Shown piece by piece: positions 1 through 64,000 of a stretch of DNA of 64,000 nt. Under the pieces are notes generated by a model. The model was not told the DNA's origin, did not search any database, and was given only the letters and a program-made list of their open reading frames with translations. Each line of letters starts with the position of its first letter. The stretch's first letter is position 1. The position numbers were made by a program, and so were the translations under genes. The stretch is from Roseibium porphyridii (GTDB taxonomy: Bacteria > Pseudomonadota > Alphaproteobacteria > Rhizobiales > Stappiaceae): positions 1,716,001 to 1,780,000 of the forward strand of contig NZ_CP120863.1 in assembly GCF_026191725.2 (NCBI RefSeq), written 5' to 3'.

Positions 1-849
1 AACGCCAAGGCGTTTCATAGGAACCGGGCATTCGTCCACGACAACCTCTGCGACTGCACTGCCAAGCCCGCCATACACCGTATGCTCTTCGCATGTGACA
101 ATGGCACCGGTCTCGGTAGCTGCATTGACGATTGACGGAGTATCGATTGGGCGCACCGTGGCCATATTCAAAACGCGCGCCGATATCCCTTGCAAGTCGA
201 GCATTTCCGCCGCAATCATCGCCCGATAAGTCAAAGTTCCGTTGGCGATGATGGTCACGTCTGAGCCACTGCGCAGCAGATTGGCTTGCCCTGGTTTAAA
301 AACGTGATCTTCCGGGAACAGGTCCGGCACGCCAACTCTGCTCAGACGCAGGAAAAGACCACCTTGATAGTCTGCAGCCCATTTGATGGCCGCAGCTGTT
401 TCATTTCGGTCTGCTGGTGCAACCACAGGGACATTGGGGAGGGCACGCACCCAGGCAAAATCTTCAATCGAGTGGTGTGTAGCGCCCAGTTCACCATAGG
501 CAAGACCGGAGCTGATGCCGACCAGTTTCACATTCGCTTCAGAGTAGGCGACGTCTGCTTTGATCTGTTCCAGCGCACGACCGGTCAGAAACGGTGATGC
601 GGCGCAAACGAACGGTATCTTTCCGCCATTTGCAAGTCCGGCACCGACACCAACCATGTTCTGTTCGGCGATGCCGACATTGATCAATCGGTCCGGAAAT
701 TTGTCACGAAATCCTGCAAGTTTGGACGATCCAACTGAATCGTTGCATACAGCAACAATGTGTTCGTTGGCTGCACCCAGTTGTTCCAGTGCTCCGACAA
801 ACGCATCCCGGCAGTCATGCAATTTGGCTGTATCGAAGGTTGCATTCAT
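1..849 (-). CDS. Transketolase, C-terminal subunit (partial, 3' end outside window)
   Basis: Carries the pyrimidine-binding and C-terminal domains of a transketolase split over two genes; with the N-terminal subunit it would transfer two-carbon ketol units between sugars in the cytoplasm, using ThDP. I translated it from the minus strand: it opens MNATFDTAKL and holds the family motif NVGIAEQNMVGVGAGLA, where the Glu activates ThDP. About 283 residues are present and no stop is reached before base 1, so the last few tens of residues are missing. Its ATG overlaps the stop of the upstream subunit gene (ATGA), so the two are translationally coupled. The split form is common in catabolic sugar clusters. 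The substrate is unknown; the neighbouring sugar transporter suggests a pentose, tetrose or polyol pathway. Confidence 0.85.
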   Translation of the reverse strand, partial: MNATFDTAKLHDCRDAFVGALEQLGAANEHIVAVCNDSVGSSKLAGFRDKFPDRLINVGIAEQNMVGVGAGLANGGKIPFVCAASPFLTGRALEQIKADVAYSEANVKLVGISSGLAYGELGATHHSIEDFAWVRALPNVPVVAPADRNETAAAIKWAADYQGGLFLRLSRVGVPDLFPEDHVFKPGQANLLRSGSDVTIIANGTLTYRAMIAAEMLDLQGISARVLNMATVRPIDTPSIVNAATETGAIVTCEEHTVYGGLGSAVAEVVVDECPVPMKRLGV

Positions 850-1667
850 GGCGCCGCCTTTTCCAGTTCAGCCATAGCCTGTTTGTACTGACTTTCGTTT
901 GGTACCTTGTGGTGCCAAGCCACATTGTCGGACATGAACGAGACACCGTGTCCCTTGTTCGTGTGAGCAACGATACACTTTGGCTTGTTCGTCGTTATTG
1001 ATACTGAAGCGAGCGCTGCGCAAATCTGATCCATATCGTGACCGTCAATCTCCTCTACGGTCCATCCAAAGGCTTCGAGCTTGGGTCTGAACGGTGCAAT
1101 GTCATTGGTTTCTTCAAGACGCGCACCCTGTTGCAGTCGGTTGTGATCGATGATCAGTGACAGGTTTCCCAATTGGAAATGCGCAGCACTCATGATTGCT
1201 TCCCAATTTGAGCCTTCTTGCATTTCACCATCGCCGGTAATCACGAACGTTCGCCAGGATGCCCCGCTCAGCTTTGCGGCCATTGCCATGCCAACAGCAA
1301 TGGGTAACCCGTGCCCTAACGGACCGGTATTGGTTTCCACACCCGGGACCTTTGTGCGGTTTGGATGCCCGTTCAGCCGTGAATGAGGTTTCAGGAAGGT
1401 CGAGATCTCATCCTTCTGAATAAATCCCTTTTCAGCCAGAACTGTATAAAGCGCGAGCGCGGTGTGGCCTTTGCTCAAAACGAACCGATCTCGGTCCGGA
1501 GCCAATGGATCATCCGGATCAACGGACATGATCTTGAAGTACAAGGCCGTTAGCAGATCAATGACTGAAAGCTCTCCACCGATATGTCCTGCCCCTGCAT
1601 CAAAGACGGCTTGCAGGTCACGTCGTCTGATGCGGTTTGCAATTGTTTGAAGATCATGCGTGTTCAT
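846..1667 (-). CDS. Transketolase, N-terminal subunit
   Basis: ThDP pyrophosphate-binding half of a two-gene transketolase, 273 residues, the normal length for this half. The GDG...N cofactor motif is visible (GDGEMQEGSNWEA, about residues 146-158), followed by IIDHNRLQ. An early His-Ile-Gly-Gly (about 28-31) and the GPLGHG segment (about 117-122) are typical of the family. It is the first gene of a minus-strand pair and overlaps the C-terminal subunit by 4 bp. It diverges from the sugar ABC operon across a spacer of roughly 200 bp, so both units may answer to one regulator. DXP synthase is excluded because the domains sit on separate genes. Confidence 0.9.
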   Translation of the reverse strand: MNTHDLQTIANRIRRRDLQAVFDAGAGHIGGELSVIDLLTALYFKIMSVDPDDPLAPDRDRFVLSKGHTALALYTVLAEKGFIQKDEISTFLKPHSRLNGHPNRTKVPGVETNTGPLGHGLPIAVGMAMAAKLSGASWRTFVITGDGEMQEGSNWEAIMSAAHFQLGNLSLIIDHNRLQQGARLEETNDIAPFRPKLEAFGWTVEEIDGHDMDQICAALASVSITTNKPKCIVAHTNKGHGVSFMSDNVAWHHKVPNESQYKQAMAELEKAAP

Positions 1668-1863
1668 CGTTGGCCTGTGTATAAAAATTCACATGCAAAA
1701 AAACATGCAAACAAAGCGAGTGTCAAGCGACTTCCTAATCCAGTCGGCAGCTCAGTGGTTTGGAGAATTTGGTTTGTTTGCCCAATTGACAGGCGAAAAA
1801 GAAGCAGGTACGAAATAAATATCGCACATGAATAAATATGCGATACGGGAGGATAACGAACTA
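1668..1863. promoter_or_regulatory. Divergent promoter region with a palindrome before the sugar ABC operon
   Basis: The spacer separates transketolase (minus) and permease (plus). It holds a perfect inverted repeat, TATCGCA (1820-1826) and TGCGATA (1839-1845), with a 12-bp spacer, ending just before the GGGAGGA ribosome-binding site (1847-1853). A regulator bound there would block the permease operon. Two direct copies of ACATGCAAA (1691-1699 and 1703-1711) lie 12 bp apart, close to the transketolase start. The role as operators is inferred from symmetry and position alone. Confidence 0.45.
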
Positions 1864-2844
1864 ATGACGACGTCTACCGAGTCGGAGGCAAAGCCGAAAT
1901 ATTCGGATTTATTTTCGCTCAGCGGGGCGACAGGGCCTTTGATCGGGCTTTTGGTGCTGTGCGCATTCCTGTCTTTTGCAACCGACTCTTTCCTTTCCTT
2001 TCGGAATTTCCTGAACATTGCCGATCAGATTACGGTTCTCGGCATCATGGCTGTTGGTATGACTTTCGTCATTCTGATCGGCGGTATCGACTTGTCAGTC
2101 GGGTCGATCCTTGCCTTGTCAATGATGGTGCTGGGGTACCTCAATGTTGAGGCCGGCCTGCCCATGAGCGTGGCCATCACCGGCGCTCTGCTGTCGGCGG
2201 CCCTGGCGGGTGCCGTGTCGGGGCTGCTGATAACCGAGTTTAAGGTTCCCGCGTTCATTGCGACCTTGGCAATGATGTCGATAGCGCGCGGACTTGCGAA
2301 CATGATTACCAATGGATCTCAGATCATCGGGTTTCCGACCTGGTTCAACTTGGGAGCCATTATCCGGCACTTCGGATTTCTGACTGTAACCGTAGCGGTC
2401 ATGCTTGTTGTTTTCGCAGTCGCCATGCTGTTTCTGCGGTTTCGTGAAGAAGGCCGATCTCTTTACGCGATCGGGGGCAACCCTGAGGTGGCCCGGCTTG
2501 CGGGCATCAACGTCCGACTTACCACGGTTATGGTCTATGTCGTGTGCGCCGTTCTTTCAGGGCTGGCCGGTATTTTGCTGGCCGCCCGCCTGGACTCGGT
2601 GCAACCAAGTTCGGGTGTCGCTTATGAACTGGATGCAATTGCTGCAGTTGTGATTGGAGGCACCAGCCTGTCCGGTGGAACGGGAGGAGTGGTCGGCACG
2701 ATCATAGGCGTCCTGATTATCGGCGTACTGCGCAACGGTCTCAATCTTCTCAGTGTGTCTCCGTTCCTTCAAGCCGTCATTATCGGTCTTGTCATCGTTC
2801 TGGCGGTGGCCGCCGAAACCTTCAAGCACCGTGGTTCACGATGA
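1864..2844 (+). CDS. Ribose-type sugar ABC transporter, permease
   Basis: Inner-membrane permease of the RbsC/AraH class, 326 residues from the chosen start. The hallmark segment GMTFVILIGGIDLSVGS follows the second hydrophobic stretch, and the protein is otherwise a chain of about eight to ten membrane segments; AIAAVVIGGTSLSGG near the C-terminus is also typical. I chose the ATG at 1864 (MTTSTESEAK) over the one at 1828 because GGGAGGA lies 10 bp before it and the upstream codons overlap the palindrome. It is the first gene of a permease, binding protein, ATPase, dehydrogenase operon. Substrate unknown: a pentose, hexose or sugar alcohol. Confidence 0.88.
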   Translation: MTTSTESEAKPKYSDLFSLSGATGPLIGLLVLCAFLSFATDSFLSFRNFLNIADQITVLGIMAVGMTFVILIGGIDLSVGSILALSMMVLGYLNVEAGLPMSVAITGALLSAALAGAVSGLLITEFKVPAFIATLAMMSIARGLANMITNGSQIIGFPTWFNLGAIIRHFGFLTVTVAVMLVVFAVAMLFLRFREEGRSLYAIGGNPEVARLAGINVRLTTVMVYVVCAVLSGLAGILLAARLDSVQPSSGVAYELDAIAAVVIGGTSLSGGTGGVVGTIIGVLIIGVLRNGLNLLSVSPFLQAVIIGLVIVLAVAAETFKHRGSR

Positions 2845-2953
2845 GTTCCGATGACACCAACCCCAGGTTTTCAAAGTTTTCAAATGGTCCGAATGCTCGG
2901 ACTTCCAAAGGTCCAACAAAATGAAACGGACCACCAAACCAGGAGGAGATACC

Positions 2954-3895
2954 ATGAGAACCAGTTTTAAGAGCTTGATCGTCGCAGCCGCGATGGTTGC
3001 GACATCAGGCGCCGCCTTTGCCGAAGGAATTGGCATCAAAAAGATTGGCCTCGCGGTACCAAATCTGCAAGCTGACTTCTTCAACCAGATCAAGCTTGGT
3101 GTTGAAGGCTATGCCGGCAAACTGGGCATTGAGGTCATTGTTGTCGATGCAAAGAACGACACTGCCACTCAGGTGAGCCAGGTTCAGGATTTGATCACCC
3201 AAGGCATTGACGCGTTTATCTATATTCCTGCCGGTGCCGCTGCGGCCGCTGTTCCGACGCGTCTGGCACGCGCCGAAGGCATACCCGTTATCAACGTCGA
3301 CCGTGAGCCGGAAGGCGAGCCGGGTGACACAGTGATTTATGGCGAAAATGTTCTGTCCGCCTATCAGGTCTGCGATCACATCATCGGCCTTGCAGACGGC
3401 AAAGGCAAAATGGTTGTCATCCATGGTCAGAAAGGCACGACACCGGAAGTTCAGCGTTTCGAAGGCTGCAAGATGGCCATTGACGAGAATCCGGGCGTAG
3501 AATTGGTGGCACAACAGTGGAGCCAGCAGTGGTCTCCCGACGAAGGCTTTCAGATCGCTCAGAACATGTTGCAGGCCAATCCCGATATCAATATCATTTT
3601 TGGTCAAGCCGATGGTCTGGCAATGGGGGCTGCAAAGGCAGTAGAAGTTGCAGGTCTTGCCGATCAAGTCATCATTGGCGGATATGACGGCGACGGTGCT
3701 GCGCTGGAATCGCTGGTGGCTTGTGACACGCCTTTCATCGTGACGGCTACACAAAGCACGCAGGCTATGGGTGTTCTGGCTGTTAACTCCGCAATCGCAG
3801 TTGCCAATGACGCTTCGGTGCCAGCACGTCAGATCCCGAACGCTGTACTGACAACGTGTGAAAACGCGGCGAAGTTCGTGGAAAAGCACCCGTAA
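2954..3895 (+). CDS. Sugar ABC transporter, periplasmic binding protein (RbsB-like)
   Basis: Periplasmic binding protein 4 family, 313 residues. The start at 2954 follows a strong AGGAGG ribosome-binding site and gives a classical Sec signal peptide (MRTSFKSLIVAAAMVATSGAAFA, cleavage after about residue 22). The mature part shows family features: KIGLAVPNLQADFFNQIK, VVDAKNDTATQVSQVQDLI and INVDREPEG. It captures the sugar and delivers it to the flanking permease and ATPase. No hairpin separates it from the ATPase gene, unlike three other transporter operons here. Ligand specificity cannot be read by eye. Confidence 0.88.
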   Translation: MRTSFKSLIVAAAMVATSGAAFAEGIGIKKIGLAVPNLQADFFNQIKLGVEGYAGKLGIEVIVVDAKNDTATQVSQVQDLITQGIDAFIYIPAGAAAAAVPTRLARAEGIPVINVDREPEGEPGDTVIYGENVLSAYQVCDHIIGLADGKGKMVVIHGQKGTTPEVQRFEGCKMAIDENPGVELVAQQWSQQWSPDEGFQIAQNMLQANPDINIIFGQADGLAMGAAKAVEVAGLADQVIIGGYDGDGAALESLVACDTPFIVTATQSTQAMGVLAVNSAIAVANDASVPARQIPNAVLTTCENAAKFVEKHP

Positions 3896-3935
3896 GAAAC
3901 CCTGCCTGCCTAGGAAAGCTGAAAGCGCCAAGACC

Positions 3936-5429
3936 ATGACGGCTGAAGAGTCCACGCCGCTCCTTTCGCTGAGGAATGTTCGAAAGTCCTTCGGGCCGAT
4001 CGAAGTCCTGCACGGAATTGATTTGGACATCAAAGCCGGTGAAGTTGTGGCGCTTCTGGGGGAAAACGGTGCAGGCAAATCGACGGTTTCGAACATTATC
4101 TCCGGGACAATTCTCCCAAGTTCCGGGGAAATGAAGTGGCAGGGCGCGGTCTTCGCGCCCGCCAGTCCACGTGAGGCGATCGACGCCGGTGTCGGCATGA
4201 TCCATCAGGAGCTTCTGCTCTTGCCGCATCTTTCGATTGCCGAGAACCTTTTTGTTGGCCGCTATCCCAAGAAGGCTGGCGTCGTTGATCGCAAGACCAT
4301 GGAACAACGGGCTCATGCGGGACTACAACGTCTTGGTCTCGACATTTCACCTCGGCGTCTTGTGCAGGGCCTGTCCACTGCCAACCAGCAATTGATAGAA
4401 ATCGCAAAAGCGCTGACGCTCAACGCCCGGCTTTTGATACTGGACGAACCGACTGCAGCGTTGGGTGGAGATGAAACCATCAAACTGTTCGAGCAGATCG
4501 AACGGTTAAAACAGGACGGCGTGGGGATCATTTATATTTCGCACCGGCTTGAAGAGATCAAACAGATCGCCGACCGCATTGTTGTCATGCGGGACGGCTC
4601 CAAGGTTCAGGAATTTGAAAACGCGGACGTCCCGGTTCGAACAATAGTTGAAGCCATGGTGGGCCGAAGCCTGGAACGTATGTTCCCTCCGATTCCCAGT
4701 CCACAAGACCGCACCGTGCTTGAAGTCCGTGACCTGTCCTCGGGGCTTGGAAGCTTTACGGGCATCAACTTCGATGTCGCCCGGGGGGAAATACTCGGCA
4801 TTGCCGGACTGGTGGGAGCGGGCCGCACGGAGCTCGCGCGGGCCATCGTAGGTGTCGATCCGGTCTCAAAGGGGCAGGTCCTGCTTGATGGAAAAGACAT
4901 TTCGCCCCGAAAACCGCGGGATGCCATCCGCAATGGCATTGTTCTGGTGCCGGAGGACCGCAAGCAGCAGGGCCTCGTGTTACCGCATTCGATCGCTGAA
5001 AACTTCGCGTATGCGAATATGAACCAGGTGGCCCGGAAAGGTTGGGTTACCAGAAAACGCGCCCGCGCATTTGCTGACGGTGGCATATTGAAGTTTGGAG
5101 TCAAAGGGCAAAGCCATCAGAATGCCGACGAACTATCGGGCGGGAACCAGCAAAAGGTGGTGATTGCCAAATGGCTTGCCCGAAATCCGCGTGTGGTTGT
5201 TCTGGATGAACCGACGCGCGGGATCGACGTCGGCGCGCGCTCTTCAATTTACGACATTATAGTCGGTCTGGCTCGGGAAGGCGTCTCGGTCATCGTGATA
5301 AGTTCAGACCTGGAAGAAGTGCTTGGAGTATCCAATCGCGTGATGGTCATGGCTCAGGGCAAGCTTTCCGGAATATTGAACCGGGGCGAGGCAAACGACG
5401 TCTCGGTCATGGAACTGGCAACGATGTAA
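3936..5429 (+). CDS. Ribose-type sugar ABC transporter, ATP-binding protein
   Basis: Tandem two-domain ATPase of the RbsA/MglA class, 497 residues. Domain 1 has Walker A GENGAGKST and Walker B LLILDEPTAAL; domain 2 has the degenerate P-loop GLVGAGRTE, the signature LSGGNQQK and VVVLDEPTRGIDVGARSSIY. These are diagnostic for the class. The ATG at 3936 is preferred because the family begins a few residues before LSLRNVRKSFG; the longer reading from 3858 would overlap the binding-protein gene. It energises uptake for the permease and binding protein upstream. Confidence 0.88.
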   Translation: MTAEESTPLLSLRNVRKSFGPIEVLHGIDLDIKAGEVVALLGENGAGKSTVSNIISGTILPSSGEMKWQGAVFAPASPREAIDAGVGMIHQELLLLPHLSIAENLFVGRYPKKAGVVDRKTMEQRAHAGLQRLGLDISPRRLVQGLSTANQQLIEIAKALTLNARLLILDEPTAALGGDETIKLFEQIERLKQDGVGIIYISHRLEEIKQIADRIVVMRDGSKVQEFENADVPVRTIVEAMVGRSLERMFPPIPSPQDRTVLEVRDLSSGLGSFTGINFDVARGEILGIAGLVGAGRTELARAIVGVDPVSKGQVLLDGKDISPRKPRDAIRNGIVLVPEDRKQQGLVLPHSIAENFAYANMNQVARKGWVTRKRARAFADGGILKFGVKGQSHQNADELSGGNQQKVVIAKWLARNPRVVVLDEPTRGIDVGARSSIYDIIVGLAREGVSVIVISSDLEEVLGVSNRVMVMAQGKLSGILNRGEANDVSVMELATM

Positions 5430-5461
5430 CAACGAATGGCGAAAGAGCGAGAAGGCTTCCC

Positions 5462-6253
5462 ATGTCGACTATGAACCTGAATACACCGGCGTTGTTCGAT
5501 CTGTCTGATCGCACGGCACTGGTGACTGGTGCCGGCAGCGGCATCGGTCAGAGGATTGCGCTTGGCTTGGCGCAATGTGGAGCCGATGTGGCGCTCGTGG
5601 ATCGCCGCTCCGATGGCGGCCTTCAGGATACTGCGGAACTCATCGCGGCAACGAAACGTAAGTCCATTCAAATCACGGCAGACGTGACATCGGCAACGGA
5701 CTTGGCCGCAGCAGTGGAGCGCACCGAAGCGGAACTCGGCCCACTTCGCCTGGCGCTCAATGCAGCTGGCATCGCCAATGCCGAGGCTTGCGAAAGCATG
5801 AGCGAGGAGCAATATCAAACGTTGATGGACATCAACATGAAGGGCGTTTGGCTTTCCTGCCAGGCCGAGGCGCGTGCCATGCTGGCCCACGGGCACGGTG
5901 GGTCAATCGTCAACATCGCCTCAATGTCAGGTGTGATTGTGAACCGGGGCCTGATGCAAGTGCATTACAACGCCTCGAAGGCTGGTGTCATTCACATGTC
6001 GAAATCCATGGCAATGGAATGGGTCGATCGCGGCATACGGGTCAACTCGATTTCTCCAGGTTACACAGCCACACCGATGAACACGCGCCCGGAAATGGTG
6101 CATCAAACCAAGGATTTCGAAAGCCAGACCCCGATGCAGAGGATGGCTGATGTCAACGAAATGGTCGGACCGGCAGTATTCCTTTTGTCCGACGCCGCCT
6201 CCTATTGCACCGGCGTTGATCTTCTCGTCGACGGTGGGTTTTGCTGCTGGTAG
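5462..6253 (+). CDS. Short-chain dehydrogenase/reductase (sugar or polyol)
   Basis: Classical SDR, 263 residues, NAD(P)-dependent and cytoplasmic. It shows the cofactor motif TGAGSGIGQ (about 21-29), NAAGIANAE, the catalytic Ser near NIASMSG and Tyr-x-x-x-Lys in YNASK, then SPGYTATPMN. GAAGG precedes the start. As last gene of the sugar ABC operon it probably oxidises the imported sugar, polyol or sugar acid, and the divergent transketolase would act on a later ketose. The exact alcohol substrate cannot be told from the sequence. Confidence 0.85.
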   Translation: MSTMNLNTPALFDLSDRTALVTGAGSGIGQRIALGLAQCGADVALVDRRSDGGLQDTAELIAATKRKSIQITADVTSATDLAAAVERTEAELGPLRLALNAAGIANAEACESMSEEQYQTLMDINMKGVWLSCQAEARAMLAHGHGGSIVNIASMSGVIVNRGLMQVHYNASKAGVIHMSKSMAMEWVDRGIRVNSISPGYTATPMNTRPEMVHQTKDFESQTPMQRMADVNEMVGPAVFLLSDAASYCTGVDLLVDGGFCCW

Positions 6254-6667
6254 TCTGTGCAGCCTATTGAGGTTATTCTTCGCTGCAATCGGTGCATTTG
6301 ATTGCTCGATAGCTTCTTGTCTTAGGAGAGCGTGCAAAACACAGCGAAACGACATTGCTGCCAATGATCGCTTAGCTCGGAAACTGCCGTTTACCTGTTA
6401 GCCTGCATCCCTCACCAGAGCTGAACTTCGCACCAATCTCTTCCAGCTTGAGACGCTTGCTTCCGAGCTTTGATCCTCCGATTTACTGCACATAACGTCG
6501 GACTGCTCAGGTTGGGCTGATCATTTTTGCGGATGCCGGATTGATCCATGAGGAGCAAAATGAATTTGGAAGTCCTATCTTAGATGCTCGACCCAAATTG
6601 GCAGATGTAAAGTTCTGTTTGAGTTGGTAAAACGAAGGTCGGCAAATCGATAATTTTTGGACTTCAT
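6254..6667. other. Spacer between SDR and GntR genes
   Basis: About 410 bp without a convincing gene. Short open frames here lack ribosome-binding sites and recognisable domains. I see no clear terminator after the SDR gene. The only feature I can support is the operator-like site described separately at 6625-6635. Confidence 0.4.
6625..6635. promoter_or_regulatory. Candidate FadR/GntR-type operator before its own gene
   Basis: TGGTAAAACGA fits the FadR-subfamily consensus TNGTNNNACNA at every fixed position and lies 32 bp before the GntR start codon. This placement suits autoregulation. Related sites appear at 10022-10036, 10053-10067 and, less perfectly, 16963-16977. Confidence 0.5.
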
Positions 6668-7345
6668 ATGGTGCAACGAACGTATGAACGGGTTGTTTCT
6701 CTAATAAAGAAGAAGATTGAGGACGGCGATTATAAACCTTTGAGCCGCCTCCCTGCAGAACGAGAACTGGCGTCTCATTTTGACGTCAGCCGCACAACCG
6801 TTCGTGAAGCTCTGCTTGCTTTGGAAGCTGCGCGGCTCATCGAGATACGCGATCGTTCCGGTGCGTATGTCATGCCCAACCAAAATGATGACATTTCGCT
6901 TTTGCAAGCGATCAAGAGCACTCCTGGGCCTTACGAAGTGCTGCAAATGCGCAGGCTTATAGAAGGTGAAGCCTGTTTTTTAGTAGCGTCAAACGCATCT
7001 GAGCAAAGTCTTTCCCGTATTGTTCACGCCAACCAGGCCAACGCTGCGGTCCCTCCGGACGATACTCCCGAGTTTCATGAGGCAACCCGCGCTTTTCACA
7101 TGAGTATCGCCCACGCGTCGGAAAACAGCCTTTTTCCTGAACTGCTTGACTTTCTTTGGGAGCAGAAGAGCGGCAAGCTGTGGGAGGGATGGTATCGCGG
7201 AACAAGGTCGTTGAAAAACCGCTTGAAAGTCGTAGACAACAACCAGGAAATTACCGACGCGCTGACGGCGCGGCGCCCGCAAGCTGCCCGCACGGCAATG
7301 CAATATCACATTGACTGGATGATTGCCCGGTTCCTAAGCTATTGA
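6668..7345 (+). CDS. GntR-family transcriptional regulator (FadR/FCD type)
   Basis: Metabolite-responsive repressor, 225 residues. The N-terminal winged helix is clear: LPAERELASHFDVSRTTVREALLALEA (about residues 27-53). The C-terminal helical FCD domain (about 85-220) includes FHEATRAFHMSIAHASENSLF, where Asp/His-type ligands usually bind a metal. It converges with the minus-strand operon that ends at 7356, with only 10 bp between them. FadR-type sites occur upstream of this gene and within that operon, so it probably controls the TTT/sulfatase/ThDP genes. Ligand unknown. Confidence 0.85.
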   Translation: MVQRTYERVVSLIKKKIEDGDYKPLSRLPAERELASHFDVSRTTVREALLALEAARLIEIRDRSGAYVMPNQNDDISLLQAIKSTPGPYEVLQMRRLIEGEACFLVASNASEQSLSRIVHANQANAAVPPDDTPEFHEATRAFHMSIAHASENSLFPELLDFLWEQKSGKLWEGWYRGTRSLKNRLKVVDNNQEITDALTARRPQAARTAMQYHIDWMIARFLSY

Positions 7346-7355
7346 CGACTGGCGG

Positions 7356-8306
7356 TCACAGATCGTCTTCAAATTCTGACATGAGCAATTTCAGGCGGGC
7401 GAGTTTGCTGTCTCTACGCTTGAAAAGTTCCTGCGAGTCCGTATCGCCATAGTCGTAAAATCCACTGCCAGCCAGAACGCCACTGCTTCCGTCGGCCAGC
7501 TTTTCATCCAGCTTGGGTGTCCCGGTTGGCTTGCCCGGCGGCGTATAGAGACCCGTCGCATGAATATCGCGCACAACCTGAAGGCCGGTGTAGTCAATCT
7601 TTTTGAACTGACCCATGAGGCTGAGACGCTGAGACAGGCCAAAGCGTAAGGCATCATCGATATCGACAATGTCGGCAACACCTGTATCCAGAAGCCGGAA
7701 CACTTCGCTTTCAATCGCCATCTGGATGTTGTTGGCGATATAGCCCGGAACAAATTTCTTGAGCAGAACCGGTTTCTTGCCAATTCCGCGCAGAAAGCCG
7801 ACCATCTTTGTCGCGACCTCTGGATCGGCAACAGGTGATGGCACAACGTCGACAAGATCGATCAAGTAAGGTGGCGTGTACCAGTGGACGATCAAGGAAC
7901 GCGCGCGCAAGGCTGGCGGTACAAGCGGGAAGATATCAAGGAATGAAGTGTTGCTGGCAAGGACAGCGTTCTGACCGGCAAGTGGTTCGAGCCTGCAGTA
8001 TAATTCCTGTTTGACATGAGCATCCTCGACGATTGCCTCGACGATGAGATCGGCCTCAGCAACAGCTTCATTGAGCTCGTGGCTTGTGCTGATGCGGGTG
8101 AGCGCTGCTTCTGCTGAAGTCTTTTCAATCAAGCCAAATTCGACGAGGTCGTCCAGCAACGCTGGTAGCCGTCCTTCAGCCCAGTTCAGACGTTCCTTTG
8201 AAATGTCCTGCAGAATAACCCTGCATCCGCCAAGAGCGTGCACAAGACCAAGCGCATGGCCAAGAAGACCCGCACCGACGATTGTCACATTGTCATAGGT
8301 TGTCAT
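7356..8306 (-). CDS. 3-hydroxyacyl-CoA dehydrogenase-type oxidoreductase (L-gulonate/carnitine dehydrogenase-like)
   Basis: NAD-dependent beta-hydroxy-acid dehydrogenase, 316 residues, starting MTTYDNVTIVGAGLLG (Rossmann GxGxxG at the N-terminus). The segment ASNTSFLD and the catalytic-His region VHWYTPPYLIDLVDVV mark the 3-hydroxyacyl-CoA dehydrogenase/lambda-crystallin superfamily. The short length, without a hydratase domain, fits members acting on free hydroxy acids such as L-gulonate or carnitine. The ATG at 8306 lies 1 bp after the ThDP enzyme stop, so the two are coupled. A second member of the same superfamily lies in the choline-sulfatase cluster at 45399. Substrate unknown. Confidence 0.82.
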   Translation of the reverse strand: MTTYDNVTIVGAGLLGHALGLVHALGGCRVILQDISKERLNWAEGRLPALLDDLVEFGLIEKTSAEAALTRISTSHELNEAVAEADLIVEAIVEDAHVKQELYCRLEPLAGQNAVLASNTSFLDIFPLVPPALRARSLIVHWYTPPYLIDLVDVVPSPVADPEVATKMVGFLRGIGKKPVLLKKFVPGYIANNIQMAIESEVFRLLDTGVADIVDIDDALRFGLSQRLSLMGQFKKIDYTGLQVVRDIHATGLYTPPGKPTGTPKLDEKLADGSSGVLAGSGFYDYGDTDSQELFKRRDSKLARLKLLMSEFEDDL

Positions 8307-8307
8307 G

Positions 8308-9978
8308 TTATATCTTCCAGGCCGGTTCCGGATTGCAGTCCGGGTCCGTAACAACGTCGATAATTGCGGGTCTTTTGTTGGCTAGGGCGGTTTTTATGAT
8401 GCCACCGATCTCGTTTGCCCTGTCCACGCGGTAGCCATCGATACCGAAAACTTTGGCAAGCTCGGCAAAATTGGTGGGATGGAATTCCACTAGATCACCC
8501 ATCCTGCCATCCAGGTTCTCGTACAGCTTTTTCACGCTGCGCAGGCCCTGTCCGAGTGCTGAATTGTTGTTGATGACAGTGACCAGAGGCAGGTTCCAGC
8601 GCTTGAGGGTCTCAAGCTCTCCCATGTGATAGTAAAACGCGCCATCTCCTGAAAAGCACAATACCGGCTGGTCCATGGCGCCGCATTGAGCGCCGATCGC
8701 AGCTGGAAATGCCCAGCCCAGGGAACCTGCTGCGCGAAGATATTTCTGGCCGGGCTGACGGAATTCGGTGAGTTGCGCTGTCCATGTTGCGGAAAAACCT
8801 GTGTCCGCAACAAGTATCCCGTTCTCGGGGAGAGCTTTCCCGACCTCATGGGCGAGCAACTCGGCGGGAATTAGGTCTCTAGGCTCCTTGCTTTTGCTGA
8901 TCGCCTTCTGCAGCCAGTTACGTGCCTCATCTGAGCAAGCATCCAGCCAGGCCTTGCGGTCGTGTGTGATCTTGCTGTTCTTCGCCAAAGCAAGGCAGTT
9001 TAGAGTGAGATCACCTGCCAAGCCGCAGGTGTTGGGGTGCCCGCGGCCGAGTTCGATCGGATCAGCGTCAATTTGAATGACCTGTGTGGTGGGTGCGGGG
9101 ATTGTCCAGTCTGAACTGATCTGATCGCCGCCATGGCATCCGACATAGATGACAAGATCTGCTTCGTTCAGTAGGCGATTGGCATAAGGTGCCGAGTAAG
9201 TGCCGACAACGCCAATGTGGTTTGGGTGTGAGGTTTCAACAACTGAACGCCCGCCCACAGATGTAGCAATAGGAATGGCGTGTTTTTCGGCCAAAACCTT
9301 GATTGCGTCACCGGCGTTTTCATAGAGGCTTGTCACGCCGCAAACCAGTATTGGCCTGGACGCAGATTCCAAAAAAGACGCGGCATTTGCAATGTCTTCC
9401 GGATGGGCGGTGCTGTTGAGTGTTGCTCCTGAACTGGAGAATGCGATGTCGGCCGGACGTCCGTCATAGGCTACCTCTTCAACGCGGTCACCTTTGAGGC
9501 CATCCAAGTCGAGATGCACTGGTCTTCTGGTTCCAGTCTTGGTGGCACGCAGCGCATGTCCCAGCAACCGCGGCAGCTGGTCGACCGTGCGAACCTCTGC
9601 GGTGAACTTCGTCACCGGCTGGTAAAGTGGTGCGTGTGACACCTCCTGGTAAGCGTTCCGATGCTGATGGGTGTCGGGTTTCCGTCCTGTGATAGCGACA
9701 ACCGGAACGCGATCGAGATACGCATCCTGCAGCCCGGCGGCGAGGTTGGCAGCGCCAACAGCCTGAGCCATGCAAAAACCTGTCTTTCCGCTGGCTCTCG
9801 CGTAGCCGTCAGCCATATAGGCCGCTGCCTTTTCGCTATGTGCCAAAATGCGTTTTACACCGCGCTTCTCCAACTCGATCAAGGTGTGCCGAAGGACTGC
9901 ATCAACGAAGAAGACGTGATCCACATCCTCCTGGCTGTCGATTGCGTCCGCGATGATATCTGCACCTGTCCTCTGCAT
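8308..9978 (-). CDS. ThDP-dependent lyase/decarboxylase (acetolactate synthase-like)
   Basis: 556-residue three-domain ThDP enzyme of the acetolactate synthase/decarboxylase superfamily. The N-terminal domain has the catalytic Glu in AHSEKAAAYMADGYARA (about 46-62). The C-terminal domain has the GDG...NN cofactor motif, GDGAFYYHMGELET through TVINNNS (about 442-470). It would break or make a C-C bond next to a carbonyl, for example decarboxylating a 2-oxo acid. It heads a pair with the dehydrogenase downstream and follows two palindromic operator-like sites. Length fits ALS and benzoylformate decarboxylase-type enzymes; no ALS small subunit is nearby, so branched-chain biosynthesis is unlikely. 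Confidence 0.82.
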   Translation of the reverse strand: MQRTGADIIADAIDSQEDVDHVFFVDAVLRHTLIELEKRGVKRILAHSEKAAAYMADGYARASGKTGFCMAQAVGAANLAAGLQDAYLDRVPVVAITGRKPDTHQHRNAYQEVSHAPLYQPVTKFTAEVRTVDQLPRLLGHALRATKTGTRRPVHLDLDGLKGDRVEEVAYDGRPADIAFSSSGATLNSTAHPEDIANAASFLESASRPILVCGVTSLYENAGDAIKVLAEKHAIPIATSVGGRSVVETSHPNHIGVVGTYSAPYANRLLNEADLVIYVGCHGGDQISSDWTIPAPTTQVIQIDADPIELGRGHPNTCGLAGDLTLNCLALAKNSKITHDRKAWLDACSDEARNWLQKAISKSKEPRDLIPAELLAHEVGKALPENGILVADTGFSATWTAQLTEFRQPGQKYLRAAGSLGWAFPAAIGAQCGAMDQPVLCFSGDGAFYYHMGELETLKRWNLPLVTVINNNSALGQGLRSVKKLYENLDGRMGDLVEFHPTNFAELAKVFGIDGYRVDRANEIGGIIKTALANKRPAIIDVVTDPDCNPEPAWKI

Positions 9979-10021
9979 CTTCCGTTCCGATCCGTTGTGA
10001 GACTGTCACCATTCCGGTGAA

Positions 10022-10067
10022 ATTGGTATGACCATTATATACAAAAATATAGATTGGTCTAACCAAT
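10022..10067. promoter_or_regulatory. Pair of FadR/GntR-type operator sites before the ThDP gene
   Basis: Two near-identical palindromes, ATTGGT-ATG-ACCATT (10022-10036) and ATTGGT-CTA-ACCAAT (10053-10067), both match TNGTNNNACNA. Their centres are 31 bp apart, about three helical turns, which favours cooperative binding on one face. They sit in the 89-bp gap between the isomerase gene and the ThDP gene, implying an internal promoter for the last two genes. The natural candidate ligand is the GntR protein at 6668. Confidence 0.65.
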
Positions 10068-10760
10068 TTATGAAATGTCGGAATCTGGTTCTTTTTGGAG
10101 AGCACGGTCCGCACCGGCAGGTAAGAGACCTTGCCGGATCATATGCCAAACACACATATCCAGCCGGTCCTGTCCGAAGAATGTTTCGCCGGCCACATGG
10201 ACCATTGGTGTGCCCCAGTGTCCAAGCGATTTCTGGAGCTCTGCATTTTGCCCGAGCTCCGCATCCAACTGGTGAGGATCATCGCGGACCATCTGATCCA
10301 ACATTGAATAGTCGAGCCCGGCATGCGACATCGCGGCCGCCAATTGGTCACCGGTGTGCCAGCCGGGAGTGCCCGAGAACAACAATGCGGATAAGCGCCT
10401 GTGGCATTCAAAACCTTCTCCGCTCCTGCAGGCCGCTGCGCACAGACGTGTCAATCGATAGATGTAAGGCTGGTGATCGGCGATTTCGCCGGTGTCCAGA
10501 TCCTGCACGACTGGATCAGGGTTCGGCCAGGAAAACCGGATTTCATTCATGACGGCGACCCTTTCGGCATCGCGCCGCAGGTAGCTGAGCAAGGCAGGGT
10601 TTGCCTTGCTGAAAAATTCCGGGTTCCGGATTGCCAGGGGATAGACGGGGCGAAAATCCAGTTGGACACCGCTTTTTGCGACTATTTGAGCAATCCGCTC
10701 GGCCGCGAGGTAGGAATAAGGCGATCTGAGCGTGACAAAAAAAGTCAGGGTTTGGGGCAT
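10068..10760 (-). CDS. DsbA-fold isomerase (2-hydroxychromene-2-carboxylate isomerase-like)
   Basis: 230-residue thioredoxin-fold protein of the DsbA/kappa-GST group. The N-terminal TLRSPYSYLA has the Ser-Pro-Tyr-Ser pattern that replaces a CxxC pair in HCCA isomerases, whose Ser contacts glutathione. The C-terminal GHWGTPMVHVAGETFFGQDRLD carries the cis-Pro loop and the family ending. HCCA isomerases perform glutathione-dependent isomerisation in naphthalene-type catabolism, but the family is wider. It follows the sulfatase by 10 bp in the same operon, so it probably acts on a desulfated product. Exact role unknown. Confidence 0.75.
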   Translation of the reverse strand: MPQTLTFFVTLRSPYSYLAAERIAQIVAKSGVQLDFRPVYPLAIRNPEFFSKANPALLSYLRRDAERVAVMNEIRFSWPNPDPVVQDLDTGEIADHQPYIYRLTRLCAAACRSGEGFECHRRLSALLFSGTPGWHTGDQLAAAMSHAGLDYSMLDQMVRDDPHQLDAELGQNAELQKSLGHWGTPMVHVAGETFFGQDRLDMCVWHMIRQGLLPAGADRALQKEPDSDIS

Positions 10761-10770
10761 TTCAATTCCC

Positions 10771-12252
10771 CTAAGCAGGCGCTACTCGCTCAGGTCCGGC
10801 AGGTACCGTGCCCATCATGCGGTCGAGATGGCGTGCGAGCAAATCCGATTTCAGGGAGGCATAGGCGGGATCGTTCCACCTGCAGACAAATTCGTCGGGA
10901 TCTTCGTGCAGATCAAACAACTCACCGAGGCCGGGATGCGAGTGGTAAACCGCCAGCTTGTAGCGGCCATCGCAAGTCATGCTTGCCTGGGTGTAGTGAG
11001 TGACGGCGCTGTTGCCGAGCGAGTCGTTAAAGTCGGTTACCACGCAGTCCTTGTGCGTATCCGGAATGGATTTCCCGGTCATCAAAGGGCCGAGTGATTT
11101 GCCTTGAATGGCGGGAGAGATGTCCAGTCCGACCAAGTCCAACAATGTCGGCGCGATGTCGATTGTTTCAACCATCGCCCTGGAGCGATGACCTTTGCCA
11201 ATTCCCTTGCCGGCAAAGATGAGAGGTACGCGAACCAGCCCCTCGAAGAACCGACAACCTTTGTAGATGAGACCGTGGTCGCCGAGCAATTCGCCATGAT
11301 CACTCGTAAAAATAATGACCGTGTTGTCGATCGCGCCGGTGTTTTCCAGATGATCCAGGATGCGACCGAAAGCGGCATCGAGGTTTTCAATCATGGCATA
11401 GTAGGCCGCCTTCACCTTTTTTCCGTCAAATCGATCAGGTGGTTTCGATCCGCGAATGTCGCCTTCCTCGATCTGCTGAGTTCGTTTTTCTTCAGGCGAC
11501 AGAACAGGGTTCACAGCGACCCGTTTTTGTGTCCTGACATCAAAAAAACGGGCTTGGTGTGCAATGTCGCTCTGCCGGAAAAGCGGCGGTGTCAGCGTTT
11601 CGCCGTCTCCAAATCTGGCAAGGAACCTTTCCGGCGGGTCGAAGGGAGGATGCGGATCGAAGGGGTTGAGGCTCAAGAGCCAGGGCCCCGAGCGCGCTTC
11701 TTCCATGAAAGATATGGCGCGTTCGGCAATCCAGTTTGCCTGATGCAACTCCGGTTCGGGTCCAATGCGCAAATACTGCTTGGCGTCAGAAAACAGCATT
11801 TTCGGGTCAACGCCCTTGTTTCGCAACCAGGTCCAATATGCGTTGCTGGCCGGTACCCGCTCCCAAGCGGGGTTCTGGCACCACTCGAAGTGCCGGTATC
11901 CATCATCGGGCCTTGATTCAAGATGAGCCGCTGTCGACAGATGCAGTTTCCCGACGAGCCCGCAATCATAGCCATTTTCGTCGAATGTCTTGGTGATCAG
12001 TTTTTCTTCAACGGGAAAGTGGCTGTTCCCGTTTCGGTAGACCTGATGTGCAGCCGGATAGCGGCCGGTCAGAAAACTGGCCCGGCTGGGTGTGCAGATC
12101 TGGTTTTGCACATAGCAATTTTCGAAGGTTGTTCCGCTAGCCACGAGCCGATCGATATTCGGTGTGCGTATCTCGCTATTCCCGAGCGATGCAATCGTGT
12201 CATATCGCATCTGATCGGCACAGAACCAGAGTATATTGGGTTTTGTTGCCAT
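10771..12252 (-). CDS. Sulfatase A (type I, Cys-type)
   Basis: Type I sulfatase of the alkaline phosphatase superfamily, 493 residues. It hydrolyses a sulfate ester after Cys53 in CTPSRAS is oxidised to formylglycine. Metal ligands are seen in FCADQM (Asp13, Gln14) and later in IIFTSDHGELLGDHGL. There is no signal peptide (MATKPNILWF), so it acts in the cytoplasm on an imported substrate. It sits between the TTT permease and the DsbA-fold isomerase in one operon. FGE 1 at 17041 is the closest activator. The natural sulfate ester is unknown; a sulfated carboxylate is suggested by the transporter. Confidence 0.88.
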   Translation of the reverse strand: MATKPNILWFCADQMRYDTIASLGNSEIRTPNIDRLVASGTTFENCYVQNQICTPSRASFLTGRYPAAHQVYRNGNSHFPVEEKLITKTFDENGYDCGLVGKLHLSTAAHLESRPDDGYRHFEWCQNPAWERVPASNAYWTWLRNKGVDPKMLFSDAKQYLRIGPEPELHQANWIAERAISFMEEARSGPWLLSLNPFDPHPPFDPPERFLARFGDGETLTPPLFRQSDIAHQARFFDVRTQKRVAVNPVLSPEEKRTQQIEEGDIRGSKPPDRFDGKKVKAAYYAMIENLDAAFGRILDHLENTGAIDNTVIIFTSDHGELLGDHGLIYKGCRFFEGLVRVPLIFAGKGIGKGHRSRAMVETIDIAPTLLDLVGLDISPAIQGKSLGPLMTGKSIPDTHKDCVVTDFNDSLGNSAVTHYTQASMTCDGRYKLAVYHSHPGLGELFDLHEDPDEFVCRWNDPAYASLKSDLLARHLDRMMGTVPAGPERVAPA

Positions 12253-12293
12253 ATCGCCTGGCCCGTTTCTTTTCTTAGCCTTGAGGGAACCTG

Positions 12294-13784
12294 TTACGCG
12301 GACGCAAGTCTTCGGCGCTTCAACCAGGCCTGAAGGAGGGGCCAGCAGAGCGACAATACGGAGATCGCGAGAAACGCCGCAGCAAACGGGCGTGTGAACA
12401 AGGGTTCTATGCTGCCCCCGGTCGACATCAGGCCGGATCGCAATTGTTCTTCCGCGATCGGCGCAAGGACAAAGCCGATTACAAAAGGCCCGAGCGGCAT
12501 TTTAGCGCGTTCCATAACGAAGCCGACGACACCGAGTGCCAGCATGATCCAGACATCGAAGAAGCTGTTGGCGACCGCAAAAATACCGATAACGCAGAAG
12601 AGGAGTATCGAGGCGAGCAGGTACGATCTTGGTACGTAGAGCATTTTTGCAATGTAAACGACCGCGAACATCATGATGGCGAACATGATCACATTGCCAA
12701 CCAGATACGCCGTGATCACGCCGTAGGCGATTTCCGGGTTGGAGATGAACAAGAGCGGCCCGGGTTCCAGATTGTGCATGATCAATGCCCCAATCAGGAT
12801 GGCGTCGACCACCGAGCCTGGAATGCCAAGAGTGATGAGCGGAATTAATGCACCGCCTACGGATGCATTGTTGGCGGTTTCAGCGGCGATCACGCCGGGT
12901 TCGTGGCCCGTGCCAAACTTTTCGGGTTCCTTAGAGGCGCTTCGTGCCATGGAATAGGACAGCATCGACGCAATGTTTGCGCCGATGCCGGGGAGGATCC
13001 CCACCCATGTGCCAACCAGGCTCGAGCGGAGAAAATTCGGTGCGAAACGGGTCCAATCACCGAATGACAGCAACATGCCTCGGCGGCCGAGTTTGGCGCG
13101 CGGTGGACGCATGTCAATGTTGATGATGTCCTTGAATATCTGACTGACCGCGAAGGCACCGATCAAAACCGGCAGGAGACTGAGGCCGCTTTCGAGCGAT
13201 TCAAATCCGAATGTCAATCGGGTTATGCCGGCCGAGGGGTCGATGCCCGGCATGTGCAGAAGCATCCCGAAACAGGCGGCGATCAAGCCCTTCAGCAGCG
13301 ATCCCTGACTCAGGCTTGACAGCATCACCAGTGCCATCAGCACCATTGTGAAATACTCCCAGGGGCCAAAAGTTACGGCCAGCCGAGAAAACGGAGGCGC
13401 AAGGACAGCAAGAAACAGAAAGGAGACAATGCCTCCGACAAAAGAAGCGGTAATGCCGAGACCGAGCGCACGCTCCGCACGGCCCTTGAGTGTCAGCGGA
13501 TAGCCATCAAAGGTCGTCATGATCGATGATGGGGTGCCTGGCATGCGCAAAAGTGTCGCTGAAATCTGACTGCCTGAGATACCCCCGACATACATACCGA
13601 TCAGCAAGATGATTGCGTTCACGCTGTCCATGAAAAAAGTCAGTGGCAGTGTGAGCGTAATAAGCATCGTGGTCGTCAGACCGGGAATTCCGCCCACAAC
13701 GATGCCCAGTGCGACACCCAGGAAGACAAGCGAGAATGGCAATGGCTGAAGTAGATAAAACAGGGAATCCAAGAAAGGCTGCAT
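12294..13784 (-). CDS. Tripartite tricarboxylate transporter, large permease (TctA family)
   Basis: Integral membrane protein of about 12 segments, 496 residues from ATG 13784 (MQPFLDSLFYLLQP). The family signature GIVVGGIPGLTTTM occurs near the N-terminus, with the related repeat VGILPGIGANIASM in the second half. The start follows GAGAGG; the longer frame to 14138 would overlap the TctB gene. With TctB and the binding protein it imports a carboxylate by ion-coupled transport. Its position between two sulfatases suggests an organosulfate carrying a carboxylate. Confidence 0.88.
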   Translation of the reverse strand: MQPFLDSLFYLLQPLPFSLVFLGVALGIVVGGIPGLTTTMLITLTLPLTFFMDSVNAIILLIGMYVGGISGSQISATLLRMPGTPSSIMTTFDGYPLTLKGRAERALGLGITASFVGGIVSFLFLAVLAPPFSRLAVTFGPWEYFTMVLMALVMLSSLSQGSLLKGLIAACFGMLLHMPGIDPSAGITRLTFGFESLESGLSLLPVLIGAFAVSQIFKDIINIDMRPPRAKLGRRGMLLSFGDWTRFAPNFLRSSLVGTWVGILPGIGANIASMLSYSMARSASKEPEKFGTGHEPGVIAAETANNASVGGALIPLITLGIPGSVVDAILIGALIMHNLEPGPLLFISNPEIAYGVITAYLVGNVIMFAIMMFAVVYIAKMLYVPRSYLLASILLFCVIGIFAVANSFFDVWIMLALGVVGFVMERAKMPLGPFVIGFVLAPIAEEQLRSGLMSTGGSIEPLFTRPFAAAFLAISVLSLCWPLLQAWLKRRRLASA

Positions 13785-13801
13785 ACCTGCGTTCCTCTCA
13801 C

Positions 13802-14302
13802 TTAAGGCAAGTCGATAAAGAAGAACCGGGTAAAGACCCAGTAGCTGGATAGAACCAGTGCCGCGGAAAACCCAACAATTAGAGGTAATTGCCTTACCTT
13901 CATGTCGTTCATCAAAAAGAGGATCAAAGACATGAAAGCGATGCCTGCAGGTGGGAAGGACAGGAGCTTCAGATCCATTGCGGCGACAAAACACACCGTG
14001 CAGACAAATACGATTGCAGAGAGGTATGGTCTTTGAGGCGGTAAGTCGGGGGCGTCCTCGCCCTTTGCAGATGCGTTGTTCAGAGACGGTGCCGGTGCTC
14101 GCAGGGTGCGGAAACCGCGGAGCATCATGATCAGGCAAAGACCAGCCATGATAGCGGCCAATATGCGCGGCAGAGCTGCTGATCCAAGTGGCTCGAAGTT
14201 CGGCGGCGGAAGGGACCCCGCAGCGGAATAGATTGCAGCGCTGAATAGAATGAGGGCGACGCCCACGAAGACCTCCATCTTCGCCGTTTGTCTGGCCGAC
14301 AT
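13802..14302 (-). CDS. Tripartite tricarboxylate transporter, small permease (TctB family)
   Basis: Four-segment membrane protein, 166 residues from ATG 14302 (MSARQTAKMEVF), which follows GGAGGAAC. It has the usual TctB layout: one helix at the N-terminus (VGVALILFSAAIYSA), one near residue 45, then a pair after an acidic linker. The C-terminus SSYWVFTRFFFIDLP matches the common TctB ending of a Phe-rich tail. It lies between the TctC gene (with an intervening hairpin) and the TctA gene, 17 bp before the TctA start. Confidence 0.8.
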   Translation of the reverse strand: MSARQTAKMEVFVGVALILFSAAIYSAAGSLPPPNFEPLGSAALPRILAAIMAGLCLIMMLRGFRTLRAPAPSLNNASAKGEDAPDLPPQRPYLSAIVFVCTVCFVAAMDLKLLSFPPAGIAFMSLILFLMNDMKVRQLPLIVGFSAALVLSSYWVFTRFFFIDLP

Positions 14303-14326
14303 AGTTTTGTTCCTCCGCACTATCCG

Positions 14327-14350
14327 CCCGTGGCTCTGACGAGCCACGGG
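14327..14350 (-). terminator. Intercistronic hairpin between TctC and TctB genes
   Basis: CCCGTGGCTC (14327-14336), loop TGAC, then GAGCCACGGG (14341-14350): a perfect 10-bp stem. It lies directly after the binding-protein gene and before the permease genes. No T-run follows, so it may protect the upstream mRNA or attenuate transcription and thereby favour binding-protein synthesis over the membrane subunits. Confidence 0.6.
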
Positions 14351-14363
14351 TAATGACTGGCGC

Positions 14364-15350
14364 CTATTTCTTGATGTTGTTGTCTTCCGCGACCTTCTTC
14401 AGTGTCGTCAGAACAGCCAGGGACTGTTCTGTTGCTTCAGGTCCGGCCGTCCAGTACGGATCAAGAGAGTTTTCTGAAAACCATGCCTTCATCTCATCGC
14501 TCTCAATGGCGGTCTTGATCGCCGCAGAGAGTTTTTCGGCGGCCTCCGGATCCATATCCTTTGGGCCGAGCCACCAGGCGGGATTTGCCCAGACCACGTC
14601 ATAACCGAGTTCCTTGGCTGTCGGCACGTCCGGCAGATTGGCGAGGCGTTCAGCCCCAAAAAACACAACTGCGTTCACGCCGTTCGGCTGGAACTTCTTA
14701 TATTCCTGAGCCGAAAACAGGGCGATATCCGCGTTGCCTCCAATCAATCTGGCAAGTCGGTCTGCACCACCGGGAGCACCAATCAAACGCGTTTTGAACC
14801 CGGCTGAATCAGCCAGCCATGCGCCGATAAGGTGCGGCACGGTTCCAATGCCAACTGCCTCGACCAGGCTCTCAGGCTCTGCCTTGAGTTTCGTGACCAG
14901 GTCGTTGAGGGATTTGATTTCAGAATCGCTCCTGACGGCCCAGACCGGACTGCCGCCACCTGAAAAGCCGAGAGACGTGAAATCCTCCGGATGGATCTCA
15001 TTGACGCCCAACGCATTTGAAATCAGCATTCCATGCGACCAATGCATGATGGTGTGGCCATCTTGGTCAGCGCTCAGGACTTCCCGGGCAGCGTTTGCCG
15101 ATGCAGCGCCGGGCTTGTTCACGATCACCATGGGTTGCGCGAGCAACTCGTTGTCATTGATGTACTGCGAGATCTTGCGGGCAATGGTATCCGTGCGACC
15201 GCCTGGTTTGAAACCGACATAGACCTTGATCGGCTTGGTCGGAAACTCTGCGGCTGCCTCAGATGTGCCGAGCGCGAGCCAGCCGGGGGTTGCGGCGGCT
15301 GCTACGGCCAATCCAAGGATCGTCCTGCGCGTTGATTTGAATAAAGACAT
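14364..15350 (-). CDS. Tripartite tricarboxylate transporter, periplasmic binding protein (TctC family)
   Basis: 328-residue binding protein of the Bug/TctC family. An N-terminal export signal with a twin-Arg pattern (SLFKSTRRTILGLAVAAAA) ends near residue 34, before EFPTKPIKVYVGFKPGGRTD, the typical start of mature Bug proteins. The IVNKPGAASANAAREV and LIGGNADIALFSA segments form the usual ligand pocket. Bug proteins bind carboxylates through two backbone loops. It is the second gene of the minus-strand operon, after sulfatase B, and likely delivers a (sulfated) carboxylate to TctAB. Confidence 0.87.
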   Translation of the reverse strand: MSLFKSTRRTILGLAVAAAATPGWLALGTSEAAAEFPTKPIKVYVGFKPGGRTDTIARKISQYINDNELLAQPMVIVNKPGAASANAAREVLSADQDGHTIMHWSHGMLISNALGVNEIHPEDFTSLGFSGGGSPVWAVRSDSEIKSLNDLVTKLKAEPESLVEAVGIGTVPHLIGAWLADSAGFKTRLIGAPGGADRLARLIGGNADIALFSAQEYKKFQPNGVNAVVFFGAERLANLPDVPTAKELGYDVVWANPAWWLGPKDMDPEAAEKLSAAIKTAIESDEMKAWFSENSLDPYWTAGPEATEQSLAVLTTLKKVAEDNNIKK

Positions 15351-15415
15351 CTTCTCCTCCCGATGTATGGTTCAGTATTGTTTCCGCTTCGCGTGAGTGA
15401 ATTCCCTTTTTTGCG

Positions 15416-16894
15416 CTAACGAGCGAGCGCGAACCTGTCGCGTGTCTTGTGATTGCTTGCGATCAACCAGTTCAAAATGTCCTCTTTCATTTTGGTTCTG
15501 ATTTCGGCGTGGGCTTCACAATCCCATAGATTGATCATTTCATCCGGATCGGTCTTAAGGTCGAAAAGTTGACCTTCCTGAGAGCCCATGAGATGCACGA
15601 GCTTGTATCTTTCATCGCGAACCATGGTGATGAAGTCAGCGCCTGTGAGCGCCATGTCTCCGGCCTGTTCGCAGTAAACGCGTTCCCGGGGCGTCCAGTC
15701 TTCACCTTTTAGGGCAGGCAGGAGGCTTTGAGCTTCGTAGTCGTCAGGGACGGCAAGCCCGGCCAGTTCAAGAATGGTTGGACCAAAATCAAACAATTGA
15801 CAAAGCCCATCGAGCGTACGCGATCCTTCGAAGCGTTTAGGCGCCCATACAATCGCCGGGACCTTGGTCACCACGTCATACATCGACCACTTCTGAGACA
15901 CGCCGTGATCCCCCAGACAGTCTCCGTGATCCGAAACAAAGATAATGACCGTGTTGTCGATGTAACCATTGTCTTCAAGCGACTGCATTAGCCGGCCAAT
16001 GCTTTCATCGATCATCGTGACATTGGCGTAGTAGTAAGCGCGCATCCGGCGTATGTCTTCGTCGGATCTGTCAGGGTTCCAAAGGATGGAATCGTGGTCC
16101 ACCTCTGCGTCGTGCACCCTTTTGTGCTCAAGGTAAGACGGTTGCCCTGAAAGGTCGGTATCGCTGACTTTTGGGGCTGGTATGTTGTTTTTGCCCATGT
16201 ACCGTTCGGCAAATCTGGGCGTTGGATCATAGGGGGGATGCGGACCGGGGAATCCGATCTGCATGAAAAGCGGTTCTGCTTTCGGTTTCGTGTCCAACCA
16301 CCATTTGGCAAAATTGCCGACAAAGACGTCTGAATGCAGGTTCTCCGGCAGTTCCCATTCGAAAGCACCAAGCGCCCGACCGTAATCGTCCCTTTCCCGA
16401 TACTTTTCGCGCTGTTGTTTCACCAATCCATGCGCGGCAAGTGCTTTATCCCATTCATCGAAGTACCAGCGGCCCTGCAAATAGCGGTCCTTGTTTTCGA
16501 CGATGTAGCGCTCGTCGAACCCTGCATCCGCGTTAAAGGGATTGGTGTGCATCTTGCCGACATTGACACATGTGTATCCGGCGTCGCGCAGCTTCTCGAC
16601 CCATGTGTGCTGCCACAACTGTTCGTTTTCCAGCACTCCGTTCACGTGAGGATAGTAGCCGGTGAAAAGGCTCGCACGGCACGGCACGCAGCTCGCTGCT
16701 GTGATGTGGCAGTTTGTAAAGGACACACCTTCGCTGACCAGACGGTCCAGATGCGGTGTCTCCATATGATCGTGGCCGTGGGCCGCAATCGTATCAAAGC
16801 GCTGTTGATCAGTAATGATAAAGATAATGTTCGGACGATCTTCTTCATCTGCCTTCACATTGTCTTTTTGGTTTTCGGCTTTTCCGAGATTCAT
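15416..16894 (-). CDS. Sulfatase B (type I, Cys-type)
   Basis: 492-residue type I sulfatase. Metal ligands occur in IIFIITDQQRFD (Asp29, Gln30) and VIIFVSDHGDCLGDHGVSQKW. The activation motif is SCVPCRASLFTG, with Cys69 as the formylglycine precursor; the fourth position is Cys, as allowed by the C-x-P-x-R core. The N-terminus is hydrophilic (MNLGKAENQKD), so the enzyme is cytoplasmic. It is the first gene of the TTT operon and diverges from FGE 1 across 146 bp. It differs widely from sulfatase A in sequence, so the operon probably handles two ester positions or two substrates. A phosphonate or phosphate monoesterase activity cannot be excluded. Confidence 0.87.
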   Translation of the reverse strand: MNLGKAENQKDNVKADEEDRPNIIFIITDQQRFDTIAAHGHDHMETPHLDRLVSEGVSFTNCHITAASCVPCRASLFTGYYPHVNGVLENEQLWQHTWVEKLRDAGYTCVNVGKMHTNPFNADAGFDERYIVENKDRYLQGRWYFDEWDKALAAHGLVKQQREKYRERDDYGRALGAFEWELPENLHSDVFVGNFAKWWLDTKPKAEPLFMQIGFPGPHPPYDPTPRFAERYMGKNNIPAPKVSDTDLSGQPSYLEHKRVHDAEVDHDSILWNPDRSDEDIRRMRAYYYANVTMIDESIGRLMQSLEDNGYIDNTVIIFVSDHGDCLGDHGVSQKWSMYDVVTKVPAIVWAPKRFEGSRTLDGLCQLFDFGPTILELAGLAVPDDYEAQSLLPALKGEDWTPRERVYCEQAGDMALTGADFITMVRDERYKLVHLMGSQEGQLFDLKTDPDEMINLWDCEAHAEIRTKMKEDILNWLIASNHKTRDRFALAR

Positions 16895-16962
16895 GTGCCT
16901 TAAATCTCCTCCCAGAGCCTGAGATGCTCAGTATTTGGCTCTTTCTGTCCTTCAAAGGTTGA

Positions 16963-16977
16963 ATTGGTTGGGCCAAA
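16963..16977. promoter_or_regulatory. Possible degenerate GntR-type operator in the sulfatase B/FGE 1 divergent promoter
   Basis: ATTGGT-TGG-GCCAAAA resembles the paired sites at 10022-10067, differing at one consensus position (G for A). It lies between the two divergent start codons at 16894 and 17041, where one bound repressor could control both. Assigned from similarity only. Confidence 0.35.
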
Positions 16978-17040
16978 ATGTCAATTTGTTTTTTTTGGTT
17001 TACTCGACCGCAACGCGGAAGAGGCTCCAGGGAGGTCTGC

Positions 17041-18006
17041 ATGGAAGCCAATTTGAATGGAGATCGATCTTGCTGCGCGGTGAGGCAAGGCGGTGAAACG
17101 GCAATCAGGAAAACAGCCTGCAGTTTTCCTCTTGCCGCCGAGGATCGAAGCGAACGAATGGTCGCTCAAATCCAGGCCTCAAAGGCCATGCTTGGCACAG
17201 ATTTTCCTGCTATCCGATCAGATTTCGAAGGACCCATACGGTTTGGAAAGGTCCAGTCTTTCGAGATAGATAGGGTTGCCGTTACAACTCAGCGATTTGC
17301 ACATTTCATTGAGGCGACCGGATATCAGACGGATGCAGAACGCATCGGCTGGTCATTTGTTTTCCATCATCAGTTGCCGGATGATTTTCCCCCCACGCAA
17401 GCGGTTGCGCAAACGCCTTGGTGGCGAGTTGCGGAAGGTGCCTGTTGGAGTAGCCTTTGCGGACGGGAAGACACCCGCAGCGCATTGGCGCATCATCCGG
17501 TCGTCCACGTTTCCAGGAACGATGCGATTGCATTTGCACAGTGGGCAGGAGGTCGATTGCCAACAGAACTGGAATGGGAACATGCCGCGCGTGGTGGCTT
17601 GGGCGATGTGCGTTATCCCTGGGGAGATCAGGACCCAGACGACGCCTTCACGCCCTGCAATATTTGGCAAGGCGATTTTCCGAATGCGAACCTGGCATCT
17701 GATGGCTTTGAAGCCACAGCCCCTTCCGACAGTTTTCAAGCCAACGGTTACGGCCTCAAGAATATGGTTGGAAATGTATGGGAGTGGACCGCGGATTCTT
17801 TCGTCAACGAACCGATGCGGCATAGCAGCAGCAAAGTGGCGATGTCGTCTCTCAAGGACATGGCTCTTCTAAAGGGTGGTTCATTCCTTTGCCATCAAAG
17901 CTATTGCTTCCGGTACCGCATCGCCGCCCGTACCGCAAATACGGCGGATTCCGCCTCCACTCATATGGGTTTCAGGCTTGTTTACGACAATTCGGAGAAC
18001 TGTTGA
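17041..18006 (+). CDS. Formylglycine-generating enzyme 1 (SUMF1/FGE)
   Basis: 321-residue copper-dependent FGE that oxidises the Cys of sulfatase C-x-P-x-R motifs to formylglycine in the cytoplasm using oxygen. The C-terminal signature GGSFLCHQSYCFRYRIAAR contains both catalytic cysteines (Cys284 and Cys289), unlike non-catalytic SUMF-domain relatives. Other core elements: GGRLPTELEWEHAARGGL, YPWGD and GNVWEWTAD. The N-terminus has a CC pair (DRSCCAVR) also seen in FGE 2. The start at 17041 follows GGGAGG; the longer frame from 16978 is less likely. It diverges from sulfatase B and precedes DgoK by about 50 bp. Confidence 0.9.
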   Translation: MEANLNGDRSCCAVRQGGETAIRKTACSFPLAAEDRSERMVAQIQASKAMLGTDFPAIRSDFEGPIRFGKVQSFEIDRVAVTTQRFAHFIEATGYQTDAERIGWSFVFHHQLPDDFPPTQAVAQTPWWRVAEGACWSSLCGREDTRSALAHHPVVHVSRNDAIAFAQWAGGRLPTELEWEHAARGGLGDVRYPWGDQDPDDAFTPCNIWQGDFPNANLASDGFEATAPSDSFQANGYGLKNMVGNVWEWTADSFVNEPMRHSSSKVAMSSLKDMALLKGGSFLCHQSYCFRYRIAARTANTADSASTHMGFRLVYDNSENC

Positions 18007-18056
18007 CCGGGCGTCGCCAGGTTGAGGACCGTCTCGTTGGAAGTGGAGAGTGTCAA

Positions 18057-19001
18057 GTGAATAAGCCAACGGCCAATGCAGTTTATGTAGACTGGGGCAC
18101 AAGCAGTTTTCGGGCCTACCTTGTCGATGAGACCGGGAATTGTCTGGACCAAAGAGCTTCAGTGCAGGGCGTCAAGAAGATCGATCCCGGCAGCTGTGAA
18201 GCAGTCTTGCAGGAAAACATAGGCGATTGGCTTGAGGGAGATCGGGTTGCAAAGATCTTGATGGCTGGCATGGTCGGCAGTGATCTGGGCTGGTGTGCGG
18301 TGCCTCTTGTTCGCGCGCCTTGCGTTGCTGCCATGATCGCCGAAAAGCTATTTACGGCCCAACATTCCCAATGTGCCGAAATCCAAATCGTTCCCGGGGT
18401 CGCCTCATGCGAAGACACCGGGCATGTCAGCGGGATCATGCGCGGTGAGGAGGTGCAGGTTCTTGGAGGCATGGCATTGCAGAACGAAAAGAATGCCGTC
18501 TTTTGCCTGCCAGGTTCTCACAGCAAATGGGTGAATGTCAGTGAAGGCAGCATCACATCGATCCGCACCTTTATGACTGGAGAACTTTTCGACCTGATGT
18601 GTGGTCAAAGTGTTCTTGCAGATTGCATGCGGCACGCTGGCGCTGAGATGGACAGGAACACCTTTGTCGCCGGTGTCGAATGTGTGCGCTCGGACGGCAA
18701 TCTGTTGGAAGCACCCTTTCGGGTGCGCGCTGAGTTCGTCGCGGATCCGCATCGCAGCCCCGTGGAGCGAAAGTCATTTGTGTCCGGCGTCATGATCGGT
18801 TCGGAAATAGCCGCGGCAACAGCAGAGATGAAAGCAGATCGTTCCGGCGAACTGATCGTCATTGGATCTCAGCAACTCCTGAGCGCCTACCATCTGGCAT
18901 TTACCCGGCACGGACACTCCATCACGTGTATTCAAGGTGAAGAGGCCTTTATAGCGGGCTGCCGTTTGCTGCAGGGCCGTGCTCCAAAAACTGCCAGCTG
19001 A
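18057..19001 (+). CDS. dgoK: 2-dehydro-3-deoxygalactonokinase
   Basis: 314-residue sugar-acid kinase of the DgoK family (actin-like ATPase fold), which phosphorylates 2-keto-3-deoxygalactonate at O6 in the De Ley-Doudoroff galactose route. The N-terminal phosphate loop reads VYVDWGTSSFRAYLVD, and later VFCLPGSHSKWVNV and GEEVQVLGG match the family. I chose GTG at 18057 (preceded by GGAGAG) because DgoK proteins begin just before this loop; the longer frame from 17889 overlaps the FGE gene. No DgoA aldolase or galactonate dehydratase is nearby. Its link to FGE 1 suggests that a galactose-type sulfate is one substrate of the region. Confidence 0.82.
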   Translation: MNKPTANAVYVDWGTSSFRAYLVDETGNCLDQRASVQGVKKIDPGSCEAVLQENIGDWLEGDRVAKILMAGMVGSDLGWCAVPLVRAPCVAAMIAEKLFTAQHSQCAEIQIVPGVASCEDTGHVSGIMRGEEVQVLGGMALQNEKNAVFCLPGSHSKWVNVSEGSITSIRTFMTGELFDLMCGQSVLADCMRHAGAEMDRNTFVAGVECVRSDGNLLEAPFRVRAEFVADPHRSPVERKSFVSGVMIGSEIAAATAEMKADRSGELIVIGSQQLLSAYHLAFTRHGHSITCIQGEEAFIAGCRLLQGRAPKTAS

Positions 19002-19355
19002 TCAACACATTAACACGGCGACTTTTTGGACCTTTTGGTGACATGCTCACGACTGTGCAACGCAAGTAAGGCGGCATTCTCATTCAACCTGAACAGAGGC
19101 TGCAAACCGGGGGGCGATCATCTTGCCGTCGTTGTCGTTCTCATGGTGGACAGGACCATTTTGGGTAACAGCACAAGCAATGAACCTGCAAAAGTGCTGT
19201 GGCCGCCAACATCAATCTGAGACACATCGACGACCAGAATACCTTGTTGTTGAAGGTCAGCAGCGTACGCATGTGTCCGAACTTCAGAGAGTAGCTCAAG
19301 CAGAGTCTGAACCAATGAAATGAATGTCCGAAAGCGGATGCCATGTTGTGCGGCG
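19002..19355. other. Spacer between DgoK and the MalK-type ATPase gene
   Basis: 354 bp between convergent genes. A minus-strand frame of 83 codons (19118-19369) overlaps the end of the ATPase gene and has no recognisable domain or ribosome-binding site. I see no firm gene, and no perfect terminator hairpin. It may hold decayed sequence. Confidence 0.35.
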
Positions 19356-20435
19356 CTAAGCGCTTTCATTCAGAAGCAGTTTATCGTCGGCCTCAAACAC
19401 TTGTATGGCGTTTGCGTCTGCGGCCAGCGATACCGTTTCTCCAGCCTGCAAGTTCAGGCGTTCGGATGATGTAATTGTAAAGTCCCTTTCGCCTTTTCTG
19501 AGAACGATTTCCGTAATGCTTCCAGTTGGTTCCACAACGACGACTTCTGCCGTAATCGTGTTGGGATCTGATTGCGCAACAAGCTTCAGATTCTCAGGGC
19601 GTATGCCCACTTGCACCTGGCCGCGATGTTCTGAGCGTTGCGACAACGGGAAGCGTTCTCCATCAGGCAAATAAACTGCGTCCGGTTCACCTTGGCGGAT
19701 CTCTCCGTCAAATAGGTTCATCGACGGGGACCCCAGAAAGGTACCTACAAAGGCATTTGCTGGAGCGTCATAGAGGTCGAGCGGTGCCCCCATTTGTTCG
19801 ATCACTCCGTCACGCAGAACAACAATCCTGTCTGCGAGTGTCATGGCCTCGACCTGGTCGTGAGTCACATAGATTGTCGTCGTCTTTAATTTCTGATGCA
19901 GTTCCTTCAACTCGGCCCGCATCTTTACACGCAGTTTTGCATCGAGATTGGAAAGCGGTTCATCGAACAGAAACACGGAGGGTTCGCGAACGATGGCACG
20001 CCCCATGGCGACACGTTGCCTTTGCCCCCCAGACAACTGCCGAGGCAGGCGCTCAAGGTAGGAAGACAGTCCGAGTATGTCAGCAGCGTGCTGCACTTTT
20101 TGCTTTCTGTCTGTTTCTGAGACGCCCGCGATCCGCAACGAAAACGACATGTTCTTCTCGCTCGTCATATGCGGGTAGAGCGCATAAGACTGAAACACCA
20201 TGGAGATGCCGCGTTCGCGCGGGGGAACGTCGTTCATACGCTTGCCGTCGATCAGCAATTCGCCGGTCGTAATGGATTCCAAACCGGCGATCATTCTTAA
20301 AAGAGTGGATTTGCCACAGCCGGACGGGCCGATCAGCACGACAAATTCACCTTCTTCGACATCAAGACTGATGTCCTTGATGACCTGATGTCTGCCGAAT
20401 GACTTGTTGACGCCTCGCAGCGATACGGTTGCCAT
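19356..20435 (-). CDS. Carbohydrate ABC transporter, ATP-binding protein (MalK/UgpC type)
   Basis: 359-residue ATPase starting [14 protein letters not shown]. It has Walker [10 protein letters not shown], signature LSGGQRQR, Walker [17 protein letters not shown] and the switch THDQVEAM, plus the C-terminal regulatory TOBE domain (IRPENLKLV onward). This class powers MalFGE-type sugar importers. The ATG at 20435 follows AAAGGAAA. It is the last gene of the sulfatase C operon. The sulfatase D operon encodes a binding protein and two permeases but no ATPase, so this protein may serve both. Confidence 0.88.
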
Positions 20436-20460
20436 GACTGTTTCCTTTGTCGGCTGTCCG

Positions 20461-21447
20461 TTAAGGTCCGGAAAATTCGATTTGAAGGGTTGAGGTCCAC
20501 ACCTCACCGGGCGCGAGCGTCGTGCCAGGTCCGCTGGTGCCGTCGGAGTTGCGATCGCAATTGGCCGGCTCAATAGCCAGGACATTTCGTCTTGGGCGAG
20601 GATCCCGCCAGAACTGCATATATGGCAACGCAGACGCCTCTCCTGAAAGCCTCACGTGAATTCCAGGCCATGGCCCGGAGGCATCTCGATGAAGATCCAC
20701 CTGGAAGCGACCGTTGGTTCCAGCTGAGGGTCGGCAATCTGCTTCAAGGTCGGTTTTCGCACAGCCGGACGTAATCGGGGCCTTGAAAGGGACAGGTGAA
20801 TGGTTCAGTGAGACAGTCGTCCCTGGAGCCACAACCGGAAAGCCGAAATTCATGTGATAGAGGATCATGAGTTCAGCTTCGTTTGGCCCGATATTTTCCA
20901 CCCAGTCCTTTATCGTGAGACTCGATCCGGCAATCGGTGCTTCGATGCGTCTGCGCATTCGGTAGCAGGACTTACCCAGATGCGCGGAAACGATTTCACC
21001 TTCCGCTATGAGGGCAGGAGTAGGTGACGACCAGTCTTCGAATGAGGAAATCAACCGCGCGGGGGTAAACGGAAGCGAGCCATGTAGAGGAAGATCGCCA
21101 CGCGGTTGACGAACATTGTCCAGACCGCACGTGACGAGAAATCCTCCCAGGGCACGCTGCACACCTCTACCCGCGTCGCTTGAAGATGGGCGCAGCGCTG
21201 GGTCTGCAAAACCGTCCGGGTGATGCCAGGCAAGGGGAGTTCCCCGCCAGCTCAGCAGGCCAATGTCCATGCTGCGATCCTGGAGAACCCAGAAATCAAG
21301 TCCGGCGCCGGTAGAAAACACAAGCGCTCGCACACCGCGTTCTGCACCGTCCTGCAGCTCCACCTGTCGAATGGAGGCCAGTTGCCGCCGGTCGCCGACC
21401 AAGGCTTCCAGCAGGGCCCGCTCAGATATTGGCCAGTTGGCGCTCAT
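20461..21447 (-). CDS. DUF4432 protein (galactose mutarotase-like fold)
   Basis: 328-residue cytoplasmic protein of the DUF4432 family, related to aldose 1-epimerases. Recognisable segments are LDFWVLQDRSMDIG, PLAWHHPDGF, GGFLVTCGLDNV, LPLHGSLPFTPA and AIEPANC near the C-terminus. Members are usually found in sugar-catabolic operons and are thought to interconvert sugar anomers or related epimers. Its ATG overlaps the stop of the sulfatase C gene by 4 bp, so it likely acts on the desulfated sugar. Function is inferred from fold and context. Confidence 0.75.
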   Translation of the reverse strand: MSANWPISERALLEALVGDRRQLASIRQVELQDGAERGVRALVFSTGAGLDFWVLQDRSMDIGLLSWRGTPLAWHHPDGFADPALRPSSSDAGRGVQRALGGFLVTCGLDNVRQPRGDLPLHGSLPFTPARLISSFEDWSSPTPALIAEGEIVSAHLGKSCYRMRRRIEAPIAGSSLTIKDWVENIGPNEAELMILYHMNFGFPVVAPGTTVSLNHSPVPFKAPITSGCAKTDLEADCRPSAGTNGRFQVDLHRDASGPWPGIHVRLSGEASALPYMQFWRDPRPRRNVLAIEPANCDRNSDGTSGPGTTLAPGEVWTSTLQIEFSGP

Positions 21448-22979
21448 TCTGCTGCACTCATCGTGGTGCTTAGCGAGAGGCGGTCGAAAGCTTCCTGCGG
21501 TGCGCTTAATGTGTCCATTATACGCGCCATTGCGGTGGCCAATCTGGCCTCGATGTCTGCCTCAGCCAACGGTGTTTGCTGACCTGGATCCGTTTCAAGG
21601 TCGTAGAGGCGAGTGTCGTCTTCAATGAAACAATCCGGCCCGTAAGCACGGGACATTGCCGTTCCCGGCTTGACCGGTACGCGCAGCAATGGCGTTCCTT
21701 TGGTGAACGGAAAGGGATCCGCCAGGGTTGTTTCGCGCAACTCCTTGAGGGCAAAGGGCTCATATATATGCGTTGGCATGAGCGTGTACTGATAGATTTC
21801 CTGCGTTCGCAAGTCGGGCGGATACCTGTGGTAGGTATAGCGCCCGTCCGTGATATTCACTGCCCCTCCAAAATAGCCGTAGAGGATCGCTTCGTAGGTC
21901 GAAGGGGCACCGTCAAGCATTGGAAGCAACGACTGGGCGCAGACTTCTCCAGGAACCTTCGCGTCATAGGCGTGCAGAAATGTTGGTGCGATATCACTCG
22001 TCTGTGTCAATCCGTCGACGCGCGTTCCATGACTTCCGGGTCTTCTCGGGTCAAATACGAACAGCGGAATATGCGCGATTTCCTCATAGATATTCATCCG
22101 GTTTTTGGACCAGAAATCGTGCTCTCCAAGCAAAAAACCATGGTCTGTTGTGACCACCAGAAGAGTATCGTCCCACAGATTCTCACGGTCGAACTGATCC
22201 AACAGACGGCCCAAAAGAGCGTCACACAACGAAACAGTTGCATAGTAGTTGGCGCGCAGCTCCTCGCATTCTTCTGGAAGCTCGTCTACACGGCCGTATC
22301 TCGGCCAGTCGAGAATAGGGCCTGTCCAACCGGTTTCGAATGGTTTCTTGTACGCTTCAGGGGCATGAAATGGCTCGTGAGGATCAAAGGTCTCGATCTG
22401 AAGAAGCCAATCGTCGGCATCCTTGTTCCGGTCGATGAAATCCATACCGGCATCGAAAACCTGTACTGACGGAAAATCCTTTTCCTCCCGGATGAACTCC
22501 CGGTTGATGATGTTCTGCGCCTTGTAAGTTCGTCGCTCCTTGGAAAATTGACCCTCAGCGTATTTTTCCCTCAAGCGTTCCCAGTGCGGCTGCACCATGG
22601 CCTTCCAGCGGTCACCTTCCTGTCCGCGGATAAAGTCGTAGCTGTCATATTTTGTGTGATAGGTGGCACCGCCGTCCTCGAAATAGTGAAAATGGTCCGT
22701 TACCAGATGGCTGTAGACGCCCTTTTCCCTTGCGAGAATTTCGGGGAACGAATTGTCGAAAGGCTCCATGGGGCCCCAGCTGCGGTGCAGGAAGCTGAGA
22801 CGCCCTGTAAGAAGATCCCGTCGGGCGGGCATACAGGGCATCGAACCGACATAGTGCTTGTCGAATGTGGTGCTCCTTGCCGCCAGACGGTCAAAATTCG
22901 GCGTTGGAATTCGAGTGCCGCCATAGGGTGAGAGCATGTGCCGGTTGAGAGAATCGAAGAGCACGAAAACCGTTTTCAT
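21444..22979 (-). CDS. Sulfatase C (type I, Cys-type)
   Basis: 511-residue sulfatase. The activation motif is SMPCMPARRDLLTG with Cys49 as formylglycine precursor; VVTTDHGFLLGEHDFWSK supplies the second metal and His ligands. The first metal motif reads VFVLFDSLNRH, with Ser where most sulfatases have Asp or Gln after the first Asp; this is a variant of the standard site. No signal peptide. It lies between the permease and the DUF4432 gene, starts after AGGTGAATT, and is coupled to DUF4432. The imported ABC substrate, probably a sulfated sugar, is the likely ester. Confidence 0.87.
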   Translation of the reverse strand: MKTVFVLFDSLNRHMLSPYGGTRIPTPNFDRLAARSTTFDKHYVGSMPCMPARRDLLTGRLSFLHRSWGPMEPFDNSFPEILAREKGVYSHLVTDHFHYFEDGGATYHTKYDSYDFIRGQEGDRWKAMVQPHWERLREKYAEGQFSKERRTYKAQNIINREFIREEKDFPSVQVFDAGMDFIDRNKDADDWLLQIETFDPHEPFHAPEAYKKPFETGWTGPILDWPRYGRVDELPEECEELRANYYATVSLCDALLGRLLDQFDRENLWDDTLLVVTTDHGFLLGEHDFWSKNRMNIYEEIAHIPLFVFDPRRPGSHGTRVDGLTQTSDIAPTFLHAYDAKVPGEVCAQSLLPMLDGAPSTYEAILYGYFGGAVNITDGRYTYHRYPPDLRTQEIYQYTLMPTHIYEPFALKELRETTLADPFPFTKGTPLLRVPVKPGTAMSRAYGPDCFIEDDTRLYDLETDPGQQTPLAEADIEARLATAMARIMDTLSAPQEAFDRLSLSTTMSAAE

Positions 22980-22986
22980 AATTCAC

Positions 22987-23817
22987 CTATTTAACTGCGC
23001 CGGAAACCAGTCCGCGAACGATCAGTTTTTGAGCAAAGACCAGCAGGATTAGTGCTGGAACAATTGAAAGCGTCGAAGCTGCCGCCATTTCCGTAAAGGC
23101 GATTGTGTTCTCCTGGGCGTATTTACCGATCCCGAGCGGGACGGTCGCTGTTTGCCTCTGTGTCAGAACCAGCGCGACGGGAAACTCGTTCCAGCTGAAA
23201 ACAAACGTCAGGATGCTTGTCGCAGCGATGCCGGGGCGGACGATGGGAAGAACGACGTTCCAGAGTATGTTTGGAACGTTGGCGCCATCGATTTGCGCAG
23301 CCTCGACAAGTTCCTTTGGAACGTCACGGATGAAAACACCCATCATCCAGAGAGCCATTGGCAGGTTCAAGGTCGCATGAGCCAGGATGAGGCCCGTATA
23401 GGTGTTATCCAGTCCCACGGAACGCATCATTGTATACCAGGCGCCGGCAAGCGTGATTGGCGGCACCATGTGAAAGATGACCGACCATCCGAGCAACGAA
23501 TGCAATACCCAGCCGGGCCATTGCAATCGGTACAAAGAAAAGGCCGCGAGTGTCGCCACGACCAGAACCAGAATGGTGCTGCCGATGCCGACGATCATCG
23601 AATTCATGAAGTTCCTGCCGAAGTCTGACGTCTTGTCGAAGATCACATCGACAAAACCCGTCAGGTTCGGCTGGAAAAAGAACCGACCCATGAGCAGGTC
23701 GATCTGGGTCTTGAAGGCCGCCATAACGATCCACAAAAATGGGAACAGCACAATTACGGCAAAGGTGAAGAGAACCGCATGACGCAGCAGATCTGCAGAT
23801 CGAAGGCGTTCGCTCAT
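22987..23817 (-). CDS. Carbohydrate ABC transporter, permease 2 (MalG type)
   Basis: 276-residue inner-membrane permease with about six helices. The cytoplasmic EAA loop that contacts the ATPase reads ELVEAAQIDGANVPNILWNVVLPIVRPG. The ATG at 23817 (MSERLRSADL) overlaps the stop of the upstream permease by 4 bp; the longer frame to 24102 would lie inside that gene. The C-terminus LIVRGLVSGAVK is the usual MalG-type ending. It pairs with the permease at 23814 and the binding protein at 24769, and precedes sulfatase C by 7 bp. Confidence 0.88.
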   Translation of the reverse strand: MSERLRSADLLRHAVLFTFAVIVLFPFLWIVMAAFKTQIDLLMGRFFFQPNLTGFVDVIFDKTSDFGRNFMNSMIVGIGSTILVLVVATLAAFSLYRLQWPGWVLHSLLGWSVIFHMVPPITLAGAWYTMMRSVGLDNTYTGLILAHATLNLPMALWMMGVFIRDVPKELVEAAQIDGANVPNILWNVVLPIVRPGIAATSILTFVFSWNEFPVALVLTQRQTATVPLGIGKYAQENTIAFTEMAAASTLSIVPALILLVFAQKLIVRGLVSGAVK

Positions 23818-24689
23818 ACTTTGCTCCCTCGACCAGCAGTTGCCCTCGTCGCGACGATGATCATTGCGGCGATGATCGCGATGACGGCAATGGACATAGC
23901 CGCACCGTATCCAGATTGGTCTTCGGTGAAGAAGCGGCGGTAAATCGTGAAACTGATCACCTCCGTGGCGGTCCCCGGACCGCCGCCGGTCAGAAGGTAG
24001 ATCTCGTCGAAAACCTTGAAAGCGAGGATCATTCGAAAGACGAAGGTCACTATGATGGCTGGCATCATGAGTGGAAGCGTGATGTCGCGCAGGATCTGCC
24101 AACCAGTAGCGCCGTCAATGCGGGCCGCCTCAAAAATATCGTCGGGCAAAGACTCCAAACCGGCCAGCAAAAGAAGGAAACAGAATGGCGTCCAGTGCCA
24201 CACGTCGACAATGATAACCGACAGGAGAGCCAAGTTCGGGCTTCCGAGCCAATCAAGCGCTGATATTCCCAAGAAACCGAGCACCTGGTTCAGAACGCCG
24301 AAATCGTAGGAATACATCAATTTCCAGATCGCTCCGATGATAATCCCAGGCACCAGAATGGGCAGGATGAAGATGGTGCGGTAGAAGCTGCGGCCGCGGG
24401 TGATCTGGGTGGTCAACAGCGCCAGAATGAAGCCGATCAACATCTGGATCGCGACAGCGGCGACCGCGAAAATCACGGTGTTCAGCAATCCTGCGCGCAG
24501 CAGATTGTCGTCGGGTAATTTCTGATAGTTAGAGACACCGACCCAGTTCCACACAGGTGTTCTGTTCACCCATTCGACATCATTGAAACTCAGTGCGAGT
24601 AGATTGGCCAATGGCAGTATCGTCAGCGCGACAAAGAGCAAAATAGCTGGCCACAGAGTTGCATGCCGCCAAAACCTGTCTGCACTCAT
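23814..24689 (-). CDS. Carbohydrate ABC transporter, permease 1 (MalF/UgpA type)
   Basis: 291-residue permease with six predicted helices; the EAA loop is DIFEAARIDGATGWQILRDITLPLMMP. It lies 80 bp after the binding-protein gene, beyond a rho-independent terminator, and overlaps the second permease gene. It forms the translocation channel with the second permease for the substrate of sulfatase C. The ribosome-binding site is weak. Confidence 0.88.
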   Translation of the reverse strand: MSADRFWRHATLWPAILLFVALTILPLANLLALSFNDVEWVNRTPVWNWVGVSNYQKLPDDNLLRAGLLNTVIFAVAAVAIQMLIGFILALLTTQITRGRSFYRTIFILPILVPGIIIGAIWKLMYSYDFGVLNQVLGFLGISALDWLGSPNLALLSVIIVDVWHWTPFCFLLLLAGLESLPDDIFEAARIDGATGWQILRDITLPLMMPAIIVTFVFRMILAFKVFDEIYLLTGGGPGTATEVISFTIYRRFFTEDQSGYGAAMSIAVIAIIAAMIIVATRATAGRGSKV

Positions 24690-24715
24690 AGGGTCGAATC
24701 CAGCAAAATCGTAAG

Positions 24716-24747
24716 AAAAAAGGGGCTGTCCGGTGACAAACAGCCCC
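24716..24747 (-). terminator. Rho-independent terminator after the binding-protein gene
   Basis: On the minus strand, GGGGCTGT (24747-24740) and ACAGCCCC (24729-24722) pair over a 10-base loop and are followed by TTTTTT (24721-24716). The stem plus T-run is a textbook terminator. Because it precedes the permease genes of the same operon, it is likely partial, letting binding protein exceed membrane subunits. Confidence 0.75.
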
Positions 24748-24768
24748 GTGAGTTGGGGAGGAGTGCGA

Positions 24769-26112
24769 CTAGTTCAGATCTTCAAGTTTCTGGTACTTGT
24801 AGCCCGCGTCCTCGAGCACTTTGGCGATCTCAGCCGCTGCTGTGTTCAAGGCTTCGTTCAATGGCATTTCTTCACCGATCGCCTGGTTGAAACGCAGCTC
24901 GGTCACCGCCAGGAGCTGACTGGCCTCGGGAATTGTGAACGTCAGCCGGGCATTTGGCAGCGCATCGGCAAGCGCTTTCATCCAACGGAACTCCTGCGTA
25001 TCCGCCATCTCTGAGGTTAGGACAGCACGGCTGACAGGAGCTGATCCTGCCTCTGCATAAGCCCGCTGAGCTGCGTCGGTCTGGAACCAGGTCAGGAATG
25101 CGAGCGCAGCCTTTTTGTTGGCATCAGGAATGTTCATTGGAACCCCGGCGAGCCAATGCCCCAACGGGGTCGCAGAACCATGTTCTACAGTGCCTGGAGG
25201 AGCCGCATAATCGACCTTGCCGACAACCGCAGACTTGTCAGGATTATCGAACAGCCCCGGAGCGAGTACGGAATCAATGTGCGCGGCACGGCCGGTCGCC
25301 ATGTTCTGGATGACATTTGTCTGGGTTTGTCCGGCAGTTGACGGGTGACCGACTTCTTCGGCGAGTTTCAAATACATTTCCATACCTGCCCGTGTCTCAG
25401 GACTGTTCATGGAAATGCGGTAGCTGCCGTCTTCTTGCTGATCGATGATCCCACCGCCATATGCCCAGATGTACGGAAAGACATCGTAGGTGACGTCGAA
25501 GGCTCCGCGTTGACCGCGTTGCGAGATGCCATACATGTTCTTGCTCTTCAGAACCTTTGCGTTCTCCAGCAACTCGTCCCAGGTTTTAGGCACCGACAGA
25601 TTGTGTTCCTGGTACAGATCCGATCGGTAGTGAAGAATAAGAATGTTCGGGTTTACCGGGACCGACATCAATTCACCGGTTTCGCATGTTATGCGGACGG
25701 CTTTGGCATCCCAGCAGACACTGTCATCGAACGTATAGATGTCTTTGCTGAGTTTGAATTCCGGATCGATCGCGTTCAGTGGATCAAGAAATCCACCGGT
25801 ATAGAATTCGGTGAAGAAGCCCGCGTTCATGATGACAAGATCAAACGGGCTTTCATCGGAGCGGACCGCCGTGCGTTGTTTCTCAAGGCTGCCGGCAAAT
25901 GGGTTTACGTCGAGCTCGACGGTGTTACCTGTCTCTTGCTCATATTTTTCGACAACGGCCTGGAATCCCGCGAACCAGGGGGACTGATTGATCACGATTG
26001 TGATCGGTTCCTGGTCCGCGGCTGCAGCTGGTCCGAATGCCGTACCTGTCAATGCAGCCAGGGCCACGGTGGTTTGCAAGGCGCGTTTGGCGAAGTTATT
26101 TCGAAAAAGCAT
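24769..26112 (-). CDS. Carbohydrate ABC transporter, extracellular binding protein (family 1)
   Basis: 447-residue periplasmic binding protein. The N-terminus MLFRNNFAKRALQTTVALAALTG begins a Sec signal ending near AAAADQE. The mature protein follows the family 1 plan: ITIVINQSPWFAGFQAVVEKYEQETGNTVELD, then KQRTAVRSDESPFDLVIMNAGF and GKVDYAAPPG in the C-terminal lobe. It starts after GGGAGG. It is first in the operon and is separated from the permeases by a terminator. It is presumed to bind the sulfated substrate of sulfatase C; specificity cannot be read. Confidence 0.88.
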   Translation of the reverse strand: MLFRNNFAKRALQTTVALAALTGTAFGPAAAADQEPITIVINQSPWFAGFQAVVEKYEQETGNTVELDVNPFAGSLEKQRTAVRSDESPFDLVIMNAGFFTEFYTGGFLDPLNAIDPEFKLSKDIYTFDDSVCWDAKAVRITCETGELMSVPVNPNILILHYRSDLYQEHNLSVPKTWDELLENAKVLKSKNMYGISQRGQRGAFDVTYDVFPYIWAYGGGIIDQQEDGSYRISMNSPETRAGMEMYLKLAEEVGHPSTAGQTQTNVIQNMATGRAAHIDSVLAPGLFDNPDKSAVVGKVDYAAPPGTVEHGSATPLGHWLAGVPMNIPDANKKAALAFLTWFQTDAAQRAYAEAGSAPVSRAVLTSEMADTQEFRWMKALADALPNARLTFTIPEASQLLAVTELRFNQAIGEEMPLNEALNTAAAEIAKVLEDAGYKYQKLEDLN

Positions 26113-26214
26113 ATTTTGATCCTCCCATCATCTGAACGAAGTCAGTTACTCCTTCAGATTGCTCCAAGCGTAGCGTGTCCCGATGGCATGAAAAAATGAT
26201 ATTATTGAGCAATT

Positions 26215-26233
26215 CCATAGCTAATAGCTATGG
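26215..26233. promoter_or_regulatory. Perfect 19-bp palindrome before the binding-protein operon
   Basis: CCATAGCTA-A-TAGCTATGG is a perfect dyad with 9-bp arms, about 105-120 bp before the binding-protein start codon and just after the end of the LysR gene. It contains the T-N11-A core expected of LysR sites. Its position suits an activator site for the LysR protein encoded beside it. Confidence 0.6.
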
Positions 26234-26255
26234 GATCAATGTTGGATTTCTGCCA

Positions 26256-27176
26256 CTAATTAAATGGATCCTGTTTGCAGGCTTCCTTCAATCGCTCTGC
26301 CAGCAGTGCAGCCGCCGGGGAAAGCAGGCGGGGTGTTCGGTAGATAATTCCGGCTTCGCGGCTGGTGATGAGTTGCGGCACATCCATTTCGACAAGTCCT
26401 TTGCCTTCTGGTGATTTTAGCTGTGTCCTGGTCGTGTAGAGGAGCAAATCGGCAAGATGCACAACGGTCATCAGAAACGTTTGCGATGATGAGACGACTT
26501 CCGGCCGTGGCGGTGCCAAGCCAAGTGTCGTTGCGCCACCATCCAGTTTTCGTCTTGCCAGATTGTTTGCCGGTGGGAGCGCCCAGTCATGTGACAGAGC
26601 TTCCGCAGCGGAGACATTTTTTCGGCCTGCTAATGGATGTTCCGGCCGGCCGACGACAACAAGATTGTCGGTGGTCAGCTTGTCGACTTCATTTTCGTCA
26701 ACACCGGCAAGAGGAAGTTCAGCTACAATAAAGTCCAGTTCGCCGGCTTCCAACCGTTCCGTAAGGCTGTCATCGAAACCGCCGACAATTTCCACTTTGA
26801 TGTCGCGGCTTTCTTGCATCATCTCAGCGACGATTTCTGGCAGAAACCGCCTTACCCAGGAAGGACCTGCACCCACCCGAACCTCGCCCAGTCCACCTGT
26901 GCGGAGCTGGTCGACTTCGTCCAGCGCCTTGCCGACTTGCGCCAGGACAATGGTTGCATGTTGCTGGAGCCGTTCCCCTATGGGGGTCAGTTTGATCCCA
27001 TGCACGCTGCGTTCCATCAAGGTTGTGCCTGTCTGTCGTTCCAGAAGTTTCAGGGCTTTCGACAAAGTCGGCTGAGCGATGTTCAATTCTTCAGCCGCTT
27101 TTGTGATGTTGCCGGTCGCCGCGACGGTGTGAAAATATGTCAGCAGTCGCAGGTCTATCCTGTGCTTGGCGTACAT
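26256..27176 (-). CDS. LysR-family transcriptional regulator
   Basis: 306-residue LysR activator. The N-terminal helix-turn-helix is FHTVAATGNITKAAEELNIAQPTLSKALKLLERQTGTTLMER (about 14-55), followed by a LysR effector domain (about 95-295) with the usual VGAGPSWVRRFLPEIVAEM opening. It is read in the same direction as, and immediately upstream of, the binding-protein operon, with the palindrome at 26215 in between. It probably senses the sulfated sugar or its product. Confidence 0.87.
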   Translation of the reverse strand: MYAKHRIDLRLLTYFHTVAATGNITKAAEELNIAQPTLSKALKLLERQTGTTLMERSVHGIKLTPIGERLQQHATIVLAQVGKALDEVDQLRTGGLGEVRVGAGPSWVRRFLPEIVAEMMQESRDIKVEIVGGFDDSLTERLEAGELDFIVAELPLAGVDENEVDKLTTDNLVVVGRPEHPLAGRKNVSAAEALSHDWALPPANNLARRKLDGGATTLGLAPPRPEVVSSSQTFLMTVVHLADLLLYTTRTQLKSPEGKGLVEMDVPQLITSREAGIIYRTPRLLSPAAALLAERLKEACKQDPFN

Positions 27177-27280
27177 TCTTTTTTCCGAACCAAAGATCGA
27201 TTGTCAGGCTGTTTGAGCATTTGCCTTCACGCGGAGTATGCAGCTGGCATCTGATGTGTCCACGCTAGTGGATGTTGCGC

Positions 27281-28234
27281 TCATTGATCAAAAACCACTC
27301 GAAATCCCTGATGGGCCAAAGACGTGTCGGGCGACGCGCCGCTTCGCGCTGCAATGCGGTAGCGCCAGCAATAGGTTCGATGGCACAGAAATGAACCTCC
27401 CTTGAGCAACTTGAACCCCTTCATGGAAGCGAGCTTTTGCCGAACTGCCCTTTTCAAGGAAGGAATTTTGTAAGGTTCTGCCGCCCATTCCCAGACATTT
27501 CCAACCATATTGTAGAGGCCGAAGCCATTGGGTTCGAACGACTTCGCAGGTGCCGTTGTTAGGTGTCCGTCCAAAGCAAGGTTGTCTTGCGGAAACCGGC
27601 CTTGCCATATGTTGCAGGGTTGGAAAGTTTCATCGTCGGGTTCCCGGGTTCCCCACGGATAAGGGATATCTCCCAATCCTCCTCGTGCGGCATGTTCCCA
27701 TTCAGCCTCGGTGGGCAGACGTCCACCCACCCAGCTGGCAAATGCCTTGGCATCGTTCCACGAAACATGCACGACAGGATGATCAGGTTGCCAGCCTGCT
27801 TCGCTTCCCGGTCCTGCCACATGTCGCCAGTTCGCTCCTTCAACTTTTCGCCACCATTCCGTCCCGGCGACTGCCTGCGTTTCGCTTGTGCTGTCGGGAA
27901 GCTGTGCCCAGAACACGAACGACCAACCGTATCGCTCTGCGTCTGTTACATAACCGGTGCTTTGGACGAAGGCCGCATATTCTGCATTCGTGATTGTGGT
28001 TGTCGTCATTTTGAATTGACGCAACACAGGGGCCTTCCGGCTTTCCTCTCCATCATTCGGTATCAGCGGGAACCTCGTTCCGAGAATTGCGTTCCCGCCG
28101 GGGATGACCGCCGTGTCGAGATCTGGCCTTCCGTCGCTTGATGTTGGGGTCTTTTGTTCGGCACAGTCAGGACGATCGATGAGGCCCCTGTTCGGGGTGC
28201 AGCACGCCTTGTGTGATGCCTGGTTCAATTTCAC
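27281..28234 (-). CDS. Formylglycine-generating enzyme 2 (SUMF1/FGE)
   Basis: 317-residue FGE paralogue. Both catalytic cysteines are present in GGSFLCHRTYCWRYRIAAR (Cys284, Cys289, the same numbering as FGE 1), with GGRLPTEAEWEHAARGGL, YPWGT and GNVWEWAAE. The N-terminus also has a CC pair (SHKACCTPNRG). The start codon is GTG, 3 bp after the sulfatase D stop, so the two are coupled and FGE 2 is presumably dedicated to sulfatase D. It would activate sulfatases co-translationally in the cytoplasm. Confidence 0.9.
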   Translation of the reverse strand: MKLNQASHKACCTPNRGLIDRPDCAEQKTPTSSDGRPDLDTAVIPGGNAILGTRFPLIPNDGEESRKAPVLRQFKMTTTTITNAEYAAFVQSTGYVTDAERYGWSFVFWAQLPDSTSETQAVAGTEWWRKVEGANWRHVAGPGSEAGWQPDHPVVHVSWNDAKAFASWVGGRLPTEAEWEHAARGGLGDIPYPWGTREPDDETFQPCNIWQGRFPQDNLALDGHLTTAPAKSFEPNGFGLYNMVGNVWEWAAEPYKIPSLKRAVRQKLASMKGFKLLKGGSFLCHRTYCWRYRIAARSGASPDTSLAHQGFRVVFDQ

Positions 28235-28237
28235 TCT

Positions 28238-29782
28238 TCAGGCCTGTGCAACGCGAGGAGATTTCAAAGGCTCAGAACATTGGACGCCTTGCATCATCCG
28301 AAGGAGCATTTGAGTTTTCAATGACTGACTTTCTGGGTCGTGCCACAGGTTCTTGATCTCTTTCGGGTCTTCCTCCAGGTCGAACAGTTCTCCATGCTCT
28401 TCGGTTCTGTAGACGGAAATCTTGAAACGGTCTTCGATGTAGGTCGTTACATGGGGCATGACCGGATTGTGTCTGTTTTCACAGATTGCAAAACTGCGAG
28501 CGTCCGGACCTGTTCCCAGCCAGGTTTGCAACTGCGAAACTCCTTGCAATTCGGGGGCTGGACCAAGACCTGTAACTTCAAGAAAAGTTGGTGTCAGATC
28601 GAGCAGGCTTTGAATAGCCTTGCTCACATGACCTTCAGGTACTCGTCCCGGCCAACTGACAATAAAGGGAATTCGGAGCATGTCTTCATAGTGAAATGGC
28701 CCTTTGGCGACCAGTCCGTGCTGTCCCAAAAAGTGCCCGTGATCTGTGGTAAAGACGATCAGCGTGTCTTCAGTCAGGCCCTCGGCATCAAGATAATCAA
28801 GGATGCGTCCAACCTCCTGATCCAGGAAGCTCATCATACCGTAATAGGCGGCCATATCCTTCTTGAGCTCGTCCTTTGGATAAAGGTGGCTGTCACAGCC
28901 GTGAGCTTCGTGCGGGTCATGCCAGCTTGCAAAGTCTGGATCAGGCTCTTGAGTTTTCGCGAAATGCGGTGCGTTGAGATCGTGTTCTCCCGGGACGACT
29001 TCACCCGGTTCCATGTCCTGCGGATCGTACATTGAGGCCCACGGCTCGGGAACCGTGTAGGGAGGGTGAGGATCCGGAAAACTTGTCCATAGGAAGAAGG
29101 GTTTTCCTTCGGTCTTTGCTTTTTCCAGGAAGGCGACAGACCGTTCACCGATCCAGGGCGTGTAGTGCAACTCCTGAGGCAATTGCCAATTCCGGTCCTT
29201 GCGGGCCCAATAGGGAGCATCTGGTGCGCGCGCAGGCGCTTTGGAGGCATCGTCGCCAGGAAGCGGCTGAAAATAGTCAGGCCAATCAGTCAATCCCTTG
29301 TCTTCAAGCCAAGCGGCATAATGCTGACCAACGTGGCTTTCATCCGCATGGTTGCGCACAAGCTCTACGTGCTCGAAACCATAGAAAGGCCCATTGAATT
29401 CGCGCCAGAATGGGATGTCCCTCAGCAGTGGCTGTTTTTCCAGGCTGTCGCCCGCGAGCGGTTGAAAATGGGCTTTCCCGATAAGTCCTGTGGCATAGCC
29501 GTGCTGAGACAATGAATTTCCGATTGTCGGAATAGTCTCGTCCAGTTTGCAGCCAATCGTCCAGGCTCCATGCTGAGAGGGATATAAGCCTGTAATAATG
29601 CTTGATCGTGATGGTGTGCAGGTGGGCGCAGGACAATATGCCTTGTCGAAGCGCGTGCCGTTCCGGCACAACCGATCGATATTTGGCGTGTCGATTTTTG
29701 GATTGACGGCACCGAGAGCGCTGAAGTGCTGCTGATCGGTGGTGATGAGCAAGATGTTGGTACGCTTTGTCAATTTCGTCAT
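28238..29782 (-). CDS. Sulfatase D (type I, Cys-type)
   Basis: 514-residue sulfatase from ATG 29782 (MTKLTKRTNILLITTDQQ). Activation motif PTCTPSRSSIITG, Cys55; metal ligands in TTDQQ (Asp16, Gln17) and VFTTDHGHFLGQHGLVAKG. There is no signal peptide. The chosen ATG overlaps the permease stop by 4 bp; the longer frame to 29890 is inside the permease gene. It is followed directly by FGE 2. The operon therefore encodes importer, sulfatase and activator as one unit. Substrate is likely a sulfated sugar or glycoside; it differs clearly from sulfatases A, B and C. Confidence 0.88.
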   Translation of the reverse strand: MTKLTKRTNILLITTDQQHFSALGAVNPKIDTPNIDRLCRNGTRFDKAYCPAPTCTPSRSSIITGLYPSQHGAWTIGCKLDETIPTIGNSLSQHGYATGLIGKAHFQPLAGDSLEKQPLLRDIPFWREFNGPFYGFEHVELVRNHADESHVGQHYAAWLEDKGLTDWPDYFQPLPGDDASKAPARAPDAPYWARKDRNWQLPQELHYTPWIGERSVAFLEKAKTEGKPFFLWTSFPDPHPPYTVPEPWASMYDPQDMEPGEVVPGEHDLNAPHFAKTQEPDPDFASWHDPHEAHGCDSHLYPKDELKKDMAAYYGMMSFLDQEVGRILDYLDAEGLTEDTLIVFTTDHGHFLGQHGLVAKGPFHYEDMLRIPFIVSWPGRVPEGHVSKAIQSLLDLTPTFLEVTGLGPAPELQGVSQLQTWLGTGPDARSFAICENRHNPVMPHVTTYIEDRFKISVYRTEEHGELFDLEEDPKEIKNLWHDPESQSLKTQMLLRMMQGVQCSEPLKSPRVAQA

Positions 29783-30645
29783 CCTTTGACGGCGCCAGCA
29801 AGGCCGTTGATGAAGTAACGCTGAAGAAGAACGAAGAGAATAACGACGGGTACGATCGAGATCGTTGCCGCTGCCGACATGCCAGTCCAATCGATCGATT
29901 GTTCACCCTTGAACGCATAGATCCCGACGGAGAGCGTCCGGATTGCCGGGTTTGCAAGTGTGATGACGAGCGGCAATAGAAAGTCATTCCAGGCGTGCAA
30001 CACCTGCATGATGACCACGGTTACGACCATTGGCCGTGCCAAAGGCAACATGACGTACCAGAAAATCTTGAAGAAGGTGACGCCTTCGACACGAGCAGCC
30101 TCCTCCAGTTCCTTGGGTAACTGGCTGAAATATCCCGCAAAAAGCACCACGAAAACGACCATCGCGTGACCGGAGGTTGCGAGCGTCAGTCCAAACAGGT
30201 TGGAGGAAAGGCCCATCATGCTCAGCAGTTCGAACACGGGAATGATCGTGAAGCCCTGTGGGATGAAGACCGTTGCAACGAATGCGATAAAGAAGGTGGT
30301 GCGTCCTGGAAACCGATAGCGTCCCAGCACGTATCCCAGCATTGCCGTGCTGACCGTGACCAGAAAAACAGACCCTACCGTTACAATCAGCGTGTTGAAG
30401 AAGTAGCGCCCCATATTCGCTTCGACCCAGGCGCGGCGGTAGTTGTCCCACATGAAGTCCTGCGGGATCAGGCCCGGATTGGCAAACATCTCCATATTGG
30501 ACTTCAGGGATGTCGAAACCATCCAGAGGAAGGGGTAAATCCAGACAAGGCACAACAGCGCAAGGATTACCGACGTCAATGTGATCCGCAGGGTTGGCGC
30601 ATGGTCACCAAAAACGATCCGTTTGGGGGAGAGGCGCGCAATCAT
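29779..30645 (-). CDS. Carbohydrate ABC transporter, permease 2 (MalG type)
   Basis: 288-residue permease with six helices, including WIYPFLWMVSTSLKSN at the start. The EAA loop reads ELEEAARVEGVTFFKIFWYVMLPLARP, and the end FINGLAGAVKG is typical for MalG-type proteins. It overlaps the preceding permease and the following sulfatase D gene by 4 bp each. No ATPase gene lies in this operon. Confidence 0.88.
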   Translation of the reverse strand: MIARLSPKRIVFGDHAPTLRITLTSVILALLCLVWIYPFLWMVSTSLKSNMEMFANPGLIPQDFMWDNYRRAWVEANMGRYFFNTLIVTVGSVFLVTVSTAMLGYVLGRYRFPGRTTFFIAFVATVFIPQGFTIIPVFELLSMMGLSSNLFGLTLATSGHAMVVFVVLFAGYFSQLPKELEEAARVEGVTFFKIFWYVMLPLARPMVVTVVIMQVLHAWNDFLLPLVITLANPAIRTLSVGIYAFKGEQSIDWTGMSAAATISIVPVVILFVLLQRYFINGLAGAVKG

Positions 30646-31565
30646 GCTTTTGATCCTGCAGTTGCCATTCGGGTGCGCCGTGTTGCGAGCGCCTGAAGGG
30701 CGGTCAGGCCCAAAAGCACTGCACCGAACAGCACGCCGGCCGCGGCCGCATACCCCAACTGCGGAATGCTGCCGTCATCAGCTGCAAAGGCAGTGCGATA
30801 AATGAAAATCTCCATCACTTCGGAACCGAAAAACGGGCCGCCGTTCGTCATCGACATGATCAAAGGAAACACGTTCAAAGCGGCTACGGAGGAAATCAGC
30901 AATATTGCAAGTGCAAATGGTTTGATGATCGGAAGAACAACATAAAAAGCGAGCCGGTGACCTTTGCAGTTGTCCAGGCGAGCTGCGTCGTAGACTTCAT
31001 CCGGCACCGTCTGCAAAGCGGCAAGCCAGTAAATCAGCGTTATTCCGAGCCACTTCCATACGTATACTCCAATGACGGACGGCATGACGGATTGAGTGGA
31101 GCCAAGGAAATCGATCGGCTGAGAAACCAGTCCCAGATCCAGGAGGAGGCCGTTCACAGGGCCGTTGAAAGGACTCAAAAGAAACGTCCAGACAATTCCG
31201 ATAACCGCGACCGGGGTCACAACCGGCAGGAAGATCATGGTGCGGAAGAATGTTGACAGCTTCAGAAGCTGCATGTTCAACACCATTGCCAGAATGAGTG
31301 AGATTGCCATCTGTAGCGGAACGGTTCCAAGAAGGAACACGATTGAGCGTCCAAAGGCATTCCAGAAAATCGGGTCTTGAAACAGGGCTAGAAAATTACC
31401 GAACCCCACAAAGATCTTTTGTGCGGTGAACCCGGACCAGTCATGCATTGCATAGAACATGGCCGCGAAGATTGGATAAAAGACAAACATGCCTGCCAGT
31501 ACGAGGCCAGGCAGCATCATAAGGTAATGGAACCGGTGTACCCGGAGAGTTCCAAGGACGCGCAT
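30642..31565 (-). CDS. Carbohydrate ABC transporter, permease 1 (MalF/UgpA type)
   Basis: 307-residue permease; EAA loop DEVYDAARLDNCKGHRLAFYVVLPIIKP with the expected A-D/G pattern. The N-terminal helix starts FHYLMMLPGLVLAGMFVFYPI. It follows the binding-protein gene across a hairpin-containing gap of 72 bp and is coupled to the second permease. It forms the channel for the substrate of sulfatase D. Confidence 0.87.
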   Translation of the reverse strand: MRVLGTLRVHRFHYLMMLPGLVLAGMFVFYPIFAAMFYAMHDWSGFTAQKIFVGFGNFLALFQDPIFWNAFGRSIVFLLGTVPLQMAISLILAMVLNMQLLKLSTFFRTMIFLPVVTPVAVIGIVWTFLLSPFNGPVNGLLLDLGLVSQPIDFLGSTQSVMPSVIGVYVWKWLGITLIYWLAALQTVPDEVYDAARLDNCKGHRLAFYVVLPIIKPFALAILLISSVAALNVFPLIMSMTNGGPFFGSEVMEIFIYRTAFAADDGSIPQLGYAAAAGVLFGAVLLGLTALQALATRRTRMATAGSKA

Positions 31566-31595
31566 GGAAAGAGTTGACCTTACAGAATTGGGTTA

Positions 31596-31621
31596 GGGGC
31601 CACATGCGAGAATGTGGCCCC
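31596..31621 (-). terminator. Intercistronic hairpin after the binding-protein gene
   Basis: GGGGCCACAT (31596-31605), loop GCGAGA, ATGTGGCCCC (31612-31621): perfect 10-bp stem, between the binding-protein stop (31638) and the permease start (31565). No T-run follows on the minus strand, so mRNA stabilisation or partial termination are both possible. Confidence 0.6.
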
Positions 31622-31637
31622 TGAATGGAGACCTTCG

Positions 31638-33143
31638 TCAGTAGTCTGCCGCGCCGAAATCGACGTCCGGGTTCCAATTTGCAAAGACAAGTTCGGAGCG
31701 ATCCACATTTGCGCCGTCTGCTTTTGCTTTCGCGAACGCGGCATCCAGCGCGCTATTGTAGCGATCTTTAAGTTCGGACATCTGTTCCTTGACACCGGAC
31801 AGCTGACCGGCGACCAGACCCTGCACGGTCCGCGCAAAATTAACGTCCGGAGCAACATAGGCGGCAACCACCTTGGACATTTCGCCATTGCGAACCAGCG
31901 GATTGGGACCGACACGGATCTGATCGTTGAAAAGGTTCAAGATCTGTTTCGAACGCGGCGACATGTCGGCTTTGGCCACTGCTTCAGGCATGATTGGCGG
32001 ATCGCCCGCACCAACCACATTTGCCCACTCGATCTGTCCTTCGAGCGTGCCAAGATAGTGGAAGATCTCTCCAGCGATCGCACCATTTTCGGAACCTGAC
32101 CACAAGCTAATGGTGTTTGGTTTTGCACCACCCTGACTGATCGTCAACTTGCCCTGCTTGCCGGACTCCGGCACAGGAGCTGAGGACAGGCCAAAGTCGA
32201 AATCGGGATTCTGGCTCTCCCAGGAGGGAATGTTCCACGGTCCCTGTAGGATCATTCCTGCTGCGCCCTGAGGCATGTACGCTCTTGCCTGGGGGGCGTT
32301 CAGGTTGATGAAGCCAGGGAACATGCTCCGGTCGGACTGCATGGCAAGAAGCAATTCGATCGCGGCGATATACTCATCGCTATCGAAGACATACTCTCCC
32401 GTACGCAAGTCAATGTCAGCGTCCAGGATGCCGTCCCCGCCCGCGCTCGCGCCAGCGATGCGACCGATATTTCGCACAACGTCGGCCCAACGATTGAGCT
32501 GCGATCCACCAATGATGAAACCGAAGTATCTGCCCTGGCCTGCTTCAGTAATTTTGCGCGCCGCTTCCCGGAACTGGCTGTGGGTCAGTGGCTTGGCTTC
32601 AGGGTCAAATCCAGCTGCATCCATATAGGCTTTGTTGTAGAGCAGGTGAGATGCGTAGCGTTTGTTCGAGGTGAATGGCAGGCCATATGTCTTGCCCTCG
32701 AACTCGTTGATGCCAGGTAGAAACGCTCCGGACGGGAAGCCTTTTTTCCACTCTTCAATGTTGGGGATGAATTCGTCATAGGGCTGAACCCAGCCCTGGC
32801 TGACCGCATCTGCAAGGCTGAAGTTGCGCGGCAAAACAAACACGTCATGCGCAGTGTTGTTGCGAACACCAAGGGGAACGACTTTGGCAATTTCATTCCA
32901 GGGAAGGGGGTCATAAATAACATCGATGCCCCGGGCTTCTCCATATTTCTCAAAGAACTTCTTGAAGAAGACTGCTTTCTGGTCACCACTGTCGATCCAG
33001 CGGAATTTGGCTCCCTCGGGAACGGTATTCACCGGAGCGGGCACGGTCTGTGCAATCGAAGCTCCTGTCCCAAATGCAGTCGTTGCAACAGCAGCACTTG
33101 CGCGGGTCAAAAACGAACGACGCGAAAGTTCAAATGTACTCAT
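31638..33143 (-). CDS. Carbohydrate ABC transporter, extracellular binding protein (family 1, Tat signal)
   Basis: 501-residue binding protein starting MSTFELSRRSFLTRASAAVATTAFG, a twin-arginine signal (SRRSFLT) with cleavage near SIAQ. The mature protein follows the family 1 layout: KFRWIDSGDQKAVFFKKFFEKYGEARGIDVIYDPLP and, further on, GAAGMILQGPWNIPSWE. The ATG at 33143 follows GGGAGGAAAAA. Export through Tat implies folding in the cytoplasm first, sometimes seen with large binding proteins. It is first in the sulfatase D operon and divergent from a LysR gene. Ligand is unknown. Confidence 0.88.
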   Translation of the reverse strand: MSTFELSRRSFLTRASAAVATTAFGTGASIAQTVPAPVNTVPEGAKFRWIDSGDQKAVFFKKFFEKYGEARGIDVIYDPLPWNEIAKVVPLGVRNNTAHDVFVLPRNFSLADAVSQGWVQPYDEFIPNIEEWKKGFPSGAFLPGINEFEGKTYGLPFTSNKRYASHLLYNKAYMDAAGFDPEAKPLTHSQFREAARKITEAGQGRYFGFIIGGSQLNRWADVVRNIGRIAGASAGGDGILDADIDLRTGEYVFDSDEYIAAIELLLAMQSDRSMFPGFINLNAPQARAYMPQGAAGMILQGPWNIPSWESQNPDFDFGLSSAPVPESGKQGKLTISQGGAKPNTISLWSGSENGAIAGEIFHYLGTLEGQIEWANVVGAGDPPIMPEAVAKADMSPRSKQILNLFNDQIRVGPNPLVRNGEMSKVVAAYVAPDVNFARTVQGLVAGQLSGVKEQMSELKDRYNSALDAAFAKAKADGANVDRSELVFANWNPDVDFGAADY

Positions 33144-33217
33144 TTTTTCCTCCCAGTAGGTGCGGCGCACCCAATTGAAAAAATGCTAATGTGTTTCAAT
33201 TGATAACGCATTTGAAT

Positions 33218-33241
33218 TTTTCTAAATTTTTGATTAGAAAA
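33218..33241. promoter_or_regulatory. Inverted repeat in the LysR/binding-protein divergent promoter
   Basis: TTTTCTAA (33218-33225) and TTAGAAAA (33234-33241) pair across 8 bp of A+T-rich DNA, immediately before the LysR start codon at 33250. The position fits autorepression plus activation of the divergent operon, as is usual for LysR proteins. Inferred from symmetry and location. Confidence 0.45.
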
Positions 33242-33249
33242 TCTGATCA

Positions 33250-34176
33250 ATGATCTACGAACCAGAACTCCTCCGTAGGCTGGTGGCTATTGTTGAGACA
33301 AACAACATGCGCGCGGCCGCAGAGATGATGGGGGTTACACAGCCGGCCCTTACACGTAGCCTCAAGCTTCTTGAAGCCGCGGTTGGCGGCGTGTTGTTCG
33401 AGCGGCGCGACAGAGGTCTGCATCTGACAGCGCTGGGCAAACTTGTACATGCTCAGGCGCGGCATCTTCTGCGAGAACATCAACTCGCAGAAGCTGAACT
33501 CAATGCACTTCAAAACGGAGAACAGGGTCAACTGCGCATTGCCGCGGCTCCTGTCTGGATGACCACAATACTGCCTCCTGCAATTGCAAAGATGCATCAA
33601 CGGTTTCCCAAACTCTTTATCAAGCTGAAATCGACCAACTACACCGAAGGTGTGGAGGGTCTGAAAGAGGGGGAGTTTGATGCTTTTTTTGGTGGGTTTC
33701 AAAGACGCGAGTCTCTGCCCTCATATCTGGTTCGGAAAGCACTTTTTAACGCCAAGCTTGTGATCGTTGCGAATGCAGAACATCCAATTCATGACCGCAG
33801 CGCCGCCGCAGAGGATTTGCTCGCGCAAACATGGCTCTCATATCAAAGCGAAGTTGCCTATCTGGACACCATCAATGCCACTCTGGATGACACGGCGGAG
33901 ATTAGTATAGGTGCAAACCTGCAGTGCGATTCCATGTTGACGGCGCTGGAACTCCTCAGACAAGGCGATTATCTGGCGGTTTTGCCAAGCAGTTTTTTGA
34001 ATTCTGACAGCGGAAAAGGTTTGAAAATTGTGTCAACCGATCTCCCCGCAATCCGATTTGCTTCAGGTCCGATATACCGGAGAAGCCTGGAAGCCAATCA
34101 TGCGATGACGATGATGCTTGACCTTACCAAAGCCCAGGTTGCTTCCCTCTCGAACTGGGGGGCGGAATTTTCCTGA
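33250..34176 (+). CDS. LysR-family transcriptional regulator
   Basis: 308-residue LysR protein. N-terminal helix-turn-helix: ETNNMRAAAEMMGVTQPALTRSLKLLEAAVGGVLFER (about 17-53); effector domain about 90-300, opening GQLRIAAAPVWMTTILPPAIAKM. It is divergent from the sulfatase D operon with a 106-bp gap containing an inverted repeat, the classical arrangement for a LysR protein controlling its neighbour. It is not a close copy of the LysR at 26256, so the two sugar operons probably respond to different inducers. Confidence 0.87.
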   Translation: MIYEPELLRRLVAIVETNNMRAAAEMMGVTQPALTRSLKLLEAAVGGVLFERRDRGLHLTALGKLVHAQARHLLREHQLAEAELNALQNGEQGQLRIAAAPVWMTTILPPAIAKMHQRFPKLFIKLKSTNYTEGVEGLKEGEFDAFFGGFQRRESLPSYLVRKALFNAKLVIVANAEHPIHDRSAAAEDLLAQTWLSYQSEVAYLDTINATLDDTAEISIGANLQCDSMLTALELLRQGDYLAVLPSSFLNSDSGKGLKIVSTDLPAIRFASGPIYRRSLEANHAMTMMLDLTKAQVASLSNWGAEFS

Positions 34177-34354
34177 TTTTGATCGTGAGACCAGACCGCA
34201 TTGTCGAAACCCGGGATCAATCACTCGGTAAACCTGGTGTCCCGTTGCGATATTGCCGGCTGTTTTCATTCAGGATCCGCTGACATTCCCTCACTGACCA
34301 TTACCGGGATGTGTCTCGAATTCCCAAACGACGCACGAACATTTTTGAGAATTC

Positions 34355-36607
34355 TCACGAAGCCCTTAGGGTCGCCAAGTACTTGCTCAACTCAACTTGC
34401 AAAATATCTGCCTGCGTCGACAATTCGCCAACGACCTTCACAACATGACCGGCGGCATCGCTGGACTGTTGGGCGGCCGAATTGACATCGACGATATTTT
34501 CCGACACGTCCCTCGTCCCTGATGCGGTCTGTTGGATGTTTTGGGCAATGTGCTGTGTCGCCGTATTCTGTTCTTCCACGGAAGCGGACACCGCGGTCGT
34601 CATATCGCTGATTTTGGACATTGCCTCGACAACGGTTTCGATTTCCCCGACCGTCTTCTGGGTCGAATCCTGCATCGAGCTTATCTGCTGCCTGATCTCT
34701 TCGGTGGCTTTGGCCGTTTGCGAGGCAAGTTCTTTAACTTCTGCCGCAACAACGGCAAACCCTCTACCGGATTCGCCAGCGCGTGCGGCTTCGATTGTCG
34801 CGTTGAGGGCCAGAAGATTGGTCTGCTCTGCGATGTCATTGATGAGATCTACGACATCTCCGATTTTCTGAGCCCCTTCTGCAAGGCTCTGAACCGTCGC
34901 GTTTGTCGAAATGGCCTGTTGCTCACCATTCGAAACGACGTTTTTGGCGTCTTCTACCTGCCTGGAAATTTCCTGGATAGATTGCGACAACTGCTCGGCC
35001 GCAGACGCAACAGTCTGAGCCGTCACTGTTGCTTCCTCAGAAGCACTTGCCACGGTTGTTGCTTTTGATCTTGTTTGAGCCGAAGAGTCTGACATCGACT
35101 TCGCGGTGACCGTCATTTCATGTGTGGCGTTGGAAACGTGTTCAACAACACCCATGACACTCGACTCCAACTCGTCGGCCATGTTCAACGTAGCGTTTCT
35201 CTTTTCTTCCTCAATACGCCGTTCGTTCTCTACCTGCTTCTGTCTCAATGTTTCCGTTTCAATGGCATTGTCCCGGAATACCTCGACTGCCGCAGCCATT
35301 TCGCCAACCTCATCCTGTTTGCCGACTGCGGGTATCTCAACATCCAGCTTGCCGTTGGCTAGCGACTGCATGGCATTGGTCATATCCACGATCGGATGGA
35401 CGACTGTTTTCCTGACGATCAACATAAGCACAGCAGAAACTGCGATCAGCAAGGCAACGGCTGCGGCGATGGCCATTTGCGCGTTGGCGACAGTCACAGC
35501 GCTTGCTTCGTCGGCACCATCACTGATCGCGTCAGCAGCGGAGGCAACTTTTTCCAACGCGGTCGCGACGGCGTCGGCATCTTCTTCCAAAATCTCCGTG
35601 GCAAGGTCCGCTTCGTATTCTTTCTTCAGCATGTCTCGATGCGTATCGAAAAGCTGCTCATCCAGCGCTGCCGTCGAGAACCATGTCTCAAATGCAGCCC
35701 GGAGCTTCGCGGCATCGTCCTTGTCTTCTTCGGACTCGGCCAATGAGTCGAGGATCTCCAGATAAGGCCATGCATTTTCAGCAAGGTCCTGGAACTCCTC
35801 AAACGGGATCTCAAGCGCATCGGGATCTTCTACCGCGAGGTATTCGCCTGCGGTGTCCTGCATCTCGATAATGATACGCTGCAATTTCAGGGCAGCCTCA
35901 ACGACCGGATAGTCCCTTTCAAAAAGTTCCTTCAAGATATAGTTCACGTCCGCTGCCGACGCGTTTGATGACTTTGCTATTCGATCGCCTTCTGCCTGTG
36001 CCTTGGCCATTTCCTCTTCATTTTCCAGTGCAAATTCATCGAGCATTTTGATAAGTTGTGCACCGCTGTTGTCGAACTCGGAAAGCAACTCGACAGCAGC
36101 TTTCTCCTCGTTGAGTTCTTCTGTATGCGCCAGGATCATCTCATTCGTGTGCTTGATGAATTCGCGATGCTCTCTCCTGGCGTCTTCAATGTTCGCGAGC
36201 AAGCTCTCATCCACGACAAGAGCTTCCAGCTCTGTCATGTAGACGTGGAAGAGTTCAGACTTTTCTCTAAACTCGATGGCAAGCTGTTCAACATCTGAAA
36301 TTTCTTCGTCGGCGATGATTTCCTCGGCGATCTTGTTGGTTTCCCAGATATTGGCGATCATATCGTCAGCTGTTTCAACCGAAGGTGCCGTCACATCGGT
36401 GATCTGGTTCAAAGTGCGTTCAACCGAGGAAAGAAAAGAAAGACCTGTCGCCCCGATCGCCACTCCAAGCAGGACAATGAGCCCAAGCCCAACGACGAGC
36501 CGTCCGGAAATGCCCTGGAAAATGCGCATGCGCAGTTTCTGGTTGCTGTGTTGCCTGACCGAAGTTCCTTCGAGTTCAGTTACTTTGATGTTGTCTGATG
36601 CGTGCAT
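34355..36607 (-). CDS. Methyl-accepting chemotaxis protein
   Basis: About 750-residue membrane chemoreceptor. A first membrane helix ([25 protein letters not shown]) is followed by a long, strongly acidic periplasmic helical sensor of roughly 330 residues, a second helix ([21 protein letters not shown]), a HAMP domain ([16 protein letters not shown]) and a signalling domain with the highly conserved hairpin tip [21 protein letters not shown]. The start is uncertain: ATG 36607 (MHASDN) follows AGGGGTGG, while 36649 is also open. It converges with the LysR gene. It may steer cells toward an organosulfate or its product, but no ligand can be assigned. Confidence 0.87.
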
Positions 36608-36967
36608 CAAGCCACCCCTGCGCGCTAAAGCTGGATCTGGTTCGAGCATGACCTAGAGGTTGCGAAAAACAACTGAACGTAGTTCTCAGGTTAACCGTGG
36701 GTGAGAAAACACAGGTGCTCTCTTAAGTCTTTGTTTACAAACGTGGGCAAATCACAGGACTGCTTTTTCGCTGTCATTGTCGTTTTTTTATTGCGTGAAC
36801 ATCTCCCAATACCAACATAAGGGTAAGCAATTCTTCCAATAAGAAGAAGAAAGCAAATGCCTGGGCAGTTCGATAGCATTGGCCCTTCGACAAGGTTCAG
36901 GCAATTGGGTCACGGCATCCGTTCAAACAAATGAACAAATCTGGATGCGGGATTTATTGAGTGGGCA
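36608..36967. other. Spacer between chemoreceptor and LuxR genes
   Basis: About 360 bp of A+T-richer DNA between divergent genes. It contains TTTGTTTACAAA (36730-36741), a short dyad, and A+T-rich tracts that could be promoters. No gene is convincing in it. Confidence 0.35.
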
Positions 36968-37690
36968 ATGGGCAAGACTTTATTTGTTGGGGAGTGTTAC
37001 AGGCAACTCTCGCAGGTGCGAACCAACTACGATGTTTTCAAGTTTCTCAAGAAGCTTGGCGACGAGTTCTGTTTCGAGCGATTTGCCGTGCTGTTTTTGC
37101 CGGATCAAAATTCGACCGAGTTGTCGTCGCACATGATCGTCAGCAATTGGCCACCCGAGCTCATTCGCGCCTACGACGAAATGAAATTGTTGGTGAACAG
37201 TCCTATCGTCGCAGAGCTGCGGAGGTCTCTTGCACCGCTTGAATGGGAACTTGAAACCGTCAACAAAGAGCGCACTCCGGAAGAAATCCAGAACTCTGTC
37301 AGTCTTTTCAAGGACTTTAGTATGCTGGGCGGCGTATACTTTCCGACATACGATGCTTTGGGACGAAGGGGGGCGGTGTCGTTTGCAGGCCAACGCGGCA
37401 AACTCGACCCGGACGAACTGGCCACGTTACACTTGCTTGCTCTTTACACCTACAATCAGGTGTCTGAGGTTGCCGACGCGGTCTCTGAACCCAATGATCA
37501 ACTGACACCGCGCGAACGCGAATGCATTTACTGGTCGTCTGAGGGAAAGACCAACAATGAGATCGGTGTCATCTTGTCGATTTCTGAAAACACCGTCTCC
37601 AGCTATATGATCTCGGCTGCCAAGAAACTCGGTGCGTTGAACCGGGCGCACGCAATTGCATTGGCAATCCGTGCGGGCATAGTGTCCTAG
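36968..37690 (+). CDS. LuxR-family regulator, probably a solo (autoinducer-binding domain plus HTH)
   Basis: 240-residue protein with an N-terminal autoinducer-binding domain (about 15-160) and a C-terminal LuxR helix-turn-helix, LTPRERECIYWSSEGKTNNEIGVILSISENTVSSYMISAAKKLG (about 178-221). In the ligand pocket, SNWPPELIRAYDEMKLLVNSPIVAELRRSLAPLEWE keeps the Trp, Tyr, Pro and second Trp of the family, but the Asp that binds the acyl-homoserine lactone amide (normally Asp-Pro) is Ser. No LuxI-type synthase is in the window. It is therefore likely a solo that senses another ligand or a borrowed signal. Confidence 0.8.
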   Translation: MGKTLFVGECYRQLSQVRTNYDVFKFLKKLGDEFCFERFAVLFLPDQNSTELSSHMIVSNWPPELIRAYDEMKLLVNSPIVAELRRSLAPLEWELETVNKERTPEEIQNSVSLFKDFSMLGGVYFPTYDALGRRGAVSFAGQRGKLDPDELATLHLLALYTYNQVSEVADAVSEPNDQLTPRERECIYWSSEGKTNNEIGVILSISENTVSSYMISAAKKLGALNRAHAIALAIRAGIVS

Positions 37691-38857
37691 CGATGGTTTC
37701 CACGGGATCTGGTCTTCGTTTCCCAAGACTGGGCAACTCATTTGAAAACCGCCTTGGCCTGACGCCGCGATTGGCTTCTGTTCTGCTGCAAGAATTGCGC
37801 ATCCTGATTGAACGGTATTGGAAACCGTTCAATTTCAAGCGCCCACAAAGCACCTTGGCTACCGACCACCGGCACCGGACACCATCGTCCGGACGGGCCA
37901 AACCCCAGTCGCGCACTAACAATCAAATCTGGACTACTTCAGGTGCGGCTGGTCAATCGATCCTGCCTCAAAGATAGCTGAACTTGGGGACCTTTTTCTT
38001 CCGATGATCATGCGGAACAAATTGCTGGATCCGATGATGTCGGCTTGAGCTCTAATCCTGCGCGGCTACAACCTGCTATCATGCGGCGGCGTAGACCTTT
38101 GAACACAACGAACTGTGTCAATCTTTCCGCTCGTTTATTGGAGACTATTCCTGCGCGTGAGATGGATGTGCGGGCAACCATGAAGGCGATGAGTTCTTCA
38201 GGCGTTTTGGAAGTTGCAAACCAGACCGAAAGGGAAACCCGACCAGAAAGTCGTCAGTTCGTCCTGTTCTGTCGCACGCGTGCACGTTTTTGAAACTTGG
38301 AAAAACGCTCCGGTGCTTTCAGCTGACTGCCGGGCGTACGGCATCTCGTGCAACACCGGTTGTCAAGTTTGGTTATATGACAACGCAGCGAAAACTAGTG
38401 CGCAGCCAAGAATTCAAAAGCTGTAAATTTTCGCAGCGGAGGACCGCTACCGGCACTACCCCAGCCCGACGATTTGTATTTCTGCTTGGTGGTACCTTCT
38501 CATATCTTGGATGCCCCGTTCTTCTAAGATTACCGGTGGGCCAATTCAAAGCGCAGGATCATCTCAGAGGGAGCATTGGCACTCGGCACCATGCCCTTCG
38601 TTTTCGGGATAACTTTCCCTGGTGATTTGTGCCACGCGTTCCCTTTGAAATCGTGACTGAAAGTGCCCGAGCCTATCGTGGCTTGCCTCAATGCCTGCGA
38701 AGAAGGCTTTATTAATCCGGAGCCAATTCGACAACAACTGAGTCGCGCAATTACATTTATGCGCTGTGACCAAAATAGTTAATTGGGTGTCCAAAAAAGT
38801 TAACTCAGCTCACCAATTCAACGGCAGACTGAATCTCCAGGATGGAGACTTTTTGCC
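37691..38857. other. 1.17-kb gene-poor region
   Basis: Between the LuxR gene and the Rieske operon I find only short frames in all directions, none with a recognised domain or a good ribosome-binding site. It contains a perfect 10-bp inverted repeat, ATTGAACGGT (37807-37816) and ACCGTTCAAT (37824-37833), with a 7-base loop. The region could be decayed gene or mobile-element sequence, or hold a small RNA; I cannot support a specific call. Confidence 0.4.
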
Positions 38858-39979
38858 ATGTCATCTTTGTCGCACGTTACAGCCGGCTACGATGTGGATC
38901 CGGCGCGGTCGAATTCACTTGTTGCTTCAGCTTATACGGATGCTGAGTGGTTTCGAGCGGACATTCAGTCGATTGTTGGTCGCACCTGGCAGTGGGTGTG
39001 TCATGTCGAGAAGACACGAAAACCCGGTTCATATGTGACCGCTGAGATTGCCGGCCATCCCATCGTGGTTGTTCGTGGACGTGATGGTATCCTTAGAGCG
39101 TTTTATAATGTCTGCAAGCATCGAGCACATGAGCTCATGTCGGGAGAAGGCACGACGACTCGGATCATGTGTCCCTACCATGCCTGGGTCTACAAGCTTG
39201 ACGGCCAGCTTGCCCGCGCACCGCATACTGAAAACCTTCATGATTTTCACGTCGGTGAAATCTGCCTTGATCAGGTTAAAGTTGAAGAATTCTGCGGCTT
39301 TGTGTTCGTAAATCTTGATCCTGATGCTGCCGCACTTTCTGAACAGTCAGGAGACCTGGAAACGGAGATCCGCCATTGGGCGCCGGACGTCGATAAACTG
39401 ACCTTCGGGCACCGGCTGACATACGACATCAAATCCAACTGGAAAAATGTCGTCGACAACTTTCTGGAATGTTACCACTGCCCGACGGCGCACAAGGACT
39501 TTTGCGATCTTGTGGACATGGACACCTACAAGGTGACCACGCATGGGATCTATTCAAGCCATATGGCCGATGCCGGTCAATCCTCCAACACCGCCTATAA
39601 TGTTTCGAATGCCACGGTTCGCACGCATGCGGTTTGGTGGTTGTGGCCGACAACCTGCCTTATGCGTTACCCGGGACGGTCCAGCATGATTGTGCTGAAT
39701 ATCATTCCGGTCGGTCCGGACCGCACACTGGAAACCTATGACTTCTTCCTGGAGACCCCGGAACCAAATGAGATGGAACGAGATGCCATCCGCTATTTGG
39801 ACGAAGTGCTGCAGGTTGAGGACATTGGCCTCGTTGAAAGCGTTCAAAGGGGTATGAGCACACCGGCTTTCACGCAAGGACGGATTGTGCACGATCCTGA
39901 GGGATCGGGGAAATCCGAGCATGCGGTCCACCACTTTCACGGTCTGGTCCTAGACGCTTACACACGAGGTGCTGCGTGA
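38858..39979 (+). CDS. Rieske non-haem iron oxygenase, alpha subunit (quaternary-amine type)
   Basis: 373-residue oxygenase with an N-terminal [2Fe-2S] Rieske domain, ligands Cys86-x-His88 and Cys105-x2-His108 (NVCKHRAH, MCPYHAW), and a C-terminal mononuclear iron site around DNFLECYHCPTAHKDF. NFLECYHC is typical of the group containing choline, glycine betaine and carnitine oxygenases. Such enzymes demethylate or cleave quaternary amines and need a separate reductase, which I do not see nearby. It is first in a seven-gene operon and overlaps the choline-sulfatase gene (GTGA). A tight substrate call is not possible. Confidence 0.85.
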   Translation: MSSLSHVTAGYDVDPARSNSLVASAYTDAEWFRADIQSIVGRTWQWVCHVEKTRKPGSYVTAEIAGHPIVVVRGRDGILRAFYNVCKHRAHELMSGEGTTTRIMCPYHAWVYKLDGQLARAPHTENLHDFHVGEICLDQVKVEEFCGFVFVNLDPDAAALSEQSGDLETEIRHWAPDVDKLTFGHRLTYDIKSNWKNVVDNFLECYHCPTAHKDFCDLVDMDTYKVTTHGIYSSHMADAGQSSNTAYNVSNATVRTHAVWWLWPTTCLMRYPGRSSMIVLNIIPVGPDRTLETYDFFLETPEPNEMERDAIRYLDEVLQVEDIGLVESVQRGMSTPAFTQGRIVHDPEGSGKSEHAVHHFHGLVLDAYTRGAA

Positions 39980-41511
39980 ACCGCCCCAACATTGTGGTGG
40001 TCATGGCGGACCAGTTAGCGCCCCACTTTACCGGAGCCTACGGACATCCCGTCGCAAAGACCCCACATTTGGATGCGCTCGCTAAGCGAGGCATGCGGTT
40101 TGACGCGGCGTATTGCAATTCCCCACTATGCGCCCCGTCACGTTTTGCGTTTATGTCGGGACAATTGATCAGCCGGATCGCTGCCTATGACAACGCATCC
40201 GAATTCAAGGCCTCAATCCCGACCTTTGCCCATTACCTGAAAGCCCTTGGATATCGAACCTGTCTGTCCGGCAAGATGCATTTTGTCGGCCCGGACCAGA
40301 TGCACGGGTTCGAAAACAGAGTGACGACAGATATTTATCCTGCCGACTTTGCTTGGACACCGGATTGGGAAGCACCGGATGAGCGGATCGACAAGTGGTA
40401 TCACAACATGCAGACCGTCAAGGAAAGCGGTGTTGGCCTGGCGACATTCCAGATCGACTATGACGAGGAAGTCGGTTTTGCGGCCCAGCGCTGGCTGATT
40501 GATGCCGCAAGAGACAAGGCGCAGGGTCTCGATGCCCCCTTTGCGCTTGTGGCCAGCTTCATCCATCCTCATGACCCTTATGTTGCGCGGCCGGAGTGGT
40601 GGAACCTTTATGACGATGTCGATATTGCGCTTCCGCATTTCACGCCTGCCCCGGAAGACCAGGATCCGTTCTCTCGCCGCCTGATGGACGGTATCGAGGC
40701 GTCCTATGTCCCGCTGACGGAAGCGGAAATTCGCAAGGCGCGGCACGCCTATTTGGCGAATGTCAGCTACTTCGACAGCAAGTTGGGTTTGTTGGTTCAA
40801 ACTCTTGAAGAGACAGGAGAACTTGAGAACACGATCATCGTCGTGACCGCGGACCATGGAGACATGCTGGGTGAACGCGGTCTTTGGTACAAGATGAATT
40901 TCTTCGAGCATTCCGCGCGCGTGCCACTGGTCATGGCAGGACCCGGCATTGTGCATGGGCACGCGGAAAATGCCTGCTCCCTGGTCGATCTGCTGCCGAC
41001 ATTTCTTGAAATTGGCGGCGGTGGAAAAGACATGCTCGGAATGCCTATCGATGGCCGCAGTTTGTTGCCGCTGGCGCGCGGTGAACCGGACCCGGTCGAT
41101 GAGGCAATCGGAGAATACTGCGCAGAAATGACGCCCTATCCCGTCGTCATGATCCGGCGGGGCCGGCTTAAGTACATCCATTGTGACGCTGATCCGCCCC
41201 AGCTTTATGATCTGAGCAAGGATCCGTTTGAGGCGACAAATCTGGCGAACGACCCCGCTTATGCCGAGGCAGCAGCGGAGTTCGCCGCGGAGGTCGCAAG
41301 AAGATGGGACGGCGACGATCTCAGAGCAAAGGTGGTTGCCACGCAAAAGGCGCGGCGCGCCTTGCATGCGGCTATGGAAGCAGGTGCAGGTGAGACCTGG
41401 GATTATGACCCGCCATCGGATGCCAGCCGCCAGTATGTACGCAATCACATGGACTGGACCGCTGCTGCCGGACGATATCGATTTCCTCCAACCACGGACA
41501 AAGACCCATGA
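39976..41511 (+). CDS. betC: Choline-sulfatase-like enzyme (sulfatase E)
   Basis: 511-residue sulfatase strongly resembling choline-O-sulfatase. The activation motif is CNSPLCAPSRFAF with Cys52; metal ligands in VVMADQL (Asp12, Gln13) and VVTADHGDMLGERGLWYKMNFFE. The C-terminal tail with YVRNHMDW and RYRFP is diagnostic of BetC, which needs it for oligomerisation. It would release sulfate and choline or a similar quaternary amine in the cytoplasm. The start codon is GTG, overlapping the Rieske gene. Unusually, it is not with betA, betB or betI but with BKACE and carnitine-dehydrogenase-like genes, so the real ester may be a different quaternary amine. Confidence 0.88.
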   Translation: MNRPNIVVVMADQLAPHFTGAYGHPVAKTPHLDALAKRGMRFDAAYCNSPLCAPSRFAFMSGQLISRIAAYDNASEFKASIPTFAHYLKALGYRTCLSGKMHFVGPDQMHGFENRVTTDIYPADFAWTPDWEAPDERIDKWYHNMQTVKESGVGLATFQIDYDEEVGFAAQRWLIDAARDKAQGLDAPFALVASFIHPHDPYVARPEWWNLYDDVDIALPHFTPAPEDQDPFSRRLMDGIEASYVPLTEAEIRKARHAYLANVSYFDSKLGLLVQTLEETGELENTIIVVTADHGDMLGERGLWYKMNFFEHSARVPLVMAGPGIVHGHAENACSLVDLLPTFLEIGGGGKDMLGMPIDGRSLLPLARGEPDPVDEAIGEYCAEMTPYPVVMIRRGRLKYIHCDADPPQLYDLSKDPFEATNLANDPAYAEAAAEFAAEVARRWDGDDLRAKVVATQKARRALHAAMEAGAGETWDYDPPSDASRQYVRNHMDWTAAAGRYRFPPTTDKDP

Positions 41512-42302
41512 TGCTGACTGGCAAGACGGCCCTTGTGACCGGAGGGCGCGGAGGTATTGGACGCGCGATCGTTGCACGCTTCATCAAAGAGGGCGCAACG
41601 GTTTTCGCAGCTGATTTGACGCCTGGAGGGTCGCTGTCAAGCGATGCCGATGACGGCAGCACCTTTGTGAAGCTTGACGTCACGCTGGAGCAGGACGCGA
41701 TCAATGCGATGGAAACCGTTGGTGCCCATGCGGGCAAGCTTGATATTCTCGTAAACGCCGCGGGTATCGAAATTGAAAAGACCATCGAGGAAACCACGCT
41801 GGAGGACTGGAACCGCAGCTTTGCGGTTAACGCGACGGGGACGTTCCTGACGTCCAAATATGCTTTGCCGCTGATGCGTGAGGCCGCCAAAACTGGGTCG
41901 AGCGCAAGCCTGATCAATTTCGGGTCCTATGATGGCTTCATCGCCGATCCGGGTCTCGCGGCCTATTGCGCGACCAAGGGAGCCGTCCATGCTCTGACAC
42001 GCGCCATGGCCTGCGATCATGGCCCCGAAGGCATTCGGGTGAATGCAATCTGTCCGGGCTACATAGATACACCGATGTTGCAGAGTTTCTTCAGCGGCGA
42101 AGGATCCGGCGGAGCTGGTGGAAACATTGAATCATTGCAGCAAGCTGTCCGGGATGTGCATCCTCTGCGCACATACGGCACACCAACCGATATCGCCAAT
42201 CTGGTGACTTGGCTTGCATCGGACGAGGCACGTTACGCTTCTGGCCAGCTTTGGGTACTTGACGGAGGTCTGTCTGCACAGGTGCAGCAGATGAAGTTGT
42301 AA
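41508..42302 (+). CDS. Short-chain dehydrogenase/reductase 1 of the BetC cluster
   Basis: 264-residue classical SDR: TGGRGGIGRA cofactor loop near residue 11, NAAGIEIEKT, catalytic Ser/Tyr/Lys in NFGSYDG and YCATKGA, then NAICPGYIDTPM. Its ATG overlaps the choline-sulfatase stop (ATGATG), so it is coupled. It probably oxidises the alcohol released by sulfatase E or a later hydroxy intermediate. The second SDR of the cluster at 44665 is a relative, and both keep the catalytic triad. Confidence 0.85.
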   Translation: MMLTGKTALVTGGRGGIGRAIVARFIKEGATVFAADLTPGGSLSSDADDGSTFVKLDVTLEQDAINAMETVGAHAGKLDILVNAAGIEIEKTIEETTLEDWNRSFAVNATGTFLTSKYALPLMREAAKTGSSASLINFGSYDGFIADPGLAAYCATKGAVHALTRAMACDHGPEGIRVNAICPGYIDTPMLQSFFSGEGSGGAGGNIESLQQAVRDVHPLRTYGTPTDIANLVTWLASDEARYASGQLWVLDGGLSAQVQQMKL

Positions 42303-43234
42303 TGCCGCGATCCGTCATCATAACCTGCGCGCCGACAGGCGGTATTCATACGCCGTCGATGTCGCCGTATCTGCCGGTCACACCTGCCGAAATTGCGACC
42401 GCTAGCATCGAGGCGGCGGAGGCCGGAGCATCAATTATCCATCTCCATGCACGCGATCCGGAAACGGGCAAGCCGGATCCGAGGCCCGAAACCTTCAAAC
42501 AATTTCTGCCGGTCATCAAGCAGGCGACCGACGCGGTCGTGAACGTTTCAACAGGTGGCGGTCTCGGAATGAGCATCGATGAACGGCTGCTTGCGGCCAC
42601 GGATGCCAGTCCTGAGATGGCATCGCTCAACATGGGGTCGATAAATTTCGGGATCTTCCCGATGCTTCAGAAATACCATGAGTTCCAGTTCGACTGGGAG
42701 CGCCCTTTTCTGGAAATGACCGAGGATTTCATCTTTCCGAACACCTTCCGGACCATCCGCTACGCGATAGAAAAGCTTGGTGGTGAGCATGGAACCAAAT
42801 TCGAATTCGAGTGTTATGATCTCGGCCACCTCTACACCGTAAAATGGTTCGTCGATCAGGGACTGATCAAACCGCCTTTCTTTATCCAGATGGTCTTCGG
42901 AATTTTGGGTGGAATGGGCGCAGATATCGACAATCTCGTTCATCTTCACAAGAAAGCAAACGAACTGTTTGGTGCCGATTCCTACGAGTGGTCCGTTTTG
43001 GCGGCAGGCCGCCACCAAATGCCGTTCGCAACTCAAAGCGCAATACTTGGCGGCAATCTCCGCGTTGGTCTGGAAGACAGCCTTTTCATCGGCAAAGGTG
43101 AATTGGCGACGTCCAATGCACAGCAGGTAAAGCGCGTTCGTACAATCATTGAAAATCTGGGACTGACGGTGGCTGCCCCGGCCGAAGCACGCGAGCGTCT
43201 GGGTTTGAAAGGGGCTGACCGTGTCGGATTTTGA
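42302..43234 (+). CDS. Beta-keto acid cleavage enzyme (BKACE, DUF849)
   Basis: 310-residue zinc enzyme of the BKACE family, founded by 3-keto-5-aminohexanoate cleavage enzyme. It begins SVIITCAPTGGIHTPSMSPYLPVTP and has the zinc-ligand pair IIHLHARDP (His47, His49). The family condenses a beta-keto acid with acetyl-CoA to give acetoacetate and a CoA ester; members acting on 3-dehydrocarnitine yield betainyl-CoA. Its start overlaps the SDR stop (TAATG). With the carnitine-dehydrogenase-like gene at 45399, this is the main reason to propose a beta-keto acid intermediate. Confidence 0.87.
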   Translation: MPRSVIITCAPTGGIHTPSMSPYLPVTPAEIATASIEAAEAGASIIHLHARDPETGKPDPRPETFKQFLPVIKQATDAVVNVSTGGGLGMSIDERLLAATDASPEMASLNMGSINFGIFPMLQKYHEFQFDWERPFLEMTEDFIFPNTFRTIRYAIEKLGGEHGTKFEFECYDLGHLYTVKWFVDQGLIKPPFFIQMVFGILGGMGADIDNLVHLHKKANELFGADSYEWSVLAAGRHQMPFATQSAILGGNLRVGLEDSLFIGKGELATSNAQQVKRVRTIIENLGLTVAAPAEARERLGLKGADRVGF

Positions 43235-43246
43235 AGAGGACAGACC

Positions 43247-44665
43247 ATGCAGACGAAACTGCTGATAAACGGCGAACTGGTGGACGGTGACGGCGAGGCG
43301 CGGAGTGTGCTCGACCCCGCGACAGGCAATGAAGTTGCCAAGGTAAAAGATGCCAGCCCCGAACAGGTCGTAGCGGCAGTTAGAGGCTCAGCGGAAGCCT
43401 TTGAAACATTCTCGTCGTCCTCGCCTGCGGAACGTTCAGCTCTTCTCCTGCAGATCGCGGATGCTATTGAAACCAATAGCCGGGATCTTGCTGAGCTTGA
43501 AAGCCTTGATGTTGGTAAGCCATGGCCATCGGCACATGACGACGAAATGCCTTTGACAATCGATGTTTTCCGTTTCTTTGCAGGCGCGGCAAGAACGATG
43601 ACGGGGTCTGCGGCAGGTGAATATGTTGCCGGCCACACGTCCATGATCCGCCGAGATCCGGTGGGGCCGGTCGCGGCCATCGCGCCCTGGAACTACCCTT
43701 TGATGATGGCTGCCTGGAAACTGGCCGCACCTATCGCGGCCGGATGCTCTATCGTCCTCAAGCCGTCAGAGCTGACACCCCTATCAACCTTACGAATGGC
43801 AGAGCTTCTTAAAGACATCTTGCCGGCCGGGCTGTTGAATGTCGTTCATGGCCCAGGACCCACCGTTGGTGATCAGCTCATCAACAGTCCTCAGATGGAA
43901 GCGATCAGCGTCACGGGGTCGCCTGCAACGGGAATGGCCGCGATGCGGGCCGCTTCCAATCAGATCCGGCATGTTCACTTGGAATTGGGGGGCAAAGCGC
44001 CGGTGATCGTCTTTGACGATGCCGATCTCGAAGCTGTTGCCGAGACCATTCGCTACGGCAGCTTTTTCAATGCGGGGCAGGACTGTGCGCAGCCATGCCG
44101 GATTCTTGTTGCCGAAGCCTCTTATGAGAAACTGCTGACTGCGATTGTCAATCAGGTCGACCAGATACAAGTCGGTGCCCCCAGGACAGAGGGTACGGAG
44201 ATGGGGCCCCTTGTGTCTTCAGGTCACAGGAGCCGTGTGGCCGCCTTTGTGGACCGAGCGCGGTCTTCCTGCAAAGTGGTCGCTGGGGGCGAAAGCGGTG
44301 AGGGGAGTGGTTTCTTCTATAGACCTACCATTGTTGCAGATGCAGACAACAATTCTGAGATTACGCGAAATGAAGTGTTTGGACCCGTCGTATCGGTCTC
44401 ACGATTTGGCGACGCTGACGAGGCACTGAAAACGGCGAATTCCGGATCTTACGGGCTGGCATCCTCCGTCTGGACAAAAGATGTCGGACTTGCAATGCGT
44501 ATGACGTCGAAGCTGCGCTACGGTTTCACCTGGGTCAACACGCACGGTGTAGCGACACCAGAGATGCCGTGGGCTGCCATGAAAGGGTCGGGTACCGGCT
44601 GCGACATGTCAGTCTATGCACTGGACGCCTACACATCGATCCGTCACGTCATGGTAGCGCACTGA
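43247..44665 (+). CDS. Aldehyde dehydrogenase (aminobutyraldehyde/betaine-aldehyde type)
   Basis: 472-residue NAD(P) aldehyde dehydrogenase. The proton-accepting Glu sits in [17 protein letters not shown] and the catalytic Cys in [33 protein letters not shown] cofactor segments surround residue 145. The GQDC context resembles gamma-aminobutyraldehyde and betaine-aldehyde dehydrogenases. It follows BKACE by 12 bp and overlaps the next SDR (TGATG). It would oxidise an amino or ammonio aldehyde from the pathway. Confidence 0.85.
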
Positions 44666-45399
44666 TGAGACTTTCAGGGAAGAAGGCTTTCGTTACCGGA
44701 GGACGTTCTGGCATTGGACGGGGTATCGTCGACGCCTTTCGCGCCGAGGGAGCGGACGTTGTCGCCTGCGGTCGCGGGGAGCAGCCTGACGGATTTGAAG
44801 CGCGCTGGATTCGCCTCGATGTTTCCGACCCGAACGCTGTTTTTGATGCGGCAAGATCTCTCGGTGCACTCGATATTGTGGTGAACAATGCAGGCGTTCA
44901 GGTAGAAAAAACGGTTGTGGACAGTTCCGATGAGGACTGGGACCGGGTTATCGGAACCAATGCACGCGGCGTCTTCAATGTTTGTCGGGCGTTCATACCG
45001 CAAATGTCTTTGGGCGGTTCAATCATAAATATCGGATCAATTTCCGGAACAGTCGCCGATCCATCCTTGGCTCTTTACAATGCTTCCAAAGCGTTTGTGC
45101 ATGGGTTGACGCGTTCGGTTGCCGTCGATCATGGTCCGGCTGTCAGATGTAACGCAATCTGCCCGGGTTGGATCGAAACAGGCATGCTGGAAGCCGGATT
45201 CGACCTCGCGATGGATCCGAAGAAGGCCGAGACTGATGCGATTGCACGTCATCCAATCCGGCGTTTCGGCCAACCATCAGACATTGCAGCGATGGCAGTT
45301 TGGCTTGCTTCTGACGATGCGAGCTTTGCTACGGGGCAAATGTTCACACTCGATGGCGGTATGACTGCTGCCTCACCGCTTAACCCTGGATTGTTCTAA
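44665..45399 (+). CDS. Short-chain dehydrogenase/reductase 2 of the BetC cluster
   Basis: 244-residue SDR from ATG 44665 ([20 protein letters not shown]), chosen because TGATG couples it to the aldehyde dehydrogenase; the upstream codons of the longer frame belong to that gene. Cofactor motif TGGRSGIGRG, NNAGVQVEKT, catalytic NIGSISG and YNASK, and NAICPGWIETGM. It has the same plan as the SDR at 41508, so the two may be diverged copies acting on consecutive alcohols. Confidence 0.85.
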   Translation: MRLSGKKAFVTGGRSGIGRGIVDAFRAEGADVVACGRGEQPDGFEARWIRLDVSDPNAVFDAARSLGALDIVVNNAGVQVEKTVVDSSDEDWDRVIGTNARGVFNVCRAFIPQMSLGGSIINIGSISGTVADPSLALYNASKAFVHGLTRSVAVDHGPAVRCNAICPGWIETGMLEAGFDLAMDPKKAETDAIARHPIRRFGQPSDIAAMAVWLASDDASFATGQMFTLDGGMTAASPLNPGLF

Positions 45400-46328
45400 T
45401 GAAACGGATTTCCCATGTTGCCATTCTGGGAGCGGGCGTAATCGGCGCCAGTTGGGCAGCCTTGTTCCTGGCCTCCGGACGTAGTGTTTCAGTATTCGAC
45501 CCAGACACAGATTCAGAAGGGAGCGTCCGGGCATATATCGAAAAAGCCTGGCCTGCACTTGAGAAACTCGGGCTCGTAGATCGGGCTCAACCTGATGCAT
45601 TGTCATTTGCAAACACGGCCGCAAAAGCCGTTGCGGAAGCCGATTTCGTCCAGGAAAACGTTCCTGAACGTCTTCCTGTCAAACATGCTACCTATCGCGA
45701 AATCGAAGCGGCTTTGAAACAGGATACGATTGTTTCGAGTTCTACGTCCGGCCTAACGTTGGAAGCTTTGCAGGATGGTTGGAAAGACCCGGCTTGTTTT
45801 CTACTCGGACATCCATTCAATCCTCCACACTTGATCCCGCTCGTGGAACTTACCGCAAACTCAAGAACCGGCGCGAACGTTTTGGAGAGGGCGGAAACAT
45901 TCTATCAGGACGTAGGGAAGGTCACGATACGCATAAACAAAGGCATGCCCGGTCACGTTGCCAACCGCTTGCAGGCCGCTGTTTGGCGGGAAGCGATTTA
46001 TATGGCAATCGAAGGCGTTGCGAGTGTCGAAGATATCGATAAGGCAATGTGGGCTGGTCCCGGTTTGAGGTGGGCCTCAATGGGGCCGACCATGCTGTTT
46101 CACCTTGGGGCGGGAGAAGGGGGGCTCCGGTCGTTCTGCGAGCACTTCAAGGATACGTTCAATGGTTGGTGGGACGACCTCGGTGACCCACGCTTAGACG
46201 ACCAGATTGTCGAGCAACTCGTGGCTGGACTGGAAGAGCAGGCATGCGGACAAACTCCAGAAGATCTGTCGCGTGTTCGAGATAAAATGCTGGTGGCAAT
46301 TCAAACTGCTACACGCGATTTACGCTAG
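45399..46328 (+). CDS. L-carnitine dehydrogenase-like enzyme (3-hydroxyacyl-CoA dehydrogenase superfamily)
   Basis: 309-residue NAD-dependent beta-hydroxy-acid dehydrogenase. The Rossmann loop is VAILGAGVIGASWAA; SSSTSGL, the His motif LGHPFNPPHLIPLVE and the downstream GPGLRWASMGPTM follow the L-carnitine dehydrogenase plan. It would oxidise a 3-hydroxy acid to a 3-keto acid for BKACE. It overlaps the preceding SDR (TAATG) and is the last gene of the operon; its stop overlaps the convergent AraC gene by 4 bp. L-gulonate 3-dehydrogenase is the main alternative. Confidence 0.83.
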   Translation: MKRISHVAILGAGVIGASWAALFLASGRSVSVFDPDTDSEGSVRAYIEKAWPALEKLGLVDRAQPDALSFANTAAKAVAEADFVQENVPERLPVKHATYREIEAALKQDTIVSSSTSGLTLEALQDGWKDPACFLLGHPFNPPHLIPLVELTANSRTGANVLERAETFYQDVGKVTIRINKGMPGHVANRLQAAVWREAIYMAIEGVASVEDIDKAMWAGPGLRWASMGPTMLFHLGAGEGGLRSFCEHFKDTFNGWWDDLGDPRLDDQIVEQLVAGLEEQACGQTPEDLSRVRDKMLVAIQTATRDLR

Positions 46329-47437
46329 TCGCCCAAATCTGAATTCGTCTCAGTATCACTGTGCTGGTGCGCTGTCGGACTGTGCATTGGCCAAGCCCTG
46401 AACTCAAAGGGCACACGTCCCTCGACGCGGTCCTTGTTGGGTGGCAAACCAAATTTTTGCTGATAAGAGCGACTGAAATGGACTTGGCTGTTAAATCCTG
46501 AGGCTGCCGCCACCTCACTGAGTTTCATCTCCGTTTGCGTAACCAGTCCGCGTGCACGGTCCAGTCTGATGTCGCGGTAGTACTCTACAGGCGTCTTGCG
46601 AACAAACTGAGTGAACAGACGACCCAGCTGCCGCTGCGAAATTGCTATGCGCCTGCAGATTTCTGGGATGGATATCGGGTCTTCGAGATTTGCTTCCATC
46701 AAGTCTATTGCTCTTCTGACTGTATTTGGCGTCACTTGTCCCGTAGGTTCGATCACCTTGGGATTCTGCGATCTGCCGGGTCCGCGTACGTCGTGATGAA
46801 ACACATATCTTGCGGCCGCATTCGCAATACTCAATCCGCAAAATCTGTTCAGAAAGTACAACGCGGCATCGGAAGCCGCTGTCCCGCCACAGCACGTAAA
46901 AATTCTGCCATCAACAACAAAGAGGTCTTCCAAAACTGATGTGTTGGTCGCTGTTTCTTTAAGGGCATCGATATGCTCGTAGTGAACCGTTGCCCTCTTG
47001 TCGTTCAAAAGGCCGGCATTCGCCAAAACGAAAGCGCCAGTGTCAATTCCACCGATTGTCCTCCCATCGCGCGCCCACCGTTTCAGCGATGAATTAATGA
47101 CATCCGCATAGCTTTGTTCGGGCGTCCAGCTCGAACTGACCACGACAAGGTCGGCTTTTAACGAGGCGGCATCTGTCAATGCCTTTGTATGTACTTCGAG
47201 GCCACTGCTGGATGGTAAAAGTCCTCCTTGAGCCGAATAAATATTCCATTGGAATTTCGAAGACCCAATCAGGTAGTTTGCAGCTCGAAAGGGATCGATA
47301 AACGACATGGTCGCAGCAAGATTGAAGTAGGGTGTCGCAAGAATGACCAATTCCAAAACATAGATCCAATCAGGAGGCCAACGCCGCGTTTCTTGAACTA
47401 TCAAAGTACCAAAAAGCGCGCTTACGGTGAAGTTCAA
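46325..47437 (-). CDS. AraC-family regulator with DJ-1/PfpI sensor domain (GlxA/CdhR type)
   Basis: 370-residue regulator with an N-terminal amidotransferase-like sensor (about 30-215) and a C-terminal AraC DNA-binding domain (about 230-330; SIPEICRRIAISQRQLGRLFTQFV and LSEVAAASGFNSQVHFSRSYQQKFG). Members such as GbdR and CdhR activate glycine-betaine and carnitine catabolism. It converges with the carnitine-dehydrogenase-like gene, 4 bp overlapping. Its family supports a quaternary-amine inducer for the BetC cluster. The start is uncertain; homologues often begin nearer YVLELVILATP. Confidence 0.83.
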   Translation of the reverse strand: MNFTVSALFGTLIVQETRRWPPDWIYVLELVILATPYFNLAATMSFIDPFRAANYLIGSSKFQWNIYSAQGGLLPSSSGLEVHTKALTDAASLKADLVVVSSSWTPEQSYADVINSSLKRWARDGRTIGGIDTGAFVLANAGLLNDKRATVHYEHIDALKETATNTSVLEDLFVVDGRIFTCCGGTAASDAALYFLNRFCGLSIANAAARYVFHHDVRGPGRSQNPKVIEPTGQVTPNTVRRAIDLMEANLEDPISIPEICRRIAISQRQLGRLFTQFVRKTPVEYYRDIRLDRARGLVTQTEMKLSEVAAASGFNSQVHFSRSYQQKFGLPPNKDRVEGRVPFEFRAWPMHSPTAHQHSDTETNSDLGD

Positions 47438-47587
47438 CTGGCCAGCTTACATTAACCCAGGCTCAGACCGAGACATATCTCGCCCGCTATTTCTGTTTTG
47501 CCAAATGCCCTCTCTGAGTGAGTTGTCCCGAAGAGAGTGAAGGTCGCTTTCAGGCGGAACAAAATCCACAGGACTGACCTTGTAGCG

Positions 47588-48514
47588 CTAGTGGGGTGCG
47601 TCGACTGTGATCAGCTCCAGAAACTGTTGCAGAACAGGTGATTGATTCCGATCACCGCGCCACACAGCGCAAATTGGCGAGGAGTAGCGGAAAATATCTG
47701 ACCGTAACTCCTTGAATTCGTAGAGCGCCTGGCTCGTGCAATGAGTTGGAAAAAAACCGAGATAAACCCCGGCTCCTACCAAAGCCAGTACAGCTTCGGT
47801 TTGAAAAACGATGGTCCCAACCGGGAAATTTTGTTTGAGGTTTCGTATTTTGTTGCTTTCAAAATAGCCGCGATAGACCAGCGCGTGTTCTAGAATTTCT
47901 TCCTGGCTCAGGTCTTTCCCGGCATCAAGCGCAACCGACATCGGGTGTTCACCGGCGCAAAATAGCCCCACCTCCTCATCATACAGGTGACGATACTTCA
48001 AACTGGGATGACGCTGGTAATCCGGCACAATTCCAAAATGCAGCTTCCCGTCGATGACTGCCCGCTCCACTTCAGCCGGTGTTCCAGTCATCAGGCTGAC
48101 ATCGACCTCCGGCGCATCGTCTTTGAAACGCCGTATTGCTGAGACCAAAGGATTGCGTTCGTCTGACAACGTGTAATCGATCATGCCTATGTCGATTTTC
48201 CCGACAAGCTGTCGGTTGATCGAAGCGACACTGGTGGCAAACTCATCGGCCGCGGCGAGGAGCCGCTCTATATGTTCCAATGCGATTTCGCCCTGTTGGG
48301 TAAGAGAAAAACCACTTCTTCCACGATGACAAAGTCGGATACCAAGGCGCGTTTCCAGATCAGAAATCTGTCTTGAAATCGTTGAAGCCCCAACGCCAAG
48401 CTCTGTTTGGGCCGCAGAAAGACCGGAGCACTCGATAACGGTCTTGAAGACCCGCATCAGACGAATATCTGCACCGCTAACGGTTCCTGAAAAAGCATTC
48501 TTTCGTCGGGCCAT
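47588..48514 (-). CDS. LysR-family regulator of the guanidino locus
   Basis: 308-residue LysR protein with a short basic N-terminal extension. The helix-turn-helix is ECSGLSAAQTELGVGASTISRQISDLETRLGIRLCHR (about 28-64), then an effector domain opening GKIDIGMIDYTLS. It diverges from the ureohydrolase gene over 120 bp, where an 18-bp dyad recurs in the binding-protein promoter, so it probably activates the whole locus in response to a guanidino or amino acid. Confidence 0.86.
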   Translation of the reverse strand: MARRKNAFSGTVSGADIRLMRVFKTVIECSGLSAAQTELGVGASTISRQISDLETRLGIRLCHRGRSGFSLTQQGEIALEHIERLLAAADEFATSVASINRQLVGKIDIGMIDYTLSDERNPLVSAIRRFKDDAPEVDVSLMTGTPAEVERAVIDGKLHFGIVPDYQRHPSLKYRHLYDEEVGLFCAGEHPMSVALDAGKDLSQEEILEHALVYRGYFESNKIRNLKQNFPVGTIVFQTEAVLALVGAGVYLGFFPTHCTSQALYEFKELRSDIFRYSSPICAVWRGDRNQSPVLQQFLELITVDAPH

Positions 48515-48538
48515 GGTTCAAATACACCTCAAAAATCG

Positions 48539-48556
48539 CATGCATTTTTATGCAAG
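48539..48556. promoter_or_regulatory. Operator-like dyad, copy 1 of 2
   Basis: On the minus strand CTTGCATAAAAATGCATG, a near-palindrome in the LysR/ureohydrolase divergent promoter. It matches copy 2 (54250-54267) at 15 of 18 positions: consensus CTTGCAWAAAAATRCAWG. This shared site is the likely binding sequence of the LysR protein at 47588. Confidence 0.6.
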
Positions 48557-48634
48557 TATTCTTTGGATTGTTCAACTTTGTGACGATTAAAAACCGCATT
48601 ATTCAGTTCCAAACATCTTGTTGAGGAGCGACAT

Positions 48635-49687
48635 ATGGTGAACCCAAAACTCGAAGCTCTCAGGGAAAAGTTCGGCAACGCCGATGGCGGGACATTGTTC
48701 ACACCAAAGTATCAGAAGATCGCCTCGAAAATATTCGCCGAAGGCGGAAAGCGACCAGCCCCTTATTCCGGAATTCCGACACTTCTCGATGCTCCGCAAG
48801 CGACCTTGGAACAGGCGAGCGAGCTCCAGGTTGCCCTTTACGGTGCGCCCATGGATCTGGGCGTTACAAATCGAAACGGCGCTCGTTTCGGGCCGCGAGC
48901 TTTGCGCTCCATCGAGCGCGTAGGCCCTTACAATGATGCTCTCGAAACAGCGCCATTGCACGAAATGGCTGTCGCTGATCTTGGCGATGTGCCCTTCAGC
49001 AGCCGGTTCGACCTTGGCCTAAGTCACGAAGAAATTGAAAATTACGTGAGGCAGATTGTTCTTGCCGGGGCGATACCAATCGGTGTTGGCGGCGATCATT
49101 CCATCACGCATCCAATCTTGCGTGCGGTCGGCCAAAACGAACCTGTGGGCATGGTGCATATTGATGCGCATTGCGATACGGGCGGCGCTTATGAGAATGA
49201 GAAATTCCACCATGGCGGGCCTTTCCGTAACGCTGTACTGGATGGCGTTTTGTCGCCTGAGCGTACGATCCAGATCGGTATTCGCGGTGCCGCCGGTTAT
49301 ATCTGGGAGTTTTCTGAAATGTCCGGCATGACGGTGGTCGAAGCCAAAGACATAACAGATGCAAATTTTCCGGACATAATTGAGAAAACGCGTCAGGTTG
49401 TCGGAAGTGGCCCGACCTATCTGTCCTTTGATATCGACAGTCTGGATCCCGCCTTTGCCCCTGGCACCGGCACACCGGAAATAGGCGGCCTGACCACGCG
49501 GGAAGCACTGCGTCTGATCCGCGGTCTCAAGGGCCTCAATTTCGTTGGTGGCGACGTCGTTGAAGTTGCTCCTGCCTATGATCAAAGCACCAACACTGCC
49601 CATGCAGGTGCTCAGATGCTCTTCGAAATCTTGAGCCTCATGCAGTTTTCACCCTCCCTTCCCAGGACACAAGGAAAAGACGTATGA
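48635..49687 (+). CDS. Ureohydrolase (guanidinobutyrase/guanidinopropionase/agmatinase family)
   Basis: 350-residue manganese ureohydrolase. Ligands: His155 (VGGDHSITH), Asp177, His179 and Asp181 (HIDAHCDTG), Asp266 and Asp268 (SFDIDSLDPAFAPGTGTPE). KFHHGGPFR after HIDAHCDTG resembles guanidinobutyrase/guanidinopropionase more than agmatinase. It would split a guanidino acid into urea and an amino acid or amine. GAGG precedes the ATG. Its stop overlaps the RidA start. The N-terminal ~70 residues before LYGAPMD are typical of the longer family members. Confidence 0.86.
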   Translation: MVNPKLEALREKFGNADGGTLFTPKYQKIASKIFAEGGKRPAPYSGIPTLLDAPQATLEQASELQVALYGAPMDLGVTNRNGARFGPRALRSIERVGPYNDALETAPLHEMAVADLGDVPFSSRFDLGLSHEEIENYVRQIVLAGAIPIGVGGDHSITHPILRAVGQNEPVGMVHIDAHCDTGGAYENEKFHHGGPFRNAVLDGVLSPERTIQIGIRGAAGYIWEFSEMSGMTVVEAKDITDANFPDIIEKTRQVVGSGPTYLSFDIDSLDPAFAPGTGTPEIGGLTTREALRLIRGLKGLNFVGGDVVEVAPAYDQSTNTAHAGAQMLFEILSLMQFSPSLPRTQGKDV

Positions 49688-50028
49688 CCATCGAGCGCTT
49701 TGAGAAAGGAAGCCGTATGAGCCAGGCTGTGGTTCATGGTAACACAGTCTATCTGGCAGGTCAGATTGGCGAAGGTCCGGACATGACACGTCAAACACAG
49801 TCCATGCTGGCCGAAGTGGATCGTCTCCTGGCATCTGTGGGAAGCAGCAAGTCCAGCATATTGTCCGCACAGATCTGGGTTTCCGACATGGGAGATGTTG
49901 ACGCTATGAACAACGTCTGGGATGCATGGATCGATGTGCAAAATCCACCAGCGCGCGCTTGTGTGGAAAGTAAGCTCGTTTCGCCTGATTTCTTGGTCGA
50001 AGTCATGATTATCGCCGCCAAGGAATAG
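49684..50028 (+). CDS. RidA-family protein (enamine/imine deaminase type)
   Basis: 114-residue RidA/YjgF protein. VVHGNTVYLAGQIGEGPDMTRQTQSMLAEVD matches the family N-terminal sheet, and ARACVESKLVSPDFLVEVMIIA carries the conserved Arg that binds the substrate carboxylate. It begins as ATGA overlapping the ureohydrolase stop. Such proteins hydrolyse reactive imines or enamines made by PLP or amino-acid oxidising enzymes, fitting the aminotransferase of this locus. Confidence 0.87.
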   Translation: MTIERFEKGSRMSQAVVHGNTVYLAGQIGEGPDMTRQTQSMLAEVDRLLASVGSSKSSILSAQIWVSDMGDVDAMNNVWDAWIDVQNPPARACVESKLVSPDFLVEVMIIAAKE

Positions 50029-50187
50029 CGGCTCGTGGGGGCGCAAGGGTCGGAGTGTCGTTGACGCTTAGGCTTGGGGGACCCTTGTTTGTTGCGGTCG
50101 ACGATTTCTTCCCGCGGCCTTTGCGGGACTACCCTTGCGACACGCGGTTGGTTGTGCCTTTCGCTGAAACGACAGAGCCTTGATTTT

Positions 50188-50208
50188 GGCTGGCCATTCA
50201 GGCCAGCC
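50188..50208. terminator. Perfect hairpin between convergent RidA and ABC ATPase genes
   Basis: GGCTGGCC (50188-50195), loop ATTCA, GGCCAGCC (50201-50208), in the 237-bp spacer where the two operons meet. It may act as a bidirectional terminator. No long T-run follows on either strand, so confidence is moderate. Confidence 0.5.
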
Positions 50209-50265
50209 TCACAACGGCTCTCCATGAAAAGCGCAACAATTCCTCTGTTTCTGCGTCTCTTCAGA

Positions 50266-51315
50266 CTAGTCGACGGGAAAGACAGCTAATCGAGCCGGAT
50301 CAGCAGTCAGGTGGACGAGATCTCCTACCTGGAATTCGCTGTCATCGGAGGCCGAACCGCGCACCCGGATTTCCTGATCCTTTACACTGACGAGCCACTC
50401 TTTGAAGGCGCCGAGATCACGGGCAAACACAACACGCCCGGTTGACCCCTCATTTGCCTGCGCTGGACGCAAGGAAATGTTCTCTGCTCGCACAGCAACG
50501 TTGACAGCTGTGCCGGGTTCATAGTCAGCCGCCGCTTTGAAGCTATTCCCAAAGATTGCCAGTTGCCTGTTCTGACCAATCTCGGCTTGAACAAGGTTTG
50601 CAGCACCAATGAAATCAGCCACCAGGCTGTTGGCTGGTTGGCGGTAAACTTGAGTTGGTGTGGCTGCCTGTTGAACCTTCCCATGGTCCAGAACCACAAG
50701 TTCATCAGCCAGCATCATTGCTTCGGTTTGATCGTGCGTGACCAAAACCGTTGTAACACCGAATTTTTGCTGCAACCTACGCAGTTCAATCTGCATGTTG
50801 TCGCGAAGTTTCGCATCCAGTGCAGACAATGGTTCGTCCAGAAGAAATAGCTTTGGTTTGATTGCGAGTGCTCGGGCAATTGCCACTCTCTGTCGCTGTC
50901 CGCCTGACAGCGCCGAAACGGTGCGATCTGCAATGTGGGGAAGCTCAACAACGTTGAGAAGTTCTTCTACACGTTCACGCTGTTCCTTTGCCGTCGTCCT
51001 GCGAAGTTTCAGCCCATACGCGATGTTTTCAGCGACACTCATGTGAGGGAACAAAGCAAGCGATTGGAATACCATTCCGAACCCACGCTTGTGCGGCGGC
51101 ACTTCTGAGATATCGGCGCCATCCAGCAGCAAACGCCCTTCCGTGGGTTTTTCAAAACCAGCGATAATTCTCAGCAGTGTTGTCTTGCCGCAGCCGGATG
51201 GTCCCAAAAGACAGACAAACGAACCACGTTCAATCTTCAGGTCAACTCGATTAAGCGCAGTTACGGGCCCGAACGACTTTGAAACCGCTTCAATGTTCAA
51301 ATGCGTATTAGTCAC
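50266..51315 (-). CDS. Spermidine/putrescine-type ABC transporter, ATP-binding protein
   Basis: 349-residue PotA-type ATPase from a GTG at 51315 (preceded by AAAGG), with Walker A GPSGCGKTT, signature LSGGQRQR, Walker B LFLLDEPLSALDAKLR and switch THDQTEAM, then a TOBE domain (VRAENISLRP). A longer frame starts at 51345 inside the permease gene. It is last in the binding protein, permease, permease, ATPase operon and powers import for the guanidino locus. Confidence 0.87.
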   Translation of the reverse strand: MTNTHLNIEAVSKSFGPVTALNRVDLKIERGSFVCLLGPSGCGKTTLLRIIAGFEKPTEGRLLLDGADISEVPPHKRGFGMVFQSLALFPHMSVAENIAYGLKLRRTTAKEQRERVEELLNVVELPHIADRTVSALSGGQRQRVAIARALAIKPKLFLLDEPLSALDAKLRDNMQIELRRLQQKFGVTTVLVTHDQTEAMMLADELVVLDHGKVQQAATPTQVYRQPANSLVADFIGAANLVQAEIGQNRQLAIFGNSFKAAADYEPGTAVNVAVRAENISLRPAQANEGSTGRVVFARDLGAFKEWLVSVKDQEIRVRGSASDDSEFQVGDLVHLTADPARLAVFPVD

Positions 51316-51328
51316 GTTGAGCCTTTTG

Positions 51329-52174
51329 TCAGAACAGGTTGCCACGTCCGGCGATCAGCTTGTCGACAAGCAGCACCAGGAAAACATCAACCACAATTAT
51401 GAAGACGGAAAGCGCCAGAGTCGCAGGATCCAGCGACGACACTGTTCGACTGTACATCCAGATGGGCAACGTGCTGACATCAATCGTGTACATGAAGAAG
51501 GTGACGGTGAATTCGTTGAAACTTATTATGAGCGCAAAGATCAAACCGGCGAGAATGCCAGCTTTCATCAGCGGGATGACAACATCCCAAATCGCCCGTA
51601 GTGGCGACGCGCCGAGTGAAATCGCGGCTTCTTCGATTTCGACGCTGATGCCGTTCATGGCGCTCAAGCAGTTGCGCAAGACAAACGGCAATACAAGCGC
51701 AATATGCGGAATCGCAATTCGCCATATGCCGAGATCCAGTTGCAGACTTTCGGCAATGAGAAGAAAGGCAATGCCCAGCATCACCAATGGAAACACCAAG
51801 GGCAAAGTGAATAGCAGTTCCATGCCTTCACGCAAGTTTCGGCCGCTGCGTGCCAGCGCATAGGCAAGCGGAACACAAACCAGTGTTGAAATGATCATCA
51901 CCAAAAACGCGACCAGGAGGCTCGTAATGGTGGAATCGACGACCGATTGCGCGCTGGATGGATCCTCGTTTGTGAACAGCTGCAAGACTTCGAAATACCA
52001 GCGGAACGAAAACTCCGTGGGCGGAAAACTCGAATATTCGGATGCGGAAAACGACATGATCGTCACAACGATCACCGGCAGCGCGGAGATGAGAATTCCA
52101 ATGCTTGCCAGAAAAAGGATCACGAACCGGTAGGTTCCACCACCTTCTGTTGGGAGAAGTCCGACCCGCATCAA
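51329..52174 (-). CDS. ABC transporter permease (PotC type)
   Basis: 281-residue six-helix permease; EAA loop SVEIEEAAISLGASPLRAIWDVVIPLMKAG is the PotC-type pattern. Its ATG overlaps the PotB-type stop. The C-terminus AGRGNLF is typical. It forms the channel with the preceding permease for polyamine-like or guanidino substrates. Confidence 0.87.
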   Translation of the reverse strand: MMRVGLLPTEGGGTYRFVILFLASIGILISALPVIVVTIMSFSASEYSSFPPTEFSFRWYFEVLQLFTNEDPSSAQSVVDSTITSLLVAFLVMIISTLVCVPLAYALARSGRNLREGMELLFTLPLVFPLVMLGIAFLLIAESLQLDLGIWRIAIPHIALVLPFVLRNCLSAMNGISVEIEEAAISLGASPLRAIWDVVIPLMKAGILAGLIFALIISFNEFTVTFFMYTIDVSTLPIWMYSRTVSSLDPATLALSVFIIVVDVFLVLLVDKLIAGRGNLF

Positions 52175-53028
52175 CTGGATTCCTTTGCAGTTGTCGTCAA
52201 TCGAACCAGCCAGGAAGAGGCGACAAGAACGAAAAGTGTCAAAACAATGAGGATCATTCCGGCAGCGGCAGCGCCCGACCAGTTGAACAGGGGAGAGATC
52301 ATGTCGCGGATGACCAAGCCCATCATCTGTACGCGGCGTCCGCCAAGAAGCAAAGGAATGGCAAAAGCGCTGGCGTTGAACGCGAAAACAATGGAAGCTG
52401 CCCCGACAAGTTCAGGTCGTAAAAGGGGGACTGTAACGTCCCTGAAGGTGCGCCAATGTCCGGCCCCCAAAGAACTTGCTGCCTCCAGGTATTCCGGTGA
52501 AATGGCTCTTACAGCTCCGACGATCGGAAAGACAGCAAGCGGTAAGGACGTTTGCACCAGCCCCAGCAAAACGCCTGTCTCGTTGAAAAGTAGAAACAAC
52601 GGACGTTCGATTATCCCCATTGCCTTAAGGGTCGAGTTCAGGACACCGGATGGGCCAAGCAGCAGGATCCAGCCATAGGCTTGGACCAAGAGGTTCAAGA
52701 TGAGCGGCAGAAGGATGGAAATTGTCAGCAAACGCCTGAAAAACGAGCTGCGTAACGATGTCATGACAAAGGCCAGCGGCACTGCGAGAACCATCACGAT
52801 AATCGTCGCGATAAACGCCAGTTTCAGGGTCAGCCAAACGGATCTGCCGAAAAACGGAGTCATCAAATCCCGATAGGCCTGGATCGATAGTCCTTCAATT
52901 GTTCCCTGTTCAGCCGACAGCGAAAAACGCAGTATGTAGAAACACGCTCCCAGAAACGGAAGAATGGCAATAAATGCAGGCGCTGCGAACAGCAGCGCCT
53001 GTTTCTTTGGAAGAAATTCAGTCGACAC
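52171..53028 (-). CDS. ABC transporter permease (PotB type)
   Basis: 285-residue permease with six helices and EAA loop SPEYLEAASSLGAGHWRTFRDVTVPLLRPE. It follows the binding-protein gene by 28 bp and overlaps the next permease by 4 bp. The first helix begins LLFAAPAFIAILPFLGACFYI. The family takes up polyamines, amino acids, betaines or related cations. Confidence 0.87.
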   Translation of the reverse strand: MSTEFLPKKQALLFAAPAFIAILPFLGACFYILRFSLSAEQGTIEGLSIQAYRDLMTPFFGRSVWLTLKLAFIATIIVMVLAVPLAFVMTSLRSSFFRRLLTISILLPLILNLLVQAYGWILLLGPSGVLNSTLKAMGIIERPLFLLFNETGVLLGLVQTSLPLAVFPIVGAVRAISPEYLEAASSLGAGHWRTFRDVTVPLLRPELVGAASIVFAFNASAFAIPLLLGGRRVQMMGLVIRDMISPLFNWSGAAAAGMILIVLTLFVLVASSWLVRLTTTAKESS

Positions 53029-53056
53029 GATTGAGGGTCACTTAAATCCTTGCCTT

Positions 53057-54148
53057 CTAAGACAAGGTTTGTTGATAGGTCGCAATCCACTTTTCCCGAA
53101 CGTCAGCGACAAAGGCTTTGTCATGTACAACGGCTTTTTCGCTTAACTGTTCAGGCTTGATGATAAACGGACTTGCCTTTGCCGCTTCACTCATCACGGC
53201 CTGCTGGTTGATCGGCCCGTTTAGGACGGCCTCGGCCATCACGCCTTGAACCTTGTCGTCTAGAGTGTAGTTGATGAAAGCATGCACTACGTCGTCGTCA
53301 CCTGGTTTGGATTTCGGCACGATCGTATACATCAGATCCGCGAAAAAGCCTTCGTCAAGGTCGTAGGTTGCCCCCATGTTGGACTCTGCCGGATTGGCAA
53401 GTTCTTTGGCAAAAAATGCTGGTGCGTATACGCCGCCAATGTCGAGGGCGTCGGATCGGAACAGTTCCGAGATCTGGCCCGGATTTTCTCCAAAGGTCAA
53501 TATGCTGCTTCTCAGTTCAGCAAGCTTGGCGAAGGCTTCTTCGGAGTTCGTTCCATCTCCGCCAATCATCTTACCTGTTGCAAAAATCGTATCCAGCGCA
53601 TCTGTCCAGGTTGCTGGTGGCAGGAACAGGCGACCAGCGTGGGCTGTATCCCACATTTCTGCATAAGACTTCGGTGGTTCCTTGAAAGTTTTCGTATTGT
53701 AGATCATGCCACCGGTCCAAAGCAGGTAACCGATGCCGTGACCTTCCGCACCTGAACGGAAGCGCGGATCCACTTTTTCAAGATTTGGCAGCATGTTGAG
53801 GTCGGGTTTTGCCAACAGACCGTCACCGGCAAGTTCAACCGCACCCACGCCGGCCAGCGTAATCACGTCGTATTGCGCCTTGCCACCAGAAGCCCTGAGT
53901 TTTGCGACCATCTCCGAGGTTGAACCGGTTCGGTCGGCAATGACTTTTGCGCCCGTCATTTCCTCAAAGGGTTTTGCTATGTTCTCAAGAATTGCCAGTC
54001 CGGTATTGTCGGACCAGGTCAAGAGCCGGATTTCCTTGCCGCTGAAATCGCTTTTACCGGCGGCTGTTACAACTGAAGGCATCGCGAGTGTTGCTGCAGT
54101 AGCAGCACTTGCCTTCAGGATGCCTCGTCGGGTTAGTTTGAAAGTCAC
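53057..54148 (-). CDS. ABC transporter periplasmic binding protein (PotD type, Tat signal)
   Basis: 363-residue binding protein with a twin-arginine signal (MTFKLTRRGILKASAATAATLAM) cleaved near TAAG. The mature part follows the PotD/PotF layout: IRLLTWSDNTGLAILENIAKPFEEMTGAKVIAD, then AGDGLLAKPDLNMLPN and GYLLWTGGMIYNTKTF. The locus partner genes suggest a guanidino acid, agmatine or polyamine ligand. It is the first gene of the operon; the upstream spacer holds operator copy 2. Confidence 0.86.
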   Translation of the reverse strand: MTFKLTRRGILKASAATAATLAMPSVVTAAGKSDFSGKEIRLLTWSDNTGLAILENIAKPFEEMTGAKVIADRTGSTSEMVAKLRASGGKAQYDVITLAGVGAVELAGDGLLAKPDLNMLPNLEKVDPRFRSGAEGHGIGYLLWTGGMIYNTKTFKEPPKSYAEMWDTAHAGRLFLPPATWTDALDTIFATGKMIGGDGTNSEEAFAKLAELRSSILTFGENPGQISELFRSDALDIGGVYAPAFFAKELANPAESNMGATYDLDEGFFADLMYTIVPKSKPGDDDVVHAFINYTLDDKVQGVMAEAVLNGPINQQAVMSEAAKASPFIIKPEQLSEKAVVHDKAFVADVREKWIATYQQTLS

Positions 54149-54493
54149 GGTTCCACCTCTGATTTTCGGTCTTATGCGACCGCTTCGAATTATCTGAGGT
54201 AAGCTCCGGTCTTGTCGTTTGCATTAACACTTCATTGAATCGAATTTTTCTTGCAAAAAAATACAAGCTTCACGATTTGGATGAAAAAGTATGCACGACT
54301 GAACTGCTTTTCATCAGATTGGCTCAGAAGTGATCAAAGTCATGGGTGGCGAACAGCTCGTCTCACCGCGTGTTCCTGCCAAATTTATGAGGATATTTGG
54401 TCACATAGCAGGACAGGTTGAGGGCGAGGCGCTCCGGCCCGAGCAGTCCGCCTTTTTCAGAAATAGATACGTTCATATTTATCCATGTTTTGA
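54149..54493. promoter_or_regulatory. Divergent promoter region with operator-like dyad, copy 2 of 2
   Basis: The spacer separates the binding-protein gene (minus) from the aminotransferase gene (plus). At 54250-54267 it has CTTGCAAAAAAATACAAG, matching copy 1 at 48539 in 15 of 18 positions and placed about 100 bp before the binding-protein start. A+T-rich tracts nearby could be promoters. I see no gene in it. Confidence 0.55.
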
Positions 54494-54586
54494 TTGATAA
54501 GTTTCCATTTGAAGGAGGCTTGCGCGAACTATGGTCGTTTTTGCGCGCTTTCAACAAGCGTGCAGGCACAAATTCACAACGCAAGC

Positions 54587-55783
54587 GTGGCAACTTCGAA
54601 ATTGAATCTGAATCTTATCGACACAGCCACGCCTCCGATCCCGGAGGCGACAGATTGGTTGTCGGCATATGACGGACGGTTGGGTCCAGTTCTCAATTTG
54701 AGTCAAGCGGTTCCAGGTGACCCGCCGCCGTTGGTGTTTTTGGAAAAGATCGGATTGGCTGCAGGTACTACAGAGGCAACGCAGTACGGCGACATCTTCG
54801 GTGACGATCGACTTAGAACCGCTTACGCTGCAAATTGCTCCAGTCTGTTTAAAGCTCCGATTGATTTTGAAGAGGTTGCGATTACCGCAGGCTGCAACCA
54901 GGCATTCTTTGTCTCAATCATGGCGCTTGCCGCAGCTGGCGATGCCATCCTTTTGCCGGTCCCCTGGTATTTCAATCACAAGATGACCCTTGATATGCTG
55001 GGTATCGAGGCGAGACCCCTGCCGTTGCATGCTGAAAACGGCTTCTTGCCAGATGTGCAAGATGCCGCAGAGCTGATTGACAACAGTGTTAAGGCCATTG
55101 TCCTCGTGACGCCCAACAACCCCACGGGAGCCGTCTATCCATCTGGCTTGATTGAGGCTTTCTTCAATCTTGCCCATGAAAAAGGCATCAAACTGATCCT
55201 GGACGAGACTTATCGCGATTTTCTGATTGACGATGCTGCCCCTCATGGTTTGTTCAAGGATCGACGTTGGCAGGACACACTCGTAAGTCTTTACAGCTTC
55301 TCCAAAAGCTACGCCATTCCTGGGCACCGCCTCGGCGCTTTGACCGCGTCCAGGAAAGTGCTGCGTGAAGTTGGCAAGATCCTTGATTGTGTTCAGATTT
55401 GCCCGGCACGGGCGGCACAGATATCTCTACCCTGGGCCATGGCGAACTTGGGTGATTGGCGCGCTGAGATCAATGCACAAATCGCAGAGAGGGCAGCAGC
55501 CTTCCGCAAGGCACTTGCTCATCATCCTGCTTGGAAGATCGAGCAAATCGGTGCCTACTTTGCCTATGTCCGTCACCCCTTTCCTGATGTTTCAGGGGCC
55601 AGGGTCGCTGAGTGGTTGGCCGGGAGCTGTGGCGTCCTGGCCCTTCCAGGAAGTTATTTTGGACCTGGCCAGGACCAGTATTTGAGATTTGCCTTCGCAA
55701 ATGTCAGTTGTCGAACCATTGAGCAACTGCCAACCAGGCTTGAGGCCTTTTCACATGCGGCATCTGCAACCTGCGCCAACTAA
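54587..55783 (+). CDS. Class I/II pyridoxal-phosphate aminotransferase
   Basis: About 398 residues. PLP-enzyme features: NPTGAVYP (cofactor-binding Asn), LDETYRDF and the Schiff-base Lys in SLYSFSKSYAIPGHRLG, with the carboxylate-binding Arg near LRFAFAN. It would transaminate the amino acid released by the ureohydrolase, with RidA clearing imines. The start is unclear: no in-frame ATG exists early. Candidates are TTG 54494, GTG 54560 and GTG 54587; I chose the last because homologues begin shortly before NLIDTATPPIPEA. A strong GAAGGAGG at 54511-54518 precedes an out-of-frame ATG at 54531 that ends after 24 codons, perhaps a coupled leader or a frameshift mark. Confidence 0.82.
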   Translation: MATSKLNLNLIDTATPPIPEATDWLSAYDGRLGPVLNLSQAVPGDPPPLVFLEKIGLAAGTTEATQYGDIFGDDRLRTAYAANCSSLFKAPIDFEEVAITAGCNQAFFVSIMALAAAGDAILLPVPWYFNHKMTLDMLGIEARPLPLHAENGFLPDVQDAAELIDNSVKAIVLVTPNNPTGAVYPSGLIEAFFNLAHEKGIKLILDETYRDFLIDDAAPHGLFKDRRWQDTLVSLYSFSKSYAIPGHRLGALTASRKVLREVGKILDCVQICPARAAQISLPWAMANLGDWRAEINAQIAERAAAFRKALAHHPAWKIEQIGAYFAYVRHPFPDVSGARVAEWLAGSCGVLALPGSYFGPGQDQYLRFAFANVSCRTIEQLPTRLEAFSHAASATCAN

Positions 55784-56166
55784 GTGGACCGGATCAGTCG
55801 CAAAGGGACGACTTGCTGCTACCCAACTCAAATTCCTCGATAAAATGTTGAAGTGATGGTTGCCAAACGTTTTTTGAAACGATGTGCCCGCAAACAGATA
55901 CACGGTATCTGTGTGCGGAAAACTGGGCAAACGTAAGCTATTGCTGACGCACAATTATTCCCGGTTGGGCCTGCCTGAGGATGAGGGCCCGGTTGCCGCC
56001 CTGGAAATCAACTGATTGGCACATGCGGGACATCGCACCATGTCGGACGTGACATCCGCATCCTTATTATATTGAAAATCTAAATTCTGATTCTGTTTTT
56101 TATCCGTTTATTCTGAAATGAAGAGATTGTACCAAACCTGCAAATACAGAACGCAGGAGCAAACCC
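55784..56166. promoter_or_regulatory. Promoter region of the quinone reductase operon with repeated motif
   Basis: 383 bp without a gene. Close to the start codon side it is A+T-rich and holds three ATTCTG repeats; ATTCTGTTTTTTAT (56090-56103) is matched exactly, inverted, at 59957-59970 before the 2OG oxygenase gene, and AATTCTGA (56083-56090) recurs at 62093-62100 before the LysR/hydratase pair. These suggest one regulator for all three promoters. Confidence 0.5.
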
Positions 56167-57153
56167 ATGAAGTCTATGTCTCTGAACAGCTATGGTGCGG
56201 ACTCGGTTTTTGAACTGGCCGAGATCGATAAACCCGTGGCGAAACCGGGCCATGTCCTCGTCAGAATTGCCGCCACCAGCGTCAATACTGTTGACACCAT
56301 GATCCGAAACATGGGCACGGATCTCCCTCTATCGCCAGCCTTGCCTGCCGTTCTGGGCATGGATTTTGCCGGTACAGTTGAAGCTGTGGGCGAGGGCATC
56401 GCAGGGTTTGAAGCAGGCGATGAGGTCTATGGATGTGCAGGCGGTCTGTTGGGACTTCAGGGGACTCTTGCGCAATACATCTGTGCCGACGCGCGCTTGG
56501 TCGCGCACAAGCCAAAAGCGCTTTCGATGCGCGAGGCAGCGGCGCTGCCTCTTGTCGGGATCACCGCCTATGAGGGTTTGACCCGGGCCAATGTGTCAAA
56601 AGGGCAGAAGGTTCTGATCCAGGGAGGTGCAGGCGGTGTCGGTCATGTTGCTGTGCAATTGGCCAATCACTTGGGTGCGGACGTGACAGCCACGGGTACC
56701 GGAGCTGCGCAAATGACGCTGATCTCCGATCTGGGAGCACGTCCGGTTGACTTCATGACCGCGAAAACCGCTGATGTTGTGGCAGACAATACCGGCGGCG
56801 TTGGATTTGATGTGGTCTTTGACACCGTGGGGGGTGCCAATATGGCCAACTCCTTCGAAGCAGCGAAACTCAACGGTCACGTATCTTCAACCGTCGCACT
56901 TCTGGAGATTGACCTGACACCCGCGCATTTCAAGGGACTGTCGCTGCATGTGGTTTTCATGCTGTTGCCGATGATACACGATGTGGGCCGCGAAGTTCAT
57001 GGCAACATCCTCAAATCCCTTGCTGAAGCTGTGGATGCTGGCGCGGTGAAGCCCGTACTGGACGAGAAGAAATTCGGATTTGCCGATGTCAACGAGGCCT
57101 ATGCACGTCTCGAGAGTGGGCAGGCAATCGGCAAAGTTGTCATCGAACTCTAG
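56167..57153 (+). CDS. Zinc-independent NAD(P)H:quinone reductase-like (MDR superfamily)
   Basis: 328-residue medium-chain dehydrogenase/reductase. The N-terminal GroES-like domain includes VLGMDFAGTVEAVGEGI; the nucleotide loop is VLIQGGAGGVGHVAVQLANHLGADV (about 156-180). No zinc-ligand set is visible, so the quinone reductase or enoyl reductase branch is likely. It reduces quinones or reactive enones with NADPH. It begins a plus-strand run with KefF- and KefC-like genes, which fits electrophile defence. Confidence 0.83.
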   Translation: MKSMSLNSYGADSVFELAEIDKPVAKPGHVLVRIAATSVNTVDTMIRNMGTDLPLSPALPAVLGMDFAGTVEAVGEGIAGFEAGDEVYGCAGGLLGLQGTLAQYICADARLVAHKPKALSMREAAALPLVGITAYEGLTRANVSKGQKVLIQGGAGGVGHVAVQLANHLGADVTATGTGAAQMTLISDLGARPVDFMTAKTADVVADNTGGVGFDVVFDTVGGANMANSFEAAKLNGHVSSTVALLEIDLTPAHFKGLSLHVVFMLLPMIHDVGREVHGNILKSLAEAVDAGAVKPVLDEKKFGFADVNEAYARLESGQAIGKVVIEL

Positions 57154-57277
57154 CTTCCTGATAAGACAGTGGTGTGCTGGCCGTATCTGCGATGCGGTTG
57201 CCGGCAAAAACAACACTAGAACATACGGGCATTTCAGCACATCTGCCTGTCAACGACACAGCAGGAAGGTGCTTTTG

Positions 57278-57886
57278 ATGGCCAAGATCATTGTTTACTA
57301 CGCGCATCCTGGCCAGACATTCAGCCGGGCGAACCGCGCAATGGCGAAGCGGGCCAGCAACATCGAAGGCATTACTTTTGTAGACCTTTATGCGGAATAT
57401 CCGCGTCATGATATCGATGTCGGCAAGGAACAGACGCGCCTTCTGGAGCACGATGTGATCGTGTTCCAGTTTCCACTTTATTGGTATTCCACACCAAGTC
57501 TTTTGAAGGAATGGCAGGATCTCGTGCTGCAGCACGGTTTTGCCTATGGCCACGGTGGTGACAAGCTTGCGGGTAAGACCTTGCTTCTGGCTATCACAGC
57601 CGGCGGCTCTGATGAGGCCTATACACGAGATGGCTATCAGCAGCATACGATGCGCACGTTCCTGACGCCGCTCGAGCAGACAGCTGGACTGTGCCAGATG
57701 CGTTTTCCACCGCCTTACGTGCTGTTTGGTGCACTGAAGGCAGACGAGGGCGTTGAACTGACTCATCACATCGATGGGTATGTCGAGCTCCTGACCCGGA
57801 TCCGGGATGACAAATTCAAGCTAAAAGATGCAACCGCTGAAGAGCTTACTTGCGCCAGCGACATTCTTAGCCTCAGCGAGGAGTGA
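57278..57886 (+). CDS. NAD(P)H oxidoreductase, KefF/KefG type
   Basis: 202-residue flavodoxin-fold quinone reductase starting MAKIIVYYAHPGQTFSRANRAMAKRA after AGGAAGG; the typical FPLYWYSTPSLLKEWQDLVL segment follows. KefF-type proteins bind the cytoplasmic face of KefC and activate it. Its stop is 3 bp before the KefC-like start, so they are co-expressed. The longer frame from 57080 overlaps the quinone reductase gene and is rejected. Confidence 0.86.
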   Translation: MAKIIVYYAHPGQTFSRANRAMAKRASNIEGITFVDLYAEYPRHDIDVGKEQTRLLEHDVIVFQFPLYWYSTPSLLKEWQDLVLQHGFAYGHGGDKLAGKTLLLAITAGGSDEAYTRDGYQQHTMRTFLTPLEQTAGLCQMRFPPPYVLFGALKADEGVELTHHIDGYVELLTRIRDDKFKLKDATAEELTCASDILSLSEE

Positions 57887-57889
57887 TTC

Positions 57890-59875
57890 ATGACCGATTT
57901 TCTGCTTCTGGCCTTTGTTTTTCTGGTCGCCGGCGTGGTTGCTGTGCCGATTGCTTCGCGGCTGGGTCTGGGCTCCGTTCTCGGATACCTGATCGCCGGC
58001 ATTGTCATCAGTCCACTTTTGGCCACCCTGGGTGTTGATGTGATCTCCATTCAGCACTTCGCTGAATTCGGCGTTGTGATGATGCTGTTTCTGGTGGGGC
58101 TGGAACTGGAGCCCAGAATGCTCTGGAACATGCGCGCCAAGCTGCTTGGCCTTGGCGGCCTGCAGGTAGGGGGCACAACAGTTTTCGTCATGGGCGTGGC
58201 CATGATCCTGGGGCAACCGTGGACCATTTCGCTTGCGATAGGCCTTGTGCTTGCGCTTTCCTCGACAGCAATTGTGCTGCAGACTTTGAATGAAAAGGGT
58301 TTGATGCGTTCCAACGGTGGACAATCAAGCTTTTCGGTCCTGCTGTTCCAGGATATCGCGGTCATTCCAATGCTGGCATTTGTCCCGCTGCTCGCCATGC
58401 CGGAGCTCATGGATTTGGCAGCTGATGGGGGCCATGGAGCCGGTGCGCATGTAGCCGATGGGCATGGCGGCAGTCACGCAAGCGACCATGGGCAAGGGGA
58501 CCACGGCGCGTCCATAAGCCTGGTGGATGGTTTGCCGGGCTGGCAAGCTGCGCTGATAACCATCGGCGCAATCGGAGCCGTGATCCTTGGCGGTGTTTAT
58601 CTGACGCGTCCGCTATTCCGATTTATCGCCATGGCAGGTCTGCGCGAACTGTTTGTTGCCGCAGCTCTGATGTTCGTTATCGGAATTGCACTGCTGATGA
58701 CACTGGTGGGGCTTTCGCCTGCTCTGGGCACCTTTCTTGCGGGCGTGGTGTTGGCCAACAGCGAATATCGTCATGAATTGGAATCCGATATTGATCCGTT
58801 CCGTGGCCTGCTTTTGGGCTTGTTCTTCATCACTGTGGGCGCAGCGATCGACTTCGAGTTACTCCTCGGCAATTTAGCTTCGATCCTGGGCATGACTTTT
58901 GGGCTTATTGCACTCAAATCTCTTGTTCTATTGGCGCTGGCTTGGATGTTTAAGCTGCAAGGGGCTGACAAATGGCTCTTCGGGCTGGGGCTTGCGCAAG
59001 CCGGTGAATTTGGTTTCGTTCTCCTGTCCTTCACGGTTGCCAATGATGTTATTCCTCAGAACCTGGCGGATCAGCTGTTGTTGATTGTGGCTCTGTCCAT
59101 GCTGCTGACGCCGGGGTTGTTTATCCTCTATGAGAAGGTCATTGCGCCACGTTTTGTGAAAACGCAGGAACGTGATGCGGACCAGATCGATGAAGTGGGA
59201 GAGGTGATCATTGCAGGTCACGGCCGTTTCGGAGGGATCGTCAACCGGATGCTGCGCGCAACGGGCTACTCCACCACCGTTGTAGACTACAATGCCGGCC
59301 ATTTGGATATGTTGCGCAGCTTTGGCTTCAAGGCGTTTTTCGGAGATGCAACACGCCCCGATTTGATCCACGCAGCCGGTATTGAGAAAGCGAAGCTTCT
59401 GATCGTTGCCATCGACGGCAAAGAGCAGATTAACGCACTGGTCCTTTACGTACGCGAAAACTATCCCCACGTGCCTGTCATCGCCCGCGCGGTTGATCGG
59501 CAGCATGTTTATGATCTCTTTGCTATGGGCTGCGTTGAAATCATTCGTGAAACATTTGATTCCAGCGTGCGTACAGGGCGTTCTGCGTTGGAGCGGCTTG
59601 GGATGCACCCATTTGATGCCGAACTGGCGGCGCGGAAATTTGCAGAGGACGACCGTCATATCCTTAAAGAGATGGCGCTTGTTCATGATCCCAAGATACC
59701 GGTCAGTCAAAACACCGCTTATATCGAAAAGTCCAAAACTCTCATGAAAGAGCGTGAGGAGCAGATATTCGGGAAACGCGACGTTTTTGATCTCAGCACA
59801 GACCGTGGCTGGCATCCGCCGACCGAAGAGGATCTGGAAGCGATACTTGCGGACCACGAGGCGAAGGCGCCGTAA
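57890..59875 (+). CDS. Monovalent cation:proton antiporter-2 (KefB/KefC type) with His-rich loop
   Basis: 661-residue CPA2 antiporter: about 12-13 membrane helices (1-400), then a RCK/TrkA-N domain with the NAD-type loop VIIAGHGRFGGIVNRML (about 440-456). KefC-type channels release potassium when glutathione adducts build up, lowering cytoplasmic pH against electrophiles. An unusual Gly/His-rich insert between two helices has six His in residues 182-205 (GGH, GAH, DGH, GSH, SDH, GDH), not part of the core family. It is coupled to the KefF-like gene. Confidence 0.87.
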   Translation: MTDFLLLAFVFLVAGVVAVPIASRLGLGSVLGYLIAGIVISPLLATLGVDVISIQHFAEFGVVMMLFLVGLELEPRMLWNMRAKLLGLGGLQVGGTTVFVMGVAMILGQPWTISLAIGLVLALSSTAIVLQTLNEKGLMRSNGGQSSFSVLLFQDIAVIPMLAFVPLLAMPELMDLAADGGHGAGAHVADGHGGSHASDHGQGDHGASISLVDGLPGWQAALITIGAIGAVILGGVYLTRPLFRFIAMAGLRELFVAAALMFVIGIALLMTLVGLSPALGTFLAGVVLANSEYRHELESDIDPFRGLLLGLFFITVGAAIDFELLLGNLASILGMTFGLIALKSLVLLALAWMFKLQGADKWLFGLGLAQAGEFGFVLLSFTVANDVIPQNLADQLLLIVALSMLLTPGLFILYEKVIAPRFVKTQERDADQIDEVGEVIIAGHGRFGGIVNRMLRATGYSTTVVDYNAGHLDMLRSFGFKAFFGDATRPDLIHAAGIEKAKLLIVAIDGKEQINALVLYVRENYPHVPVIARAVDRQHVYDLFAMGCVEIIRETFDSSVRTGRSALERLGMHPFDAELAARKFAEDDRHILKEMALVHDPKIPVSQNTAYIEKSKTLMKEREEQIFGKRDVFDLSTDRGWHPPTEEDLEAILADHEAKAP

Positions 59876-59949
59876 GGTGCTCTTCGCAAACACGCCCCTA
59901 TGAATGTTTCGGGACAGGCTGGAAATCCGCGTCGGCCGGGATGATCGCT

Positions 59950-60002
59950 AATTATGATAAAAAACAGAATTATGAATTCAATTTTGGTCCGTTTAATTAT
60001 GA
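59950..60002. promoter_or_regulatory. Three AATTATGA repeats and inverted 14-bp motif before the 2OG oxygenase gene
   Basis: AATTATGA occurs at 59950-59957, 59968-59975 and 59995-60002; ATAAAAAACAGAAT (59957-59970) is the exact reverse complement of ATTCTGTTTTTTAT at 56090-56103. The cluster lies 60-115 bp before the start codon. It is probably a regulator site shared with the quinone reductase promoter. Confidence 0.5.
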
Positions 60003-60063
60003 TTTCAATAAAATAAGTATGTGGTCAGGCACAATAACCGCATACTGATAAGGACTAGCTGTC

Positions 60064-60975
60064 ATGTCACAGACTTCCCTACACCACGCCCGCACCATTG
60101 AGCGGCCTTCGCGTGAGGCGATGTTGCAACGCGCGCCTTCCGTTCAGCGATTCTGGACCGAGAACAAAGAACTTTTCGCCAAAGCCTGGTCCGAATGGGA
60201 CGGCGGCCGCAACAGCGGATCTCCGGCGCTGGATAGCTCGATCTTCGATCCGCGTCTACGCGATACCATTGAGGCAGCGTGGATCGATCCGACCAAAGAA
60301 AACAAGGTCAAAGAGCTTTGGAAAGAAGTCTTCCCGGGCGTCTATCGCACGCAGTTTTTCAATGTAGACCAACTTCACACTCTGCGCGCTTATATGGATG
60401 CGGTCGGGGAGGCTGAGATTCCCTTGCGCCCACCCTATGGCATCGTCCTCAATCGTGGCGGCGCCATGCTTGATCCTCGCTCCGAGGGCTATCTTGCCGC
60501 ACCAACATTCCAAGCGTTCTATCAGGAGTTGATGAACCGTTACATGCGTCCCGTATCACGTCTGTTGTTTCCAGATGTCGTCGGCTTCGACACACAGACA
60601 TTCGGATTCTCAATCCAATGGCAGGAGAATAAGGACACGTCTTTGCGGCCGCACTCGGATGCTTCGGCGGTAACGTTGAACATCAATCTGAACCTACCCG
60701 GTGAAGACTATTCCGGTTCTGCCGTCAGTTTCATTGATCCTGCCACCCGCCGGATTGAAAAACTCACGTTTGAACCCGGAACAGCATTGATCCACCACGG
60801 TAGCGTGCCCCATGCATCGGAGCCCATTACCAGCGGCGAACGCTTCAACTTCGTTCTTTGGCTTTACGGAGATCATGGGCAGCTGCCGATCGAAGGCGCG
60901 TCTGTGCCCAAAATTGAACCCTCGGAACGCTGGAGCTTGCCAGACGTCAAAAACGATGATTTTGCGCCCTTTTAA
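60064..60975 (+). CDS. 2-oxoglutarate/Fe(II)-dependent dioxygenase-like protein
   Basis: 303-residue cytoplasmic protein with the 2OG-Fe(II) facial triad pattern: LRPHSDASAVTLNINLN (His-x-Asp, about 197-199) and LIHHGSVPHASEPITSGERFNFVLWLY, with the distal His and the 2OG-binding Arg. It fits the prolyl-4-hydroxylase-like group. It would hydroxylate a protein or small molecule using oxygen and 2-oxoglutarate. It stands alone, bounded upstream by the repeat cluster and downstream by a terminator. Substrate unknown. Confidence 0.78.
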   Translation: MSQTSLHHARTIERPSREAMLQRAPSVQRFWTENKELFAKAWSEWDGGRNSGSPALDSSIFDPRLRDTIEAAWIDPTKENKVKELWKEVFPGVYRTQFFNVDQLHTLRAYMDAVGEAEIPLRPPYGIVLNRGGAMLDPRSEGYLAAPTFQAFYQELMNRYMRPVSRLLFPDVVGFDTQTFGFSIQWQENKDTSLRPHSDASAVTLNINLNLPGEDYSGSAVSFIDPATRRIEKLTFEPGTALIHHGSVPHASEPITSGERFNFVLWLYGDHGQLPIEGASVPKIEPSERWSLPDVKNDDFAPF

Positions 60976-60991
60976 GCTCTGAATCTCGAAG

Positions 60992-61025
60992 AATCGCGGA
61001 GCGGCTAAATTGCTTCGCGATTTTT
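60992..61025 (+). terminator. Rho-independent terminator after the 2OG oxygenase gene
   Basis: AATCGCG-G-AGC pairs with GCT-T-CGCGATT across a short loop, followed by a T-run (61021-61025). The single mismatch is internal. It ends the oxygenase transcript before the convergent LysR gene. Confidence 0.7.
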
Positions 61026-61129
61026 CGGTTGAGGCTTGCGGTTTTCCCGACCAGACGGTCCCGGTGCAGGACGTCAGGCATGGCCGGCAGAGCGGCGTTT
61101 TATATTTGATACTTCAATCAGCGCTACGC

Positions 61130-62077
61130 TCAGTGGCTGCCATGGTCACTGGACTTTTCGGGTAACTCACTTTCCCAGGGTGGGTTTTTACCGATCTTGG
61201 CGATGAGGAAATCCATGAATACCCGCACCTTGGGGGAAAGCACGTTGGATTTCGGATAGATCATCCATAATACATTTTCTTCAGCGGCTTCATAATCGGG
61301 CAGAACGCGCTTAAGCAGTCCCGAAGACAGTTCCTCGTGAACGCTCCAGAGCGCGTTCATCGAAATACCAGCTCCCGATATAGTCGCCTGCTTTTGGCTT
61401 AGCCCGTCATCCATGATCAGTTGGTTCTTTTTGTCTCCGTATTCGAACATCGCAATATCGCCCTGAGTGGATTTGAGGGGCCTGGGATCCAGATGCCCGA
61501 ACGCAATGAGTTTGTGATGCGCCAGATCAGAAGGGGTTTCGGGTGTCCCATATACGTCGAGATAAGATGGAGACGCACAAAGAATGCGTTTGCCGTCCGC
61601 CAGCTTTCTTCTTTTGAGGCTCGTTTCGGACAATGGAGCAAAGCGAAGCGCAAGGTCAAAGCTGCCCTCGGTGAGATTGAACGGAAGGTCCGAGAGGCGT
61701 AAATCCAAAGAAACCTCAGGGTACTGGGCCAGGAACTCGTGCAAGATGGGGGCGATGTACATCTGAGCAAAGGTACTCGGTGCCGTAAAGCGCAGCGTGC
61801 CGGTCGCATTCGCCAACCCATGACCCAGGGCAGCAAGGGCTGCCTCTTCCTGAGCAATTATTTCCCGTGCAAACGGCAGGAGATCCGATCCTTCAACGGA
61901 TAAAGATACCTTGCGCGTGGTTCGGTGTAGCAGTTCTGAACCCACCCTGTGTTCAAGTTTGGAAAGCTTCGCGCTGGCAACTGCAGGGGCCATGCCCAGC
62001 TTTCGACCTGCCGCGCTGATGTTCAGTAACTCGGCTGCGAGGATAAACAATCGCAGTTCATCTGTATCAATGCCCAT
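61130..62077 (-). CDS. LysR-family regulator
   Basis: 315-residue LysR protein from ATG 62077 (MGIDTDELRLFILAAEL); the longer frame adds a non-conserved 50-residue leader and is rejected. Helix-turn-helix about 13-55 (NISAAGRKLGMAPAVASAKLSKLEHRVGSELLHR), then an effector domain (GTLRFTAPSTFAQMYIAPIL). It diverges from the enoyl-CoA hydratase gene. The motif AATTCTGA at 62093 and copies at 56083 and near 59957 make it the likely regulator of this stress-type block. Confidence 0.85.
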   Translation of the reverse strand: MGIDTDELRLFILAAELLNISAAGRKLGMAPAVASAKLSKLEHRVGSELLHRTTRKVSLSVEGSDLLPFAREIIAQEEAALAALGHGLANATGTLRFTAPSTFAQMYIAPILHEFLAQYPEVSLDLRLSDLPFNLTEGSFDLALRFAPLSETSLKRRKLADGKRILCASPSYLDVYGTPETPSDLAHHKLIAFGHLDPRPLKSTQGDIAMFEYGDKKNQLIMDDGLSQKQATISGAGISMNALWSVHEELSSGLLKRVLPDYEAAEENVLWMIYPKSNVLSPKVRVFMDFLIAKIGKNPPWESELPEKSSDHGSH

Positions 62078-62241
62078 TATATCAAATTTCCGAATTCTGA
62101 ATACTTTAAGAGCCGCTTTATTTGTTAAATACCAGAAGTCATAACATAAACAAACCCGCGTCACGCTCGACACCGATAGCTCCAAATCGTTTTCAACAGT
62201 CCCCACACCTTTGGTGCAGGGCAACAAAAGAAGGAAGCCCC

Positions 62242-63087
62242 ATGAAGTACGAGAATTTTCAGACGTTCACAGTTGACGTTCAGGACTCGATTGCGACCGT
62301 GACTTTTGACTTTGGTACTGTGAACGTACAGGGGCAGGAGATGTTGGCGGATCTCAACAGCCTTGCCATGCGTCTGGAGCGCGACCGGTCGGTGAAGGTT
62401 GTTGTTTTCCAGTCGGCCAATCCTGAGGTCTGGGTATGTCACTATGACACCGAGCTGCTGAAGGACATGTCGACCGAAGCAGTGTCTCGCGATGAGGCAC
62501 AACTCCTGGATCTTCAGGCTGTGTGTGAGCGCATCAGCAAAGTTCCTCAGGCCACGATTGCGAAGATCGAAGGATTTGCGCGCGGCGGTGGCCATGAGCT
62601 GGCGCTTGCTCTCGACATGCGGTTTGTTGCGCGCGGAAAATACAAGTTCATGCAAATGGAAGTCGGGATGGGCATCCTGCCTTGCGGCGGGGGCGCGTCA
62701 CGCATGGCCCGCCAGACCGGGTTGGGCAAGGCGCTTGAGATCATCCTCAGTGCGCAAGACTACGACGCGGACGATGCGGAACGTTTGGGTACAATCAACA
62801 AGGCACTCGACCCCGATGAGATCGGTCCCTATGTGGATGCCCTAGCAAAGCGTATCGCCCAGTTCCCGGCGGAGTCGATCAATGCCTGTAAACAGATGGT
62901 GTATGAATCCATCGACCGCCCGATCCAGGATGCGTTGAAGGCCGAGGCCTATTGGCTTTATCAGGCGACCAGCAAAACACCTGCGGTCAAGCGCTTTGGC
63001 ATTGCTGATGAGCAGGGCCTGGAACATGACATCGAAAATCAGCGCAAATGGGGTGAGCTCGTCATGAAAGTCCAAGAAATCAATTGA
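62242..63087 (+). CDS. Enoyl-CoA hydratase/isomerase family protein
   Basis: 281-residue crotonase-fold protein from ATG 62242, preceded by AAGAAGGAAG. Oxyanion-hole segments WVCHYDTELL and ARGGGHELALALDMRF, then MEVGMGILPCGGGASRMARQTG, whose Pro-Gly positions differ somewhat from classical hydratases (P-C-G-G-G). Catalytic Glu placement is not certain, so it may be a dehydratase, isomerase or hydrolase of the family. A stop hairpin follows. Divergent from LysR. Confidence 0.8.
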   Translation: MKYENFQTFTVDVQDSIATVTFDFGTVNVQGQEMLADLNSLAMRLERDRSVKVVVFQSANPEVWVCHYDTELLKDMSTEAVSRDEAQLLDLQAVCERISKVPQATIAKIEGFARGGGHELALALDMRFVARGKYKFMQMEVGMGILPCGGGASRMARQTGLGKALEIILSAQDYDADDAERLGTINKALDPDEIGPYVDALAKRIAQFPAESINACKQMVYESIDRPIQDALKAEAYWLYQATSKTPAVKRFGIADEQGLEHDIENQRKWGELVMKVQEIN

Positions 63088-63105
63088 TCTGGAACGGAAA
63101 TGTCT

Positions 63106-63130
63106 TGGCCACCACGTCTCGTGGTGGCCA
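63106..63130 (+). terminator. Hairpin after the enoyl-CoA hydratase gene
   Basis: TGGCCACCACG (63106-63116), loop TCT, CGTGGTGGCCA (63120-63130): an 11-bp perfect stem directly after the stop. A weak T-rich stretch follows a few bases later, so it is a likely but not certain terminator. Confidence 0.6.
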
Positions 63131-63234
63131 GCGATTTATTGCTGCCTTGCAAATACCTTTGGCGAACAAAACCCAAACCTGATTGAATTAATTGTGCTTT
63201 GGGCTGAACGGGCACAAAACAATTGGAGACCGAG

Positions 63235-64000
63235 ATGTTGGACAGGGTTTTATTCCAAATTTCTTGCGTTGCCTTCGCGGCCCTTTTGAGCCCCGCCAGC
63301 TTGCACGCCCAGGCGTGTGGAGATCCCCAGACACCCTGTACCATCGAAGGTGGAAGCTATCATGTGATCTATCCTGAAGTGCCCGAGCCTTTGGGAATTG
63401 TGATGCATTTGCATGGTGGTGGCAGCACTGGTGCTAGCGCACTCAAGTCTGGTCTTGCGGGAGAGGCGCATTCGCGCGGCTATATTTTCGTTGCTCCAAA
63501 TGGCGAGCATCCCGAAGCGCGATGGACGAAGGATTGGTCGGTCCGCGCAGACAACATGGAATTTGAGCGCGACGACGCAGAGTTTCTCGCCAGGGTTCTG
63601 ACCGATATCCGGTCCAACACAGATCTCTCAGAAGCGCCGGTTCTACTGTCGGGATTTTCCCGCGGAGGATCCATGGTTTGGAATATGGCATGCTGGCAAC
63701 CAGAGTTTGCTGATGCCTACGCACCTCTGGCAGGTGCTTTCTGGGAGCGACTGCCAACGCGCTGTGTGCAACCTTTGTATCTCTTTCACACTCACGGCTG
63801 GACGGACAGGGTTGTTCCCCTGGAGGGCCGATCATTCTTTGACGACACGGTTGTTCAGGGAGACGTATGGGCATCCCTCAAAGTTCTGCGCGAGACCAAT
63901 GGTTGCGGCAAACGCCAACCGGAAACGAGCACTTTTGATGGTGAACTCTGGCTGAGGCACTGGACCGACTGCGATGCCGGACGCATTGACTTGATGTTGC
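63235..64000 (+). CDS. Secreted esterase, polyhydroxybutyrate depolymerase-like (partial)
   Basis: I translated this frame directly; it reaches the right edge without a stop (255 codons present). It begins MLDRVLFQISCVAFAALLSPASLHAQ, a Sec signal peptide, after GGAG. The alpha/beta-hydrolase body shows the oxyanion segment LHGGGSTGAS, the nucleophile elbow GFSRGGSM and a His near HTHGWTDRVVP. This pattern is typical of the LpqC/PHB-depolymerase-like esterases. It would hydrolyse an ester or short polyester outside the cytoplasm. It is unrelated in theme to the sulfatase genes. Confidence 0.82.
   Translation, partial: MLDRVLFQISCVAFAALLSPASLHAQACGDPQTPCTIEGGSYHVIYPEVPEPLGIVMHLHGGGSTGASALKSGLAGEAHSRGYIFVAPNGEHPEARWTKDWSVRADNMEFERDDAEFLARVLTDIRSNTDLSEAPVLLSGFSRGGSMVWNMACWQPEFADAYAPLAGAFWERLPTRCVQPLYLFHTHGWTDRVVPLEGRSFFDDTVVQGDVWASLKVLRETNGCGKRQPETSTFDGELWLRHWTDCDAGRIDLML

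Follow-up and report, generated by a model that had tools for sequence, protein, structure and literature searches.

A marine operon combining a BetC-like sulfatase and a Rieske monooxygenase may act on a sulfated quaternary ammonium compound

A window of 64,000 nucleotides from Roseibium porphyridii (NZ_CP120863.1) was analyzed, in which positions 38858-46328 of the forward strand hold a seven-gene operon. Judging by its sequence, we see about an even chance (a probability of roughly 0.5) that this marine operon breaks down a quaternary ammonium compound that bears an O-sulfate group, is distinct from choline-O-sulfate, and perhaps has an acidic group as well (i.e., carnitine-like). The predicted teaming of a BetC-type sulfatase with quaternary-amine (carnitine-like) enzymes was supported. 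It is plausible as well that the substrate is not choline-O-sulfate, since the host has a separate canonical betC elsewhere in its genome, the pocket of the operon sulfatase is altered, and this sulfatase type co-occurs tightly with the Rieske gene; the full pathway originally proposed is unsupported. If the main reading is true, the cycling of organic sulfur and of methylated nitrogen in the sea would be linked via a substrate not yet recognised, and the operon offers a direct route to finding it.

Organization and conservation of the operon

All seven open reading frames and the joins that had been claimed for them were confirmed in the DNA, and the gene families were assigned by HMM. Read from the DNA, the successive joins are GTGA (Rieske/sulfatase), ATGATG (sulfatase/SDR1), TAATG (SDR1/BKACE), a 12-bp gap (BKACE/ALDH), TGATG (ALDH/SDR2, with the SDR2 ATG at 44665), and TAATG (SDR2/CDH-like). 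The regulator gene, which was not in the original gene list, lies after the operon on the opposite strand; its product scored 215 bits against the GbdR model NF052371, below the cut-off of 480, and probably controls the operon.

Features of the operon region (coordinates are positions within the window; linked loci are those found among the best 80 of 395 sulfatase relatives)
Feature	Coordinates	Strand	Basis
Group Va-type Rieske monooxygenase, oxygenase subunit (CntA-like)	38858..39979	+	HMM, CntA alignment, residues
BetC-like sulfatase, distinct subfamily (K142, W499; S. meliloti BetC numbering)	39976..41511	+	TIGR03417, 6fny alignment, residues, tree
SDR1, short-chain dehydrogenase	41508..42302 (start 41508 or 41511)	+	HMM; 69/69 linked loci
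BKACE, accessory	42302..43234	+	PF05853, NF053538; 50/69 linked loci
Aldehyde dehydrogenase (ALDH), gamma-aminobutyraldehyde type, accessory	43247..44665	+	PRK13473, 6c43; 46/69 linked loci
SDR2, short-chain dehydrogenase	44665..45399	+	HMM; 66/69 linked loci
3-hydroxy-acid dehydrogenase, carnitine dehydrogenase / lambda-crystallin type (CDH-like)	45399..46328	+	Below-cut-off HMMs, 3f3s; 60/69 linked loci
GbdR/GlxA-like AraC-type regulator	46325..47437	-	NF052371 below cut-off; 59/69 linked loci

The original prediction had suggested looking for conserved gene order, and this was done for the best 80 of 395 confirmed sulfatase relatives. Of these, 69 were linked to other operon genes and 39 of the linked loci were complete with all seven, which argues that the arrangement is not due to chance. 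Gene order varies between lineages while linkage is kept, and the operon was found across families and on plasmids. The most constant partners of the sulfatase are SDR1 and SDR2, the three loci without SDR2 all lying at contig ends. Nine linked loci lack the CDH-like gene (six of them near contig ends), 23 lack ALDH (three cut by contig ends), and 19 lack BKACE (one, L115, cut by a contig end); no BKACE copy of at least 60% identity was found elsewhere in the 16 genomes with BKACE-lacking loci that were tested.

Co-occurrence was assessed in 297 genomes of the host's order, with identities of at least 58% for the sulfatase type and at least 57% for the Rieske enzyme. The Rieske gene was present in all ten non-host genomes with an operon-type sulfatase (as a fragment at a contig end in G114) and in only one of the 73 whose BetC-like sulfatase is of another type (P = 5e-17, uncorrected for kinship; 7 families). 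Outside this sample, it was missing in seven of 11 sulfatase-only genomes, which counts against the main reading.

Genes of a betaine-type ABC transporter were matched at 9 of 96 loci (L048 in part, L057, L070, L073, L097, L102, L150, L221, and L223). In L221 and L223 a betaine/proline/choline-type transporter lies divergently next to the regulator, with close homologues at L073. A conserved transporter was rejected as a component, which also counts against the main reading: when neighbours at 78 loci were clustered, no gene family outside the operon exceeded 10 loci. Near 6 of these 78 lies a large flavin-dehydrogenase gene that, judged by eye, resembles dimethylglycine dehydrogenase. A possible second sulfatase-Rieske cluster was also rejected: BetC-like proteins of a third group share a contig with Rieske homologues of 48-49% identity in G037, G036, and G113, with about 5-13 kb of other genes in between.

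A sulfatase subfamily beside canonical BetC

The sulfatase of the window is of the formylglycine type, has no room for a signal peptide, and scored 692.7 bits against the choline-sulfatase model TIGR03417, exceeding the equivalog cut-off of 433; canonical copies in the order sample reach 904 bits. We compared 84 operon-type sequences (73+11; that of L045 was left out of residue counts owing to a stop inside the translated stretch) with 31 canonical ones, namely the 30 top TIGR03417 scorers, the host's included, and S. meliloti BetC; sequences with lower scores were examined separately. Roles of pocket residues were taken from the available portions of PMC9063841 and PMC5870055. The catalytic residues C54, N75, K102, H104, H201, D296, H297, and K309 and the ammonium-binding W129, H145, and E386 are invariant in both sets. 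The substitutions W142K and L499W, by contrast, each occur in 84/84 operon-type and 0/31 canonical sequences; the 84 copies form a single clade and count as a single evolutionary event. Residue 500 is Thr in 81/84, so that the BetC tunnel/gate residues W142, L499, and N/D500 are replaced. In a tree of 71 of the 124 aligned sequences the canonical clade was separate (SH-aLRT 100). By these sequence criteria, the enzyme is a member of a sister subfamily of choline sulfatase.

Both substitutions were also found in five of five plasmid copies (76-78% identity), all annotated as choline-sulfatase; if the main reading is right, sequences so annotated in this subfamily probably act on something else, and W142K plus L499W provides a testable rule that divides the subfamily from BetC. 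Residue 142 varies elsewhere: among 20 distinct sequences of other BetC-like proteins it is Ser in nine, and in three genomes that carry the Rieske gene but whose sulfatase is unlinked it is Ala or Ser. Lys142 therefore need not bind a carboxylate.

The main rival to our reading, which we regard as rather unlikely, is an alternative route for choline-O-sulfate, in which the sulfatase would release choline, the Rieske enzyme would be a choline monooxygenase, ALDH would yield glycine betaine, and the SDRs, the CDH-like enzyme, and BKACE would serve other products. It draws on the TIGR03417 score, on the retained quaternary-ammonium pocket, and on the distribution of canonical BetC (defined as more than 800 bits on TIGR03417), which accompanies the operon-type sulfatase in only 3 of 11 order-sample genomes (the host, G024, and G029) and in 7 of 21 further sulfatase genomes. 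No BetC above that score was found in 8/11 and 14/21, and since the operon-type enzyme is the best BetC-like one in most of the 32 genomes, it could serve choline-O-sulfate. Choline monooxygenases belong, moreover, to group Va according to PMC7948474, as the operon Rieske appears to, and the ALDH also matches betaine-aldehyde dehydrogenases. On the other hand, canonical BetC is present in the host and, among ten operon genomes that were examined via their loci, in seven (the sulfatase-only genomes among the 21 account for 0/11), and R. pomeroyi needs its canonical betC (75% to S. meliloti) for growth on choline-O-sulfate, as reported in the section available of PMC4744692. The pocket changes are fixed, ALDH is dispensed with at a third of the linked loci (23/69), and no obvious function in choline use is apparent for SDR1, SDR2, or the 3-hydroxy-acid dehydrogenase.

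Oxidative enzymes and the predicted pathway

The Rieske protein matched the Rieske and Ring_hydroxyl_A HMMs, and its best solved relative was CntA (6y8j), with 261 bits for an alignment that spans residues 24-365 of 373. The structures 3vca/4qup we take to be Stc2. Phe occupies CntA position 203 in 77/77 operon-type Rieske proteins. This residue is aromatic in group Va and Asn in the group Vb demethylases (PMC7948474, section 6), which speaks against the demethylase originally predicted. E205, C206/C209, Y225, Y295, and the Rieske and iron ligands are kept in 77/77, except for H208 (76/77), whereas the carnitine pocket of CntA (F258, N270, Y315, and F319) has been replaced by H, M, L/V/I (mostly L), and L. 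Because of the group Va signature shared with CntA, oxidation or cleavage beside the nitrogen appears likelier than demethylation; group Va includes choline monooxygenase and C-N cleavage is therefore not the sole option. A search of the host for a trimethylamine monooxygenase gave generic FMO-like matches only (best 125 bits).

Among the other enzymes, BKACE scored 346 bits on PF05853 (cut-off 24.8) and 499 bits on NF053538 (cut-off 430). Its counterpart in the carnitine cluster of the host (CDH/BKACE, G000:C1:259300-267500) is only 35% identical; this, a different loop, and an extra segment place the operon protein, by sequence, in another subfamily. ALDH scored 662.5 bits on PRK13473 (cut-off 615) and 547 bits with 6c43. 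The CDH-like protein is of the 3HCDH type; the carnitine dehydrogenase models PRK07531 (259 bits, cut-off 592) and PRK07066 (256 bits, cut-off 414) are its nearest, and among solved structures it matched 3f3s (129 bits). The solved-structure search gave no informative relative for SDR1 or SDR2.

These results bear directly on the original pathway, in which O-sulfo-carnitine would be converted to carnitine and 3-dehydrocarnitine, BKACE would form betainyl-CoA and acetoacetate, and the Rieske enzyme would demethylate the ammonium part. We consider it improbable. The CDH-like and BKACE genes do lie within the operon, carnitine monooxygenase is the closest solved structure of the Rieske enzyme, and six of the seven sulfatase-only genomes lacking Rieske have a canonical carnitine dehydrogenase and could use free carnitine. 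Nevertheless, the dehydrocarnitine route is unsupported as the core of the operon because BKACE is dispensable and not of the host's carnitine type. The Rieske enzyme is not of the demethylase type, and the last gene, predicted to be a carnitine dehydrogenase, falls below both curated cut-offs. With free carnitine the operon dehydrogenases would also be redundant in the host, since it has its own carnitine cluster, and a single literature search for carnitine sulfate found no paper. Canonical carnitine dehydrogenase is frequent in sulfatase-bearing genomes (within the order sample 7 of 11, counting the host; 15 of the 21 others over the fusion cut-off, or 20 of 21 when dehydrogenases without the thioesterase part are counted). 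It was rejected as a mark of carnitine release, being present in 6/10 genomes with the operon-type sulfatase versus 30/73 with other BetC-like sulfatases (p = 0.32), and thus not discriminating.

Under the main reading, family and residues suggest that the sulfatase would strip the sulfate to leave a hydroxylated betaine. The Rieske enzyme, given its group Va signature, would then oxidise a carbon beside the ammonium, yielding trimethylamine and an aldehyde, or alternatively form an aldehyde in the manner of choline monooxygenase. Hydroxyl groups may be oxidised by both SDRs and the CDH-like enzyme, and where the genes are present ALDH would take an aldehyde and BKACE would cleave the resulting beta-keto acid with acetyl-CoA. 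In some strains a betaine-type ABC importer adjoins the operon. More specifically, and tentatively, the substrate could be a sulfated carboxylated quaternary ammonium osmolyte, made by marine algae or animals and so far overlooked (a carnitine-type sulfate ester), with the operon as its dedicated desulfation and degradation system in Roseobacters, Roseibium, and Granulosicoccaceae; if so, many choline-sulfatase annotations of the subfamily are wrong.

Very improbable is that the sulfatase is a passenger which in some lineages joined an operon degrading an unsulfated hydroxybetaine: operons without a linked sulfatase (L148, L150, L152, L156, L238, L239, and L240), a smallest conserved pair of Rieske and SDR1 (L157 and L158), and Rieske genes without an operon-type sulfatase in G144 and G150 would fit, but an unlinked operon-clade sulfatase is found elsewhere in the genome in G044, G037, G009, G317, G320, and G323 (with a different pocket in G044 and G037), co-occurrence of the two types is 10/10, and linkage persists despite differing gene order.

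Comparison with known systems

An island of Arctic SAR11 (PMC12421898) is likewise a marine quaternary-amine cassette with CDH, BKACE, and ALDH, together with a gamma-butyrobetaine dioxygenase; a sulfatase and a Rieske enzyme are not named in the part of that source available to us. The L-carnitine dehydrogenase/BKACE pathway, described in P. aeruginosa (PMC12482172, in part), also brings together an SDR, a CDH-type dehydrogenase, BKACE, and a GbdR-like regulator. Here, however, the CDH-like protein lacks a thioesterase part and does not reach the cut-off, the operon BKACE belongs to another subfamily, and the host retains its own carnitine cluster. In the cntAB system carnitine is cleaved to trimethylamine and malic semialdehyde, followed by an aldehyde dehydrogenase (PMC11353897, as excerpted). 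Common to both are a group Va Rieske enzyme (F/Y203, E205, C206xxC209, Y225, and Y295) and ALDH (46/69 loci), whereas in our operon the Rieske pocket is replaced, a sulfatase and dehydrogenases are added, and a ferredoxin-reductase-type gene directly follows at only three loci (L057, L097, and L150).

Finally, S. meliloti BetC acts on choline-O-sulfate with a kcat/KM of 4.8e3 per s per M, as given in the accessible part of PMC5870055. With the betICBA choline-O-sulfate operon the present one shares a Class I formylglycine sulfatase with the BetC C-terminal domain (PF12411), the catalytic set, and W129/H145/E386. In place of betA, betB, and betI, none of which was found among operon genes or scanned neighbours, it has a GbdR-like regulator, and its sulfatase, 48% identical to the host's canonical BetC, belongs to a separate clade with a K142/W499 pocket.

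Make-up and conservation of the operon

Seven open reading frames are arranged head to tail in the operon, and both the overlapping joins of the original prediction and its single 12-bp gap were seen in the window DNA. HMM scans assigned the sulfatase to the BetC type (TIGR03417, 692.7 bits) and the other six products to a Rieske oxygenase, an SDR, BKACE, an aldehyde dehydrogenase (ALDH), a second SDR, and a 3-hydroxyacyl-CoA-dehydrogenase-like protein. The last had been described as carnitine-dehydrogenase-like; its two best named models are indeed carnitine dehydrogenases, but it scored under both cut-offs. A GbdR-like AraC-type regulator lies directly after the operon on the opposite strand.

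The sulfatase was queried against the genome collection and the best 80 of 395 relatives were retained, among which it was linked to further operon genes in 69. The first SDR was present at all 69 linked loci, the Rieske gene at 68 (the exception, L110, starts at a contig end), the second SDR at 66 (all three absences at or near contig ends), the CDH-like gene at 60 (six of nine absences at or near contig ends), and the regulator at 59. BKACE was found at 50 and ALDH at 46, with 1 of 19 and 3 of 23 absences, respectively, at or near contig ends; these two losses occurred separately, and 39 loci held the full seven-gene set. BKACE is thus accessory and does not belong to the core. In 16 genomes whose operon is without it, no BKACE of at least 60% was found elsewhere, and three had copies of 51-58%. 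Linked loci came from Ruegeria, Roseovarius, Leisingera, Shimia, Roseibium/Labrenzia, and Rhizobiaceae-type MAGs, and included two gammaproteobacterial MAGs (L076 and L116). Linkage persists across them, but gene order varies by lineage (Rieske-sulfatase or sulfatase-Rieske). The catabolic operon is real and conserved; no paper on it, or on carnitine sulfate, was found in searches of openly accessible papers.

Features of the window and of two further host loci
Feature	Coordinates	Strand
Sulfatase island	10771-33170	
Sulfatase of island	10771-12252	-
Sulfatase of island	15416-16894	-
Formylglycine-generating-enzyme-type gene of island	16978-18006	+
Sulfatase of island	21444-22979	-
Formylglycine-generating-enzyme-type gene of island	27281-28234	-
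Sulfatase of island	28238-29890	-
Chemotaxis receptor and LuxR-type autoinducer-binding regulator, immediately upstream of operon	34355-37690	
Long gap 5' of operon, apparent transposase remnants by eye	37690-38857	
Seven-gene operon	38858-46328	+
Arginase-family and RidA genes, ABC transporter, adjoining operon	48635-54148	
Rieske paralogue cluster	L185:7765-15643 (G000:C1:1360001-1376000)	
Further BKACE cluster	L184:4314-11739 (G000:C1:2028001-2046000)	

The upstream island, whose further genes include a 2-keto-3-deoxygalactonokinase and two sets of ABC transporter genes, may break down a sulfated galactose-type polymer. The arginase/RidA/ABC block, perhaps a guanidino-compound pathway, recurred in the window's order only at L039 and L040 among the best 80 of 395 relatives.

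Sulfatase subfamily and its Rieske partner

In BetC, W129, H145, and E386 grip the quaternary ammonium group, according to the available text of PMC9063841 and PMC5870055. Alignment with S. meliloti BetC showed that these and the catalytic residues never vary among the 84 sequences of the operon-type or sulfatase-only kind, nor among the 31 canonical sequences compared. Position 142, a tunnel residue, is Lys in 84/84 of the new type versus Trp in 31/31 canonical sequences, and position 499, which lies no more than 5 A from the choline nitrogen, is Trp versus Leu in the same counts; altogether, of the 147 columns that both sets conserve, 22 tell them apart. The canonical clade was separate in a tree of 71 sequences with trait columns excluded (SH-aLRT 100, branch 1.73). 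Among 20 other, mutually distinct BetC-like sequences, nine have Ser at position 142, and three genomes with the Rieske gene and an unlinked sulfatase have Ala or Ser there, a spread that counts against over-reading the pocket difference. Five plasmid copies (76-78% identity) all have K142 and W499, are all named choline-sulfatase, and each adjoins a ring-hydroxylating oxygenase. On Roseovarius plasmids pTHAF9_b and pTHAF8_b (L221, L223), the operon sits beside an IS30 transposase and divergently oriented genes for a betaine/proline/choline ABC transporter.

Co-occurrence was tested in a single 297-genome sample from the host's order, where sulfatase identities to the window copy formed two groups with nothing in between (58-73% in 10 non-host genomes, at most 54% in all others). 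The operon-type Rieske gene (at least 57%) was present in all 10 non-host genomes with the new-type sulfatase, as a contig-end fragment in G114, and in 1 of 73 having only other BetC-like sulfatases; two genomes in the whole sample (G144 and G150) had it without the new type. The hypergeometric P of 5e-17 does not allow for kinship, the 10 genomes representing seven families. The two genes were adjacent in six of them.

By sequence, the Rieske protein is closest among solved structures to the carnitine monooxygenase CntA, which it matches with 261 bits over residues 24-365; for 3vca and 4qup (Stc2), the match covers residues 20-223 only (about 108 bits). F203, E205, the Cys pair, Y225, and Y295 occur in 77/77 operon-type proteins. 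As described in the available text of PMC7948474, an aromatic residue at 203 defines group Va (carnitine, choline, benzalkonium), and the demethylating group Vb has Asn. Since all 77 carry Phe, the group Va mark, the proposed demethylation of the ammonium part is unlikely. A ferredoxin-reductase gene immediately follows the operon at L057, L097, and L150; the operon in the window lacks one. The host's Rieske paralogue (34%) lies, as judged by eye, with a large flavin dehydrogenase and two enolase-superfamily-like genes, a set that presumably resembles a proline-betaine cluster.

Relation to choline and carnitine genes

The operon probably serves a sulfated quaternary amine, through steps predicted from sequence, and the current naming as choline sulfatase and dioxygenase is probably wrong. 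Counting against a dedicated new substrate, the Rieske gene was absent from 7 of 11 sulfatase-only genomes, and canonical carnitine dehydrogenase was not enriched (6/10 new-type versus 30/73 other BetC-like genomes, p = 0.32). Canonical BetC above 800 bits was present in 3 of 11 new-type genomes of the order sample, so the redundancy seen in the host is not general; among 21 further new-type genomes it occurred in seven (7/10 with the operon, 0/11 sulfatase-only).

The operon BKACE falls with 3e02, 3e49, and 8rio (BKACE15 in the available text of PMC11961710), apart from the BKACE of the host's carnitine cluster. Another host BKACE, 59% to the operon copy, lies with SDR, 3HCDH-type dehydrogenase, and ABC transporter genes in what is, as judged from its gene content, a distinct predicted beta-keto-acid pathway. 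Outside the operon the host has a canonical betC (881.9 bits) and, next to a separate BKACE, an SDR, and a GbdR-like regulator, a fusion of carnitine dehydrogenase and thioesterase (730.9 bits); the operon enzymes therefore need not serve choline-O-sulfate or carnitine in this host.
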